53,266 nt of DNA from positions 1-53,266 of the forward strand of contig JAFKJU010000037.1 of NCBI GenBank assembly GCA_017305935.1. The letters run 5' to 3'. Positions 1-53,266 of this stretch are shown here, one piece after another. A program made the position numbers and the translations under genes. Position 1 is the stretch's first letter, and the number at the start of each line of letters is the position of its first letter. The notes beneath the pieces were generated by a model, which had not been told where the DNA came from, did no database searches, and saw nothing but the letters and a program-made list of their open reading frames with translations. This DNA is from Hyphomicrobiales bacterium (GTDB lineage: Bacteria > Pseudomonadota > Alphaproteobacteria > Rhizobiales > Rhizobiaceae).

Positions 1-150
1 AAAGGTCGCGCCCGCATCGAGCAAGCAGTCGGAAAACTCAAACGCTTCAAGCGCGTCGCGCTACGATGCGAGAAGACCAAGCAAAATTTCGCATCCATCG
101 TCGCAATCGCCGCAGGCTTCATCTTGATCAAATCCGTCCACACTGCCTAG
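1..150 (+). mobile_element. IS5-family transposase, C-terminal fragment (cut by window edge)
   Basis: The first 150 bases read in frame 1 as the last 49 residues of an IS5-family DDE transposase, ending at TAG 148-150. The sequence RIEQAVGKLKRFKRVALRCE is the conserved region after the catalytic Glu in IS5/IS427-group enzymes common in rhizobia, and the tail ends in IKSVHTA as in those elements. The upstream part lies outside the window, so intactness cannot be judged. The element directly abuts a decapitated DUF2326 gene that starts right after the stop codon, so its right end lies close to 150. I could not define the terminal inverted repeat because only one end is present. Confidence 0.85.
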
Positions 151-755
151 TCTATCTGGAAGAGCAGCGCAAAAAGCTCGAGGTCGTCGTCGAAACAGCG
201 CGGCAGGTCCGCGAGGCGGAACGCGACCGTGGGCGCGTAGTCGATGAGATCAAGGCCATGTTGGCAAAGCCGACGGTGATCTACGAGCGTTTCACACGGA
301 TATTCAACGAGTATTGCCAGAAGGTCCTCAACCACGAAGGACTCTTCTTTTTCCATGTAAATTCCAGCAACAACCTTGACTACAAGATCAGCCTGGGGCT
401 TGCCGGCCAGAAGGGCGTGGCATCAAGCCAGGGCGAGGGCACGAGCTACAAGAAGCTGACCTGCGCTCTGTTCGATCTTGCCCTGTTGCGGGTTTACGAG
501 GACATTCCGTTCTTTCATTTCGTCTACCATGATGGGATTCTGGAGGCGCTCGACGACCGTAAGAAACTCGCTTTCCTTGAAGTTGTTCGCGATCAGATCA
601 GCAGCCGCAAGCTCCAGTACATCATGACCGTCATAGCTTCCGACCTGCCTCGCAACGAGAAGGGCCAGGTTGTTGGCTTTGCCGACGACGAGATCGTCTT
701 GCGTCTTCATGATGGTGGTCCGGAAGGCCGGCTATTCAAAATGGCAGAATTCTAG
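151..755 (+). pseudogene. DUF2326 / SMC-RecN-like ATPase, C-terminal remnant
   Basis: About 200 residues of coding sequence remain, with no native start; the 5' part is replaced by the IS5-family element. The remnant begins with a charged, coiled-coil-like stretch (EEQRKKLEVVVETARQVREA). It continues into the C-terminal ATPase lobe: a glycine-rich GEGTSYKKL segment in the place of an ABC signature, then hydrophobic residues ending FFHFVYHDG, like a Walker B/D-loop. This pattern matches DUF2326 proteins, RecN/SMC-like ATPases known from ABC-three-component loci. The preserved reading frame suggests recent truncation. No partner gene remains next to it. Family assignment is fairly confident; function is not. 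Confidence 0.65.
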
Positions 756-861
756 ACGGCTGAAACGGCCTCCTCCTGCGCTCGATGATATGACGCTCGA
801 CACCGTCGGCATCGGGCTCTTTTTCACAGGGGCAAGCCTTCCCTCGCCCTGCTTGAGCCCG

Positions 862-936
862 CAGCAGCGCCAGCAGCGGCGAAACGAAGGAAAACAGGCG
901 CGAGCCGCCCGGACGTTTTTCAAGTTCAATGCGCAT
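862..936 (-). pseudogene. ABC transporter permease, 5' remnant (BMP/nucleoside type)
   Basis: About 25 codons from ATG at 936 read MRIELEKRPGGSRLFSFVSP and then LLALL. This is the usual N-terminus of the first permease in BmpA-type purine-nucleoside/simple-sugar ABC operons. After that the homology stops and no membrane protein follows. It overlaps the end of the ATPase remnant (stop at 926-928) by 11 bases, the normal gene order and coupling in such operons. The truncated end faces the DUF2326 remnant. Confidence 0.55.
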
Positions 937-1153
937 GCTGCGCCTCCGCGCCGGCCTTATCGTGCGCCCCGCCCATCAGCAGGCCGATCTTCTCGCGGGT
1001 CATGTCCTGCGCCGGATAGGCATTGGACAGGCGCCCTTCGTTGATGACGGCGATTTCGGTGGCGACTTCGAAAATCTCGTCCAGATCCTGGCTGATGACC
1101 AGAACGGCCGAGCCGGATTTCAGGCGCTGGTCGACCTGGCGGCGAGCTTGGGC
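926..1153 (-). pseudogene. ABC transporter ATP-binding protein, C-terminal remnant (BMP/nucleoside type)
   Basis: The last roughly 75 residues of the second nucleotide-binding domain survive: LKSGSAVLVISQDLDEIFE, ATEIAVINEGRL, then MTREKIGLLMGG and a His/Ala-rich tail. These are hallmarks of the two-domain ATPase of BmpA-linked nucleoside/sugar importers. Walker A, signature and Walker B motifs are gone. Upstream of about 1153 the open frame shows no homology I recognise. With the permease remnant it marks one deleted importer operon reading leftward. Confidence 0.65.
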
Positions 1154-1539
1154 CACGTAGATGAGCAATTGATCGACCGGAAGATCTTGGCTTTGGCATT
1201 TTCCGCGCGCTAACCCTAGCCTGCGTGTTGCGCAGGACGCCTGGGAGAGGCGCTTTTTTCCGATAGAGCGCAAGGCTTCGCCCTTGCCATGGCCCTTCAG
1301 CGCCCGGCAAGGACAAAGCGCTCGGTTGAATGATGCGCTTTAGGCGCCGGGGCATGTGGGCTTAGATCTGCTTACTGACATCGGACGCATGCCGCAACTC
1401 GACACGCCGAAGTCGGTGTTCGAGATCGTTTCGGGTCTCCTGTGAGCCAACTGAAAACTCGGAGAGCAATGGGGCGGCCGGTCGGATCTCGTCGACGCCG
1501 CTCGGCCGTCCCATTGTTTGTGTAGCCGGCTGGCGCCGT
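1154..1539. other. Gene-poor stretch with an orphan C-terminal fragment
   Basis: No intact gene is visible. Plus-strand codons 1350-1445 read as a 31-residue peptide containing TDIGRMPQLDTPKSVFEIVS before a TGA. It has the look of the C-terminus of a dehydrogenase, but I cannot name the family. The rest (about 1154-1349) shows only non-conserved open frames. A strong hairpin at 1467-1516 closes the region beside the thiolase gene. Confidence 0.35.
1467..1516. terminator. Long hairpin, probable bidirectional terminator after the thiolase gene
   Basis: Arms 1467-1480 (caatggggcggccg) and 1503-1516 (cggccgtcccattg) form a 14-bp stem with one G-U pair around a 22-base loop. It lies 24 bases beyond the stop codon of the minus-strand thiolase. 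There is only a weak T-run on either side, so termination is inferred from stem strength and position. Confidence 0.6.
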
Positions 1540-2718
1540 TTAGACACGTTGGAAAATCGCTGCGATTCCCTGTCCGCCGCCAATGCACATGGTGACCAAT
1601 CCGTACTTGGCGCCTGTCCGCTGCATTTCGTAGACAAGCTTGACGGTATTGATCGCACCTGTAGCGCCGATCGGATGACCGAGGGCGATGCCGGATCCGT
1701 TCGGATTGACCTTTCTCGGATCGAATTGAAGTTCCTTCGCGACAGCGCAGGCCTGAGCTGCAAAAGCTTCGTTCGCCTCGATCACATCGAGGTCGTCTAA
1801 TGTGAGACCGCTTTTCTGCAGGGCGAGCCGCGTTGCACTGACTGGTCCTATCCCCATATGGGCGGGGTCCACCCCGGTAAATGCGTAGCTGACAAGTCTT
1901 GCCATCGGTTTGAGATCGAGCCGCTCGACCGCTTTGCCGCTGGCAAGGACGAGAGCGGCAGCGCCGTCATTGATCCCTGATGCGTTTCCGGCTGTCACGC
2001 TTCCGCCCTCGCGAAACGCGGGCTTCAGCTTCTCAAAATCCGTGAGTTCAGCGTTGCGACGAACATGCTCGTCGGTCCTGATCGAGACCTCTTTTCCCTT
2101 TTGCCGGATTGTGACATCTGCGATCTGATCGTCGAAATACCCTGCATCTATCGCGTGAGATGCCCTGCGGTGGCTCTCCAGGGCCAGTGCATCCTGTTCG
2201 GCACGGGCTACATTGAATTTCTGTGCCACGTTTTCGGCTGTCACGCCCATATGGATTCTGCCGAAGGGGTCGGTAAGGGAGCCGACCAGCATATCCGTCG
2301 AGGTCGAATCGCCAAGGCGCATCCCCCAACGGGCCTGGTTGAGGATGTAGGGCGCACGGCTCATCGACTCTGCGCCGCCAGCAAGTGCTACCTGCGCATC
2401 CCCAAGCATAATTCCTTGCGAGGCTGACAGAATTGCCTGCAGCCCCGACCCGCAAAGCCGGTTCACGGTGAGCGCGCCTGCGCTATGGGGAACGCCAACT
2501 TCAATGGCGATCACCCGAGAAATATAGGGGTCCCGCGTCTCCGTCTGGATAACCTGGCCGAATACTGAGTGCTCCACCTCCGCGCCATCTATGCCGGCAC
2601 GCTTCAGGGCTTCGCGGGCAACGACTGTGCCAAGCTCTATCAGGCTGACATCCTTCAGCGAGCCTCCGAAAGAGCCAATGGCTGTTCGGGCCGCGCCGGC
2701 AATGTAGACATCGGTCAT
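1540..2718 (-). CDS. Acetyl-CoA C-acetyltransferase (thiolase)
   Basis: A 392-residue thiolase that condenses two acetyl-CoA or cleaves 3-oxoacyl-CoA in the cytoplasm. The nucleophilic Cys is at residue 89 ([10 protein letters not shown]), His at 348 (GHPIGATGA) and the second Cys at 378 (MCIGGGQG). These are the spacings of biosynthetic/degradative acetoacetyl-CoA thiolases. I chose ATG at 2718 over upstream codons because it has a GAAGGAAAAG ribosome site and begins [13 protein letters not shown] as family members do. It is the outermost gene of the catabolic island. An almost perfect palindrome sits at 2735-2756, just upstream, and shares its core with one before the SDR gene at 12559. It probably supplies the last, thiolytic step for acyl-CoA made by this island; that role is inferred. 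Confidence 0.92.
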
Positions 2719-2734
2719 ATCTTTTCCTTCCAAG

Positions 2735-2756
2735 AAAAAGCGAGCGTTCGCTTTTT
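2735..2756. promoter_or_regulatory. 22-bp palindrome upstream of the thiolase gene, candidate operator
   Basis: The two 9-base arms aaaaagcga and tcgcttttt flank gcgt: 20 of 22 positions are symmetric. It begins 17 bases before the thiolase start codon, overlapping the likely 5' leader or promoter. Its core gcgagcgttcgc matches 11 of 12 bases of the perfect palindrome at 12525-12536 ahead of the SDR/ACAD/APH genes. The form (AT edges, CGAGCG core) suits a TetR-type repressor of acyl-CoA genes, but no tetR gene is in the window. Confidence 0.55.
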
Positions 2757-2832
2757 TGAAATGTGGCGGTTCTCGGTATGTGCTTATGGGTTCGACGTGG
2801 CTTCGCATGAGGGGCGAAAGCGATTTCCCGTG

Positions 2833-3555
2833 TTAGGCGGTTCGCAGGAAAATCCGCGCCAGGCCGTCCTTTACAGACGCCATAGCGTCAGTGGCGCTCA
2901 TTCGGATATGTTCGTACATCAGAAGACCGGCTTTTTCGCCCTGGCGGTTTGACAATGCGTCCGCAATGTCCGTGTGTTCGGTATAGGTGGTCGATCGACG
3001 ACGGCGCTTTTCGATTTCGATTTCCCGGACGAACCGGATGCGCGCGTTGATGCTCTCGATCATACGGGAGAGCTCGGGGTTGCCGGACATTTGCGCTATC
3101 CGCATATGGAATTCTTCGTCCTTGTCGGTCAGCTCTATGCTCGAATAGGAATCCGCTCGATCCGCGACGGCATGCCACCAGGAAGCAAGACCAAGAAGCT
3201 CATCGAGCGGAGCGTGTTCCGCGGCAAGCTGGACAGCCTTCTGTTCGAGAAATGCGCGCACATCGGACAGATGCACGATCTGGTCGACGTCCAGCCCTCG
3301 ACAAAAGAAGCCGCGGCTAGGCTGAAACGTGATCAATCCCTCCGTTACCAGGCGCTGGAGAGACTCCCGAACCGGACTGCGGCTGACATTCAGACGCGCC
3401 GCGAGCTCGACCTCGTTGATCCGCTCGTTCGGCCTGAAGTCATAACCCACAGCCATCCGGCGGACTTCCTCATAGACGCGCTCGCCCGTCGGAGTACGTT
3501 TTTGGGCGGTTACCGGAGCCATGTCGGAGAGTGACTTCTTCCTGTTTTTGGGCAT
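2833..3555 (-). CDS. GntR-family transcriptional regulator, FCD (FadR) subfamily
   Basis: A 240-residue regulator. The winged-helix DNA-binding domain covers about residues 20-95 (RINEVELAARLNVSRSPVRE, then LVTEGLITFQPSRGFF). The all-helical FCD effector domain runs from about 105 to 230, with a metal-site-like FHMRIAQMSGNPEL. FCD proteins usually repress operons for organic-acid or amino-acid catabolism and release DNA on binding an acid ligand. It lies upstream of the thiolase and beyond ridA and dadA on the same strand. It is clearly paralogous to the regulator at 15739-16458: both share the RxRRR(S/G)(S/T)TYxEH segment and the KxGLARIF tail. The two CTGTCGACAG palindromes in the dadA/importer intergenic region are its likeliest operators (inference). 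The start at 3555 has only a weak ribosome site; M12 is an alternative. Confidence 0.88.
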   Translation of the reverse strand: MPKNRKKSLSDMAPVTAQKRTPTGERVYEEVRRMAVGYDFRPNERINEVELAARLNVSRSPVRESLQRLVTEGLITFQPSRGFFCRGLDVDQIVHLSDVRAFLEQKAVQLAAEHAPLDELLGLASWWHAVADRADSYSSIELTDKDEEFHMRIAQMSGNPELSRMIESINARIRFVREIEIEKRRRRSTTYTEHTDIADALSNRQGEKAGLLMYEHIRMSATDAMASVKDGLARIFLRTA

Positions 3556-3608
3556 TTCCGTTCGAAGCCTTGGTGCGAAAGGGGCGCGAAATGCGCCCCT
3601 TGTAGCAC

Positions 3609-3962
3609 TCAGATTCCAGCGATAACAGCGATTTCAACCGTATATTGCGGCGCTGCGAGCTTCGACTCGACGCATGCCCGTGCCGGTGTGTTGCCGGGCG
3701 CGACCCAGGCATCCCAGACTTCGTTCATTTCGTTGAACGTTGCGATATCGGTGAGCCAGATCGATGCCGACAGGATCTTCGACTTGTCGGTTCCGGCCTC
3801 AGCCAGAAGCTCATCGGTCTTTGCCAGGATATCCTTCGTCTGATCCGCGACGGATGCACCCGGCGCACGCAGGGCGACCTGGCCGGCGAGAAACACGAGG
3901 TTGCCGTAAACGACGGCTTGAGACATCCGGTTGCCGGGCGCGATGCGTTTGATCTCGGTCAC
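3609..3962 (-). CDS. RidA-family enamine/imine deaminase
   Basis: A 117-residue RidA (YjgF/YER057c/UK114) protein. Members hydrolyse reactive 2-enamine/imine intermediates to 2-oxo acids and ammonia as soluble trimers. The catalytic Arg is at residue 95 (NTPARACVE), with a Glu near the C-terminus (VEIAVIAGI). I place the start at GTG 3962, after AAAGGAAATAAC; a TTG five codons upstream is possible. The stop of the dadA-like gene (3974) is 11 bases upstream, so the two are co-transcribed. The pairing is chemically sensible: the flavoenzyme makes an imino acid and RidA speeds its hydrolysis. Confidence 0.9.
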   Translation of the reverse strand: MTEIKRIAPGNRMSQAVVYGNLVFLAGQVALRAPGASVADQTKDILAKTDELLAEAGTDKSKILSASIWLTDIATFNEMNEVWDAWVAPGNTPARACVESKLAAPQYTVEIAVIAGI

Positions 3963-3973
3963 GTTATTTCCTT

Positions 3974-5275
3974 TCAATGTGAAACATAGAGCTTACTGAC
4001 TTCACCGGCGGTCGGTCCCCAGGAGCGGGAAACCGCCGGAACGATTCCATCAAGTGGAATTGGTGGAGCGCGGCCCGCGATAAGGTCCGCGATGATGCGC
4101 GCCGAGCCGTGCGACATCGTCCAGCCGATGTGGCCGTGCCCGGTGTTCAGCCAAAGATTGCTGAGGTGGCGGCGCCCGAGTACGGGGAGGTTGTCGGGCG
4201 TCATGGGACGGAGACCGGCCCACATTTCTGCCCTGTCATAGGCAATGCCGCGTGGATACAGCTCCTGGGCGACACGCTTCATGAACGCGAAATCTGCCGG
4301 CTTGTGGCCGCGATTGTAGCCCGCGAACTCCGCCGTCGCGGTTACCCTTATCCGGTCTCCCATCGGTGTGATGCCGACGAGGTTGTGCTCATCGAGTACC
4401 GGCAGTTTCGGCGCTGCGTCCTGATCGGTGATCGGGATCGTCAGCGAATAGCCCTTGATCGGGTAGATCGGCAGGGAAAGCCCGATCTTGCGGGCCAGGA
4501 TCGGGCTCTCCGAACCGAGGCAAAGAACATAGACATCGGCGGTCAGATCGCCTCGGGTCGTGCGCACGGCACGAATTGTGTCACCGATCCGATCGAAACC
4601 GGTGACGTTCGTTCCGGTCAGGATCTTGCCGCCCCGCTTCGCGACGATATCGGCAAGCGCGCGCGTGAATTTTGCGGAATCGCCTGTTTCGTCCGTCGGG
4701 CAAAGAATCCCGCCGGCAATCTTTCCGCGCGACGATGCAAGGGCGGGTTCGCGACGAATGATCTCGCTTTCGTCAATAACGCGGATTTCCTGACCGTCTT
4801 CCTGAAGAAGGCGCATATTTGCCGCGCCGCGTTCGAGCGCGGCCTGGCTGCGGTGGAAATACAATATTCCCTGATCGGTCCGATCGTAGGCGATGCTTTC
4901 GTCTCGTACGACCTCCTGAAGCACGCGCTGGGAATGAACCGCCAAACGATGTTTGAGCAGCGTGTTCTTCTTCGCCTTCGCGGCCGTGCATTCCATCAGG
5001 AATTTCAGTGACCAGGTGTAGAGGTGGGGGTCTGCCGAAAGACGGAAACGGAGCGCCTGGTCCTTCATGACGAGAGACTTCATCAGTGTCTTCGGTGCGG
5101 CAGGCGACGACCAGACGAAGGAATGGCCCGGCGCGATCATACCGGCGTTGCCCCAGCTTGCGCCTTCAGCCAGCGAGGTCTCCCGGTCGACGATCGTAAC
5201 GTCGTAGCCGTCCTTTTGAAGCTGATATGCGGTTGTGACGCCGACCACGCCGCCGCCCAATATCAACGCCCTCAT
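3974..5275 (-). CDS. D-amino-acid dehydrogenase-like FAD oxidoreductase (DadA family)
   Basis: A 433-residue DAO/DadA-family flavoprotein. The dinucleotide motif GGGVVG is at residues 7-12, followed by an acidic strand end (VTIVDRE), and GHIGWTMSHGSARIIADLI forms the C-terminal FAD-binding segment. Family members oxidise D-amino acids to imino acids, passing electrons to the membrane quinone pool. The start at 5275 has AAGGGG upstream; a longer in-frame extension to 5335 has neither homology nor a good site. It is followed by ridA on the same transcript and is divergent from a livK-type binding protein, with two CTGTCGACAG palindromes between them. The context points to one specific amino acid rather than general D-alanine use, because no alanine racemase lies beside it. 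Substrate unknown. Confidence 0.88.
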   Translation of the reverse strand: MRALILGGGVVGVTTAYQLQKDGYDVTIVDRETSLAEGASWGNAGMIAPGHSFVWSSPAAPKTLMKSLVMKDQALRFRLSADPHLYTWSLKFLMECTAAKAKKNTLLKHRLAVHSQRVLQEVVRDESIAYDRTDQGILYFHRSQAALERGAANMRLLQEDGQEIRVIDESEIIRREPALASSRGKIAGGILCPTDETGDSAKFTRALADIVAKRGGKILTGTNVTGFDRIGDTIRAVRTTRGDLTADVYVLCLGSESPILARKIGLSLPIYPIKGYSLTIPITDQDAAPKLPVLDEHNLVGITPMGDRIRVTATAEFAGYNRGHKPADFAFMKRVAQELYPRGIAYDRAEMWAGLRPMTPDNLPVLGRRHLSNLWLNTGHGHIGWTMSHGSARIIADLIAGRAPPIPLDGIVPAVSRSWGPTAGEVSKLYVSH

Positions 5276-5297
5276 CTGAATCCCCTTGTGTCTTTGA

Positions 5298-5311
5298 TGC
5301 TGTCGACAGTA
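5298..5311. promoter_or_regulatory. Palindromic candidate operator, dadA side
   Basis: CTGTCGACAG at 5300-5309 is a perfect 10-base palindrome within TGCTGTCGACAGTA. It lies 25 bases upstream of the dadA-like start. The same core occurs at 5500-5509 on the other side of this divergent region. The TGTCGACA form suits GntR-FCD operators; the regulator at 2833-3555 is the natural candidate (inference). Confidence 0.6.
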
Positions 5312-5471
5312 GTGCGCAGGATCGCAGAAAGTCAAATCGAAAAAGAGATGCGTCCGCCATTTTGCCCTTGTCGGGACCGCAGAAGGCGGAAACCAAACCG
5401 CCTAACGCAAAGGGCATGCATCGAATTTGCAAGCAAAAACGATGCGTTGAACGAAAGTCGGATTCTGCCGC

Positions 5472-5511
5472 TTGACATAATCCATCATTGTTTATTGTAC
5501 TGTCGACAGTA
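5472..5511 (+). promoter_or_regulatory. Promoter with overlapping 14-bp palindromic operator for the importer operon
   Basis: TTGACA at 5472-5477 is a consensus -35 box. The -10 box is less certain: tattgt 5493-5498, or ttgtac 5495-5500 with a 17-base spacer. The perfect palindrome TACTGTCGACAGTA covers 5498-5511, overlapping the -10/+1 area, where a bound repressor would block initiation. The livK-type start codon follows at 5545. Confidence 0.6.
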
Positions 5512-5544
5512 ACGACTTTCATCAACCAAAAAAGGGGAACTGTG

Positions 5545-6636
5545 ATGAAAAGACTGCTGACCTATGCAATCCTCGTTGCCGGCCTTGCAGGTTCGGCTCA
5601 TGCCAAGGACGTCACGATCGGTGCGATCATTCCTCTGTCGGGTGCCAGTGCCACGCAGGGCGAAGACCAGCGTCGCGGGATGGAGCTGGCGCTCGAAAAG
5701 ATCAACGTGAATGGCGGCGTGCTCGGCGGCAAGCTGTCGATCATCACCGAAGACTCGGCCGGCCGCGCGCCGACTGCCCTCGACGCGGCCAAGAAGCTCG
5801 TCACCGTCGACAACGTGCCGGTGCTGATCGGCGAATTTTCATCGGGGATCACCATCCCGGTCGGGGAATACATCGCCCAGCAGAAGAAGGTGCATCTGAA
5901 CGTCGCCAGCACCAGCATCGACGTCCGCAAGATCAAGGGCGATTTCTACAGCGTGATCGGCCTCGACGATGTCTCCGGTGCTTTTTCGGCGCAGGACGCG
6001 ATCGACCGGGGCGCCAAGAAGGTGGCTGTTATCGCCCCGAACAATGCCTACGGCCAGGGCATCGCTGATGCGTTCGCCAAGAAGTTCAAGGAGCTGGGCG
6101 GCGAGGTGGCGGCCTCGATCATGTACACGGAAGGCCAGACCAGCTACCGGCGCGAACTGCAGCAGCTCGAGAAAAGCGCACCCGACATGTACGTCTATAC
6201 GGCATACGGCAAGGAATCGGCGACCATCAATCGCGAGGCATTCGAACTGGGCCTCACGGATACGCCCTGGTATGCCATGTATATCACCATGTGCACCGCC
6301 GACAGCGACCCGAAGTACATCGAGGGCCAGATCGGCATGGACCTGAACTATGTCGGTCCCTCCGGCGCCGACTACCAGGCGGCCTACAAGAAGCAGTACA
6401 ATGGCGACTTCCTCTCGACCTTCAACGGCTTCGCCTACGACGCGGTCATGATGGCGGCGGCAGCCATCAACAAGGCACAGTCGGATGATCCGGCTGCGAT
6501 TGCCGCGGCCCTGGCCGAGATCGGCAAAAAGTACGACGGCGTCACCGGTGAAATCGCATTCGATGACGAGCATCAGCGTGTGACGCAGCCCTATCTGAAG
6601 CTGAAGATTGCTTCTGGAAAGGTCGCCTCGAACTAA
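5545..6636 (+). CDS. Branched-chain/hydrophobic amino-acid ABC transporter, substrate-binding protein
   Basis: A 363-residue periplasmic binding protein of the HAAT (LivJ/LivK, Peripla_BP_6) family. A Sec signal peptide spans residues 1-20 (MKRLLTYAILVAGLAGSAHA), so the mature protein starts KDVTIGAIIPLSG. It keeps the family's NVNGGVLGG segment and the two-lobe pattern. The start at 5545 has AAAGGGGA seven bases upstream; an earlier in-frame ATG at 5488 lies inside the promoter. It is first in an operon with two permeases and two ATPases, separated from them by a hairpin at 6646-6679. HAAT proteins bind amino acids, aromatic acids, urea or amides, so the ligand here cannot be read from sequence. 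The neighbours (dadA, ridA, racemase family) favour an amino-acid-like ligand. Confidence 0.9.
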   Translation: MKRLLTYAILVAGLAGSAHAKDVTIGAIIPLSGASATQGEDQRRGMELALEKINVNGGVLGGKLSIITEDSAGRAPTALDAAKKLVTVDNVPVLIGEFSSGITIPVGEYIAQQKKVHLNVASTSIDVRKIKGDFYSVIGLDDVSGAFSAQDAIDRGAKKVAVIAPNNAYGQGIADAFAKKFKELGGEVAASIMYTEGQTSYRRELQQLEKSAPDMYVYTAYGKESATINREAFELGLTDTPWYAMYITMCTADSDPKYIEGQIGMDLNYVGPSGADYQAAYKKQYNGDFLSTFNGFAYDAVMMAAAAINKAQSDDPAAIAAALAEIGKKYDGVTGEIAFDDEHQRVTQPYLKLKIASGKVASN

Positions 6637-6645
6637 GTGTTCGCG

Positions 6646-6679
6646 GAGGGCAGGCGACGGTCGTCGTCTGCCCTCTTTT
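6646..6679 (+). terminator. Intra-operon attenuator hairpin after the binding-protein gene
   Basis: Arms gagggcaggcgac (6646-6658) and gtcgtctgccctc (6663-6675) form a 13-bp stem with one G-U pair and a GGTC loop, followed by TTTT. It lies 9 bases after the binding-protein stop and before the permease genes. Such hairpins often stabilise the upstream message and lower downstream expression, giving excess binding protein. Confidence 0.75.
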
Positions 6680-6710
6680 CGTGGCCTGCATCTTTCTGGA
6701 AAGCAAAATC

Positions 6711-7604
6711 ATGTTTCAGTTTGTCGTCGATGTCGCCCTGAGGGCGTGCGACCTTATGCTGATTGCTGTGGGAATGAGCGCGGTTTACTCGTTGATGAAG
6801 TTCCCCAACATCGCCCTTGCGCAATATGCCGCGATGGGCGCGTTCCTGGCAATTGTGTTGCAGCGAGCCGGCCTTCCGCTGGTTCCCTCGAGCATCGTCG
6901 CGGTCTTGATCGTCGGGGTAGTCGCGGTTCTTCTCAACCGCGTCCTCTTCGAAAGGATGCTGGCAATCGGCTCATCGACCGCGATGATCGGCTCTCTCGC
7001 GGTCAGCATGGTCATCTCAGCCATATTCCTGGTGATCATCGGCCCAAGTCCGGCGCGATTCAATCTTGAAATCACGCGACCGTTGCGCGTTCTCGGCGCG
7101 CGGATCACGGAACACCAGGTCCTTTCGCTTGGCATTACGGCAGCCGCCATTTCGGTGTTTGCCATCCTCCTCTTCAAGACCGATCTCGGGCGCTGTATGC
7201 GGGCGACGGCGACAAACAACCTTCTGGCCGACGCCACGGGCATCGACACACGCAAGACCAAAACCGCCGTTGTTGCCATCAGCGCGTGTCTTGCCGCGCT
7301 CGGAGGAATCATCATCACCATGAAGGGTGAGGTCAATATTCAGACGGGTCTCGATCTTCTTCTGCCGGTGTTCTCGGCGGCCATCCTCGGAGGCCTCGGA
7401 AATCCGCTCGGTGCGGTCGGCGGCGCCATTGTGATCGCCATGGCGGAGACCCTCATCACGAATGTCAACTTTGGCCCGATCCTCGGCCAGGATCTCGTGT
7501 TCCTGCCCGCTGCATATGCGACCGCCGGTTCGTTTGTGATCCTCGTCCTGACGCTCTTGTGGCGTCCGCGCGGGCTCTTCATCAGCGAGGTGAAGCGTGT
7601 TTGA
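6711..7604 (+). CDS. Branched-chain amino-acid ABC transporter permease (LivH type)
   Basis: A 297-residue inner-membrane protein with about eight hydrophobic helices. The LivH hallmark lies near residues 20-50 (GMSAVYSLMKFPNIALAQYA), and AILGGLGNPLGAVGGA near the C-terminus is the EAA-like loop that contacts the ATPases. I chose ATG 6711 over 6681: it has GGAAAG upstream and starts directly at the membrane region. It overlaps the LivM-type gene by 8 bases, indicating coupled translation. It forms the channel with that protein. Confidence 0.92.
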   Translation: MFQFVVDVALRACDLMLIAVGMSAVYSLMKFPNIALAQYAAMGAFLAIVLQRAGLPLVPSSIVAVLIVGVVAVLLNRVLFERMLAIGSSTAMIGSLAVSMVISAIFLVIIGPSPARFNLEITRPLRVLGARITEHQVLSLGITAAAISVFAILLFKTDLGRCMRATATNNLLADATGIDTRKTKTAVVAISACLAALGGIIITMKGEVNIQTGLDLLLPVFSAAILGGLGNPLGAVGGAIVIAMAETLITNVNFGPILGQDLVFLPAAYATAGSFVILVLTLLWRPRGLFISEVKRV

Positions 7605-8490
7605 CTTTCTGATCCACGTCCTGATCATGTGCTGCCTTTACAGCATGCTCGCGCTCAGTCTGAACCTTCAGGTCGGCTTTGGCGGTCTGATGAACTTCGG
7701 CCAAATCGCCTTGTTTGGCTGCGGAGCCTATGGTGCAGCCCTTGCCTATAAATATGATCTGGGCTTTGCATCGGGTATTCTGATTGCCGTCGGCCTGTCG
7801 GCGTTCGTGTCCTGGGCATTTGCCGGCATCGGCCGCAATCTCCAATCCGATTACTGGGGTATAGCGACGCTCGCGCTTGCCGAAGTCGTTCGCATCATTG
7901 TCACCAACGAAGGATGGCTGACGGGCGGTGCGCAAGGGATCAGCGGCATCAAGCCGCTCCTGCCGGAACTTTCCGGGCGCAGCCAGCAACTTGGCAATCT
8001 CGCGATCTGTGGTGCCGTGCTTCTGGTGGCCTTGCTTGCGTGCATGCGTCTGACGAGGAGCAGATACGGTCTGGGGCTGAAGCTGATGCGCGAGGAGCCG
8101 CAGCTTGCGCAGTCTGTCGGCTATGACATCATGTCGCTGAAGCGTGGGTGCATGATATTCTCCGGATTCATCGCTGCCGCAGCAGGTTTCATTTTCGCCC
8201 ACTACATCACGTTCGTCGGCCCGGATCAGATGTTCAGCTCGGAGACGTTTCTGATCTGGGCAATGATCGTCATCGGTGGATTGGGCAATCACTTCGGAGC
8301 GGTCTTCGGGGCGTTTCTGCTTCAGTTCATCTTTGCCTTCATCCCCTTCGTCAAGGACATGCTCGGATTGCCCACCGAGTTCGTCGCCGCCATGCGGCTG
8401 GTTCTGATCGGCGGTGGTCTGATCGGTTTCATCCTCTGGCGCCGCACGGGACTGTTCCCGGAAAAGGTCGGAGGGCGTGCCGATGGCTGA
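7597..8490 (+). CDS. Branched-chain amino-acid ABC transporter permease (LivM type)
   Basis: A 297-residue membrane permease that starts at GTG 7597, inside the end of the LivH-type gene. Family segments visible are LSLNLQVGFGGLMNFGQIAL near residues 22-41 and MIVIGGLGNHFGAVFGAFLL near 225. It is shorter than E. coli LivM (about 425), as usual for the HAAT class. It heterodimerises with the LivH-type protein; a short overlap with the downstream ATPase gene shows tight coupling. Confidence 0.92.
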   Translation: MFDFLIHVLIMCCLYSMLALSLNLQVGFGGLMNFGQIALFGCGAYGAALAYKYDLGFASGILIAVGLSAFVSWAFAGIGRNLQSDYWGIATLALAEVVRIIVTNEGWLTGGAQGISGIKPLLPELSGRSQQLGNLAICGAVLLVALLACMRLTRSRYGLGLKLMREEPQLAQSVGYDIMSLKRGCMIFSGFIAAAAGFIFAHYITFVGPDQMFSSETFLIWAMIVIGGLGNHFGAVFGAFLLQFIFAFIPFVKDMLGLPTEFVAAMRLVLIGGGLIGFILWRRTGLFPEKVGGRADG

Positions 8491-9241
8491 GCCCGTCCTG
8501 AAAATATCCGGCGTCGCAAAATCCTATGGCGCCAATCAGGTTTTGAAAGACATCAACCTGGAGGTTGGCGCCCAGGAGATCGTCGGTCTGCTTGGTCCAA
8601 ACGGATGTGGGAAGAGCACTCTCCTCAATCTGTCGAGCGGGTTCGCTCGCGCAGATGCCGGGTCGATCATTTTTGGCGGCCACGACATTACCGCCTGGGG
8701 CGTTGAGAGGATCGCCCAGGCGGGGCTGGTGCGGACATTCCAGCTACCGTCGATGCCTCACCGCATGACCGTCGCAGAGGTCTTGCGGGCGGCAGATTCG
8801 CGCGGCGTCCAGTTCAAAACCATGTTCGCACCGGACCGGTCATCAATGCAGGAGGTCGACGCGCTGCTTGAGGGGCTGTCGCTCTCGCATGTCCGCAATC
8901 TGCCGGCCGGCTCCCTTTCCGGTGGCCAGAAGAAATTGCTGTCGATCGCTTTGGCACTTCGTACGAACCCTAAGCTCATCTGCCTCGACGAGCCGACGGC
9001 CGGTGTGCATCCGAACCTCAGGCACAGCATGGTACAGCTCCTGCGGCGGGTGAGCGAGCGGGGTATTGCGCTGCTGATCGTTGAGCATGACATGCACTTC
9101 ATTCGCGAACTCTGCAGCCGATGCGTTGTTCTTGACCGAGGGGAGGTCATTGCGAACTGCGTGCCCGCTTCGCTGACTTCAAACGAACGCGTCGTCGAGG
9201 CCTACCTTGGGAGCGCCAGAGACAAGGGGGCTATTGCATGA
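8483..9241 (+). CDS. ABC transporter ATP-binding protein (LivG type)
   Basis: A 252-residue cytoplasmic ATPase: Walker A GPNGCGKST (about residues 37-45), signature LSGGQKK, Walker B LICLDEPTAGV, and an H-loop in IVEHDMHFI. LivG-type proteins carry the longer C-terminal region seen here. I prefer ATG 8483, nine bases from GGAGGG, over GTG 8477. It overlaps both neighbours (LivM type by 8 bases, LivF type by 4). Confidence 0.92.
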   Translation: MAEPVLKISGVAKSYGANQVLKDINLEVGAQEIVGLLGPNGCGKSTLLNLSSGFARADAGSIIFGGHDITAWGVERIAQAGLVRTFQLPSMPHRMTVAEVLRAADSRGVQFKTMFAPDRSSMQEVDALLEGLSLSHVRNLPAGSLSGGQKKLLSIALALRTNPKLICLDEPTAGVHPNLRHSMVQLLRRVSERGIALLIVEHDMHFIRELCSRCVVLDRGEVIANCVPASLTSNERVVEAYLGSARDKGAIA

Positions 9242-9960
9242 TCGAGGTTCAGGGAGTGCGTGCCGGATATGGGGATGGCCCCGATATCCTGAACGGAATC
9301 AATCTCGTTGCCGATGCCGGAAAGATCGTGACGATTCTCGGTCCCAACGGTTGCGGAAAGTCGACTTTGCTGAAGTGCATCGCCGGTTTCGTCAGGCCGA
9401 GGGCCGGCGATGTAAGGATGTCCGGCACGGCGGTGACGAACCTCAAGGCCCACGAGAAGGTTCGATCCCATGGCGTCGGGTTCGTTCCGCAAACCGACAA
9501 CGTCTTTTCGTCGATGTCGGTAACCGAGAATATCATGCTTGGTGCCCGCTTTGTCGCAAGGGCGGAACGGGAGCAGCGCTTCGAGGCCCTCTTGACGCAA
9601 TACCCGGCGCTCGCAGCAAAAAGGAACCGCAAGGCGTCCGCGCTCTCGGGAGGCGAACGCCAACTTCTTTCACTTGCGAGGGCGCTGATCGCAAAGCCGC
9701 GAATTCTCCTGCTCGATGAACCTTCCGCCGGTCTGTCGCCGCGGATGATGCATGAGGTGTTCGAAGCGATCAGCGAGATTCGTGCGCGAGAAGGAATCTG
9801 CATCCTTATGGTGGAGCAAAACGCCTTTGAAGCGCTCCACATCTCGGACACTGCCTATGTCCTGTCGCTTGGCGATGTCGCGATGCAGGGCAGGGCATCC
9901 GATCTACTAGCAGACCCGGCAATGCGGTCACTTTATCTCGGCGGCGATGCGCCGCACTGA
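9238..9960 (+). CDS. ABC transporter ATP-binding protein (LivF type)
   Basis: A 240-residue ATPase that completes the importer. It has Walker A GPNGCGKST, signature LSGGERQ, Walker B ILLLDEPSAGL, and the LivF-like MVEQNAFEAL after the switch region. It starts at ATGA, overlapping the LivG-type stop. The racemase-family gene follows after 41 bases, so transport and catabolic genes are probably one transcript. Confidence 0.92.
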   Translation: MIEVQGVRAGYGDGPDILNGINLVADAGKIVTILGPNGCGKSTLLKCIAGFVRPRAGDVRMSGTAVTNLKAHEKVRSHGVGFVPQTDNVFSSMSVTENIMLGARFVARAEREQRFEALLTQYPALAAKRNRKASALSGGERQLLSLARALIAKPRILLLDEPSAGLSPRMMHEVFEAISEIRAREGICILMVEQNAFEALHISDTAYVLSLGDVAMQGRASDLLADPAMRSLYLGGDAPH

Positions 9961-10001
9961 CATATCACTTTCCCATTCAATGAATTGAAGGAACCTCGTC
10001 A

Positions 10002-10799
10002 ATGTCCGAAGCCGCCTTGAAGTATCAGGACACTCTCGCCACCAATATGGAGAACATCGCCTTTGAGCTCGACAAAGGCGTCGGCACGCGCGCCAATCTC
10101 GGGCTTCTGGTTCTGCGCACCGACCAGACGATCGAGGACGAGTTCCGCCACGCGATCCCCGATCAGGGGGTTGCCCTCTACGAGGCGCGGTTGTTCAGCG
10201 AGGTCGAAATCACGCCGCCCAACCTGCGCAAGATGTATGACGAAATTCCGCGGACGGTCGGGTTGCTGCCTGATGTCCAGTTCGACGTCATAGGCTTCGC
10301 ATGCACCTCAGGGTCGCTGGTGATCGGAGAGGACGTGATCGAAACGCGGGTTCAGGAAAGCATGCCCGGGGTCAAGGTCACCAACCCCGTCACGGCCGCC
10401 CGTGCCGCGCTGGAAGCGCTTGGCGTGAAACGGATCGCTCTTCTCACGCCGTACCTTGCCAATATCAATCACTCGCTGCGGGCGTCGCTGATCGAGCGCG
10501 GCATGGACATCCCCGTCATGGGCTCCTTCAATGAGCCGGACGACAATCTGGTGGCACGCATTCGTCCGCAGTCCATCGAAAAAGCCATCCTCGACGTCGG
10601 CGCTTCGGAAGACTGCGACGCCGTTTTCGTCTCCTGTACCAGCCTGCGTGTGGCGCGGATTGTCGAACAGGTTGAAAGGAAGCTTGGAAAGCCCGTCACA
10701 TCGAGCAATCACGCCCTGGCATGGCACATGCTTCGTCTTAGTGGCGTGAACGACTCGATCGAGGGGCTCGGCGAACTGTTCCGGAAGCCGCTGAAGTGA
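10002..10799 (+). CDS. Aspartate/glutamate racemase-superfamily protein (maleate isomerase / arylmalonate decarboxylase-like)
   Basis: A 265-residue member of the cofactor-free Asp/Glu racemase superfamily. Two Cys sit in the expected catalytic places, Cys101 (FACTSGSLVIGE) and Cys212 (VSCTSLRVARI). With both present, racemase or cis-trans (maleate) isomerase chemistry is possible; arylmalonate decarboxylases keep only one. A conserved VTNPVTAA segment near residue 130 resembles the maleate isomerase/decarboxylase branch rather than Asp racemase. A GAAGGAA site precedes the start. It sits between the importer and the flavoprotein on the same strand. Combined with the dadA-like enzyme it could epimerise the imported amino acid; equally it could isomerise an unsaturated diacid later in the route. 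Exact activity unknown. Confidence 0.8.
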   Translation: MSEAALKYQDTLATNMENIAFELDKGVGTRANLGLLVLRTDQTIEDEFRHAIPDQGVALYEARLFSEVEITPPNLRKMYDEIPRTVGLLPDVQFDVIGFACTSGSLVIGEDVIETRVQESMPGVKVTNPVTAARAALEALGVKRIALLTPYLANINHSLRASLIERGMDIPVMGSFNEPDDNLVARIRPQSIEKAILDVGASEDCDAVFVSCTSLRVARIVEQVERKLGKPVTSSNHALAWHMLRLSGVNDSIEGLGELFRKPLK

Positions 10800-10840
10800 C
10801 GATCATAGTTTTCCCGCGCAGCACTGTATGAATATCGAGA

Positions 10841-12478
10841 ATGCAAATGGAACAGAGTGATATCGAAACCGACGTCGTGGTGATCGGTTCGGGATCGGGC
10901 GCGCTTTCCGCCGCCTTGCGGGCTTCTGCCGGCGGGCTGCGGGTCGTCATCTTGGAAAAGGCTGATGTCATCGGAGGCACGACAGCCATGTCGGGGGCCG
11001 GGACGTGGATCCCGGCAAACCATCACGCCCGCAACGCCGGGTTCGGCGACTCGGTCGAGGAAGCCATTGCCTATCTTCGTTCGGCCGCGCCCGGCGGATG
11101 GCGCGAGCATGAGGACGCGCTCTGGACGAATTTCGCGATCAATGCGCCCAAGGCACTGAAATTCATCGAGGACACCACACCGCTGGAATTTGCCCTGACC
11201 GAGGAGCCGGACGTGTTCGTCGAAGCTCCGGGCGGCAAGAAGGTGGGGCGAATGCTCTCGCCGAAACCACTCAGCAAACACATCCTTGGGAAGTTCAAGA
11301 ACAAGATCCGCTCGTCGACGCTTCCGCATATCTTCACCTACCAGGAAGTCTACATCGGAGACCTCTATCATCGCCCTATTTGGACCGGGTTCCGGTTCGC
11401 CCATAAGCTGGCCTGGCGCCTTCTCACGAAATCGCGCGCGCAAGGCAGCGCCTTGGTGACGGGGCTTCTCAAGGGGTGCCTTGATCAGGGATGCACGATC
11501 GAGACCGGAACGCGCGTCACCGAGCTCGTCACAAACTCTGACGGATTTGCGGTGACAGGCGTTGTCGCTGAAACCGCCGCAGGCCTGCGCCGCTATCGGG
11601 CGCTGCGCGGGGTCGTGATTGCAAGCGGTGGCTTCGAATGGAACGAGGAGATGCGGAAAACGTACTTCGCCGGTCCGCTCGATTATCTGGGTAGTCCGCG
11701 CACGAATGAAGGCGATGGGCAGAAGATGGCGGCTGCCGTGGGCGCGCACCTCGCCCATATGGACCAGGCGAACGTCTATCCGACGATGCCCACACGCTAT
11801 GAGGGGAAATCCCACGGCATCCCGCTGATTTTCCAGGCGGAGCATCATGCGATCGTCGTGAACAGACACGGACGCCGCTTCGTCAGCGAGTATGATTTCA
11901 ACATCGGGGAGGCTATCGACAAGCGCGATCCCAACACCGGAGAAGCGGTTCACCTCCCTGCCTGGGTGATTGCCGACAAGCGTTTTCTCAGCCAGGCGCT
12001 TCCCTTCCTCTGGTATTCCCGCAAGGCGCCGAACTGGCTCCGCAAGGCAAGATCACTCGGTGAGCTCGCCCGTCGGATCGGTCTGCCAGCCGCCGAACTC
12101 GAAAGGACCGTTGCGCGGTACAACGGCTTTTGCGCAGCGGGTAAGGACCAGGACTTCGGGCGCGGCGAATCCGAATGGGAACAGTTCAAGGCAGGAGGCA
12201 AGGATGCCGCGCTCGCGACGGTCGAGAAGGGGCCGTTCTACGCAATGCCTTTCAACCGGTCCATCCTCGGAACCAAAGGCGGCGCCCGCACCAATGAACA
12301 CGGACAGGTCCTTCGTGAGGATGGAAGCCTGATTTCTGGTCTGTACGCGGCTGGTCTCGCCATGGCGAACCCGATCGGCACTCGTGCCGTCGGTCCCGGA
12401 ACGACAATCGGACCGAACCTGACCTGGGGCTACATCTGCGGGGAGGCGCTTTTGCGGGACAATCGAGTCCAGGGATAA
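10841..12478 (+). CDS. FAD-dependent oxidoreductase, fumarate-reductase/3-ketosteroid dehydrogenase type
   Basis: A 545-residue flavoprotein of the FAD_binding_2 class. The dinucleotide site GSGSGA is at residues 16-21, the acidic strand end is VVILEKAD, and the flavin-embracing IGGTTAMSGAG follows. The C-terminus has GTRAVGPGTTIGPNLTWGYI, the second FAD-binding segment of KstD-like enzymes. Such proteins insert or remove a C=C bond next to a carbonyl (3-oxosteroid delta-1-dehydrogenase, fumarate or urocanate reductase type). There is no signal peptide, so it acts in the cytoplasm. It follows the racemase-family gene by 41 bases. Steroid catabolism is unlikely, since no other steroid genes are present. 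The precise start (10841 or 10847) is uncertain because the ribosome site is weak. Confidence 0.82.
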   Translation: MQMEQSDIETDVVVIGSGSGALSAALRASAGGLRVVILEKADVIGGTTAMSGAGTWIPANHHARNAGFGDSVEEAIAYLRSAAPGGWREHEDALWTNFAINAPKALKFIEDTTPLEFALTEEPDVFVEAPGGKKVGRMLSPKPLSKHILGKFKNKIRSSTLPHIFTYQEVYIGDLYHRPIWTGFRFAHKLAWRLLTKSRAQGSALVTGLLKGCLDQGCTIETGTRVTELVTNSDGFAVTGVVAETAAGLRRYRALRGVVIASGGFEWNEEMRKTYFAGPLDYLGSPRTNEGDGQKMAAAVGAHLAHMDQANVYPTMPTRYEGKSHGIPLIFQAEHHAIVVNRHGRRFVSEYDFNIGEAIDKRDPNTGEAVHLPAWVIADKRFLSQALPFLWYSRKAPNWLRKARSLGELARRIGLPAAELERTVARYNGFCAAGKDQDFGRGESEWEQFKAGGKDAALATVEKGPFYAMPFNRSILGTKGGARTNEHGQVLREDGSLISGLYAAGLAMANPIGTRAVGPGTTIGPNLTWGYICGEALLRDNRVQG

Positions 12479-12524
12479 CGCCGCTGAGTCACTGAGCGGC
12501 GCCTAACCGCCCGTTTTAGAAAAT

Positions 12525-12536
12525 GCGAGCGCTCGC
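12525..12536. promoter_or_regulatory. Perfect 12-bp palindrome ahead of the SDR/ACAD/APH genes, candidate operator
   Basis: GCGAGCGCTCGC is perfectly symmetric and lies 22 bases before the SDR start codon and just upstream of its GAGGAG ribosome site. It matches 11 of 12 bases of the core of the palindrome before the thiolase gene (2740-2751). The 80-base gap from the flavoprotein gene leaves room for a separate promoter here. Confidence 0.55.
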
Positions 12537-12558
12537 TCGATTGATAGAGGAGTGGCCA

Positions 12559-13314
12559 ATGGCCTGGGATGATCTGAACGGCAAGACAGCGTTGATCACC
12601 GGAGCTTCGAGCGGATTGGGCAAGCATTTTGCTGGCGTCCTTGCCCGCTGCGGGGTGCATGTCGTTCTCGCGGCCCGTAACGAGGCAGCCTTGCAAAATG
12701 AGTGCGATGCCATTCTCGCCTCCGGAGGCCAAGCTTCGTTCATCGCCATGGATGTTACAAATCCGGTTTCCGTCGGGCAGGCGTTCGAGAACGCCCGGAT
12801 GCGCTTCGATATCATCGTGAACAATGCAGGGATCAGCGGCGCCGGCTCGGCCCTGGATATCGAGGAATCGACGTGGGACGCCGTTGTCGACACCAACCTC
12901 AAAGGCGTGTTCTGCGTGGCGCAAGCCGGCGCAAGGAAAATGCGGGAAGACAAGCACGGCGGCAGTATCGTCAACATCGCTTCTATCCTCGGCCTGCGCG
13001 TGGCCGGGCAGGTCGCCGCCTATACCGCATCCAAAGCCGCCGTCGTTCAGCTCTCGCAGGCTCTGGCACTGGAATGGGCGCGATACGGTATCCGGGTAAA
13101 CGCACTTTGCCCCGGCTACTTCGAGACCGAGCTGAACAAGGAATTCTTCTCTTCGGAAGCTGGGCAGGCCCTGATCAAGCGTATTCCTCAGCGCCGGCTC
13201 GGCCGTCTGGAGGAACTCGACGCACCGCTCCTGCTGCTATGCTCGCAGGCTGGCAGCTTCATAACTGGCGCGACCCTTGCGGTAGACGGCGGCCATCTGG
13301 TTTCCAGCCTTTAG
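12559..13314 (+). CDS. Short-chain dehydrogenase/reductase
   Basis: A 251-residue classical SDR: cofactor motif TGASSGLG at residues 14-21, NNAG at 88-91, and the catalytic triad Ser142, Tyr155 and Lys159 (YTASK). The arginine after beta-2 (LAARNE) suggests NADP(H) preference. ATG 12559 follows TAGAGGAGTGG; the upstream ATG 12523 falls inside the palindrome and has no ribosome site. It begins a trio with the acyl-CoA dehydrogenase and APH-type kinase downstream. By analogy with LvaD of Pseudomonas putida it may reduce a 4-oxoacyl-CoA to the 4-hydroxyacyl-CoA or do the reverse; that role is inferred from the gene set. Confidence 0.88.
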   Translation: MAWDDLNGKTALITGASSGLGKHFAGVLARCGVHVVLAARNEAALQNECDAILASGGQASFIAMDVTNPVSVGQAFENARMRFDIIVNNAGISGAGSALDIEESTWDAVVDTNLKGVFCVAQAGARKMREDKHGGSIVNIASILGLRVAGQVAAYTASKAAVVQLSQALALEWARYGIRVNALCPGYFETELNKEFFSSEAGQALIKRIPQRRLGRLEELDAPLLLLCSQAGSFITGATLAVDGGHLVSSL

Positions 13315-13397
13315 GGCGTCTCCACCCTTCATCGCCGACTTTCACTAACACTCTGTTTTCTCCCATTTCCCGCGAATTGCCCTGAAGGATTAATGCT

Positions 13398-14618
13398 ATG
13401 GACTTCACGATTTCGAAAGAGCTGGATGACCTGCGCAGCCGCATTGCGGCGTTCGTAGCCGACAACGTCCTGCCGCTCGAAAGCAACCCTGACGCCTATG
13501 ACGAGCACGGCAATATCTCCACGCGTCATTTGGGACCTCTGCGCGAAGAGGCCCGTCAGGCGGGTCTATGGTGCCTGCAACTTCCCCGGCCGGACGGCAG
13601 CTTTATCGGCCGTGTCGGCATGGCGGTTTGCTACGAAGAGATGAACCGATCGATCTTCGGTCCGGTCGTCTTCAACTCGGCTGCTCCCGACGACGGCAAC
13701 ATGATGGTCATGCATCAGCTGTGCCGACCCGACCAGCGCGAGAAATGGCTACAGCCGATCGTCGAGGGGAAAGTGCGTTCGGCATTCGCCATGACGGAGC
13801 CGAGCCCAGGCGGCGGCTCAGACCCGTCAATGATCCGGACCACGGCGAAGAAGGTCGGCAATCGCTATGTGCTTCATGGCCGGAAGTGGTTCATCACCGG
13901 TGCGCAGGAGGCTGCACATTTTATCGTCATCGCCAGGACGTCGGATGATCCTCGTTCGGGGCTGTCCGCGCTCATGTTCCACAAGGATCAGCCCGGCTGG
14001 CGGATCGTCCGGCGGATACCCATCATGGGGCCTGAGGAGCATGGCGGGCATTGCGAAATCGAGTTCGATGGACTGGAGATTCCCGAAGAGGATCTCCTGC
14101 TCGAAGAGGGAAGGGGGCTGAAGGTCACCCAGGTCCGGCTCGGACCGGCGCGTCTCACGCATTGCATGCGCTGGCTGGGCCTGTCGAAGCGTGCTGTGGA
14201 GATCGCCGTGGACTATGCCGAGCGGCGCGAAGGCTTCGGCGTGCGCCTTGCCAACCGTGAAAGCATCCAGATGATGCTGGGGGATCTGGCGATGGGCATC
14301 GAGGTCGGACGACTGCTGGTGATGAAGGCCGCATGGGAATTGGACCAGGGCAGCTTTGCCAAGAAGGAAGTCTCCATGGCCAAGATCCATGTCGCAAACC
14401 TGCTTCACAAGGCGGCCGACACCGCGATCCAGATCAACGGCGCTCGGGGATACTCGACGGACACTGTGCTCGAATGGATCTATCGTTACGCGCGGCAGGC
14501 TCGCTTGGTCGATGGGGCGGACGAGGTGCATAAGATGGTGCTGAATCGTCACCTCGCCGATGAGCGGCGCGATTTCTGGCGCTGGAACACTGGTGAAACC
14601 CAGACTGCGATCAAGTGA
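13398..14618 (+). CDS. Acyl-CoA dehydrogenase, ACAD10/11-like (LvaC-like)
   Basis: A 406-residue FAD enzyme of the acyl-CoA dehydrogenase fold. The N-terminal helical domain covers about 1-125; the FAD-binding MTEPSPGGGSDPSMIRT and WFITGA lie in the middle; the C-terminal helices hold INGARGYSTDTVLEW. At the position of the catalytic Glu loop (YEGT in medium-chain enzymes) it has DGADEVH beginning at Asp372. This signature is shared with ACAD10/ACAD11 and with LvaC. Those proteins act with a linked or neighbouring APH-type kinase on 4-hydroxyacyl-CoA: the 4-phosphoacyl-CoA loses phosphate to give 2-enoyl-CoA. Here the kinase gene follows after 12 bases. A plain alpha,beta-dehydrogenase role is the alternative. 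Confidence 0.88.
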   Translation: MDFTISKELDDLRSRIAAFVADNVLPLESNPDAYDEHGNISTRHLGPLREEARQAGLWCLQLPRPDGSFIGRVGMAVCYEEMNRSIFGPVVFNSAAPDDGNMMVMHQLCRPDQREKWLQPIVEGKVRSAFAMTEPSPGGGSDPSMIRTTAKKVGNRYVLHGRKWFITGAQEAAHFIVIARTSDDPRSGLSALMFHKDQPGWRIVRRIPIMGPEEHGGHCEIEFDGLEIPEEDLLLEEGRGLKVTQVRLGPARLTHCMRWLGLSKRAVEIAVDYAERREGFGVRLANRESIQMMLGDLAMGIEVGRLLVMKAAWELDQGSFAKKEVSMAKIHVANLLHKAADTAIQINGARGYSTDTVLEWIYRYARQARLVDGADEVHKMVLNRHLADERRDFWRWNTGETQTAIK

Positions 14619-14630
14619 CCGGGGCGAAAG

Positions 14631-15716
14631 ATGAACCAAGTTTCAGAAATGCAGGCTGGCGCCCAGGCAACCGAGTTCGATAGGGATAAGCTGCACAGGT
14701 TTCTCGATGCCACATTTGGCGCGAGCAAGGATTTCAGCCTTACACGGGTCAGCGGAGGGCAGTCCAATCCGACATTCTTCGTCGAGCACGGCGACAGGCG
14801 GATGGTCTTGCGCAAGAAGCCGCCGGGGCAGCTTCTTCCTGGAGCCCATGCGATCGAGCGCGAGTATCGTGTGATCTCGGCTCTTTCGTCGCAAACGGAC
14901 GTGCCTGTGCCGGCGCCTATCCTTCTTCACGAGGATAGCGAGCTTCTCGGAACGCCGTTCTATCTGATGGAGCGTGTCGAAGGAAGGGTATTTTCCGATT
15001 GCGCGTTGCCGGAGGTTGCCGCCGAAGAGCGGGCGGGCTTCTACTTTGGAATGGCGGAGGCGATGGCGAGGCTGCACGCCGTTCAGCCAGAGGAGATCGG
15101 GCTTTCGGACTTCGGTCGCCCTGGAAACTATTTCGACCGGCAGATCGCCCGTTGGACGAAGCAATGGGTCGAATCGCCCAGCGAACGTATCCCCGCGCTT
15201 GACGAGCTGTCACGGTGGCTTCCGGCAAACCTCCCGGATGACGACGGCGGCACATCGATAGCGCATGGCGATTTCCGTTTGGGGAACATGCTGTTTCATC
15301 CGACCGAGCCGCGCGTTGTGGCAATCCTCGATTGGGAATTGTCGACTTTGGGGCATCCTCTGGCGGATCTTGGTTTTTGCTGCATGCCTTGGCACACTGC
15401 ACCATCGGAGTATGGCGGGATTCTCGGCCTGGATGCCGCAGCTCTTCGCCTGCCGACTGAAGGACAATTCATCGAGCACTATTATCGGCACGCAATTCCG
15501 ACATCGCCGCTGCGGCGTTTCCATGTTGCCTTCGCGCTTTTCCGGTTTGCGGTCATTTGGGTTGGCATCGCCGATCGTGTTCGGGCGGGCAATGCCGCCG
15601 CTCACGATGCGTCCGAGGCGGGTCCGCTCGCGGAGAAGTTCGCTCTGCGCGGCCTCGAAGTTGCGACTGGCCGGCAAGGTTTCGCCGAAACCGGCGGCGG
15701 CGCCGGGCCGGTTTAA
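14631..15716 (+). CDS. APH-family phosphotransferase, ACAD10/11 N-terminal-domain type (LvaA-like)
   Basis: A 361-residue kinase-fold protein. Visible are RKKPPG near residues 61-66, the catalytic HGDFRLGN with His212, Asp214 and Asn219, and the metal-binding [18 protein letters not shown] (Asp234, Glu236). The last motif is almost identical to that of the kinase domain fused to human ACAD10/11 and to stand-alone bacterial partners such as LvaA. Expected activity: ATP-dependent phosphorylation of the hydroxyl of a 4-hydroxyacyl-CoA. It is co-transcribed with the acyl-CoA dehydrogenase and ends 22 bases from a convergent gntR gene. An aminoglycoside-resistance role is very unlikely given this motif and context. 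Confidence 0.88.
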
Positions 15717-15738
15717 GGCATACGGATCGAGACGACCG

Positions 15739-16458
15739 TCAACCGGTGCGTCCGAAAAATATGCGGGCGAGACCTTCCTTCGTCACCTCAACGGCATGAG
15801 CCGAACTCATGATGATATGCCTCTCGATGAGCGCGCCGCCAACGTCCTCGTCGCGTCGCGTCAGGGCGTCGATGATAGCGGCATGCTCGTCATATGTGCT
15901 GCCGCGTCGCCGCTTGCTTTCCAGATCGATCACCCGGAAAAATCGAATTCGGTCATTGATCTCACCGATGGCACGGATCATCTCTGAATTCTGGCTCAGT
16001 TCGACGATCGCGAGGTGAAAGGCCTCGTCTGCCTTGGCGACCTGCGTCCAATCGACCGCACTCATATCGTCGAGTTTTCCGGCGCTGTTCGTCCAAACCG
16101 CCGCGGCTGCCGCGATTTCCTTATCGCTGGCGCGTTGGCACGCCCATCGAAACGCGCCGCGCTCGATCGATGCCCGCAGTTCGTAGAGAGCCTGAACGCT
16201 TTCAGGCGCAAGTTCGCGGGAGTAAAACCCTTTGTTCGGAACGAAGGTCATGAAACCGTCTCGGACAAGACGATTGAGGCTTTCGCGCACCGGCGTCCGC
16301 GAGCAGCCGAGCCTGGCGGCGAGTTCGACTTCGTTCACACGTTCACCTGGCTTGAAACGATATTCGACCGCAAGTTCCTTGATGGCCTCGTAGACACGAT
16401 CGACAACGTCGGCCGGACGGGCTGGCTTTTGTGCCTTTACTTGAGTGGATGAGCGCAT
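15739..16458 (-). CDS. GntR-family transcriptional regulator, FCD subfamily (paralogue of 2833-3555)
   Basis: A 239-residue GntR-FCD protein. The winged helix is at about residues 20-90 (RVNEVELAARLGCSRTPVRE, then GFMTFVPNKGFYSREL), and the FCD domain follows with FHLAIVELSQNSEM and a C-terminal histidine helix. It shares with the first regulator the SKRRRGSTYDEH-like segment and the KEGLARIF ending, so the two are close paralogues at opposite ends of the island. It converges on the kinase gene and is followed upstream by the 2-oxoacid dehydrogenase operon on the same strand. An inverted repeat at 16508-16524, 50 bases upstream of its start, could be its own operator. Which of the two controls which operon cannot be told from sequence. 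Confidence 0.88.
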   Translation of the reverse strand: MRSSTQVKAQKPARPADVVDRVYEAIKELAVEYRFKPGERVNEVELAARLGCSRTPVRESLNRLVRDGFMTFVPNKGFYSRELAPESVQALYELRASIERGAFRWACQRASDKEIAAAAAVWTNSAGKLDDMSAVDWTQVAKADEAFHLAIVELSQNSEMIRAIGEINDRIRFFRVIDLESKRRRGSTYDEHAAIIDALTRRDEDVGGALIERHIIMSSAHAVEVTKEGLARIFFGRTG

Positions 16459-16507
16459 GCCGGAAAGTGCCTCGTTCGGATCGCCGCCTTGACGGAAGCA
16501 TTTGATT

Positions 16508-16524
16508 TGGATCGGTTGTATCCA
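16508..16524. promoter_or_regulatory. Inverted repeat upstream of the second gntR gene
   Basis: TGGAT and ATCCA arms separated by seven bases lie about 50 bases before the gntR start. The spacing and position fit autoregulation by a GntR-type dimer, but five-base arms are weak evidence alone. Confidence 0.3.
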
Positions 16525-16611
16525 GATTTGTCTTTAACGGCACGTAGAATCGATGCCAAGCCCGGATTCGCCGGCCATGAAGGCCAACTCGAGCTTCCTG
16601 AGGCGGCGCGG

Positions 16612-16636
16612 GTGCCGGCCGGTGGACGGCCGGCAC
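16612..16636 (-). terminator. Hairpin after the 2-oxoacid dehydrogenase operon
   Basis: A perfect 10-bp GC stem (gtgccggccg / cggccggcac) with a 5-base loop lies six bases beyond the lpd stop codon. There is no T-run, so it may act as a 3' stabiliser or a Rho-assisted terminator. Confidence 0.55.
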
Positions 16637-16641
16637 GATCG

Positions 16642-18024
16642 TCAGATATGCAGCGCCTGTCCCAGTGAGCGCAACGCCGCTTCCTGGAAGGCTTCGCTCT
16701 GGGTCGGATGCGCATGGATCGTCCCGGCGATATCCTCAAGGCGAAGCCCCGCTTCGATGGCCAGCGCAAATGTCGCCGACATCTCCGATATGCCCGCGCC
16801 CACGGCCTGAATGCCGAGAATGATGTGGTTGTCCTTACGCGCAACGATCCTGACGAAACCGTCCTCGCGCTCGGTGGTCATCGCGCGACCATTGGCCTCG
16901 AACGGGAAGGTGCTGACGATCGTCTCCACGTCTGTAGCATCTTCGGGCAGCGCACCGACCGAGACCAGTTCGGGATCCGTGAAGCAAACCGCCGGAATGC
17001 ACCGCTTATCCCAGTCGCGCTTGTGACCGGCGACGATTTCGGCAACCATTTCGCCCTGTGCCATCGCGCGATGCGCCAGCATCGGCTCGCCGGTGACGTC
17101 ACCGATGGCGAAGACGCCGCGCATCGAAGTCCGGCAGGAGCCATCGATCTTGATGAACTTTCCGTCCATCGTCAGCGACAGGCGTTCGAGATCGAAGCCT
17201 TGCGTGCGCGGCCGGCGGCCGACGGTCACGAGGATTCTCTCAGCCTGAACCGTTTCCTCCTTGCCGTCGACTTCCACGACCAGGCCGCCGCCTTGTGCCC
17301 GGCCTTTGGCCTTGGCGTTGGTCATGAGGCGAATGCCAAGATGTCCAAGCCGCTGGCTGACCGGGCGAACAAGTTCCGCGTCATAGATCGGCAGAACCTG
17401 CGATGCCGCCTCGATGACGGTAACCTGGCTGCCAAGTTTCTGGAACGCAATTCCCAATTCCAGCCCGATATAGCCACCGCCAACAACGGCGAGGCTATCG
17501 GGAACCGTCTTCAACGAAAGCGCCTCCGTGGAAGACAGGATATCCCCGCCGAAGGGAAGGGATGGCAGTTCGACCGGCGCCGAGCCGGTGGCGATCACGA
17601 CATTCTCCGCGGAGATCTGCACCGGGCCATCGGCAGTGTCGACCACCACGGTCTTTCCGTCGAGGATTTTGGCCTCGCCTTCAATGAGCTTGACCTTCGC
17701 CTTCCGGAACAGTCCCGCGACGCCTGTGTTGAGCCTTTGAACGATTCCGTCCTTCCAGGCGGTGGTCTTGCCGAGATCGATTTCCGCGCCTGAAGCGGAA
17801 ATCCCGATCGAATGACCGTTCTCGAGCGAACGGAGCTTATAATATTCGTCTGCCGCGTGGATGAGCGCCTTGGAAGGGATGCAGCCGACGTTCAGGCACG
17901 TTCCGCCCGGTTTTTGCGGATCGACGACGATCGTGTCGATGCCGAGCTGGCCGGCCCGGATCGCGCAGACATATCCTCCGGGACCGGCGCCGATGACGAG
18001 CAGTTTGCAGGAGAGCTTGTTCAT
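16642..18024 (-). CDS. lpdA: Dihydrolipoyl dehydrogenase (E3)
   Basis: A 460-residue flavoprotein disulfide reductase that reoxidises the dihydrolipoyl group of E2 with NAD+. FAD-binding GAGPGG is at residues 12-17. The redox-active disulfide Cys43/Cys48 lies in GGTCLNVGCIPSK, the NAD-binding site is GGGYIGLELG, and the C-terminal active-site His is in HAHPTQSEAF. It is the last gene of the four-gene branched-chain 2-oxoacid dehydrogenase operon, four bases after E2. It is more likely dedicated to this complex than a housekeeping copy. Confidence 0.93.
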   Translation of the reverse strand: MNKLSCKLLVIGAGPGGYVCAIRAGQLGIDTIVVDPQKPGGTCLNVGCIPSKALIHAADEYYKLRSLENGHSIGISASGAEIDLGKTTAWKDGIVQRLNTGVAGLFRKAKVKLIEGEAKILDGKTVVVDTADGPVQISAENVVIATGSAPVELPSLPFGGDILSSTEALSLKTVPDSLAVVGGGYIGLELGIAFQKLGSQVTVIEAASQVLPIYDAELVRPVSQRLGHLGIRLMTNAKAKGRAQGGGLVVEVDGKEETVQAERILVTVGRRPRTQGFDLERLSLTMDGKFIKIDGSCRTSMRGVFAIGDVTGEPMLAHRAMAQGEMVAEIVAGHKRDWDKRCIPAVCFTDPELVSVGALPEDATDVETIVSTFPFEANGRAMTTEREDGFVRIVARKDNHIILGIQAVGAGISEMSATFALAIEAGLRLEDIAGTIHAHPTQSEAFQEAALRSLGQALHI

Positions 18025-18028
18025 TCGC

Positions 18029-19327
18029 TTACGTCTCCAGGAAGAGCAGGGCCGGATTTTCCAGAAGTTCCTTCATCCGGTTGATGAAGACGGCCGCGTC
18101 GTAGCCATCAACGATGCGGTGATCGAAGCTGCAGGAAAGGTTAATCATCTTTCTCGGCACGAAGGTCGATGTCGTCGCATCCCAGACAGGGCGGATCGCC
18201 ATCTTGTTGACACCGACGATGGCCACCTCCGGATGGTTGATGATCGGCGTGAACACGATGCCACCGAGAGCGCCAAGCGATGTGAGGGTGATCGTCGAGC
18301 CGGTCAGTTCATCCCGGCTGGCCGTTCCATCGCGAGCGGCTTTCGAGACGCGCAGAACCTCGTCCGCATTGCCCCAAAGACTATTTGCCTCCGCATGCCG
18401 GACGACCGGAACGAGCAGGCCGCCGCCCGTTTGTGTGGCGACGCCGATATGCACGGCGCCGAAACGGCGCACGATGCCCGCTTCGTCGTCGTAATGGGCA
18501 TTGCAGACCGGCAGATCGGCGAGCGTGCGAACCATCGCCTGCATGAGGAAGGGCAGGACCGTCAGCTTCGTGCGGTCACCCTTGGCGTTCAGTCTGGCCC
18601 GCAACTCTTCGAGAGCGGTGACATCCACCTCCTCGACGCTGGAGATATGCGGAATATTGCGATTGGCAAGCGACATGCGCTCGGCGATCTTGCGGCGAAG
18701 ACCGATCACCTTGATCTCGCTCACATCCGTCTTGGGGCGTTTACCGCCGCCGGACACGGGTGAATCCTGCCCGCCGCTTGCGAAATAGCCGTCTAGGTCC
18801 TCATGCGTGATCCGTCCGCCCGGCGCCGTGCCGCGAACGCGGCGCAAGTCGATACCAGCAGCTCGGGCGCGGGTTCTGACCGCAGGCGAAGCAAGGGGCT
18901 TTTCACCTTCCGGCCGCAGCGGCCCGTTGATCTGTTCGGGGCGCGCGGGCGCTGGCGCGACGGATGAAGGCACGGTTGCGGGTTTGGCCGCAATTGGCGG
19001 CTTTTCCGGCTCCGGGGCCGCTTCCGCCTTTGGAGCCGGTGCCTCCTCGGTGGAAGCTTGGGCTACCTCATCCATATTTCCCGCGCCATCGATCTCAAGC
19101 CGGATCAGTTCCGACCCGATGGCCATCAGAGTACCGGGCTCGCTGCCGAGCCAGACCACTTTGCCGGAAATCGATGTCGGGATCTCGACGGTCGCCTTGT
19201 CGGTCATCACGGCGGCGAGGAGATCGTCCTCGCGCACTTCATCACCGATATTTACGAGCCATTCGACCAGTTCGGCCTCGGCAATGCCTTCGCCGATATC
19301 CGGCAAGCGGATAGAGTAAATGCCCAT
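18029..19327 (-). CDS. bkdB: Branched-chain 2-oxoacid dehydrogenase E2 (dihydrolipoyllysine acyltransferase)
   Basis: A 432-residue E2 core protein. One lipoyl domain (residues 1-75) carries the lipoylated Lys44 in TDKATVE. An Ala/Pro/Glu-rich linker follows (about 90-130), then a peripheral subunit-binding domain (about 145-180: RTRARAAGIDLRRVRGTAPG) and the catalytic acyltransferase domain ending with SFDHRIVDGYDAA (HxxxDG). It transfers the acyl group from E1-bound thiamine to CoA. The single lipoyl domain and the company of separate E1 alpha and E1 beta genes fit BKD rather than pyruvate dehydrogenase. One base separates it from E1 beta. Confidence 0.92.
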   Translation of the reverse strand: MGIYSIRLPDIGEGIAEAELVEWLVNIGDEVREDDLLAAVMTDKATVEIPTSISGKVVWLGSEPGTLMAIGSELIRLEIDGAGNMDEVAQASTEEAPAPKAEAAPEPEKPPIAAKPATVPSSVAPAPARPEQINGPLRPEGEKPLASPAVRTRARAAGIDLRRVRGTAPGGRITHEDLDGYFASGGQDSPVSGGGKRPKTDVSEIKVIGLRRKIAERMSLANRNIPHISSVEEVDVTALEELRARLNAKGDRTKLTVLPFLMQAMVRTLADLPVCNAHYDDEAGIVRRFGAVHIGVATQTGGGLLVPVVRHAEANSLWGNADEVLRVSKAARDGTASRDELTGSTITLTSLGALGGIVFTPIINHPEVAIVGVNKMAIRPVWDATTSTFVPRKMINLSCSFDHRIVDGYDAAVFINRMKELLENPALLFLET

Positions 19328-19328
19328 C

Positions 19329-20342
19329 TCAGGCCTCCATGATTTCGGTAAGAGCAGCGGCGACGCGCGCGGGGCCGGGGAAGTAGCTCCATTCGTGGAC
19401 GTAAGGATAGGGCGTGTCCCAGCCGCAGATGCGCGTGACAGGCGCTTCGAGATGGTAGAAGCACTCCGCCTGGACGAGCGCCGCCAGCTCGGCTCCGAAG
19501 CCGGAGGTCAAGGTCGCCTCATGGACGACGGCGCAGCGACCGGTCTTTTTCACCGATTGCACGATAGTGTCGAGGTCGAGCGGCAACAGCGTCCTGAGGT
19601 CGATCACCTCGGCATCCACGCCACTTTCCTCCGCCGCGGCCTCGCAGACATGGACCATTGTGCCATAGGCCAGAACCGTCACGGCGGACCCTTCACGATG
19701 AATGGCGGCCTTTCCGAACGGTGTCGTGTAATAGCCGGGATCGACCTCGCTGAGGGGATGCGCTTTCCACGGCTTCACCGGACGGTCGTGGTGACCGTCG
19801 AAAGGCCCGTTATAGATGCGCTTCGGCTCGAGAAAGATCACAGGATCCGGTTCCTCGATGGCCTGAAGCAGCAGTCCCTTGGCATCCTGCGGATTAGACG
19901 GAATGACAACCTTCAAGCCTGGAATATGCGTAAACAGCGCCTCCGGGCTCTGGCTGTGGGTGAGACCGCCGAGAATGCCGCCACCGGTCGGCATGCGTAC
20001 GACGATGGGGCAGATAGCATCACCTGCGGAGCGATAACGCATGCGCGCCGCCTCGGAGACGATCTGGTCATAAGCAGGATAGACATAGTCGGCGAACTGG
20101 ATCTCGGCGACCGGCTTGATGCCGTAGGAAGCCATGCCGATGGCCGTGCCAACGATACCCTGCTCGCTGATTGGCGTGTCGAAGCAGCGAGTCTTGCCAT
20201 ACTTTTGCTGCAGGCCGACCGTGCAGCGGAACACCCCGCCAAAGTAGCCGACATCCTGTCCGAAGACGACCACCCGGTCGTCTCGTCCCATCGCCACGTC
20301 CAATGCGTTGCGGATGGCCTCAACCATAGTCATCTGGACCAT
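19329..20342 (-). CDS. bkdA2: Branched-chain 2-oxoacid dehydrogenase E1 beta subunit
   Basis: A 337-residue transketolase-like subunit. It begins MVQMTMVEAIRNALD and contains GQDVGYFGGVFRCTVGL, FDTPISEQGIVGTAIGMA and the cation-binding region seen in BCKDH E1 beta. I start at ATG 20342, one base after the E1 alpha stop (20344-20346), where homology begins. The open frame extends upstream into E1 alpha but that part is not real. It pairs with E1 alpha as alpha2-beta2 and decarboxylates 2-oxoisovalerate-type acids. Confidence 0.92.
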   Translation of the reverse strand: MVQMTMVEAIRNALDVAMGRDDRVVVFGQDVGYFGGVFRCTVGLQQKYGKTRCFDTPISEQGIVGTAIGMASYGIKPVAEIQFADYVYPAYDQIVSEAARMRYRSAGDAICPIVVRMPTGGGILGGLTHSQSPEALFTHIPGLKVVIPSNPQDAKGLLLQAIEEPDPVIFLEPKRIYNGPFDGHHDRPVKPWKAHPLSEVDPGYYTTPFGKAAIHREGSAVTVLAYGTMVHVCEAAAEESGVDAEVIDLRTLLPLDLDTIVQSVKKTGRCAVVHEATLTSGFGAELAALVQAECFYHLEAPVTRICGWDTPYPYVHEWSYFPGPARVAAALTEIMEA

Positions 20343-20343
20343 A

Positions 20344-21591
<1,248 letters not shown>

Positions 21592-21625
21592 TCAACAGCG
21601 ACTTTGCGCTCGAGTGATGGATAAT

Positions 21626-21655
21626 TCTATATGTGATGCACAAGTGTATCCACAA
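21626..21655 (-). promoter_or_regulatory. Putative promoter of the bkd operon
   Basis: On the minus strand TTGTGG (21655-21650) and TATAGA (21631-21626) are spaced by 18 bases, giving a leader of about 45 bases before the E1 alpha ATG. The rest of 21656-21869 holds no convincing gene or site. Confidence 0.4.
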
Positions 21656-21869
21656 GGAAAATCTTTTGTGCGTTTTCCAGTTTCGACAGAGGTAGGCGAC
21701 GCCACGCCACCGTGGCGCGTGGTTGTGGATGATCGATGGAGCATCGCAGGGGAGGCAGTCAGCAACGGACAAAGGCCGGTCCGCTCATGCTCATGACCGC
21801 ATTTATGTCGGTCGCCGGCGTCCCTCGCGGCATGGACGTGTAAGAGGTGAACGCGCCGCGCTGGGAGCA

Positions 21870-22499
21870 TTACTGCCCTTTGTCTCGATCTCCCATGATC
21901 CTTAAATAGGCTTCGAACAACGCGATGTGATTGGCATTCAATGAGAGAGTGGGCCTCGTTTCTCGCCGCTTCTCGCATCCCTCTAGGAAGTCCGCACTGC
22001 GACGGATCCACTCCTTGTGGCCGCCCGCCGCAAGGATCATATACCGCCGATAGGCGACACTGGCATCGTTGTCTGGAACCAGCCAGTCGAAAGGGCGCGA
22101 TGCAAGCTGTTCGAAGAGCAGGATTCGCGTCGAAGTAGAGAGATTTCCAAGTATCTTTGTCGAGGCGGTTTCCGCAATAGCTGGCGCGCGCAAGACGCGA
22201 TAAATCAGGCCCTTTGCTGCCGCTGAGCGCGTGGCCGTCTCCACCCTCATTATATCCGCGATAACAGACTCCAACTGCCGAGCTGCTGTCTTGACCTTAG
22301 GGGCCGCCGCCGTCCGCAAGTCAAACTCGCATCGCACGCACAAATGCTGGGGAACAAGTTCCCCCTGGTCGAAGGACGCGATGCCGCTGCGGCATTTCGG
22401 GCATCGATCGCGAAGGCCTCGACGATGGACGAAACAGGATATGCGTGACGACAGCCGCCATTGCTTGCGGAAGTAGGAACTTTGGTTGTCAATCGGCAT
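21870..22499 (-). pseudogene. TniQ-family transposition protein, N-terminally truncated
   Basis: About 210 residues remain. YFRKQWRLSSRISCFVHRRG followed by LRDRCPKCRSGI and a later LCVRCEFDL is the TniQ zinc-ribbon region (C-H-CxxC pattern, then CxxC). The C-terminal helical part follows to the stop. The N-terminal TniQ region is missing; its break lies near the left inverted repeat of the ISL3 element (22530). TniQ proteins guide target choice in Tn5053/Tn402-, Tn7- and CAST-type transposons. This fragment is not the missing half of the tniQ at 41233-41685, because both contain the zinc-binding segment. Confidence 0.65.
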
Positions 22500-22529
22500 T
22501 GTAACGGGACCCCGTATCGGCTCCCAAAA

Positions 22530-22556
22530 GGGGCTCTGACGCAATCTCGATGACAT
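22530..22556 (+). repeat. Left terminal inverted repeat of the ISL3-family element
   Basis: It starts GGGGCTCTGACGCAATCTCG and pairs with 25501-25527 on the other strand with three mismatches. It is the transposase-distal (3') end. Confidence 0.85.
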
Positions 22557-22696
22557 CACGGCACTCCGACGATGCGTGCTTCAAGCAGATCGAGCTTTCC
22601 GCGCCCGTACATTTGATGGGATGGACGGCCTCTGCTCCCTCACCGGCAGTGCTAAACTTGCTGCCGTTGATTGCGCAACCCAGAGGAGTCGTTCTG

Positions 22697-23716
22697 ATGC
22701 AAATTGTTACGATAGGCTTGGATATCGCGAAGAATGTCTTTCAACTTCACGGCGTGGATGCCGCGGGTGACGTGGTGTTGAGGCGGAAGCTGCGCCGCAG
22801 CGAAGTCCGAATTTTCTTTTCACGCCTGACACCTTGTCTCATAGGAATCGAAGCATGCGCAACTTCGCACTACTGGGCCAGAGAGCTGGTGAGCCTGGGA
22901 CATTCCGTTCGGCTAATTCCGCCTTCGTACGTGAAGCCTTATGTCCGGCGTGGAAAGAACGATGCCGCCGATGCTGCGGCCATTTGCGAGGCCGTCGCCC
23001 GGCCGACTATGCGTTTCGTGCCCGTTAAATCCGTTGATCAACAGGCTGTCCTTGTGCTCCATAGAAGCCGAGATCTCCTGGTAAAGCAGCGGACGATGCT
23101 GATTAATGCACTGCGATGCCATCTCGCGGAATTCGGCATTGTCGCGGCTCAAAAGCGAACCGGGCTTGCAGAACTCGTCGCCTGCGTCGAGGAGGGCGTT
23201 GATGATGATTTTCCAGAACTACTTCGGCGTGGACTTAACCCCCTAATCCACCAGCTCAAACAAATTCAGGCGCAGATTCTGCAACTCGAGAAAGAAATCG
23301 AGACTTGGCATCGATACAATTCGATCAGCTGCCGATTGGCGACGATTCCCGGTGTCGGTCCGATCATCGCATCCGCCATCGCAGCGACAATGCTTGATCC
23401 AGCGCATTTTCGCAGCGGCCGCGAATTCGCCGCTTGGCTTGGGCTTGTGCCAAGGCAGAATTCGAGCGGCGGCAAGGAACGCCTCGGTCGAATATCGAGG
23501 CAAGGCAATAGATATGTTCGCCGTCTCCTGGTGATCGGGGCCACCGCAGTTCTGCGCCATGACAGGCGTCGAACATCGGGAATCGGATGGATGCGAGCAC
23601 TTCTGGAAAGAAAGCCGGCCCGGCTTGTGACAGTGGCTCTTGCCAACAAAATGGCCCGCACGGCTTGGGCCTTACTGGCTAGAAACGCGGATTATCGAGT
23701 CCCGACAACGGAATAG
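22697..23716 (+). CDS. IS110-family (IS1111 group) transposase/recombinase
   Basis: A 339-residue IS110-family recombinase with an N-terminal RuvC-like DEDD domain and a C-terminal Tnp20/HhH region. The N-terminal TIGLDIAKNVFQLHGVD holds the first Asp. GIEACATSHYWARELVSLGH and GKNDAADAAAICEA carry the other acidic residues, and IPGVGPIIASAIAA is the helix-hairpin-helix-like motif. GREFAAWLGLVPRQNSSGGK carries the serine of the second domain. ATG 22697 follows CAGAGGAG; upstream in-frame codons belong to the element's left end. Length and motifs look intact. IS110 enzymes are guided by an element-encoded bridge RNA. It lies wholly within the ISL3-family element. Confidence 0.92.
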   Translation: MQIVTIGLDIAKNVFQLHGVDAAGDVVLRRKLRRSEVRIFFSRLTPCLIGIEACATSHYWARELVSLGHSVRLIPPSYVKPYVRRGKNDAADAAAICEAVARPTMRFVPVKSVDQQAVLVLHRSRDLLVKQRTMLINALRCHLAEFGIVAAQKRTGLAELVACVEEGVDDDFPELLRRGLNPLIHQLKQIQAQILQLEKEIETWHRYNSISCRLATIPGVGPIIASAIAATMLDPAHFRSGREFAAWLGLVPRQNSSGGKERLGRISRQGNRYVRRLLVIGATAVLRHDRRRTSGIGWMRALLERKPARLVTVALANKMARTAWALLARNADYRVPTTE

Positions 23717-23905
23717 GAGACCGGCTGTAAAATTCGATTGCAAGTGCTGATCATGACGTGACAATGACCGGTAGACCCCAAGTAGGAGAACCCGTTCCAA
23801 GCGAAAGCAGCATAGACTGCGGACATTTGATTGGGACCTGACTTGCGGATCACATCAGGGCCAGTGGCCATGTGAGCCACGTCAACAGGCCGGACACATG
23901 ACTGC
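23717..23905 (+). ncRNA. Candidate bridge-RNA region of the IS110/IS1111-group element
   Basis: About 190 non-coding bases follow the recombinase stop, and the style of the protein is that of the IS1111 group, in which the bridge RNA is encoded 3' of the gene. The stretch contains short self-complementary pieces such as GGCCAGTGGCC near 23872. It also has ACATTTGATTGGGA (from 23823), which echoes ACATTTGATGGGA at 22609 in the left end, 1214 bases away. I cannot fold it or define the loops by eye, so this is positional inference. Confidence 0.4.
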
Positions 23906-23916
23906 ACCCACCGGTG

Positions 23917-25458
23917 CTATGCCACGAAAGATTCCGCTTGCAACGCAGAGGCCGTCCACACATGCCGTTTGATGAGCTTGAGCTTTGTGATCTGGCCTTC
24001 CGTCTGGCCGTTCGACCACTGGGAGATTATCGCATTCTGGATTGCGGCTCGGTCTCGGATGACGCCATTCGCGAATGATGCGACCAGACTTTTCGCCGCG
24101 CGTTCGATCCAGGCCTCCAGATCACCGGAGGACTTGCGGCGCAACATGTCATGGAAGCTCTCGACGACGTCCCTGGCCTCTACAAGGTCCGGCAGCCTCT
24201 CTTCGATGGCGGCAACCGTCATCGTTTGAGCCTTGGTCAGGTTGTTGCGCTCGAGGGTCATCAGGCGAACGACGGTACGCGCGGCGGGAGCATAGCCGAG
24301 TCCGCTTTCAGCCTTTTCTGCCCGTCTTCGTCTCGTTGCCCATTCGGTGACAACACGCAGGCCTCCGCCAAAACCAGTCAGCCGAAGCCTCCGCCACAGT
24401 TCGGCACCATTACGCAATCCAACATCCCATTGAGCTTCAAGCCAAGGCAGGTGCGGTTCGAGAGAGGTTTGCCGGACCCGGAAGATGTCTGTCCGCTGAC
24501 CACGAACGACACTGCGGACCAGCTTTCGGCTATGCCCAGTTCGGCGCACAATTTCCTTGATGGAGGCACCATCGGCGACGAACCCGCGGATAACGGCATT
24601 TGCCTCTTCGCGCCGCAGATATCCCTCGTATTGCAGCCGCTCAGCGGCAGTCAGAAGTTTCGGATTTACGGTTGCAGTGCCGATCGCCATCCGGACCTGC
24701 CGCATCGATTTGCGAACAGCGTCGAGAAAGGCGTGGCTGGCGTTTTCCATCAGATGCCAACGGTCGGCAACCTGATCAGCGTGTGGGAGAGCTCGTGCGA
24801 CGGCCTGCGCATATCCACCGCCACGGTCTCTTGCGACGATCTCGATCTGCGGTTGCTGGATCAGCCAGGCCTCGGCGGTCGCCTGTTCCCTGTCGGATAA
24901 CAATGCGATTGTTCTTCGGCGTTCAAGATCGCAAATGATGGTGCCGTATCGATGATTGCGTCGCCAGGCCCAGTCATCAATGCCGATGACGTTCGGTGGT
25001 ATCGGCGCAGGGCGGTCGTATCGGCGAACGGTTCGCAGCAGCGTATCATTGCTCACCGGGAATCCGAGACGATCTGCAAATCGGGCCGCCGGACGACCAC
25101 CCAATGCGAGAGCGAGATGGCGAACCAGACAGTCCAGGCGTGCTGTCCGGCGAGCCATGGGGCGAATTACATCGTCGCCGAAGCGCTCGGCGAAAATTTT
25201 TCGGCGGCAGTTGCCGGCACTACAGACGAAGCGTCTGACGGTCAGATGAAGTTCGAGCCGCCGACCCGCACACGGCAGATCGACAAGCATCCGAGGATAG
25301 CGACTATGAACGCGCCGGGAGACGGTTCCACAGTGGGGGCACCTACATTCTTGTGACCGGCCAGACGCGACGACAACGATCGCGCCAGCCGCATCGTACA
25401 CTGCTTCAACGTTGAATTCGGCGGGGGTCAGATCGGAAGGTCGAAATCGGGTCCGCAT
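23917..25458 (-). CDS. ISL3-family transposase
   Basis: A 513-residue transposase with an N-terminal zinc ribbon (CRCPHCG, then CxxxxCRRKIFAERF). The DDE domain begins IGIDDWAWRRNHRYGTI and continues with IEIVARDRGGGYAQA and DRWHLMENA. A helix-turn-helix-like insertion (GASIKEIVRRTGHSRKLVRS) follows, and the final Glu region is ISQWSNGQTEGQITKLKLIK. All ISL3 landmarks are present and the frame is open, so it may be active. The start lies 43 bases from the right inverted repeat. The 3' side, normally close to the left repeat, is interrupted by the IS110-type element. Confidence 0.92.
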   Translation of the reverse strand: MRTRFRPSDLTPAEFNVEAVYDAAGAIVVVASGRSQECRCPHCGTVSRRVHSRYPRMLVDLPCAGRRLELHLTVRRFVCSAGNCRRKIFAERFGDDVIRPMARRTARLDCLVRHLALALGGRPAARFADRLGFPVSNDTLLRTVRRYDRPAPIPPNVIGIDDWAWRRNHRYGTIICDLERRRTIALLSDREQATAEAWLIQQPQIEIVARDRGGGYAQAVARALPHADQVADRWHLMENASHAFLDAVRKSMRQVRMAIGTATVNPKLLTAAERLQYEGYLRREEANAVIRGFVADGASIKEIVRRTGHSRKLVRSVVRGQRTDIFRVRQTSLEPHLPWLEAQWDVGLRNGAELWRRLRLTGFGGGLRVVTEWATRRRRAEKAESGLGYAPAARTVVRLMTLERNNLTKAQTMTVAAIEERLPDLVEARDVVESFHDMLRRKSSGDLEAWIERAAKSLVASFANGVIRDRAAIQNAIISQWSNGQTEGQITKLKLIKRHVWTASALQAESFVA

Positions 25459-25500
25459 GGCGCTGATTCTCCAGAAGAAACCACGCCAATTGAAGCCTAA

Positions 25501-25527
25501 ACATCATCGAGATTGAGTCAGAGCCCC
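25501..25527 (-). repeat. Right terminal inverted repeat of the ISL3-family element
   Basis: The reverse complement of 22530-22556 with three mismatches; on the minus strand it starts GGGGCTCTGACTCAATCTCG. It is the transposase-proximal end. Confidence 0.85.
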
Positions 25528-25540
25528 ATTTCGATGCCGA

Positions 25541-26580
25541 TCACCCCATTTGCGGGGTCCTTATTCCATGCTTAATCACAACGGGATCGAAGACGACATC
25601 TTCTCGTTCCCAGCTTCTGGGATGACGAGCAATGATCTCGCCGCGGCAGCCGATCACCACCTCATTGACATAGCCCCGGACCCAGACGTCCTGATGGCCG
25701 TAGGCGACCGGTACGGAATAGTCGTTCGTCTTGTAGCGCACCAGCGACTGGGCTGTCACAACAGCGCTGGCCTGGTCGCAGGCATCAAACGGCGACGCCG
25801 GCAAGGGACGCATGGCCGCAAGATCGCGCTGCAGCCGTTCGCCAATCGTCTCGCTCTCGCCCCGCAGCTTGTCGCGCTGGCGTTTGCGGCACTGCTCCTC
25901 AAGCCAGACGTTGAACGCATCCCATGTCATAAACTGCGGAATCGGAACCATGAAGTTGCGCCGGGCATAGCCAACGAGACCTTCGACGTTCCCCTTGTCG
26001 TTGCCTTTCCCAGGACGACCGTAACGATCCCGGATCAGGTAGTGGGACAGAAACCCGCTGAACAGCGTCGCGCGCTTGCGTGTACCGTCGGCCAGGATCT
26101 TCGCCACCAGGCAGCGATCATTGTCGTAGACGATCGATTGCGGCACGGCCCCGAAGAAGCAAAACGCATGCACGTGGCCATCGACCCAGGCCTCGGCCAC
26201 CGCCGCCGGATAGGCCCTGACGTAGCAGCCGTCACTGTGCGGAAGATCCACACGAAGAAATGCGCCTTGCGTTCCACGCCGCCAATGATCACCATCGCCT
26301 CGCCGAAATCCGCCTACCCATGGCCGGGTGGATGCGACAGGGGCACGAACACCTCCTGACGACGCTGATCCCGCTCGCGCATGTAATCCTTGATGATCGT
26401 GTAGCCGCCGGTGAACCCGCGCTCGTCTCGAAGCCGGTCAAACACCCGCTTGGCCGTATGGCGCTGCTTGCGCGGCACCTTGAGGTCTTCCTCCAGCCAA
26501 TGCTCGATGGTCGAAACGAAAGCATCCAGCTTCGGCCGCCGTATCGGTGATTGCCGCTGATAGCCAGGTGAGAGCAACCT
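25541..26580 (-). pseudogene. istA: IS21-family transposase istA, decayed
   Basis: The remnant starts at PGYQRQSP / RRPKLDAFVSTIEHWLEEDL near 26580, lacking the usual first 40-50 residues. The wall of damage is clear. At about 26325 an in-frame TAG replaces the Gln codon expected in HAQVDFGEA. Near 26257 one base is missing, so FFV no longer joins VDLPHSDGCY. Downstream the frame is open to 25541, with DNDRCLVAKILADGTRK, KGNDKGNVEGLVGY and the C-terminal SVPVAYGHQDVWVRGYVNEV. The 3' end runs into the ISL3 flank; istB is absent. Its left part cuts the gene for a secreted protein at 26588-26662. Confidence 0.85.
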
Positions 26581-26587
26581 TTTCGGA

Positions 26588-26662
26588 TTCGGCGCGGGCC
26601 TCTTTATGAGGAATGGTAAGCAGTAGGCCTGCAACAATCGAAAACAGTATTAGATTTCTCAT
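26588..26662 (-). pseudogene. Secreted-protein gene, only signal peptide left
   Basis: ATG 26662 is followed by about 25 codons: positively charged start, hydrophobic core (ILFSIVAGLLLTI) and an AxA-like cleavage site (ARAE). Beyond this the sequence becomes IS21 istA. The gene starts 19 bases after the CHASE2 gene stop, so it was the next gene of that operon. What the mature protein was cannot be seen. Confidence 0.5.
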
Positions 26663-26681
26663 TTCAACGGTCCTCCCAAAT

Positions 26682-27815
26682 TCATTTATCTTTAAGCAGG
26701 GATCTCCACCCCTTCCTCGGAAAAAAATCCTTGAAAAGCTCGACGAAGCTGTCGACGGCCAGAATTGTTGCGAGCAGCCCGACCGTCAAGGTTACAGAGC
26801 TGATTGCAATGGCATTGGCGACAATTCTCATGCCTTCCATCTCACCAGCCGGCGTATCGTGGAAGTCGCCGCTCGCAAGATGGCTCGCTCCAATTATGAT
26901 ATATCGACCGGCGAAAACTTCAGGGATGATTTTTTTGTCGCGGAAAGTCTCGGCGGACCACTGGGTAAGGGCCGGCACGGGGCCAACGCCGTTGGGGAAG
27001 GAAACATCGCCAAAGGCCGGATGGGTTGCGTCCGTGGCGCCGAATACGAAGTCAATGGCGGCATTCTTGTGCAGTCCGTTGACCCAGGAAAGGTCGTGTC
27101 CAGTCGTGGACGGTGAACAATTCTCGGGCCGGTTCCCGAGCCGGTCCCGATCAGCAAGGTGGCTGGCGATTGCCTTGAGGTCATCCTGCCGTGCGCTGTC
27201 CAGCAGGAAGAGGAGGAGTTGCGGTGACAGGAGCGCCTCACAGGCTCCTTTCGGCGTTTCCCACAAGTTCCAGTTCCGGATCTTGATGTCGTCGCCGCGT
27301 TCGAACAGCAGATTCACACGGTAGATCGGCTTGTCTTTCCCGACATAATCATCGATGAAATCGGGCTTCATCGTCACTTCGAATGCCCCGATGTCGAGCC
27401 GTTTGGGAATGAGCAGGGGAGGGTCGCTGGCTGTCCACTCATTAAGGACTTTCGTCAGACGGCTGACATCGTCCGTGGGCGTCGTCGCGGACAGATCGAA
27501 ATCGACAAGGATGGCGGCGGGCTTGGTAGGCCGGACCACTTCGAGCAGCTCGGCTATACGGGCTTTTTCCATCGGGAATGGACGACCCCATGTCTTGAAC
27601 GTGCTCTCGTCTATTCGGACCAATGTGACAGGAAGTGTCGGGGAAGGAAGTAGTCCCGCAGCCCGCGCAAGAACATGGAACGTGTCCGCATTGGGAATGC
27701 TGGCGAAAAATATGACGGCTGCGGACAAAATTGCGGGCATCGCGAATAAGGCGCAGCCGAGTATTATCGAAATGATATAGTTCCGAAGATCCTTGGGTAG
27801 TCTGAAACTTCTCAT
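26682..27815 (-). CDS. CHASE2-domain membrane protein without effector domain
   Basis: A 377-residue protein. An N-terminal membrane helix (about residues 13-38, rich in Ile/Ala/Leu) is followed by a periplasmic CHASE2 sensor: LVRIDESTFKTWGRPFPM, ILVDFDLS, and near the end FAGRYIIIGASHLASGDFHD. A second hydrophobic helix (about 330-352) leads to a 20-residue charged cytoplasmic tail. CHASE2 usually feeds adenylate cyclase, kinase or GGDEF outputs; here none is attached. ATG 27815 has GGAAG upstream. Its operon partner, a secreted protein, was destroyed by the IS21 insertion. Ligand and output are unknown. Confidence 0.75.
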   Translation of the reverse strand: MRSFRLPKDLRNYIISIILGCALFAMPAILSAAVIFFASIPNADTFHVLARAAGLLPSPTLPVTLVRIDESTFKTWGRPFPMEKARIAELLEVVRPTKPAAILVDFDLSATTPTDDVSRLTKVLNEWTASDPPLLIPKRLDIGAFEVTMKPDFIDDYVGKDKPIYRVNLLFERGDDIKIRNWNLWETPKGACEALLSPQLLLFLLDSARQDDLKAIASHLADRDRLGNRPENCSPSTTGHDLSWVNGLHKNAAIDFVFGATDATHPAFGDVSFPNGVGPVPALTQWSAETFRDKKIIPEVFAGRYIIIGASHLASGDFHDTPAGEMEGMRIVANAIAISSVTLTVGLLATILAVDSFVELFKDFFPRKGWRSLLKDK

Positions 27816-28151
27816 TACCAACTTCCAAGATGAAGCTCGCCGCACCGGTTGGAGATTGTGGTGCGAGCGTCAATTATTCAAGTGATAATTGAAAATGGAA
27901 TTGGAAGCCGAGTTATTGGTCCTCGGAGAATAGCCCGTCGGCGGTCAGACGTGCTTGATGGCGGCCGAGGAGCGTGCCCGGCACATTGGCGCCGAAGCGC
28001 AAGTAGCGAAGCGTGGTGACGCGATAACTTGCGCGTCGGCGGCGAGACGCGCTGGTCCATCACCCGCGCTTACGAGCCGGCGTCCTAAACGACTGCTTCC
28101 ATAGAGTTGGCAGCGGCCAGCCGTAACGTGCCAGAGGCTTACGTGACTATG
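27816..28151. other. Intergenic stretch, no convincing gene
   Basis: This 336-base gap separates the CHASE2 gene from the GMC oxidoreductase gene. On the minus strand, roughly 28040-27920, a frame reads LRYLRFGANVPGTLLGRHQA, then RLTADGLFSEDQ and a stop. It looks like the degraded C-terminus of some protein I do not recognise. No hairpin or operator stands out. Confidence 0.3.
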
Positions 28152-29750
28152 TCATCGCGAAGAATTCAAGATCAGGTCGGCCGCCTTCTCCGCGATCATA
28201 AACACCGCGGCCTGCGTGTTCCCGGCGACGACGGTGGGCATGATTGATGCATCGGCGATGCGAATGCCGCCAAGGCCGCGAACCTTCAGGTCCGGGTCGA
28301 CGACGGCCATGTCATCGCTGCCCATCTTGGCGGTTCCGACATTGTGATAGATCGTCTGCCCGTTGTTGCGGGTAAAGGCTTCCCAGTCCGCATCTGTCTG
28401 GCAAGCCTGGCCTGGCGCCATTTCATGCGCGACGTAACCCTGCATCGCGGGCTGCCCGATAATTTCGCGCGCGATCTGCATGCCCCGCCGCATGACGTCG
28501 ATATCGTTTTGCGTGCTGAGGAAATTCGGCCGGATCGATGGTCCCTGGAACGGGTCGGCGGACTGGATATGGATGGTGCCGATGCTGTCGGGCCGGAGCT
28601 GTGTGACGCCGATCGTCATGCCGGGCTGGTGGTCGAGAATGCGCTTGGCGGCGTCGGCGTAGCTCGCATGCATGAAGAAATACTGGATATCGGCATCCTC
28701 CAGCCCGGGCCGCGTCTTGACGAAGCCATAGGCGAGGCCGGTGCCGAGTGAGAGTATGCCTTTGCGGGTCGTGAAGTATTGCAGAACCGCGCGCGGCAGC
28801 GACAGGCCCCGCGTCTGCTCGTTCAGGGTTATCGGCCTTGTCACCCGCCAGTTCATGCGCGTGCAGTAATGGTCCTGATAGTTCTCGCCGACGCCGGCCA
28901 GAGCGTGTCGGACGGCAATGCCGTGTCGTCCGAGCACATCCGGCCGGCCGATGCCCGACAGTTCCAGCAATTGCGGCGTCTGGACGGCACCGGTGCAGAC
29001 GATCACCTCTCGACCTGCCCTGACGGACACGTCGCGACCGTCCTTGCGATAGGTCGCGCCAACCACTTTGCTTCCTTCTAGGTCGAGCCGAAGGATATGT
29101 GCGCCCGTGACGACGGTCAGGTTGGCGCGCCTGCGGGCAGGGGCCAGGTAGGCCTTCTCGGCGGAAACCCGGCGGCCGCCCCGCTGGTTGACCTGATAAT
29201 ATCCGAAGCCTTCCTGATGGCCATCATTATAGTCCGTGTTCCGTGCATGGCCGGCCTGTTCGGCGGCGCGGATGAAGGCTTCGGAAAGTTCCGGTCGCAG
29301 ACCGACCTCGGTGATGGCGAGCGGCCCGCCCTTGTGGCGCGTCTGGCCAGTGGCGCCGTCGAAGTCTTCCAGCTTGCGGAAATATGGCAGCACGTCCGCA
29401 AAACTCCAGCCGCGTGCGCCGCGCTGGGCCCAGTCGTCGAAGTCACGCGCCTGACCGCGCACATAGATCATGCCATTGATCAGCGTCGATCCGCCAAGGC
29501 CCTTGCCGCGAGGGATCGAGATCGCGCGGTTTCCTGTGCCCGGTTCCGGATCGGAGTGGAAGCGCCAGTTGTAGTTGGGGTCGACCAGCAGCTTGGCAAA
29601 GCCGGCGGGGATGTCGATCCACATGCTGCGCGGCTCGCCGCCGCCTTCGATCAGCAGCACCTTGTGCCGTCCATTGGCCGTCAGGCGGTTGGCGAGGACG
29701 CAGCCGGCGGTGCCGCCGCCGAGGATGATATAGTCGTAAGCAGCAGTCAT
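28152..29750 (-). CDS. GMC-family oxidoreductase (choline/alcohol dehydrogenase-like)
   Basis: A 532-residue FAD enzyme of the glucose-methanol-choline family. The FAD site is YIILGGGTAGCVLANRL (residues 6-22), the first GMC signature is GKGLGGSTLINGMIYVRG, and the second is CTGAVQTPQLLELSG. The C-terminus carries the active-site His in IYHNVGTAKMG and the DASIMPTVVAGNTQA segment. Such enzymes oxidise primary or secondary alcohols and sugar alcohols to aldehydes, ketones or lactones. No signal peptide is visible. It overlaps the upstream GlcD-type gene by four bases (ATGA) and ends the operon that begins with the GntR regulator at 34396. It is one of two GMC enzymes in the operon. Confidence 0.9.
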   Translation of the reverse strand: MTAAYDYIILGGGTAGCVLANRLTANGRHKVLLIEGGGEPRSMWIDIPAGFAKLLVDPNYNWRFHSDPEPGTGNRAISIPRGKGLGGSTLINGMIYVRGQARDFDDWAQRGARGWSFADVLPYFRKLEDFDGATGQTRHKGGPLAITEVGLRPELSEAFIRAAEQAGHARNTDYNDGHQEGFGYYQVNQRGGRRVSAEKAYLAPARRRANLTVVTGAHILRLDLEGSKVVGATYRKDGRDVSVRAGREVIVCTGAVQTPQLLELSGIGRPDVLGRHGIAVRHALAGVGENYQDHYCTRMNWRVTRPITLNEQTRGLSLPRAVLQYFTTRKGILSLGTGLAYGFVKTRPGLEDADIQYFFMHASYADAAKRILDHQPGMTIGVTQLRPDSIGTIHIQSADPFQGPSIRPNFLSTQNDIDVMRRGMQIAREIIGQPAMQGYVAHEMAPGQACQTDADWEAFTRNNGQTIYHNVGTAKMGSDDMAVVDPDLKVRGLGGIRIADASIMPTVVAGNTQAAVFMIAEKAADLILNSSR

Positions 29751-31171
29751 GGCCGGTCTCCGCGAATGAGTTTGCCGGGATTGAGGATCATGTCTGGGTC
29801 AAGCGCGGCCTTGATCCGCTCCTGCAGCGCAAGGCGGGCCGGCGAAACGAGACGATAGACCTCCGAGAGGCGATATTGCCCGACACCGTGTTCGGCGGTG
29901 ATGGAGCCGCCGCAGTCGACGACGAGATCATGGACCGCGCGATTGAGGGCGCCGGCCGCGTCGGGTCGGTCGCACAGGATGTTGTAATGCAGGTTACCGT
30001 CACCGATATGGCCGAAGATATGCGGGTTCAGCGTCGCTCCGGTCTGCCTGCTGACATCCGCCAGCAGGGTCTCGCCGCGTCGCAGAAACTCGGCCATGCG
30101 GGAGACGGGAACCGAGATGTCGTGCTTGACCGAACGTCCGCTGAGCGCCTCGGCCTCGGTCAGGTTTTCCCGCAGGCGCCAGAAGGCCTGCCGTTGCGAC
30201 TGACTGGCGGCGATCGCGCCATCGGCACAGAGGCCGCTTTCGAATGCCTCCTCCATGAAGGCGGCAAAATCCTGCTCGAGATAGGACGAGGTGCTCGACG
30301 TCTCGATCAACACGAGCCATCGTTGGGCCTCGATCGGGCACTTCAGGCCGAAAGCCCTTTCAACGCGGCCAATGGCGTCGCGGGACATGATCTCGAAAGC
30401 CGCAAGTCGGTCGCCAATACGGTCGACCGCGCGGGCATAAAGCTGCAGGGCCGCATCGGCGTCGGCAACAGCGAGCAGGGCGGTTGCCGAATGCGGGCGC
30501 AGCGTCTCGATGCGCATGACGGCCCGTGTGATAATCCCCAGCGACCCCTCGGAGCCGACGAAGAGCTGCATCCAGTTCAGTCCGGAATTGTCCTTGTGAA
30601 GGCCTGACAGTTCGGACACGATCGTCCCGTCCGCGAGCACCACTTCCAGACCCAGGACCATGCGTCCCGCCATGCCCGAGCGGAGCACGTTGGCGCCGCC
30701 GGCATTGGTCGCGAGAATGCCGCCCAGCGTCGCCGAGCCCGAGGCCGCAAAACTGATGGGCAGGTCGCGATCGACCTCCGCGAGGGCGGCGCGCAGGGTG
30801 TCCAGCACCATGCCGGCCTCGACGGTGACGGTCAGTCCGGTCCGGTCGATGTCGATAATACGGTTCATGCGTGCGAGGCTCAGCACGACGCTTCCGCCGC
30901 TGGAATCGGGGGTGGCGCCACCGGCCAGTCCGGTATTGCCGCCTTGCGGCACGATTGCCACGGCCGCTTCGGCGCATATCTGAACGATGCGCTGAACGTC
31001 CTGGCTGCTCCGGGGAAGGAGGACGCAGACGGCTGCGCCCTCGAACATGTGACGCCAGTCCTGCAGGAAGGGCTTCATGTCCTCGGCGGCAGTCAGAATG
31101 TCTTGCGCGGACAGGAATTCTGCAAAGGCGATTAGCAAGTCGTCGGTCGTCACGGCAAGGTTCCGTCGCAC
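29747..31171 (-). CDS. FAD-binding 2-hydroxyacid dehydrogenase (GlcD / D-lactate dehydrogenase type)
   Basis: A 474-residue flavoprotein with an N-terminal FAD_binding_4 domain (PQGGNTGLAGGATP near residues 75-88) and the glycine-rich SGSATLGGILATNAGGANVL. The C-terminal FAD-oxidase domain has GHIGDGNLHYNIL and EHGVGQYR. It belongs with GlcD, D-2-hydroxyglutarate and D-lactate dehydrogenases, which oxidise D-2-hydroxy acids to 2-oxo acids. Start uncertain: GTG 31171 is the longest, GTG 31153 is next, and neither has a strong ribosome site. It follows the lactonase-type gene by 111 bases and overlaps the GMC gene. A lactonase step followed by this enzyme would turn a lactone into a 2-oxo acid. 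Confidence 0.88.
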   Translation of the reverse strand: MRRNLAVTTDDLLIAFAEFLSAQDILTAAEDMKPFLQDWRHMFEGAAVCVLLPRSSQDVQRIVQICAEAAVAIVPQGGNTGLAGGATPDSSGGSVVLSLARMNRIIDIDRTGLTVTVEAGMVLDTLRAALAEVDRDLPISFAASGSATLGGILATNAGGANVLRSGMAGRMVLGLEVVLADGTIVSELSGLHKDNSGLNWMQLFVGSEGSLGIITRAVMRIETLRPHSATALLAVADADAALQLYARAVDRIGDRLAAFEIMSRDAIGRVERAFGLKCPIEAQRWLVLIETSSTSSYLEQDFAAFMEEAFESGLCADGAIAASQSQRQAFWRLRENLTEAEALSGRSVKHDISVPVSRMAEFLRRGETLLADVSRQTGATLNPHIFGHIGDGNLHYNILCDRPDAAGALNRAVHDLVVDCGGSITAEHGVGQYRLSEVYRLVSPARLALQERIKAALDPDMILNPGKLIRGDRP

Positions 31172-31282
31172 AGCATAAGGGGAGCGCCGGAGCGAGGCTC
31201 GGGCGGTTCGGAATTACTGGATAAAAGTGGCGGGCGGCCGCCGCCGCCCGCGGGTCCTGGGAGGACGATCAGTCGTAGGATG

Positions 31283-32068
31283 TCAGTCGTAAAACTCCGG
31301 CGCCTTGCGGAAGCTTGGCCATGCGTCCGGGTCATGGCCGGTAACGACCATGGCGTTCTCGCGTTCGGCGAGACGGCGGAGCTTCTTGACGGAGGCGGCG
31401 GTCTCGACGGCGGAGGTCAGGAAGCCCGGCAGGCACTTGTCTTCCCAATGGTCGAATGTGTAGGCCGCGTCGATGACGAGCAGCACCGAGCCGGAATTCG
31501 GCAGGCGCACCATGATCGACTGGTGGCCGGGCGAATGGCCGGGCGACTGGTACAGCTGAATCACGCCGTCGCCGTAGAGATCGAAGGCGTCCTCGTCGTC
31601 GAGCAACTCCCACTTGATGCCCGGCTTCTTGATGTCCTTCATGATATAGCCGCCGGCCGCGAACCAGTCGGCGGTATGGGCATATTCATATTCGCGCTTC
31701 TGCACGATGTGCTTGGCGTTGGGGAAGTTTCCGCAAGCGCCGGTATGGTCGAGATGCAGGTGCGAATGGATGACATACTTGACGTCGGCGGGGTCGAAGC
31801 CGGCTTCCGTCAGGCGGTTGATGCAACCATCCTCCGGGTCCATAACGGGGAAATAGACATTGGCCGTGTCGCCCCAGTGGCCGACCGGATCGAGCGCCGC
31901 TTCGACCGCGATGCCGCCGTCGATGACGACATTGCCGCGCGGATGCGTGATCAGGAACCACGGAATGGGCGTGTAGAATTCGCCCTGTCCGCCGCCCAGC
32001 TTGATATTGACCTCCCGCTGGCGAATGCGGCCGGTCTGGAAGAAGTAGAGCTTGATATCCTCAGTCAC
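31283..32068 (-). CDS. Metallo-beta-lactamase-fold hydrolase, N-acyl-homoserine-lactonase family
   Basis: A 261-residue MBL-fold protein with the dinuclear metal motif HSHLHLDHTG (His103, His105, Asp107, His108). A second His lies in QSPGHSPGHQS, Asp in VIDAAYTFDHW, and the last His in VTGHDPDAW. Overall pattern and length fit the AiiA/AttM-like lactonase group. A quorum-quenching role is possible, but the gene is embedded between oxidoreductase genes under one GntR regulator. A catabolic lactonase opening a sugar- or hydroxyacid-derived lactone is therefore more likely; AttM itself works in gamma-butyrolactone catabolism. It lies 20 bases after the GMC gene. Confidence 0.88.
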   Translation of the reverse strand: MTEDIKLYFFQTGRIRQREVNIKLGGGQGEFYTPIPWFLITHPRGNVVIDGGIAVEAALDPVGHWGDTANVYFPVMDPEDGCINRLTEAGFDPADVKYVIHSHLHLDHTGACGNFPNAKHIVQKREYEYAHTADWFAAGGYIMKDIKKPGIKWELLDDEDAFDLYGDGVIQLYQSPGHSPGHQSIMVRLPNSGSVLLVIDAAYTFDHWEDKCLPGFLTSAVETAASVKKLRRLAERENAMVVTGHDPDAWPSFRKAPEFYD

Positions 32069-32088
32069 GATTAGCCTCCTCGGTGAGT

Positions 32089-33693
32089 TCAGGAATTCTG
32101 TTTGATGAGATCGGCGCCCTTTTCGCCGATCATGATGGCGACGGCGTTGAGATTGCCCGATGTCATGGCCGGCATGACTGAAGCGTCGCAGACCCTGAGG
32201 CCCTCGACACCGCGCAGCCGGAGCTGCAGATCGCAGGGATCGTCTTCGTTCGGACCCATCGCGCAGGTTGAAGACGGGTGATAGACGGTGGATGCGGTCG
32301 ACCGGATGTAGGAAAGCAGCTCCTCGTCGCTGTCGGTGCCGGGCGGTGGCTCCACCTCGTGCTTGACATGCGCGGCCATGGCAGGTTGGCGCATCATGTC
32401 GCGCAGCTTCCGCAGGCCCTCGATATTCACCCGCCTGTCGGTCTCTGTCGCCAGATAGTTGGCGAAGATCGCAGGATGCTGGCGGATGTCGGGCGAGACC
32501 GCGTGGACATGGCCTCGGCTCTCCGGCCGCAACTGATAGCAGGAGGCGGTGAAGCCCGAGAACGGATCGAAGCGGTCGCCCATCTTGCGCAGCGAGAAAA
32601 TCAGGAAGAGCGACTGGATGTCCGGCGTCTCGACATGGTCGCCTGTCCGATAGAAGGCACCGGCATAGCCGGCCGACACGGTCAGCGGTCCCTGGCGCTT
32701 GAACAGATATTCGAGGCCGATGCCGATACGCCTGAAAATATTGTTGTAGCGGGCGTTAAGCGTGTTGTCGGTCTTCGATTCGAAGACGGTCCGGATTTGC
32801 AGATGATCCTGAAAACGTTCGCCGATGGCGGGCGAATGATGCACCGGCGTCACGCCTAGGCCTTTCAGCCGTTCTGCATCGCCGATCCCCGACAGTTCCA
32901 GCAGCTGCGGCGTGGCGATTGCCCCGGCGCTCAGGATAATCTCGCGGCGCGCACGCAGCTCATGGCGCTGGCCATCGCGTTCATAGGCGATGCCGACAGC
33001 GCGCTTGCCTTCGAAGATGACGCGCGTGACCAGCGCCTTGGTCAGGACCTGAAGGTTCGACCGCTTGCGCGCCTTCTTGAGATAGCTGGTCGCCGTGCTG
33101 TAGCGGATGCCGTTGAGATGCGTGGACTCATAGTAGCCGGTGCCTTCCTGCGAGGCGCCGTTGAAATCGTCGTTGAGCGGCAAGCCGGACTGCCGGCCGG
33201 CGGCTATATAGGCGTCGCACAACTCGTGGCCGATGGTCGGCGGAGAAATCGGCTGCGGGCCTTCGCCGCCGCGCAACGCGTTGCCGCCGGCGATGCGCCG
33301 CTCGGCCTTCAGAAAATAGGGGAGCACGCCGTCGAAATCCCAACCCCGGCAACCCAGCTGGCCCCAGTGATCGAAATCCTCGCGCTGCCCGCGGACATAA
33401 AGAAGCCCGTTGATGGCGCTCGATCCGCCCAGCACCTTGCCGCGCGGGTGGTAGATGACGCGGTCATTCAGTCCCGGCTCCGGCACGCCGGAATACATCC
33501 AGTTGACTGTCGGGTTGCGGAACAGCTTTCCGTAGCCGAGCGGAATGTGTATCCAGGGATTGTTCTGTTCGCCGCCGGCCTCGACCAGCGTCACCCTGAC
33601 CTCAGGGTCCTCCGTCAGTCTGGCCGCCAAAACGGCACCAGCCGACCCCGCCCCGACCACGATGTAGTCGGGGAGCTCGCCTCCCGTCGTCAT
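32089..33693 (-). CDS. GMC-family oxidoreductase (alcohol dehydrogenase-like)
   Basis: A 534-residue GMC enzyme: FAD site YIVVGAGSAGAVLAARL, signature GKVLGGSSAINGLLYVRGQ, second signature SAGAIATPQLLELSG. Near the C-terminus STVYHPSSTCAMG (active-site His) and DASVMPAMTSGNLNAVA follow. ATG 33693 has GAGAGGTT upstream; an extension to 33771 runs into the regulator gene and is rejected. It is second in the operon, ten bases after the gntR stop. It is not closely similar to the other GMC protein in the middle region, so the two probably act on different alcohols of one route. Confidence 0.9.
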   Translation of the reverse strand: MTTGGELPDYIVVGAGSAGAVLAARLTEDPEVRVTLVEAGGEQNNPWIHIPLGYGKLFRNPTVNWMYSGVPEPGLNDRVIYHPRGKVLGGSSAINGLLYVRGQREDFDHWGQLGCRGWDFDGVLPYFLKAERRIAGGNALRGGEGPQPISPPTIGHELCDAYIAAGRQSGLPLNDDFNGASQEGTGYYESTHLNGIRYSTATSYLKKARKRSNLQVLTKALVTRVIFEGKRAVGIAYERDGQRHELRARREIILSAGAIATPQLLELSGIGDAERLKGLGVTPVHHSPAIGERFQDHLQIRTVFESKTDNTLNARYNNIFRRIGIGLEYLFKRQGPLTVSAGYAGAFYRTGDHVETPDIQSLFLIFSLRKMGDRFDPFSGFTASCYQLRPESRGHVHAVSPDIRQHPAIFANYLATETDRRVNIEGLRKLRDMMRQPAMAAHVKHEVEPPPGTDSDEELLSYIRSTASTVYHPSSTCAMGPNEDDPCDLQLRLRGVEGLRVCDASVMPAMTSGNLNAVAIMIGEKGADLIKQNS

Positions 33694-33703
33694 AATAACC
33701 TCT

Positions 33704-34396
33704 CTAGAACAGCCCGTAGAGCCGTTTGTAAACGTCCACGGCGGGGCGGATGTGGGACACCGCCACCTCAACCAGTCTCTCGACGTTTCCGTCTCTTATC
33801 GCCGCAATGATCTCCCGATGATCGCGCCGCGACCCATGCGACAGACTGCTGTCACTGAGCGCGCGCGAAATGATTGCCGAAGCGCGGAGCCAGTAGCTGC
33901 GTTGGAGCTTCGCGAGCTCCGCGTTCAGACAGTAGTCGAATGTCGTCATGTGAAAGGCGTCGTTGGCCTCCGCCGCAGCTTCGAACCGGCCCTCGTCCAG
34001 CGCCTTCTCATAGGCATCGTTGATCTCGGTCAGCTTTGCCACGATCTCGGTCGAACGCGACAGATCCAGGCGCTTGGCGCCCTCGGTCTGAAGGATCACG
34101 CGCATGTCGTAGAGATCCTTGAGTTCTTCGGTGGAAAGCGCCTTCACCTCGACGCCGCGATTGGCCTTGCGTTCGATCAGCCCAACGCGGTCGAGAAGCT
34201 CGAAAGCCTGCCGGATATTGTGGTTCGATGTGCCGAAACGCTCGCAGAGATCACTCTCCACCAGACGCTGGCGCGGCATCAGCCTTCCGAAGGCGATGTC
34301 ATGACGCAGCACCTGATAGATCGCATCCGCAGCGCGGACCTTGCCCATGTCGGGTGATGTTTCGGGTAGGCGCTTGGCACCTTGATTGCTCGGCAT
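33704..34396 (-). CDS. GntR-family transcriptional regulator, FCD subfamily
   Basis: A 230-residue regulator with a winged helix at about residues 20-90 (FGRLMPRQRLVESDLCERFG, IRQAFELLDRVGLIERKANRG) and an FCD domain to the C-terminus (FHMTTFDYCLNAEL). ATG 34396 follows GAGGAGA. It starts the minus-strand operon GMC-lactonase-GlcD-GMC and is divergent from the ribose-type importer operon. It therefore probably controls both through the shared 182-base intergenic region. It is more distant from the other two GntR proteins of the window than they are from each other. Confidence 0.88.
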   Translation of the reverse strand: MPSNQGAKRLPETSPDMGKVRAADAIYQVLRHDIAFGRLMPRQRLVESDLCERFGTSNHNIRQAFELLDRVGLIERKANRGVEVKALSTEELKDLYDMRVILQTEGAKRLDLSRSTEIVAKLTEINDAYEKALDEGRFEAAAEANDAFHMTTFDYCLNAELAKLQRSYWLRASAIISRALSDSSLSHGSRRDHREIIAAIRDGNVERLVEVAVSHIRPAVDVYKRLYGLF

Positions 34397-34452
34397 GATC
34401 GTCTCCTCACGATGGCCAGCGATATCGGCAGATCCTGGCCCTGTCAACACCG

Positions 34453-34468
34453 ACGATAAGATAATCGT
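34453..34468. promoter_or_regulatory. Inverted repeat in the divergent gntR/importer intergenic region
   Basis: ACGAT (34453-34457) and ATCGT (34464-34468) are separated by six AT-rich bases, 56 bases upstream of the gntR start. The surrounding stretch is unusually AT-rich for this window and contains two TTATG copies. A candidate GntR operator and promoter zone. Confidence 0.35.
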
Positions 34469-34578
34469 TTATGTTATGAAAAAAGTTATGGACGAGAATA
34501 TCGATAATCTGTAATGGCTATTTTCGTGAAGGGTCGGGCGGGGTGTCCGATGGGATTTCGCACTCTTTGGGAGGAATT

Positions 34579-35661
34579 ATGGAGCTCTTTGACAGCAAGG
34601 GTCAGCCGGTTTCGGCTGCCAAGACCAATGGCGTTTCGCGCCGTGAACTCCTCGGCGGCATGGGCCTCGTTGCCAGCGCCGCGGCCGTGGCCGGCACCGG
34701 CCTGTTCACGCCGTCGGTCGTTCGTGCCCAGGGCGCCAAGGTGCGCGTCGGCATTGGCCTCAACTATGGACCGTTCAACCAGCCCTGGCGGCGCGGTTGC
34801 TGGAAAATCGCACAGACCGTGGTCGAAGGCGGTGGCGAAATCGTCGCCGTGCGCGGCGAGCCCTCCAAGCAGTCCGAGCAGGACGCAGCACTTGCGCTGC
34901 TCGATCGCGACATCAACGTCCTGGTGCTCGGCATCTATTCGCTGGAATCCGAGACCGCGTTCATCGTCGACGAGGCCCGCAAGCGCAACATCAAGACCGT
35001 CGGCTTCTGCGTCACCGCAAAGGACTCGCCGGCCGTGCTCGAGGATACCTGGGCAACCGGCATGACGATGGGCTACTTCATCCAGAACGCGCTCGGTCGC
35101 CAGGGCACGATCGCCCAGACGGCGGAATCGCGTGGCTTCTACACGCCGTTCGACATGGAATCCGACATGTTGACGATGATGACCTCGTTCGAACCGCGCA
35201 TGAAGATGCTGCCCTTCATCTCGGGCTCGACCTCCACGGACGACCAGATTTCCAAGGGCCGCGAGAACATGCTCGCTCTGCTCCAGGCCAATCCCGAGCC
35301 GGGCTCGCTCAATGCCTTCGCGTCGTGGTGGTGGCCGCTGACGATCGGTGCCGGCCAGGCGCTGGTGCAGATGGGCCGCAACGACGTCAAGCTGTTCAAC
35401 CACTACACGTCCGACCAGCTTCTCGGCGAAATGGCTTCCGGCAACCTGCCGATCGAATTCTCGACCGACGTTCCCTATCACACGATTGGCGAGAAGGTCG
35501 GCCAGCTCGCCTTGTCGCTCGGCCGCGGCGAGAACGTTCCCAATCACTCCAATTTTGCACCGGTACAGACCATTCTGCCGGCCGATGCGGGCAAGGTTCG
35601 TGAAGAGATCAAGGCAATGGACGACGCGGCGATCGCGTACCTCAAGGATTACGGCGGCTGA
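34579..35661 (+). CDS. Sugar-type ABC transporter substrate-binding protein (Tat-type signal)
   Basis: A 360-residue periplasmic protein of the RbsB/LacI-like (Peripla_BP_4) family. The N-terminus has an extended leader with SRRELLGG and a hydrophobic stretch ending VRAQG, typical of a twin-arginine signal rather than Sec. The mature part has GPFNQPWRRGCWKIA and SKQSEQDAALALLDRDINVL, the first lobe of ribose-type binding proteins. ATG 34579 follows GGGAGGAATT. It is first in an operon with a permease and a two-domain ATPase, with a hairpin behind it. The ligand is not evident; the enzymes around suggest a polyol, sugar acid or lactone. Confidence 0.88.
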   Translation: MELFDSKGQPVSAAKTNGVSRRELLGGMGLVASAAAVAGTGLFTPSVVRAQGAKVRVGIGLNYGPFNQPWRRGCWKIAQTVVEGGGEIVAVRGEPSKQSEQDAALALLDRDINVLVLGIYSLESETAFIVDEARKRNIKTVGFCVTAKDSPAVLEDTWATGMTMGYFIQNALGRQGTIAQTAESRGFYTPFDMESDMLTMMTSFEPRMKMLPFISGSTSTDDQISKGRENMLALLQANPEPGSLNAFASWWWPLTIGAGQALVQMGRNDVKLFNHYTSDQLLGEMASGNLPIEFSTDVPYHTIGEKVGQLALSLGRGENVPNHSNFAPVQTILPADAGKVREEIKAMDDAAIAYLKDYGG

Positions 35662-35672
35662 TAATCGCCGAC

Positions 35673-35699
35673 CCGCCGCGCCTTTCCAGGGCGCGGCGG
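35673..35699 (+). terminator. Intra-operon attenuator hairpin after the binding-protein gene
   Basis: A perfect 10-bp stem (ccgccgcgcc / ggcgcggcgg) with a seven-base loop starts 11 bases after the binding-protein stop and 96 bases before the permease start. No T-run follows. It parallels the hairpin at 6646-6679 in the other importer operon. Confidence 0.65.
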
Positions 35700-35795
35700 A
35701 CCCAAGCCTTACACACTCAATCTGGTGCCGTTCTCCCAGAGCCGCAGGCGCCGGCCGGTGAGACATGCGCCAATCGGTCGATCCGAGGACCTGCC

Positions 35796-36812
35796 ATGAC
35801 AACAGTCACCAATGCCGCCACGCCTTCCCGGTCGGAAGCCGCTGGTCAGGACAAGACCCACCCCTTCGTCAGGTTCCTGCGCGTCTGGGGCACGATCCTT
35901 GTGATCGCAGCCGTAGCGATCGGCTTCTCCATCGCCTCTCCCTATTTCCTGACGGTTTCCAACCTCAACAACATCATCTTCTCGATGTTTACCTGTGCGC
36001 TGCTCTCGATCGGGCTGACCTATGTCGTGGCCGCCGGCAGCTTCGATCTGTCGATCGGCACGACGGTGACGACGGCATCCATCGTCTGCGCGCTCTGTAT
36101 CCCTGTCGTCGGCGCGCCGATGGCCATCGTGATCGCGCTCCTAGTCTCGATGCTGATCGGATTCATCAATGGCGCGCTGGTCACCTGGTTCAGGATCTCG
36201 GGTATCGTCGGCACGATCGGCGTGATGTTCCTGCTTGAAGGCGTGAACCAATATCTGACCGGCGGCTATCAGATCGCGGTCGGCTACGACGAGACGTTCT
36301 TCCGCTGGCTCGGCCAGGGCCGCTACGGCATGATCGCGGTCAAGTCGATCCTGCTGTTCGTCTTCTTCGCCATCGCCTATGTGATCGCCAACCGCCTGCG
36401 CACCGGCCATTACATCAATGCCGTCGGCGACAATCCGCTGGCCGCCTACTATTCCGGCATTCCGGTCTATCGCTGGGTGATCGTCAGCTTCGTGCTGAGC
36501 GCATTCTTCTGCGGCATTGCCGGCATCTTCCTCGCCGCGACCTCGTCCTCGGCGCAGCCGACCGGTGGCGCGGGCTACCTGCTCGAAGCCTTCGCCGCAG
36601 TCTTCCTGGGTGCCACGATCCTGGGCAAGGGCAAGCCGCATGTGCTGGGCACGCTACTCGGCGTCTTCTTCCTCTACATGGTCTCCAACGGCATGACCCA
36701 GTTCGGGATCGACAGCTCGGCACGCAAGCTGTTCAACGGGGTCGTGCTGCTGGTGGCCGTGGGTGCCAACGCCTTCCTGAACAAGGAAGAGCTGCACCTC
36801 AAGTTCATCTGA
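35796..36812 (+). CDS. Sugar ABC transporter permease (RbsC type)
   Basis: A 338-residue inner-membrane protein of the BPD_transp_2 family with about nine or ten hydrophobic helices. Hallmarks include the conserved SFDLSIGTTVTT loop (residues about 82-95) and VGDNPLAAYYSGIPV, the ribose-type permease motif before the second half. AVFLGATILGKGKPHVLGTLLGV forms the coupling region. AGGAC precedes ATG 35796. It probably works as a homodimer with the ATPase 10 bases downstream. Confidence 0.9.
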   Translation: MTTVTNAATPSRSEAAGQDKTHPFVRFLRVWGTILVIAAVAIGFSIASPYFLTVSNLNNIIFSMFTCALLSIGLTYVVAAGSFDLSIGTTVTTASIVCALCIPVVGAPMAIVIALLVSMLIGFINGALVTWFRISGIVGTIGVMFLLEGVNQYLTGGYQIAVGYDETFFRWLGQGRYGMIAVKSILLFVFFAIAYVIANRLRTGHYINAVGDNPLAAYYSGIPVYRWVIVSFVLSAFFCGIAGIFLAATSSSAQPTGGAGYLLEAFAAVFLGATILGKGKPHVLGTLLGVFFLYMVSNGMTQFGIDSSARKLFNGVVLLVAVGANAFLNKEELHLKFI

Positions 36813-36821
36813 GGCTGCGTC

Positions 36822-38306
36822 ATGTCTCAACAGGACTTTCTCGAAATACGCGGCCTGCACAAGGATTTCTCCGGCGTGCAGGTTCTCAAGGGCATCGATC
36901 TCGCCTTTCATCGCGGCGAGATCCACGCGCTGCTCGGCGAAAACGGCGCCGGCAAATCAACGCTGATCAAGATCCTGACCGGCGTCTACTCGGCCTCCAG
37001 CGGCGAGATCATCGTCGAGGGCAATGCCTTTCACGGCCACTCGCCCAAGGCCGCCAACGATGCCGGTCTCGGCGCGGTCTACCAGGATGCGGAACTGGCC
37101 TGGAACATGAGCGTGGCCGAAAATCTCTTGCTCGGCAGCGAGCGGCGCTGGATCGACCGCCGCGCCATGGAAAAGGAGGCGAAGGCCATCCTCACCCGCA
37201 TCGGCCTCGATATCGATCCTTCTGCGCGGGCGGGTTCGCTGACCGCCGCCCAGATGCAGATGCTGACGCTGGCCACGCTGTTCCACCGCAAGTTCAAGCT
37301 CATCATTCTCGACGAGCCGACTGCGCGGCTTTCGGGGCGGGAGAGCGAATTGCTGTTCGAGCTGATCCGCCGGTTCAAGGCGGAGGGGCTGACCATCGTC
37401 TACATCTCGCACCGGCTCAACGAAGTGAAGCTGCTTTGCGACCGCGCCACCATCCTGCGCGACGGCAAGGTCGTCCAGACCTTGCAGCGCGAGGAAATCG
37501 ACGAGGCGCTGGTGACGCGGCTGATGGTCAATCGCTCGGCATCCGATCTCGTCATCTCCAATCCGGGTCTGGCGACCGACGGGATTGCGCTCGATGTGCG
37601 CGGGCTGACGACGTCGAAGCTCGCCTCCACCGATCTCTACGTGAAGCGCGGTGAGATCCTCGGCATCACCGGACCCATCGGTGGCGGCATGGAGCAGATC
37701 GAGAAGGCGCTGTCGGGGCTGGTGGCCTATCAGGGCCAGATCTCCATGGATGGGCGGGCGGTGACGTTTTCCAGCCCCTCCGATGCGCTGGCTGCGGGCA
37801 TCGCGCTCATCCCGGAAGACCGGCGCAAACAGGCGCTGTTTCCGAACCTGTCGATGGCCGAGAACGTCTCGCTTCCGGTTCTTGGCCGACTTCTGCGCTT
37901 CGGTCTGGTGCTGAAATCGGCACTGCTCGGTCACGGTCGCGAGATCGTAAACCAACTCAGCGTCCATCCGGCGGCACCAGCTACCAAGATGCGCTACTTT
38001 TCCGGCGGGAACCAGCAGAAGGCGGTGATCGGCAAATGGCTCAAGCGCCAGCAGAAGGTCTACATCTTCTCTGAACCGACTTCCGGCGTCGATGTCGGCG
38101 CCATCCGGCAGATCTATGAGATCATGCTCAAGATGGCCGAGAACGGCGCCGCCATCATTCTCATTTCCACCTCGTTCAATGAGTTGCTGTCGTTGAGCGA
38201 GCGTATCATGGTTGTACATTCCGGCAAGGTTGCGGCCGAAGCGCCGCGATCGGCTTTCGACCGGGATTCGCTTCTGGCCGCCACGTTGGCGTCCGGATCC
38301 GCATAA
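36822..38306 (+). CDS. Sugar ABC transporter ATP-binding protein, two-domain (RbsA type)
   Basis: A 494-residue tandem ATPase. Domain 1 (about 1-240) has Walker A GENGAGKST and Walker B LIILDEPTARLSGRE. Its signature region reads LTAAQMQMLTL, where the usual family form is LS-GQ-QM. Domain 2 (about 250-490) has GPIGGGMEQI where Walker A is expected, FSGGNQQKAVIGKWL as signature, and IFSEPTSGVDVGA as Walker B. A degenerate second Walker A is normal in this family, but the altered signature and D-loop of domain 1 are not common. It energises the permease; the L-2-hydroxyglutarate-oxidase-type gene follows after 10 bases. Confidence 0.88.
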   Translation: MSQQDFLEIRGLHKDFSGVQVLKGIDLAFHRGEIHALLGENGAGKSTLIKILTGVYSASSGEIIVEGNAFHGHSPKAANDAGLGAVYQDAELAWNMSVAENLLLGSERRWIDRRAMEKEAKAILTRIGLDIDPSARAGSLTAAQMQMLTLATLFHRKFKLIILDEPTARLSGRESELLFELIRRFKAEGLTIVYISHRLNEVKLLCDRATILRDGKVVQTLQREEIDEALVTRLMVNRSASDLVISNPGLATDGIALDVRGLTTSKLASTDLYVKRGEILGITGPIGGGMEQIEKALSGLVAYQGQISMDGRAVTFSSPSDALAAGIALIPEDRRKQALFPNLSMAENVSLPVLGRLLRFGLVLKSALLGHGREIVNQLSVHPAAPATKMRYFSGGNQQKAVIGKWLKRQQKVYIFSEPTSGVDVGAIRQIYEIMLKMAENGAAIILISTSFNELLSLSERIMVVHSGKVAAEAPRSAFDRDSLLAATLASGSA

Positions 38307-38316
38307 AGGGTGTCTG

Positions 38317-39510
38317 ATGAAATATGACCTCGTTGTCGTCGGCGGCGGAATTGTCGGCATTGCGACCGCTTTCCGCTTCCAGGCGCGGCACGCCGACTTT
38401 CGCATTCTGCTGCTCGAAAAGGAGAGCGCGGTGGCGCGCCATCAGTCGGGCCACAATTCCGGCGTGATCCATGCGGGCGTCTATTATGCGCCCGGCTCGC
38501 TGAAGGCGCAGCTCTGCCGCAAGGGCGCGCAGATGATCAAGGACTTCTGCCGCGACAATGCCATCGGCTTCGAGGAATGCGGCAAGCTGATCGTGGCCAC
38601 CGACGAGGTCGAGCGCCAGAGGCTGCAGGGCCTTCGCGAGCGGGCAACGGCAAACGGCATCCCATTCAGCGAAGTGTCCGGCGAGGAGCTGAAGACACGC
38701 GAGCCGCTCATTCGCGGCGTCGAGGCGCTGTTCTTCCCGGAATCGTCCATCGTCGACTATGCGGAAGTCGCGCGGCGCATGGCCGAGCGTTTCGTCGCGG
38801 CGGGCGGCGAGATCCTGCTTGGTGCTCGCGTCGACGGGATACGTGAGACGAAGGATTCAGTGACGGTTACGACGGGCGGTCAGACTTACCAGGCGGACCG
38901 CCTGATCGCCTGCGCGGGCGCGCAGTCCGACCGGCTCGCGCGGCTTGCGGGGCTCAAGACCAACTTCCGGATCGTGCCCTTCCGCGGCGAGTATTACGAG
39001 GTGGACCCGCGCCTGCGCCCGAAGATCAATCACCTGATCTATCCGGTGCCGGATCCGGACCTGCCGTTTCTCGGCATCCACCTGACCCACGAGGTCGGCA
39101 ACCGGCTCAGCGTCGGGCCGAATGCTGTGCTGGGCCTGTCGCGCGAGGGCCTGCCGCGCTTCTCGGTCAACCTGAAGGACTGTTTCGACATCCTGACTTT
39201 CGGCGGCTTCTGGCGGTTCCTCAAGGGCAACTTGGGCTCCGGCCTGTCGGAACTGCGCAATTCGCTGTTCACCTCGGTCTACCTGCAGGCCTGCCGCAAA
39301 TACATGCCGAGCCTTCAGCGCAGGGATCTCGGCCGCCGCAAGGCCGGTGTCCGCGCACAGGTGATCATGGATGACGGCTCCGTCATGCACGACTTCCTCG
39401 TCATGCAGACCGACAGAATGGTTCACATTTGCAACGCGCCGTCTCCCGCGGCCACCTCGTCGCTCGCCATCGCCGAGCACATTCTTGAAAATTACCTGAA
39501 GGATCAATGA
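38317..39510 (+). CDS. lhgO: L-2-hydroxyglutarate oxidase-type FAD protein
   Basis: A 397-residue DAO-fold flavoprotein. The FAD motif is GGGIVG (residues 9-14), followed by HQSGHNSGVIHAGVYY, ARLAGL/FRIVPFRGEYYEVDP and GPNAVLGLSREG, which are strongly characteristic of LhgO/YgaF and L2HGDH. The known reaction is L-2-hydroxyglutarate to 2-oxoglutarate with quinone as acceptor at the membrane. I start at ATG 38317 (AAGGGTG upstream, FAD motif near the N-terminus), not at the longer frame inside the ATPase gene. It is followed by an aldehyde dehydrogenase one base after its stop. In this operon the true substrate may be another L-2-hydroxy acid. Confidence 0.85.
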   Translation: MKYDLVVVGGGIVGIATAFRFQARHADFRILLLEKESAVARHQSGHNSGVIHAGVYYAPGSLKAQLCRKGAQMIKDFCRDNAIGFEECGKLIVATDEVERQRLQGLRERATANGIPFSEVSGEELKTREPLIRGVEALFFPESSIVDYAEVARRMAERFVAAGGEILLGARVDGIRETKDSVTVTTGGQTYQADRLIACAGAQSDRLARLAGLKTNFRIVPFRGEYYEVDPRLRPKINHLIYPVPDPDLPFLGIHLTHEVGNRLSVGPNAVLGLSREGLPRFSVNLKDCFDILTFGGFWRFLKGNLGSGLSELRNSLFTSVYLQACRKYMPSLQRRDLGRRKAGVRAQVIMDDGSVMHDFLVMQTDRMVHICNAPSPAATSSLAIAEHILENYLKDQ

Positions 39511-39511
39511 T

Positions 39512-40945
39512 ATGTTCGATAGCGTCTCCCTCATTATCGGCGGCGAGGATATCCGCAGCGGTAGCGCCGGCACGGTCGAGGTCTTCGATCCCGCAACCGG
39601 CGAGACCATCGCCTCGCTGCCGCGCGCCGGTGCGCCGGAGGCGGCGGAAGCCGCGCGGCTGGCGCTCGACGGTTTTAGGGAATGGTCGGCCCTGTCTGCC
39701 TTCGAGCGCTACAAGATCCTGCGCAAGGCCGCTGAAATCATGCGGTCGAAGGCCGAGGAAGCCGCCCGCATCATGACACTGGAGCAGGGCAAGCCATTGG
39801 CACAGGCGAGCCTCGAATGGATGTCCAGCGCGGACCTGCTCGACTGGTCGGCCGAAGAGGGGCGTCGCACCTATGGCCGCCTCGTGCCACCACGCGTTCC
39901 CAACATTTCGCTGACGGTGCAGCAGCGCCCGGTCGGCCCGGTCGCCATCATGGCACCGTGGAACTTTCCGGCCTGGGGACCGATGCAGAAGATCGCGCCG
40001 GCGCTGGCCGCCGGATGCTCCATCGTCGTCAAGCCATCCGAGGACACGCCAGTCACCGCCTGGCTCATCGGCAAGTGCCTGGTGGAAGCGGGCGTGCCGG
40101 CGCGCGCAATCAGCATCATCTGGGGCAGCGCATCGGCGATTTCGGACACGCTGATCAAGGCACCCGAGATCCGCAAGATTTCGCTCACCGGTTCGACCCG
40201 CGTCGGCCGCATCGTTGCAGCAGCCGCTGGCGAGCAGCTGAAGAAGGTGACGATGGAGCTTGGTGGTCATGCCCCTGTCATCGTCGCCGAGGATGCCGAT
40301 CTCGAAAGTCTCGTGCCGCTGGCCGTCACCTGGAAGTATCGCAATGCCGGTCAGGTCTGCGTGTCGCCGACGCGCTTTCTTGTCGCCGACAAGGTGCATG
40401 ATGAATTCGTCGAACGTTTCGTCGCCACGACGGAGAAGCTTGTGGTCGGTCCCGGCAGCGACGCCACCTCGCAAATGGGTCCGCTGACCACGCTCGGCCA
40501 GCTTCAGACTGTGGATGCCATGGTGCAGGATGCCGTGTCCAAGGGTGCAAAGCTGGAGACCGGCGGCCAGCGTATCGGCAATGCCGGCAACTTCTACAGT
40601 CCGACCGTCGTGTCCGGCATGACGCCGGATATGCGCGCGATGAATGACGAGCCGTTCGGGCCGATTGCCCTGGTGTCGCGCATGCCGTCGCTCGACGAGG
40701 CACTGGAAGAGGCCAACCGCCTGCCGGTGGGCCTCGGCTCCTATGCCTTTACCCGCTCGGACGAGACCGCAGCGAAAATCTCGCTTGGCATCAAGGCCGG
40801 CATGCTCGGCATCAATCATTTCGCGCTCGCTCTGCCGGAAACGCCGTTCGGCGGCGTGCTCGACAGCGGCTTCGGTTCGGAGGGTGGTACGGAAGCGATC
40901 CTGTCCTACACCTCGACGATGCTGGTGACCCACAAGCACGGCTAA
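39512..40945 (+). CDS. NAD(P)-dependent aldehyde dehydrogenase (succinate-semialdehyde/glycolaldehyde type)
   Basis: A 477-residue ALDH-superfamily enzyme. Catalytic Asn151 is in PWNFPAW, the general base Glu249 in MELGGHAP, and nucleophile Cys283 in GQVCVSPTRF; GSTRVGR is the cofactor-loop motif. The GQ-C----R form and VAEDADLE are typical of GabD-like and related aldehyde dehydrogenases. The start codon follows AAGGATC and lies one base after the lhgO stop. It oxidises an aldehyde to an acid in the cytoplasm, perhaps the aldehyde made by a GMC enzyme. Confidence 0.9.
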   Translation: MFDSVSLIIGGEDIRSGSAGTVEVFDPATGETIASLPRAGAPEAAEAARLALDGFREWSALSAFERYKILRKAAEIMRSKAEEAARIMTLEQGKPLAQASLEWMSSADLLDWSAEEGRRTYGRLVPPRVPNISLTVQQRPVGPVAIMAPWNFPAWGPMQKIAPALAAGCSIVVKPSEDTPVTAWLIGKCLVEAGVPARAISIIWGSASAISDTLIKAPEIRKISLTGSTRVGRIVAAAAGEQLKKVTMELGGHAPVIVAEDADLESLVPLAVTWKYRNAGQVCVSPTRFLVADKVHDEFVERFVATTEKLVVGPGSDATSQMGPLTTLGQLQTVDAMVQDAVSKGAKLETGGQRIGNAGNFYSPTVVSGMTPDMRAMNDEPFGPIALVSRMPSLDEALEEANRLPVGLGSYAFTRSDETAAKISLGIKAGMLGINHFALALPETPFGGVLDSGFGSEGGTEAILSYTSTMLVTHKHG

Positions 40946-41035
40946 TCGGCCTGCCGGCGCCCGGACCGTGAAGCAGGACAAGGGTGCCGTACGGCCCACA
41001 ATTCAACCTTAAATTGCTAAATGGAGGAGAATGCA

Positions 41036-41233
41036 ATGGAAAAGGAACGTATCGGACTCGACACGCCGCTGCCGCTGCCCTGCGGTGTCACCCTGCCGAA
41101 CCGGCTGGGCAAGTCGGCCATGACTGAGGGGTGCGCGGATCATCTCGGCCGTGCGACCGAGTCCCACGAGCGGGTCTATCGCGTGTGGGGCCAGAGCGGC
41201 ACCGAGCTGCTGATCACGGGCAATATCCAGTGA
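41036..41233 (+). pseudogene. Old-Yellow-Enzyme-type NADH:flavin oxidoreductase, 5' fragment
   Basis: About 65 codons from ATG 41036 (good GGAGGAGA site) read as the N-terminus of a TIM-barrel FMN oxidoreductase: LPCGVTLPNRLGKSAMTEG, ATESHERVYRVW, ELLITGNIQ. A stop occurs immediately after, where sequence changes to the tniQ remnant. Intact relatives have 370-450 residues. It was presumably the last gene of the importer-lhgO-aldD operon. The 90-base gap before it contains only a short palindrome (gccgtacggc). Confidence 0.8.
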
Positions 41234-41685
41234 CCGAAGGTTAAGGCGCAGCTAACCCCCGAGGGGCTTTGTAGTAGGTCGCCGCAGAGAGCACAGGTGA
41301 TACACCAGACGAGCAGCTGACTTCGAAGAATGGCTCTCGGTTCCGTCTTTGCGGGATAACAGGTTGAGCATGACTGTATCGCCTCCTTCGCAATCAGGCA
41401 CCGCGACGACCGGGCGATATCTGTGAAGGCGGTGCGGCGGATCGTTGCCTCATCCACGCAGAGTATATGGGCCACGCGGAGGATCTGATTGTCGTTGAGA
41501 CTAAGATCGGTGGCGCGCAGGGATGGCGTCTCTGGGAGGCAATGCGGAAGCAAGGCCAGGGGAGGGACACCATAGAAATCGGCATGCCGAGCTATCCACG
41601 ACGACAGCAGCTCATCGGTGCAGGGAGTGAGTGTTACCGGCAACTGCCGAGGGGCTTGAAGGTCATGCGAAGGTGGCTTCCGCAT
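41233..41685 (-). pseudogene. tniQ: TniQ-family transposition protein, 3'-truncated
   Basis: The N-terminal 150 residues are present: LPVTLTPCTDELLSSWIARH, then YGVPPLALLP, RATDLSLNDNQILRVAHIL and the zinc-binding CSTCYPAKTEPRAILRSQLL through CITCALCG. It is cut near 41233, at the break with the OYE-type gene. ATG 41685 lies 16 bases after the tniB stop with GGAG in between, the usual tniB-tniQ coupling. It is different from the tniQ-type fragment at 21870-22499. Confidence 0.78.
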
Positions 41686-41701
41686 CAATCTCCGGCTCCC
41701 A

Positions 41702-42543
41702 TCACTCGACAGCTGCGTCCGTAATTCTCTCTTGGCCGCTTTCGATGGCCTCGATGGCGAGTGTGTTTAAGATATGGAAGAGGTTCGCGGTGATGCCCTC
41801 GGATATCTGAAACATCCGCCGTAGCGACTTGGCGGTCAACACCGACGGCTGGCGTAGGGGCGTGTTGCGCAGGATCAAAGCGATCAGGATCTCGAACTGC
41901 TCGTTGGCAGCCCAGCGGCTTAGGGTGAATTGTTCAAAGCGAAGGGCCAATTGCACATCACCACCGATGGCTTCGCGGGCATCATTGACGCCAAAGCAGA
42001 CGAGGGAGGTCTGAAGTCGGTTGCTGAGGAAGCGCAAGGTGTTGAGGACGATGCGTTGCTCGCGATAGGTTCCGGCGAGGATATTGTGCACCTCGTCAAT
42101 CACTAACACCTGAACGCCGATCGCCTCCATGATACGCATCGCCGCCTGCTCCATCTGGGCAATATCGGCGCGTGGCCGTTGCGGTGCGCCGAGTAGGGTT
42201 AGCAGTTCTGCGTAGAACCGTCGTTCGCCGGGGCGGCTGGTCATTTCCTTGGCCAGAACTGGTGTCTTCAACTTGCCGGTAAGAGAACTGAAGCTCGGTG
42301 GATGTTGATCACGGAAACGCTTCATGATCATCGTCTTGCCCATGCCGCTGTCACCGTAGATGGCGAGCGAAGGCATGTGTGTGCCGCGTGGATGATCGAG
42401 CAGTTGGTTGAGCCGTTCGAGCACCTGCTGGCGCGCGGATAAACCAGCCAGCGGCGTGATCTGATCGCTCTGATACGCTGCGCGTCTGTCTCCGCAAGCA
42501 AAGCCGCGGCGTTTGAGGTTAGTTGGGAGATTTCCGTGTTCAT
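41702..42543 (-). pseudogene. tniB: TniB-family transposition ATPase with frameshift
   Basis: An AAA ATPase of Tn5053/Tn402-type transposons, about 280 residues. ATG 42543 begins MNTEISQLTSNAAALLAETD up to VYPRA; the frame then breaks near 42430, where one base is missing. It resumes with QVLERLNQLLDHPRG, Walker A YGDSGMGKT, Walker B VLVIDEVHNI, sensor region LVCFGVNDAREA and a C-terminal helical domain. Everything except the frameshift is well preserved. TniB activates TniA and selects target DNA, bridging to TniQ. Confidence 0.82.
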
Positions 42544-42549
42544 GCCAGT

Positions 42550-42612
42550 TCACTCCGTGTCCTCGTCGAAGGCCACAGGTTTGACACGATCGCGTCGTTC
42601 GTGAAGACCGTC
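42550..42612 (-). pseudogene. tniA: TniA transposase, last residues only
   Basis: Just ahead of tniB a frame ends HERRDRVKPVAFDEDTE with TGA at 42552-42550, seven bases before the tniB start. This is the position and style of a TniA C-terminus. Further upstream the sequence belongs to the neighbouring ABM gene's terminator, so the transposon remnant ends about 42613-42628. Confidence 0.4.
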
Positions 42613-42628
42613 CTCTGACCACACCAAA

Positions 42629-42662
42629 GGGCGTGGCTTCGGCGAGAACCGACACCACGCCC
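42629..42662 (-). terminator. Hairpin terminator of the ABM monooxygenase gene
   Basis: Arms gggcgtgg (42629-42636) and ccacgccc (42655-42662) form an 8-bp stem. Read on the minus strand the stem is followed by TTTGG. It lies 23 bases after the stop codon at 42686. Confidence 0.6.
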
Positions 42663-42685
42663 TCGGCCTGTCTTCAGGAGGCCGC

Positions 42686-42988
42686 TCAGGCGAGACGGCT
42701 TAGAAGTTGCAGACCCAGCGGTTCGGCTAGAAGCTCGTCGAAATGGGACTGCAGCGAGCGGAACGGGGCCGCTGAGCCGTGCGCGTCGAGCGCCGCAGCA
42801 CTTTCCCAGGCTTCAAGCATGACGAAGGCAGAACCGTCACTCCGATCGACATGCAGGTTGTAGGCCAGGCATCCCGGTTCCTTCCTGACATCCGGAATTA
42901 TCTCCTCAAGCCGACGGCGGAGTTCCTCCGCCTTGCCGGGCTTCGCCTTGAGTACCGCGACGAGGTGTATGGTCTGGCTGGCGTCCAT
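42686..42988 (-). CDS. ABM-domain monooxygenase (YgiN/quinol monooxygenase-like)
   Basis: A 100-residue single-domain protein of the antibiotic-biosynthesis-monooxygenase fold: VAVLKAKPGKAEELRRRLEE, EPGCLAYNLHVDRSDGSAF, then WESAAALDAH. Small ABM dimers oxidise quinols or other aromatic compounds without a classic cofactor. It is similar in kind to the protein at 50049-50342. It stands 101 bases downstream of the MDR reductase gene on the same strand and could be co-transcribed with it. Substrate unknown. Confidence 0.85.
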   Translation of the reverse strand: MDASQTIHLVAVLKAKPGKAEELRRRLEEIIPDVRKEPGCLAYNLHVDRSDGSAFVMLEAWESAAALDAHGSAAPFRSLQSHFDELLAEPLGLQLLSRLA

Positions 42989-43089
42989 TGTTCTGCGCTT
43001 TCTTTTTCTGCCTAACGCCGCGACAGGCCGACGGATAGGCGAAGTCAGTTAAAAGGCGAGGCGGCCACCCAAGTGGCCGCCCGGTTTTC

Positions 43090-44103
43090 TCAGAACCCTT
43101 CGAGAACGATCTTTCCCTTGGCCTTGCCGCTCTCGAGCGTGGCATGGGCCTTCGTGAGGTTTTCGGCGTTGATCGGCCGGATGACTTCGGTAACGGTGGT
43201 CTTGATCTTGCCGCTGTCGATGAGAGCGGCCACTTCATTCAGGAGCTTGCCCTGTTCTGCGATGTCGGCGGTTCCGAAGATGGAACGAGTGAACATCAAC
43301 TCCCAATGGATCGACACCGACTTCCGCTTGAAGCTCACGACGTCCAGCGCCGCCGGGTCGTCGATGAGGCCGAACCTGCCCTGCGGTGCGATCAGCTCGA
43401 CGATCTCCGCAATCTGCGTGTGGGTCTCGTTCGTGGAGAATACGAAGGCCGGAGCACCGATGCCCAATGCCTCGATCTGTTTTGCGAGCGGCTTTGTATG
43501 ATCCACGACGTGGTGCGCGCCCAGTTCCTTCACCCATGCCTGGGTTTCCGGCCGCGAAGCGGTGGCGATGACCGTGACGTCGGTGAGCGCCCGCGCGAGC
43601 TGGATGGCAATCGAGCCGACGCCGCCGGCACCGCCGATAATCACGATCGCGTTCGCCGCACCCGGAACAGGCTTGCGTATATCAAGGCGGTCAAACATCA
43701 TTTCCCATGCGGTGATCGCGGTGAGCGGTAAAGCCGCTGCCTCAGTGTCCGAGATCGATTTGGGCTTGCGACCGACGATCCGCTCATCGACCAGGTGATA
43801 CTCGCTATTGGCACCCTGCCGGATGAGCGATCCCGCGTAGAACACCTCGTCGCCCGCCTTGAAGGCGCTGGCGTTGTCGCCGACGGCTTCGACGTTGCCG
43901 ACGGCATCCCAACCAAGGACCTTCCAGGCCCCGTCGGTGGGTGAGACGTTCTTCCGGATCTTATAGTCGACCGGGTTGACCGAGATGGCGCTGACTTTGA
44001 CCAGGATGTCGTGACCAGTCGGTGTCGGCTTATCCAGTTCGATGTCCACGAGCGCTTCGGTGCGATTCAGCGCCCCCGCTTGCTTGTAACCAATGGCTTT
44101 CAT
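43090..44103 (-). CDS. Zinc-type alcohol dehydrogenase-like MDR oxidoreductase (quinone reductase class)
   Basis: A 337-residue medium-chain reductase. The N-terminal GroES-like domain has ILVKVSAISVNPVDYKIRK. It has no catalytic Cys/His zinc ligands, so it is a zinc-free quinone-oxidoreductase type despite the family's name (ZADH). The NADPH-binding GGAGGVGSIAIQLA lies near residues 157-170. ATG 44103 follows GGAGAC. It is divergent from an HxlR regulator, a very common arrangement in which HxlR senses quinones or electrophiles and controls the reductase. Confidence 0.88.
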   Translation of the reverse strand: MKAIGYKQAGALNRTEALVDIELDKPTPTGHDILVKVSAISVNPVDYKIRKNVSPTDGAWKVLGWDAVGNVEAVGDNASAFKAGDEVFYAGSLIRQGANSEYHLVDERIVGRKPKSISDTEAAALPLTAITAWEMMFDRLDIRKPVPGAANAIVIIGGAGGVGSIAIQLARALTDVTVIATASRPETQAWVKELGAHHVVDHTKPLAKQIEALGIGAPAFVFSTNETHTQIAEIVELIAPQGRFGLIDDPAALDVVSFKRKSVSIHWELMFTRSIFGTADIAEQGKLLNEVAALIDSGKIKTTVTEVIRPINAENLTKAHATLESGKAKGKIVLEGF

Positions 44104-44201
44104 GATTGCTGTCTCCAGTTGCGATAAGCTCGAAGTAGTCCTACATTCACACTCGGCCAATACGCACAACGAACGCACATAGTGTCAAAAAGGATACCGT
44201 G

Positions 44202-44585
44202 ATGGGAAAGGTCCGCCATTCTCGTTTTGACTGCACCCCGGGATGCTCGGTGGAAGCGGCGATTGCCCTGATCGACGGCAAGTGGAAGTCCGTCGTGATG
44301 TTCCACCTGATGGACGGGACGCACCGCTTCAACGAGATCCGTCGTAAGATTCCCGGTGTCACGCAGCGAATGCTGACCAATCAGCTGCGGGAACTCGAGG
44401 AGGACGGCCTCGTCGATCGGAAGGTCTACGCGCAGGTTCCGCCCAAGGTGGAATACACGTTGTCGCCATTGGGGCGGAGCATGGGTCCAGTGCTGCTGGC
44501 CCTCAAGGACTGGGGCGACGCGAACATCGATCGCTTCGGCAAGCCCGTGCATGCCGGGTCTTCTACAGCGCATGAGGCCGCGTGA
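44202..44585 (+). CDS. HxlR-family transcriptional regulator
   Basis: A 127-residue winged-helix protein: CTPGCSVEAAIALIDGKWKS at residues about 11-30, HRFNEIRRKIPGVTQRMLT as recognition region, then LEEDGLVDRKVY and YTLSPLGRSM. The two N-terminal Cys resemble the redox-sensing Cys of quinone-responsive members (QsrR, YodB, QorR). ATG 44202 has AAGGAT seven bases upstream. It is transcribed away from the MDR reductase gene across 98 bases that hold ACACT/AGTGT repeats. The dnaE2 relic begins only seven bases after its stop. Confidence 0.9.
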   Translation: MGKVRHSRFDCTPGCSVEAAIALIDGKWKSVVMFHLMDGTHRFNEIRRKIPGVTQRMLTNQLRELEEDGLVDRKVYAQVPPKVEYTLSPLGRSMGPVLLALKDWGDANIDRFGKPVHAGSSTAHEAA

Positions 44586-44591
44586 AGAACC

Positions 44592-46664
44592 TATGGCCGC
44601 GAGAAGGCGGCACTTTGCGCCACCGTCACCCGCTACCGGGCACGAGGTGCGATCCGGGATGTCGGCAAGGCGTTCGGATTGCCGGAGGATGTGATCAAGG
44701 CGCTGTCGTCAGGCATGTGGTCATGGTCGGAAGAAGTCTGCGACCGCAATGTTCGCGAGCTCGGCCTCAATACCGATGACTATCGTCTGATCCAGACGCT
44801 TCGCCTGGCGCAGCAGCTGATGGGCGCACCACGTCATCTCGGCCAGCATCCGGGTGGTTTTGCCCTTACCCATGACAGGCTCGACGATCTGGTGCCGATT
44901 GAGCCAGCCACCATGAAAGACCGGCAGATTATCGAATGGGACAAGGATGATGTCGAGGCGCTGAAATTCATGAAGGTGGATATTCTGGCCTTGGGAATGT
45001 TGACGTGCATGGCCAAGGCATTCGAGCTGATCCGCGAGCACAAGCACGACGACCTCGACCTCGCAAAGATTAAACAGGAAGATGACGCGACCTATGCAAT
45101 GATCCGCAAGGCCGATACGCTGGGCACGTTTCAGATTGAGTCCCGCACCCAGATGGCCATGCTCCCGCGCCTGAAACCGAAAACGTTTTACGATCTCGTC
45201 GTCCAGGTCGTGATCGTTCGACCCGGATGGATCCAGGGCGATATGGTCCATCCCTATCTGCGCCGCCGCGGAGGCAAGGAGAAGATCGACTATCCGACAC
45301 CGGAGCTTGAGGCCGTGCTCGGCAAGACGCTTGGTGTGCCGCTTTTTCAAGAATTAGCGATGCGGGTCGCGATGGTTTGTGCGGGGTTTACGGGGTGAGG
45401 CCGATCAACTCCGAAAATCGACGGCCACCTTCAAGTTCACTGGCGGTGTCAGCAAGTTTAAGGACAAACTCGTCTCCGGCATGGTCAAGAACGGCTACTC
45501 GGCCGAATTTGACGAAAAGACGTTCAGCGAGCTGGAAGGGTTTGGCTCTTACGGCTTTCCAGAGTCTCACGCAGCTTCGTTCGCGCTCATCGCCTATGCC
45601 TCCAACTACGTGAAATGCCACTATTCCGATGCCTTCTGTGCGGCCCTCATCAACAGGCAGCCGATGGGCTTTTATGCCGTCGCGCAGATCGTCGGCTGTG
45701 CCCGCAATCACGGTGTCGAAATCCGGCTGGTTTGTATCAATCGATCTCGATGGGACTGCACCCTGGAGCCGATCGGCGACACAGGGCGCCATGCCGTGCG
45801 TCTCGGCATGCGGCTTGTGGCGGGCCTGGCCGCCGTCGATGCCGCCCGCTTTATCGCAGCCCGGAGGGACAGCGCATTCGTCTCGATCGACGATGTCTGG
45901 CGCCGCTCGGGGGTGCCGCATGAGGCTCTCGATCAGTTGGCCGAAGCCGATGCATTTTTCCCGGCCTTCAGGCTACCGCGCCGTGATGCGCTCTGGGCGA
46001 TCAAGCCACTGCGTGAAGAGCCGCTGCCCCTCTTTGCGGCCGCCGCCGACCGCGAAATGCAGGCGATCGCCGAACAGCAAGAGCCGGAGGTCGAACTTCG
46101 TCAGATGACCGACGGCCATAACGTCGTGCTCGACTACAGCCATACGGGCCTGACGCTCCGCGATCATCCGGTCAGTTTCCTGCGCAAGGATCTCCAAGCG
46201 AAAAGCATCATCACCTGCGCAGACGCGATGAACGCGCGTGACGGCCGTTCTGTCTATACCGCCGGTCTCGTCCTCGTCCGGCAAAAGCCCGGATCGGCGA
46301 AGGGCGTGATGTTCATCACCATCGAGGACGAGACGGGGCCGCGAACATCGTCGTTTGGCCAAAGCTCTTCGAGCGGCGCCGGCGCGTCGTTCTAGGAGCG
46401 TCGATGATGGCGATCAACGGCCGGATCCAGCGGGAAGGGGAGGTCGTGCATCTCGTCGCCCAGCAGCTGTTCGACCTGTCGGCGGATCTGTCCGGTCTCG
46501 CAGATCGTGATACCGAGTTCAAACTACCGACGGGCAGGGGTGACGAGTTTGCCCATGGTGGTGGGCCGGATGCGCGGGATAAGCCGAAGCCGGTCATGCA
46601 GGCTCGCGACATGTTCGTCCGCGACCTGCATATCGATACGCTAAAGCTGAAAAGCCGGAATTTC
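44592..46664 (+). pseudogene. dnaE2: Error-prone DNA polymerase dnaE2, truncated and frameshifted
   Basis: This encodes roughly the C-terminal two thirds of DnaE2. It starts at [16 protein letters not shown], so the PHP domain and the catalytic aspartates just before this point are lost. The fingers and OB regions follow ([60 protein letters not shown]). Two bases are missing near 45394 and one near 46345. Substitutions such as RPGWIQGD for RPGPIQGD also indicate decay. The final part (MMAINGRIQREGEVVHLVAQ to LKSRNF) is in the third frame. It cannot make a working polymerase, and no imuA/imuB is present. It abuts the HxlR gene, so a deletion joined the two. Confidence 0.9.
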
Positions 46665-46813
46665 ATTGATTTTGCAGTAACGAATTACTGGTCGAAGGTT
46701 CGAATCCGCTCAAGTGACTGGATTTTGAGTCGAGGTGTACAGTTTTGCTGCGTTGCATGATTAACTTTTTCCTTTAATCGTTATAATTAGATTGCATCTC
46801 AAACGCACTACGA

Positions 46814-46980
46814 TTGGCGAGTGGGCGGTTTGGCCGCGTCGCTCTGCTCGATATGGATCGTGCTCTTGTGCGGCATGCCCATCCGCGCTGTCATGTCCTC
46901 CTAAAGGTTGAGGGAGCGGACACGCGCTTCAGCGTGGGCGAACGAACGGTCGTGCTCACAAATGAGCAGCCGGCTAGTAG
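46814..46980 (+). pseudogene. AraC-family regulator, N-terminal cupin fragment
   Basis: About 55 codons read GRFGRVALLDMDRALVRHAH, CHVLLKVEGADTRFSVGER and VVLTNEQPA, the sensor-domain start found in rhizobial AraC regulators. Homology stops near 46980 and no helix-turn-helix domain follows. The 150 bases between the dnaE2 relic and this fragment hold no gene. Confidence 0.5.
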
Positions 46981-47070
46981 TGCTGCGGTAGCGCGGCAAC
47001 CGACGTTTGCCCGGCGTCCAGTTCTTCGGCTCGGAGCACGAGATCAACCGGCAGCAAACATTCCTAAAGT

Positions 47071-47985
47071 TTAAGGACCCGACGACCCGGCAAGCGCTCG
47101 CGCTGTGTCGATGATGGCTGTTCGCAGCCATCTGTGCGCGGGATCATGACGATATCGCACATGCCATGCCAGTTCGACCGGGAAGGTTCCCAGATCGACA
47201 GGAGCAGGAAGCACCTTGAGGCGGGCGTCGCGTTCAAGTCCGCGGCAGACTAGCATTGGCAATGTCGCGCAATAATCAGTGACGGCAATCATCTCGGGGA
47301 CGGCGAGAAAATGCGTTACAGAGACGGCAACCTCACGCTTTAAGTTCTGCTTTCCCAACGCCTGGAAAACACCGGCCCGGATTCGACCGGGCGGAAGCAC
47401 GTTGACATGCTTGAGGCTCTCGTATTGGTCCCGGGAGAGGTTGTCGCCGACATCCGGATGATCCCTCCGAACGATGCAGGCAAGCCCGTCGTCCATCAGA
47501 TGCTGAACGACGAGATTATCCGGAGGGTCGACGATCCTTCCCAGTACCATCGCGGTCGTCCCTGAAATCACGCCGGTCTCGGCGAGATCATTACCGAATG
47601 GTGTCATGCGAAGTTTGATGGCAGGAGCCTGCTCCCGCAGCCTCGCGACCAGTGCCGGCATCAGCACCAGTTCCACGTAGCTGTTCGGCGCAATTAGAAA
47701 ATGGCGCTCCGCGTCGGCGGGGTCGAAATCCTGCTGATGGATCACCACCTCGTCGAGTTGCACCAGAGCGGCCTCGATCGTCGGCCCGATCTCCTCCGCG
47801 AGCTGCGTCGGTTTGATGCCGTACCTCTCGCGGATGAACAACGGATCGCGGAGGAGATCGCGCAGGCGAGTGAGCGAGTTCGAGAGTGCCGGCTGGGTTA
47901 TCCCAAGTCGGCTGGCGGCACGCGTGACGCTACGCTCCTCCATGAGTGCAACGAAGACCGGCAAAAGGTTGAGGTCGTACTTCAT
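47071..47985 (-). CDS. LysR-family transcriptional regulator
   Basis: A 304-residue LysR protein. The N-terminal winged helix (residues 1-62) has RSVTRAASRLGITQPALSNS and the linker PLFIRERYGIKPT, in the NodD/SyrM-like style with a short leading MKYDLNLLPVFVALM. The effector domain covers about 90-300. It is divergent from the DJ-1/PfpI gene at 48149; the 163-base gap contains symmetric AT-rich boxes suitable for LysR binding. It probably activates the DJ-1/PfpI-led gene set (inference). Confidence 0.9.
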   Translation of the reverse strand: MKYDLNLLPVFVALMEERSVTRAASRLGITQPALSNSLTRLRDLLRDPLFIRERYGIKPTQLAEEIGPTIEAALVQLDEVVIHQQDFDPADAERHFLIAPNSYVELVLMPALVARLREQAPAIKLRMTPFGNDLAETGVISGTTAMVLGRIVDPPDNLVVQHLMDDGLACIVRRDHPDVGDNLSRDQYESLKHVNVLPPGRIRAGVFQALGKQNLKREVAVSVTHFLAVPEMIAVTDYCATLPMLVCRGLERDARLKVLPAPVDLGTFPVELAWHVRYRHDPAHRWLRTAIIDTARALAGSSGP

Positions 47986-48044
47986 CGAGATATATTCTCA
48001 CACGAATATCTAAGATCAAAGAAGTAAATTTCTTAAATATCTCG
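47986..48044. promoter_or_regulatory. LysR-type symmetric boxes in the divergent region
   Basis: CGAGATAT at 47986-47993 is mirrored by ATATCTCG at 48037-48044. Between them AAGAA-N6-TTCTT (48019-48034) is a compact inverted repeat. The outer pair lies directly upstream of the lysR start codon; the whole block is AT-rich compared with its surroundings. It is consistent with multi-site LysR binding and autorepression. Confidence 0.45.
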
Positions 48045-48148
48045 TTCGGTCCCATCTTTGTTTCATCGAAAGGCCGATGCGGCTGATCGAAATCGGCCCA
48101 ACTCAGCCGCGGCCAGTGAAAACCTCGGCATGACCAAAGGATACGACG

Positions 48149-48847
48149 ATGAAAGTTCTTATGGTACTGACTTCCCACGACGAGCTCGGCGATACCGGCA
48201 AGAAGACTGGTTTTTGGTTGGAAGAACTCGCCGCTCCCTACTATGTCTTCAAGGACGCCGGGGCCGAAATCACGCTTGCTTCGCCAAAAGGTGGCCAGCC
48301 GCCGCTTGACCCCAAGAGCAACGAGCCTGGTTTCCAGACGGACGACACCCGTCGCTTCGAGGCCGACGCAGAGGCCAATGCTCAGCTTGCTGCGACTGTG
48401 CGCCTTGACGGCGTCGACGAGAAGGATTTTGACACGGTCTTTTATCCTGGCGGCCACGGGCCGATGTGGGACTTAGCAGAAGACGAGAATTCGATCCGAC
48501 TCATCGAGTCATTCATAGCAGCCGGCAAGACGATCGCGCTAGTCTGCCACGCTCCGGGCGTTCTGCATCGGGTGACCAATCCCGACGGCAAGCCGTTCGT
48601 CCAGGGTCGCTACGTCACGGGCTTCACTAACACCGAAGAAGAGGCCGTTGGCCTGACCAGGGTCGTGCCGTTCCTGGTCGAGGACGAACTCATCAGCTTG
48701 GGCGCGGTGTACTCCAAGGTCAAGGACTGGGGCGTTCACACCGTGGTCGATGGCCAACTCATCACCGGCCAGAATCCGGCGTCCTCGGCTGAGGCCGCTG
48801 AAGCGCTCGTGGCCGCTCTGAACCAGACGCCGTCGCGGGTCGCCTGA
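48149..48847 (+). CDS. DJ-1/PfpI-superfamily protein (type 1 glutamine amidotransferase-like)
   Basis: A 232-residue Hsp31/YajL-like protein. The nucleophile-elbow Cys133 with His134 lies in ALVCHAPGVLH, acidic residues are at Glu25/26 (GFWLEELAAP), and VFYPGGHGPMWDL is the oxyanion region. Size and GFWLEE resemble the glyoxalase III/protein-repair (HchA-like, class I) group that handles methylglyoxal adducts. AAGGATA precedes ATG 48149. It begins a run of detoxification genes on the plus strand and is divergent from lysR. Confidence 0.9.
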   Translation: MKVLMVLTSHDELGDTGKKTGFWLEELAAPYYVFKDAGAEITLASPKGGQPPLDPKSNEPGFQTDDTRRFEADAEANAQLAATVRLDGVDEKDFDTVFYPGGHGPMWDLAEDENSIRLIESFIAAGKTIALVCHAPGVLHRVTNPDGKPFVQGRYVTGFTNTEEEAVGLTRVVPFLVEDELISLGAVYSKVKDWGVHTVVDGQLITGQNPASSAEAAEALVAALNQTPSRVA

Positions 48848-48900
48848 ACAGCAATCCAGCATCGCGGTCGGCGGCCGTGCCCAGCAAGATCGGATACGCA

Positions 48901-49151
48901 ATGACCACGCTTTCCCTCAAACAGGCTCGCGAGATGATCGATAGATCGATCGCAGCAGCCGATGCCATGAACGTAGCCTGCTCGATCGCGATAACAGAGT
49001 CGACGGGTCACCTCCTGGCTTTCGCATGTCAGGACACGGCGATGCCGGGCTCGGCCGAGCCAACGGCGTTCCCCTGAACGCGCTCGACGTTTCCACAATC
49101 TATGGCGGTGCCGCGAAGAGCTTCACCGACTACTTGACCTATCGGACCTAG
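48901..49151 (+). pseudogene. GlcG/HbpS-family fragment joined to an unrelated C-terminal fragment
   Basis: From ATG 48901, 58 codons read SLKQAREMIDRSIAAADAMN, VACSIAITESTGHLLAF and DTAMPGSAE, the N-terminal half of a GlcG/HbpS (heme-binding-like) protein, then a stop at 49075-49077. In another frame 49059-49151 reads GVPLNALDVSTIYGGAAKSF, then TDYLTYRT and TAG, which is the tail of some other protein I cannot name. An internal deletion has fused two genes out of frame. Functional product unlikely. Confidence 0.5.
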
Positions 49152-49196
49152 GTACCGGACACGGCTGCTCGGTAATTTCAACGAATGGAGATGAAA

Positions 49197-49937
49197 ATGA
49201 ACGAAGGAATCGAAAACAAGGTCATCCTGATAACGGGTGGCAGCACTGGCCTCGGCGCTGAAACTGCCCGGCTACTCGCCGGTCGTGGCGCCAAGGTTGC
49301 GGTCGCGGCCCGCCGCAAGGACCGGCTGGACGATGTCGTGGCGGAAATCGCGGCGGCTGGTGGCACGGCCAAGGCCTATGCGCTGGACGTCACCGCCAAG
49401 GACCAGGTCGAGGCGGTAGTTGCCAGCGTCGTGGCCGATTTCGGTCGCCTCGACGTCCTAATCAACAATGCCGGTCTGATGCCGATCCGCCCCATGTCTG
49501 AGGTGAACACCGACGAATGGGATCAGATGATCGACGTGAACCTGAAAGGTGTTCTCTACGGCATCGCCGCCGCGCTCCCGCGCTTCCTTGCGCAGGAGAG
49601 CGGGCACATCATCAACCTCAGCTCCGTCGCCGGCATCAAGGTCTTCGCACCGGGCGGCACGGTCTACTCCGGCACCAAGTTCGCCGTCAGCGCGATCAGC
49701 GAGGGCTTGCGCCACGAGGTGGGGGAAAAGGTCCGGGTCACGTCAATTGAGCCTGGAGCTGTCGAAAGCGATTTGAAGTTCACGACCTCTGGCGCGGCTG
49801 CCGAGACGGTGCTGGACTTCTACAAGCAGGCCATCCCGGCGGCATCGGTGGCGCGTGCTATCGCGTTCGCTGTCGAACAACCTGATGACGTCGACGTCAA
49901 CGCGATCGTCATCCGGCCGACCGCACAGCAGTTCTGA
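49197..49937 (+). CDS. Short-chain dehydrogenase/reductase
   Basis: A 246-residue SDR with TGGSTGLG at residues 13-20, AARR after beta-2 (NADPH preference), NNAG, Ser in LSSVAG and YSGTK as the Tyr/Lys pair. The form of VNLKGVLYGIAAALPRFLAQ places it in the group of rhizobial SDRs often annotated as NADP-dependent 3-hydroxy-acid-type enzymes. ATG 49197 follows GGAGATGAAA. It precedes an ABM monooxygenase gene by 111 bases. Substrate unknown. Confidence 0.88.
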   Translation: MNEGIENKVILITGGSTGLGAETARLLAGRGAKVAVAARRKDRLDDVVAEIAAAGGTAKAYALDVTAKDQVEAVVASVVADFGRLDVLINNAGLMPIRPMSEVNTDEWDQMIDVNLKGVLYGIAAALPRFLAQESGHIINLSSVAGIKVFAPGGTVYSGTKFAVSAISEGLRHEVGEKVRVTSIEPGAVESDLKFTTSGAAAETVLDFYKQAIPAASVARAIAFAVEQPDDVDVNAIVIRPTAQQF

Positions 49938-50048
49938 TTTGGACGACGAGGCGGGGCCGCGTGTGCTCCGTCTCATGGGGAACCTACCGGCCCGCTCGTG
50001 CGTTACTTTGCCGAATGATATCTGTCCGTTTCACTTGAGGAGTCGTTT

Positions 50049-50342
50049 ATGCCCAAACTTGCCCTGTATGTACCACTGAAGGCCAAGCCCGGAAAAGAGC
50101 GCGATGTCGCCAATTTTCTGACCTCGGCATTGCCGCTCGTTCAAGCTGAAGCGGGCACTCTGACCTGGTATGCGATCGAGGAAGGTCCCGGTGCGTACGC
50201 GATCTTCGATACGTTCGACACAGAGGAGGATCGGCAGGCCCATCTTGACGGCAAGGTTGCCGCCGCACTGATGGACAAGGCAGAAGAACTGTTTTCTGAA
50301 CCGCCGCAGATTCACAAGTTCACCCTGCTGGCCGCGAAATAG
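50049..50342 (+). CDS. ABM-domain monooxygenase
   Basis: A 97-residue protein of the same fold class as 42686-42988: LYVPLKAKPGKERDVANFL, AEAGTLTWYAIEEGPGAYAI, then DTEEDRQAHLDG. A GAGGAG site precedes the start. Small ABM proteins next to SDRs, DJ-1 proteins and zinc alcohol dehydrogenases are common in stress-response clusters. Catalytic role not proven. Confidence 0.85.
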   Translation: MPKLALYVPLKAKPGKERDVANFLTSALPLVQAEAGTLTWYAIEEGPGAYAIFDTFDTEEDRQAHLDGKVAAALMDKAEELFSEPPQIHKFTLLAAK

Positions 50343-50800
50343 CGGAGCGGTCGGCACCCTAAGCTGCCGTTTGACTGCAGAGTAAGGCCCGTGTTTCCAT
50401 CCGGAATGGATGGCCCGGCCGAATCGGGAAATGAATAAATGAATACGACAGGTCATCCGCGATAGTGGATGGCCTTGTCTTTTGCGCTTATCACACCTCT
50501 GAATTTACTGATAAGGCGCCGTTGATGTGTCGCGACGTAACGGCACCATTGGTTCGCGGGAGATTCTTGAGCACATCAATTTGGCGCGTTATTCGGCCGT
50601 TCTGGCCCAGTCATTCAGAAAACCGCCGTGAAGCGATCCCAGGATGGCTCTACGGGAAGGAACCCTTCAGGTAGCAGAACGTTCAGGAAACTGAGATCAA
50701 TTGGAAGGGTGCGATGTCCTCCGCCGTTGCGATGGACCGGATCATCATCAAGCTCTCGATTTGATGACACGTTGAGATGAGCTGCGAAAGGAAAAGATCC
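50343..50800. other. Intergenic stretch, no convincing gene
   Basis: These 458 bases separate the ABM gene from the zinc dehydrogenase gene. A small CCATCC/GGATGG hairpin lies near 50396-50412. Several short frames are open, but none has a recognisable motif; one of 69 codons (50465-50674) has no ribosome site or homology I recognise. Probably degraded DNA plus the promoter for the dehydrogenase gene. Confidence 0.4.
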
Positions 50801-51940
50801 GTGAAAGCTATCGTGTACAACGGGCCCAAAGATGTTTCTGTCAATACCATCGATGATCCCAAGATCGAGAAACCGACTGATGTGATCATTCGGGTGACCA
50901 CCACCAACATTTGCGGGTCTGACCTTCACATGTACGAGGGCCGGACCAGCTTCGAGAAGGGCAGGGTCTTTGGTCACGAAAACCTTGGCGAAGTCATCGA
51001 GGTCGGCGCTGCCGTAGATCGTATCAAGAAGGGCGATCGCGTGTGCATGCCGTTCAACGTTGGTTGCGGTTTCTGCGAGAATTGCGAACGCGGTCTGACT
51101 GGGTTTTGCCTCACGACCAACCCCGGAACCGCCGGCGCAGCGTATGGCTTTGCCGAGATGGGGCCGTGGCAAGGTGGTCAGGCGGAGTTGATGCGCGTTC
51201 CTTATGCGGACTTCAATTGTCTGAAGCTGCCTGAGGACGCTGAGGAGAAGGAGGATGACTATGTCATGCTCTCCGACATCTTCCCGACGGGTTGGCATGG
51301 CGTCGAACTGTCAGGTTTTCTGCCTGGCGAAAGCATCGCCATCTACGGCGCTGGTCCGGTCGGTTTGATGGCCGCGCACTCAGCCCAAATCCGCGGTGCC
51401 GCTCAGATCTTCGTGGTCGATTCTCACGATGACCGCCTGAAACTGGCCGAGGCGATGGGCGCTATTCCGATCGACATGCGCAAGGGCGATCCCGCCCAGC
51501 AGATCCTTGACGCGACCGGCGGCCTCGGGACCGACCGGGGGGTCGAGGCGGTCGGGTATCAGTGTTGCGATCGCCACGGCAAGGAGCGCAGCAATTACAC
51601 GATGAACTGCCTCGTCAAAAGCACGAAGGCCACCGGCGGAATCGGCGTCGTCGGCGTGTTCATTGCGGAAGACCCGAACGCGCCCGACGATCTCCAGAAG
51701 GAAGGCAAGATGGCGTTCGACTTCGGCAACTTCTGGTTCAAGGGCCAGAAGATCGGCACCGGCCAGTGCAATGTAAAGCACTACAACCGGCGACTGATGA
51801 AGCTTATCGAGCATGGCCGGGCCAATCCGGCCCAAATCATCTCACACCGACTGTCGCTCGATCAGGCGCCAGACGCCTACAAGCATTTCGACGAGCGCGA
51901 TGCTGGTTGGACGAAGGTCGTGCTCAAGCCGGGCACCTGA
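50801..51940 (+). CDS. Glutathione-independent formaldehyde dehydrogenase-type zinc alcohol dehydrogenase
   Basis: A 379-residue zinc medium-chain dehydrogenase. Catalytic zinc ligands are Cys38 (NICGSDLH), His59/Glu60 (GHENLG) and a later Asp; structural zinc is held by CGFCENCERGLTGFC. NAD-binding is at IYGAGPVGLMAAHSAQ. The motifs GTAGAAYGFAEMGPWQGGQA and DRGVEAVGYQC are those of the FdhA/PFDH subgroup. Members oxidise formaldehyde or dismutate small aldehydes with tightly bound NAD. The likely start is GTG 50801 after AGGAAAAG. A DJ-1/PfpI gene follows after 31 bases, so both probably respond to aldehydes. Confidence 0.9.
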   Translation: MKAIVYNGPKDVSVNTIDDPKIEKPTDVIIRVTTTNICGSDLHMYEGRTSFEKGRVFGHENLGEVIEVGAAVDRIKKGDRVCMPFNVGCGFCENCERGLTGFCLTTNPGTAGAAYGFAEMGPWQGGQAELMRVPYADFNCLKLPEDAEEKEDDYVMLSDIFPTGWHGVELSGFLPGESIAIYGAGPVGLMAAHSAQIRGAAQIFVVDSHDDRLKLAEAMGAIPIDMRKGDPAQQILDATGGLGTDRGVEAVGYQCCDRHGKERSNYTMNCLVKSTKATGGIGVVGVFIAEDPNAPDDLQKEGKMAFDFGNFWFKGQKIGTGQCNVKHYNRRLMKLIEHGRANPAQIISHRLSLDQAPDAYKHFDERDAGWTKVVLKPGT

Positions 51941-51971
51941 CCTTAGTCTTCGACGGAATAGGAGATAAATT

Positions 51972-52541
51972 ATGACTTTGGAAGGCAAATCAGTTGCCAT
52001 TCTGATCGCACCCCGCGGGACGGAAGAACCAGAATTCTCGAAGCCCAAGCAAGCTGTCGAGGACGCTGGTGGCAAAGTGACCGTGGTCAGTTTTGAACCG
52101 GGCAAGGCTCGCACAGTCAATAGCGATCTTGACGAGGGCGGCAGCTATACTATCGACAAGACGTTTTCCGAGGTCAAAGCCGACGATTTCGACGGACTTG
52201 TTGTGCCCGGAGGGACTGTCGGTGCCGACAAGCTGCGCGGCAGCGTCGAGGCAATTGGTTTCATCCGGGCTTTCTTCGATCAGAATAAACCTGTTGCTGC
52301 TATATGCCATGCACCCTGGACATTGATCGAGGCGGGCGTGCTTAAGGGTCGCACTTTGACGTCCTACCCGACGCTGAAGGTCGATATCGAGAACGCCGGC
52401 GGTGCATGGACCAACGAGGAAGTCGTGGTCGACAACGGCCTTGTTACCAGCCGCGATCCCAATGATTTGCCCGCCTTCTGTGCCAAACTAGTTGAGGAAA
52501 TCGCAGAAGGTATCGGCGCAGCGCTCGCAGCAGGGAATTAA
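51972..52541 (+). CDS. DJ-1/PfpI-family protein (YhbO/PfpI type)
   Basis: A 189-residue PfpI-type protein with nucleophile Cys112 in AAICHAPWTLIEAG, Glu in RGTEEPEF, and VVPGGTVGADKLR. It belongs to the YhbO/PfpI branch, credited with protein or nucleotide deglycation after glyoxal stress, and is smaller than the protein at 48149-48847. TAGGAGATAAATT precedes the start. It is the end of the plus-strand detoxification run; a strong hairpin follows. Confidence 0.9.
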   Translation: MTLEGKSVAILIAPRGTEEPEFSKPKQAVEDAGGKVTVVSFEPGKARTVNSDLDEGGSYTIDKTFSEVKADDFDGLVVPGGTVGADKLRGSVEAIGFIRAFFDQNKPVAAICHAPWTLIEAGVLKGRTLTSYPTLKVDIENAGGAWTNEEVVVDNGLVTSRDPNDLPAFCAKLVEEIAEGIGAALAAGN

Positions 52542-52603
52542 GACGGGGCGTTTCGACGAAGCATGTGAGGGCCCTCTCCCTGGAGAAGGTCCGCACAAAG
52601 CAA

Positions 52604-52640
52604 GCGTGGCGGATGGCCAGCAATTGGCCGTCCGCCACGC
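52604..52640. terminator. Strong bidirectional hairpin between the PfpI and UvrA-like genes
   Basis: A 15-bp stem (arms 52604-52618 and 52626-52640, one G-U pair) with loop agcaatt lies between two convergent genes. It probably serves both. Confidence 0.7.
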
Positions 52641-52755
52641 CGCGTACCACACGAACATGGCGCACCTGACGCCGGCTCCCGCTTCCAGATACGACCCATT
52701 CCAACGTGTGGTTGAGATGCACCTGATCGAACGTGCGTTCGGCCAGATTTACGAC

Positions 52756-53266
52756 CTACAGCGCCGCCTTGAGATAGCGGGCGGTGAGACTGCCTTCCGC
52801 TTCCGCAACGACGCCAGGGACGCCGCTGGCAACGATACGGCCCCCATCTTCCCCGGCCCCCGGTCCCAGGTCGATGATCCAGTCCGCCTGTGTGATGGCG
52901 CGCATGTCATGTTCGACGACTAAGACGGTATTGCCGGCGTCTACGAGGCCCTGCAGGTGTTGCATCAGCCGGTCGCCATCGGAGGGGTGAAGCCCCGAAG
53001 TTGGCTCGTCGAGGATGTAGATCGTGTTGCCGCGTTGAGCGCGTTGCAGTTCAGTCGCCAGCTTGATGCGCTGCGCCTCCCCGCCAGACAGCTCGGTCGC
53101 CGGCTGACCGAGCCTCAGATAGCCAAGACCGATCTCCCGCAACACGGCGAGGGAGCGCATCACAGATGCCTCGCCAGCGAAGAAATCGCACGCATCGTCG
53201 ACCGTCAGTTCGAGCACCTGGGCGATATTGCGCCCGTTCCATTCGACTTCGAGCGTTTGCGGGTTG
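52756..53266 (-). CDS. UvrA-like excinuclease ATPase, C-terminal part (runs off window)
   Basis: The last 169 residues of a UvrA-family ATPase; the gene continues beyond 53266. Visible: [20 protein letters not shown], signature [15 protein letters not shown], Walker [15 protein letters not shown], and H-loop VVEHDMRAI, ending [14 protein letters not shown]. The C-terminus lacks the long tail of housekeeping UvrA, and the segment [20 protein letters not shown] resembles UvrA paralogues (class II, UvrA2/drug-resistance type). It is convergent with the PfpI gene. Confidence 0.88.

Follow-up and report, generated by a model that had tools for sequence, protein, structure and literature searches.

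In a relative of Rhizobium, one gene cluster seems to serve the uptake of an unusual amino acid, its conversion to a CoA-bound hydroxy acid with loss of one carbon, and removal of the hydroxyl through phosphorylation and elimination, after which the rest could be burned in the manner of a fatty acid. Judged from their sequences, the genes between about 1540 and 21576 of the window (the whole analysed stretch of 53,266 nucleotides) probably act as a single system that breaks down an amino acid with a C5 hydroxyl or oxo group. How a kinase and an eliminase resembling acyl-CoA dehydrogenases (ACADs) remove a 4-hydroxyl is known from levulinate degradation by a bacterium and from the mammalian metabolism of 4-hydroxy fatty acids. 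In the Pseudomonas putida levulinate pathway and in human ACAD10/11 the kinase phosphorylates a 4-hydroxyacyl-CoA, and the dehydrogenase-like partner eliminates phosphate to yield an enoyl-CoA. In the bacterial levulinate case the CoA ester is made by a ligase of the same operon. This kinase-eliminase chemistry is already known; what appears to be new in the present cluster is the acyl-CoA source, a 2-oxoacid oxidoreductase.

The trio described in the earlier note at 12559-15716 is real: the short-chain oxidoreductase (SDR), the ACAD and the APH-type kinase are intact open genes on the plus strand, and the quoted motifs, DGADEVH of the ACAD and [17 protein letters not shown] of the kinase, were both found in the translations. 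The genes of the cluster are the following.

1540-2718, minus strand: thiolase, with 55-62% identity to those found no more than 8 kb from the kinase in 10 of 80 related loci
2833-3555, minus strand: GntR/FCD regulator GntRa, orthologues of which adjoin DadA in relatives
3974-5275, minus strand: D-amino acid dehydrogenase DadA, divergent from LivK (NF001933, above cut-off)
5545-9960, plus strand: LivK, LivH, LivM, LivG and LivF, branched-chain-type amino acid ABC transporter (family matches)
10002-10799, plus strand: EutA-like protein of the Asp/Glu racemase superfamily, predicted amino acid racemase (two cysteines, C101 and C212)
10841-12478, plus strand: FAD-dependent oxidoreductase, KstD/ChcC type, 41 bases 3' of the EutA-like gene and 80 bases 5' of the SDR gene
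12559-13314, plus strand: SDR, the oxidoreductase of the trio (TGxxxGxG, YxxxK; Pfam adh_short_C2, 3e-56)
13398-14618, plus strand: ACAD10/11-type acyl-CoA dehydrogenase, predicted 4-phosphoacyl-CoA eliminase (R247, R252, H255-C-M-R258, D372; Acyl-CoA_dh_1, 3e-36)
14631-15716, plus strand: APH-family kinase, predicted 4-hydroxyacyl-CoA kinase (D214, N219, R170, D234; APH, 1e-54)
15739-16458, minus strand: GntR/FCD regulator GntRb (orthologues 63-69% identical)
16642-18024, minus strand: E3 of a 2-oxoacid dehydrogenase complex
18029-19327, minus strand: E2 acyltransferase (lipoyl motif)
19329-20339, minus strand: E1 beta (family match)
20344-21576, minus strand: E1 alpha, with a 2-oxoisovalerate dehydrogenase N-terminal domain (PF12573, Pfam)

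The genes from LivK through the kinase form a codirectional run on the plus strand, in which 83 bases separate SDR and ACAD and 12 bases separate ACAD and kinase. An alternative in-frame start of the SDR gene is possible upstream at 12523, and the listed frame of dadA begins further upstream, at 5335. A scan of the window for promoters and terminators gave counts near chance.

Both enzymes of the kinase-eliminase pair carry the residues expected for such chemistry. A study of ACAD11 names R626 and the HCMR motif (H634, R637) as phosphate binders, and D753 as the catalytic Asp that replaces Glu (PMC12440821). Alignment revealed the full ACAD10/11-LvaC set in the window ACAD: the upstream Arg R247, H255-C-M-R258 and the catalytic D372. 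The R/R/HCMR/D signature is shared by the window ACAD, mouse ACAD11 and all 78 ACADs extracted from the 80 related loci (L013 and L022 gave no match, and the ACAD of L069 lies on the other strand). None of the eight ordinary ACAD paralogues of the host genome has the full signature or HCMR with the upstream Arg, while Asp at the catalytic column also occurs in one of the eight and is not diagnostic alone. The kinase matches the LvaA and ACAD10-11 kinases at the catalytic D214, N219, the substrate-region R170 and D234 of the DxW motif; these four residues are kept in 79 of the 80 locus kinases, the remaining row being unaligned at the tested columns (L022 and L015 were left out of the kinase tree). 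The best solved relative of the ACAD is ACAD11 (8v3u, 2.7e-69), and those of the kinase are 3dxp (2.8e-93) followed by the ACAD11 kinase domain (1.1e-71). In the phylogenetic tree a 100/100 split sets the ACAD apart from ordinary ACADs and its clade is sister to mouse ACAD11, although long branches mean that joins among them may be false and LvaC itself is absent from the tree. An ordinary ACAD identity, one outcome that would have spoken against the earlier note, is rejected because of signature residues and tree, and residues of both enzymes together with the 100/100 split support the proposed ACAD10/11-type chemistry. The label lva-like fits in part: the predicted chemistry matches, but the ACAD is 37% identical to mouse ACAD11 (the kinase 43%), whereas LvaC is reported to be 62% identical to ACAD10 and 56% to ACAD11 (PMC11342911). 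Because of these identities and its position in the tree, the ACAD probably belongs to the sister clade, and an LvaC orthologue is unlikely. ACADs matching an ACAD11-like query were found in 36 of 150 genomes in a phylum-wide search and in 196 plasmid records; no assays of this putative eliminase clade were found in print.

The trio was said to lack its own acyl-CoA synthetase, and indeed none of the 18 recognised genes in 1540-21576, all of which were searched, matches the AMP-binding family. As a distinctive trait, however, the absence carries less weight, since it is common among the 80 related loci. A ligase-free trio is not unusual because the dehydrogenase-kinase pair adjoins varying acyl-CoA makers there, namely AMP ligases, 2-hydroxyacyl-CoA lyase and BKACE. 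A ligase directly before the kinase, a 2-hydroxyacyl-CoA lyase, a same-strand BKACE or a same-strand CoA transferase was present in 38 of the 80 loci; in the other 42 none was seen among the named query families, which is not proof of absence, as the counts come from tblastn with fixed queries for named families only and 20 of the 80 have a flank shorter than 8 kb on one or both sides. In 49 of the loci the kinase has a nearby SDR at least 45% identical to that of the window.

A trio without a ligase might also act on a free acid with a 4-hydroxy or 4-oxo group, or on its gamma-lactone, as in levulinate degradation, with a general ligase encoded elsewhere and with amino acid module and complex as mere neighbours. 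This explanation is considered unlikely, yet several observations agree with it. An AMP ligase of the probed kind lies directly 5' of the kinase in 14 of the 80 loci, and a ligase plus 2-hydroxyacyl-CoA lyase in 9 of the 80; a UilS-lactonase-like gene (below the model cut-off) accompanies a CoA transferase in L063 and a ligase in L029; and deletion of lvaE reportedly did not stop growth on levulinate (PMC6692424). Seven AMP-ligase-family matches elsewhere in the host genome also count against the one-system reading, while the finding that a trio-type ligase query gave genome matches of only 28-33% identity counts toward it. The free-acid explanation does not account for the codirectional run from LivK to the kinase, and it leaves unaccounted the recurrence of DadA, the EutA-like protein, LivKHMGF and a 2-oxoacid oxidoreductase with the trio in three other genomes. 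In two of these (G466, G660) SDR-ACAD-APH, DadA, GntRb, LivKHMGF, the EutA-like gene and an oxidoreductase above the NCBIfam cut-off for indolepyruvate ferredoxin oxidoreductase (IOR) are all neighbours. In the third (G506) a single strand carries a diverged copy of these genes together with a thiolase (identities of 45-56% for Liv, 47% for EutA, 58% for DadA, 35% for GntR and 53% for IOR). No ligase of two probed kinds was found in the stretches of these three genomes that hold trio and amino acid module. Indolepyruvate:ferredoxin oxidoreductase, like the 2-oxoacid dehydrogenase complex, converts 2-oxoacids to acyl-CoA. The window has the gene set of G466, G660 and G506, with the branched-chain-type complex replacing IOR. 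GntRb orthologues (63-69%) stand before an IOR-Liv-EutA module or adjoin trio and DadA in five genomes. The resemblance of the window thiolase to trio-linked thiolases counts toward one system.

Of 394 genomes sampled from the family, with 4 to 6 candidates scored in each, 8 contained the EutA-like protein with an identity of 73% or more and 54 contained the ACAD (E <= 1e-150, 70-100% identity); 6 genomes carried both (Fisher p = 1e-4; 6e-4 if the genome of the window is excluded). Several findings count against the one-system reading: four of the five other genomes with both belong to one genus (g172); in G345 and G630 the ACAD lies 65-110 kb from the EutA-like gene; and on plasmids of Neorhizobium, Shinella and Rhizobium sp. 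11515TR the stretch read contains DadA-Liv-EutA but no trio. An ACAD of this clade is absent from G209 and G653, two of the seven other genomes with a close EutA-like protein. Among the 80 nearest kinase loci there were no matches to the EutA-like protein or the FAD oxidoreductase, and just four (L013, L029, L044, L063) had E1 matches, of another E1 type (E1 alpha 28-33%, E1 beta 45-47%). The FAD oxidoreductase was rejected as a trio member: relatives (46-60% identity) have different gene surroundings, which for several include an E1 pair of another type, and no relative adjoins a trio in the loci fetched. It may still have some role in the pathway, but the one-system reading does not account for this gene, a point against that reading. 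Two active-site cysteines mark the racemases of the Asp/Glu superfamily, and the EutA-like protein has both: C101 and C212 are kept in all 30 loci compared, window included, which counts toward the proposed pathway; AMDases have Gly at the position of the first. Its score against the ectoine-utilisation EutA model TIGR02990 was 182 bits, below the cut-off of 318.

The complex at 16642-21576 encodes E1 alpha, E1 beta, E2 and E3 with the TPP, lipoyl, HxxxDG and CxxxxC motifs. That it supplies the acyl-CoA, as the earlier note proposed, is supported by comparison, with IOR holding its place elsewhere; in the window itself, however, complex and trio lie convergent on opposite strands, which counts against the one-system reading, and their link is inferred. 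It is rather improbable that the complex and the amino acid module degrade ordinary branched-chain or D-amino acids, with the trio handling a minor hydroxylated by-product. The complex is indeed 2-oxoisovalerate-dehydrogenase-like (PF12573) and the transporter of branched-chain type, but a second complex elsewhere in the host genome (C97; E1 alpha 69% identical), beside an ordinary ACAD and thiolase, can do that job. A chance joining of trio and amino acid module by mobile elements, which would make the gene order accidental, is given very little probability. IS110- and ISL3-type transposase genes lie next to the region, at 22550-25458, and the exact arrangement was found in no other genome searched, but chance fits poorly with the diverged compact version in G506 and with the contiguity common to G466 and G660.

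In the preferred reading of one catabolic system, the amino acid would be imported via LivKHMGF, its D form would be made by the EutA-like protein and DadA would oxidise this to the 2-oxoacid. The branched-chain-type complex would then release C1 as CO2 and link the remainder to CoA, so that the old C5 becomes C4. Since the complex would make the CoA ester, a ligase would not be needed, and because C1 is lost, the hydroxyl must be on C5 of the amino acid, a correction to the previously proposed route from an amino acid to 4-hydroxyacyl-CoA, which is supported in part. The SDR may reduce C4 if this is a ketone, or may act later on a 3-hydroxyacyl-CoA. The kinase would phosphorylate the 4-hydroxyl, the ACAD would eliminate phosphate to give a 2-enoyl-CoA and beta-oxidation, using the local thiolase, would complete the degradation. 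One candidate substrate is 5-hydroxynorvaline, which would be racemised, oxidised and oxidatively decarboxylated to 4-hydroxybutyryl-CoA, and then phosphorylated and converted by elimination to crotonyl-CoA and on to two acetyl-CoA. More tentatively, and with some doubt, rhizobia may have a dedicated, conserved pathway for amino acids with a C5 hydroxyl or oxo group, for example the plant defence amino acid 5-hydroxynorvaline, in which the branched-chain-type complex and IOR would be interchangeable as 2-oxoacid oxidoreductases and the eliminase would come from an ACAD10/11-like clade. The literature searches found no report of such a route from an amino acid to 4-hydroxyacyl-CoA, and none describing how bacteria break down C5-hydroxy amino acids.

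If the one-system reading is true, formation of the CoA ester by oxidative decarboxylation of an amino-acid-derived 2-oxoacid ties the chemistry of 4-hydroxyl removal to amino acid breakdown, and the pathway predicts a directly testable class of substrates, amino acids with a hydroxyl or oxo group at C5. The survey shows the ACAD-kinase pair beside several acyl-CoA sources, as a portable module predicted to 'remove the 4-hydroxyl'. Such a view could help to name genes annotated merely as phosphotransferase family or acyl-CoA dehydrogenase family.

Like the lva pathway of Pseudomonas putida (LvaABCDE), the window has a kinase, an ACAD-family eliminase and an SDR, with a predicted conversion of 4-hydroxyacyl-CoA via 4-phosphoacyl-CoA to enoyl-CoA. 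Unlike the lva operon, it has no LvaE-type ligase gene, leaves no room for an LvaB-like gene in the short gap between ACAD and kinase, has the order SDR-ACAD-kinase, carries GntR-type regulators instead of the sigma54-type LvaR, includes 2-oxoacid dehydrogenase and amino acid genes and has its ACAD in the sister clade. With mammalian ACAD10 and ACAD11 it shares the tested signature residues of both domains; these are kinase-ACAD fusions, whereas the window enzymes are separate genes of a distinct clade, and their acyl-CoA is predicted to come from oxidative decarboxylation and not from fatty acid activation. The modules of Neorhizobium, Shinella and Rhizobium resemble the window in DadA, LivKHMGF and the EutA-like protein (62-79% identity), but end at the EutA-like gene; RidA-family and EamA-family genes are annotated alongside the Shinella module. 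The complex of the window has the four subunits and usual motifs of a branched-chain 2-oxoacid dehydrogenase complex, and differs from an ordinary one in being a second genome copy that adjoins GntRb and the trio.

The SDR, the acyl-CoA dehydrogenase (ACAD) and the APH-type kinase proposed to serve in 4-hydroxyacyl-CoA breakdown are present and intact, as the earlier note described them. They lie at the end of a codirectional run LivKHMGF, EutA-like protein, FAD oxidoreductase, SDR, ACAD, APH, with successive gaps of 41, 80, 83 and 12 bases from the EutA-like gene through the kinase gene.

Genes of the window system, with a second E1 alpha gene of the same genome (G000)
5545-9960, same strand as trio: LivKHMGF, branched-chain-type ABC transporter, start of the codirectional run
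10002-10799, same strand as trio: EutA-like protein, Asp/Glu racemase superfamily
10841-12478, same strand as trio: FAD oxidoreductase of the KstD/ChcC (4-oxocyclohexanecarboxylate dehydrogenase) kind
12559-13314, plus strand: SDR, intact gene
13398-14618, plus strand: ACAD, intact gene
14631-15716, plus strand: APH kinase, intact gene
15739-21576, minus strand: GntR regulator (GntRb) and four-subunit 2-oxoacid dehydrogenase complex, convergent with the kinase
G000:C97:163490-164713 (contig C97): second branched-chain 2-oxoacid dehydrogenase E1 alpha

The source genome measures 6.55 Mb, and the window lies on its contig 69. A D-amino acid dehydrogenase gene (dadA; NF001933 cut-off exceeded) runs divergently to the transporter genes, and beyond it come genes for a GntR regulator (GntRa) and a thiolase. 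The second branched-chain complex of the genome (E1 alpha 69 % identical) is encoded next to an ordinary ACAD and a thiolase and is probably a housekeeping copy; the window complex therefore looks like a dedicated one. IS110-type and ISL3-type transposase genes at 22550-25458, in the interval that separates the complex from the following group of genes, likely mark the edge of the island. A separate gene group holds a metallo-beta-lactamase-fold ORF (PF00753; 31283-32068, minus strand), which we take to be similar to the AttM/BlcC type of lactonase.

Of the 394 genomes sampled from the family, eight, among them the window's own, encode the EutA-like protein at identities of at least 73 %. On plasmids of Neorhizobium, Shinella and Rhizobium sp. 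11515TR, and in genome G653, its gene ends a DadA-LivKHMGF-EutA module accompanied by a GntRa orthologue, and no trio was found in the stretch read around these modules. In genome G209 it is accompanied by DadA and GntRa only. Relatives of the FAD oxidoreductase (46-60 %) have different surroundings: several are close to an E1 pair of another type, and on a Neorhizobium plasmid cupin and B12-binding genes lie nearby. Cysteines C101 and C212 of the EutA-like protein are kept in all 30 loci. Arylmalonate decarboxylases are described as having Gly in place of the first cysteine, and racemases as having a second Cys (PMC4996985). Since both cysteines are kept, this protein is more likely to be a racemase or isomerase.

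Five genomes (G345, G434, G466, G630 and G660) have a gene for indolepyruvate:ferredoxin oxidoreductase (IOR; 1,180 residues in G466) ahead of the LivKHMGF-EutA module, and in G434, G466 and G660 a GntRb orthologue comes before the IOR gene. The ACAD is also encoded in all five (74-76 % identity), accompanied every time by SDR and kinase. The order in G466 and G660 is SDR-ACAD-APH, DadA (opposite strand), GntRb, IOR, LivKHMGF, EutA. The trio of G434 lies ~16 kb from the EutA-like gene, while G345 and G630 group the trio with DadA and GntRb and have the IOR module 65-110 kb off. Genome G506, picked out by comparing the genome-sample results for the EutA-like protein and the ACAD, has thiolase, DadA, EutA, LivKHMGF, IOR, GntR, SDR, ACAD and APH in this order on a single strand, its non-trio genes being diverged (just 35-58 % identity). 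The gene set of the window thus recurs in three other genomes (G466, G660 and G506), except that IOR takes the place of the branched-chain-type complex; either enzyme turns 2-oxoacids into acyl-CoA. Ligase, lyase, BKACE and CoA-transferase queries gave no matches in the fetched stretches of these three genomes. A TetR-family regulator gene divergent from the SDR gene in locus L238 (10916-11632, minus strand) is kept in G345, G434, G630, G660 and G398; in the window its position is taken by the FAD oxidoreductase gene.

The ACAD was found at E <= 1e-150 in 54 of 394 family genomes, at most four candidates being scored per genome except in the own genus. It is present in 6/8 genomes with a close EutA-like protein versus 48/386 others (Fisher p 1e-4), and in 5/7 when the own genome is excluded (p 6e-4), although these genomes are non-independent, four of the five belonging to one genus. 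The proposal that the complex supplies the trio with acyl-CoA is favoured by recurrence elsewhere, with IOR instead, whereas in the window the complex is simply convergent, on the opposite strand.

Neighbours were counted within 8 kb of the kinase, where the contig permits, in 80 loci from a homology scan of genome contigs with the window kinase as query. A same-strand ACAD occurs in 77 and an SDR in 49. An AMP ligase immediately precedes the kinase in 14 loci; a 2-hydroxyacyl-CoA lyase and another ligase lie upstream in 9, and the loci with AMP ligase and lyase (L045, L047, L059, L074, L076, L078, L079, L082, L088) suggest one-carbon shortening ahead of 4-hydroxyl removal. BKACE, encoded upstream on the same strand in 13 loci (L043, L046, L049, L052-L056, L061, L065, L071, L072, L075; many Mesorhizobium), is possibly another ligase-free acyl-CoA source, and a CoA transferase is found on the same strand in two (L044, L063). 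Loci L029 (2826-11023) and L063 (4708-12277) have in a row a fused E1 alpha-beta gene, a UilS-lactonase-like gene (below the cut-off of that model), a ligase or CoA transferase, SDR, ACAD and kinase, possibly a gamma-lactone pathway; the lactonase neighbours are consistent with 4-hydroxy acid chemistry. E1 halves lie at the contig end in L044 and an E1 ~10 kb off in L013, the E1 matches in these four loci being of another type (E1 alpha 28-33 %, E1 beta 45-47 % identity). Thiolases in 10/80 loci are 55-62 % identical to that of the window. No EutA-like or FAD oxidoreductase-like match was found in the 80 loci. The lactonase-like ORF at 31283-32068, used as query, had no match within 8 kb of the kinase in them.

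The ACAD-kinase pair is thus portable, standing beside various acyl-CoA sources. The trio indeed has no acyl-CoA synthetase of its own (0/18 genes of the window system matched the AMP-binding family in a family profile search), but this survey shows that a missing ligase is by itself not unusual. The genome has seven AMP-ligase-family matches, with 28-33 % identity to the trio-type ligase.

The most likely route, each reaction of which we infer from sequence and in which the FAD oxidoreductase has no assigned step, would start with uptake, racemisation and conversion to a 2-oxoacid by DadA. The complex would remove C1 and attach CoA, the former C5 becoming C4, from which kinase and ACAD would strip the hydroxyl as in ACAD10/11; beta-oxidation with the thiolase would be the final stage. 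The SDR may reduce a C4 ketone, as reported for LvaD of the Pseudomonas putida levulinate pathway (PMC6692424), or oxidise 3-hydroxyacyl-CoA. As C1 is lost, carbon counting points to a substrate amino acid whose C5 carries a hydroxyl or oxo group. A mere candidate is 5-hydroxynorvaline, described as abundant in maize (PMC4286406) and as building up in leaves of nodulated Medicago (PMC12675435), which would yield 4-hydroxybutyryl-CoA and then crotonyl-CoA.

The solved structure closest to the window ACAD is ACAD11, in which R626, H634 and R637 are reported to bind the 4-phosphate and D753 to be the catalytic Asp (PMC12440821; structure-file numbering at these sites is one lower). The equivalents R247, H255-C-M-R258 and D372 are all present. 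The full set occurs in 78/78 ACADs extracted from the 80 loci and in 0/8 ordinary ACADs of the window's genome, although one of the eight, too, shows an Asp at the catalytic position of the alignment. The kinase (43 % identity to the ACAD11 kinase domain, 49 % to 3dxp) retains the catalytic Asp, the Asn, the DxW Asp and the Arg modelled near CoA in ACAD11. The ACAD10/11-like set is apart from ordinary ACADs in the tree (100/100) and comprises one clade (100/99) that holds mouse ACAD11 and 4hr3 along with three of the locus rows, and another of the window ACAD and 75 rows, for the most part Alphaproteobacteria (99/99), with long branches for which the tool warns that joins are possibly false at any support.

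The open-access literature searched yielded no published account in which the chemistry of the trio is coupled to a 2-oxoacid oxidoreductase and to amino acid genes, which agrees with the suggestion of the earlier note that the route would be unreported. Removal of the 4-hydroxyl is itself known chemistry, and homologues of lvaABCD are reported from many Proteobacteria (PMC6692424, citing the primary levulinate paper), so that homologues as such are not new. The likeness to LvaC and ACAD10/11 holds for the signature residues but probably not for clade membership. LvaC is reported to share 62 % identity with ACAD10 and 56 % with ACAD11 (PMC11342911) whereas the window ACAD shares 37 % with mouse ACAD11, which speaks for a place beside rather than inside that clade; judged from these comparisons, it appears to represent a sister clade, other than LvaC or ACAD10/11 proper.
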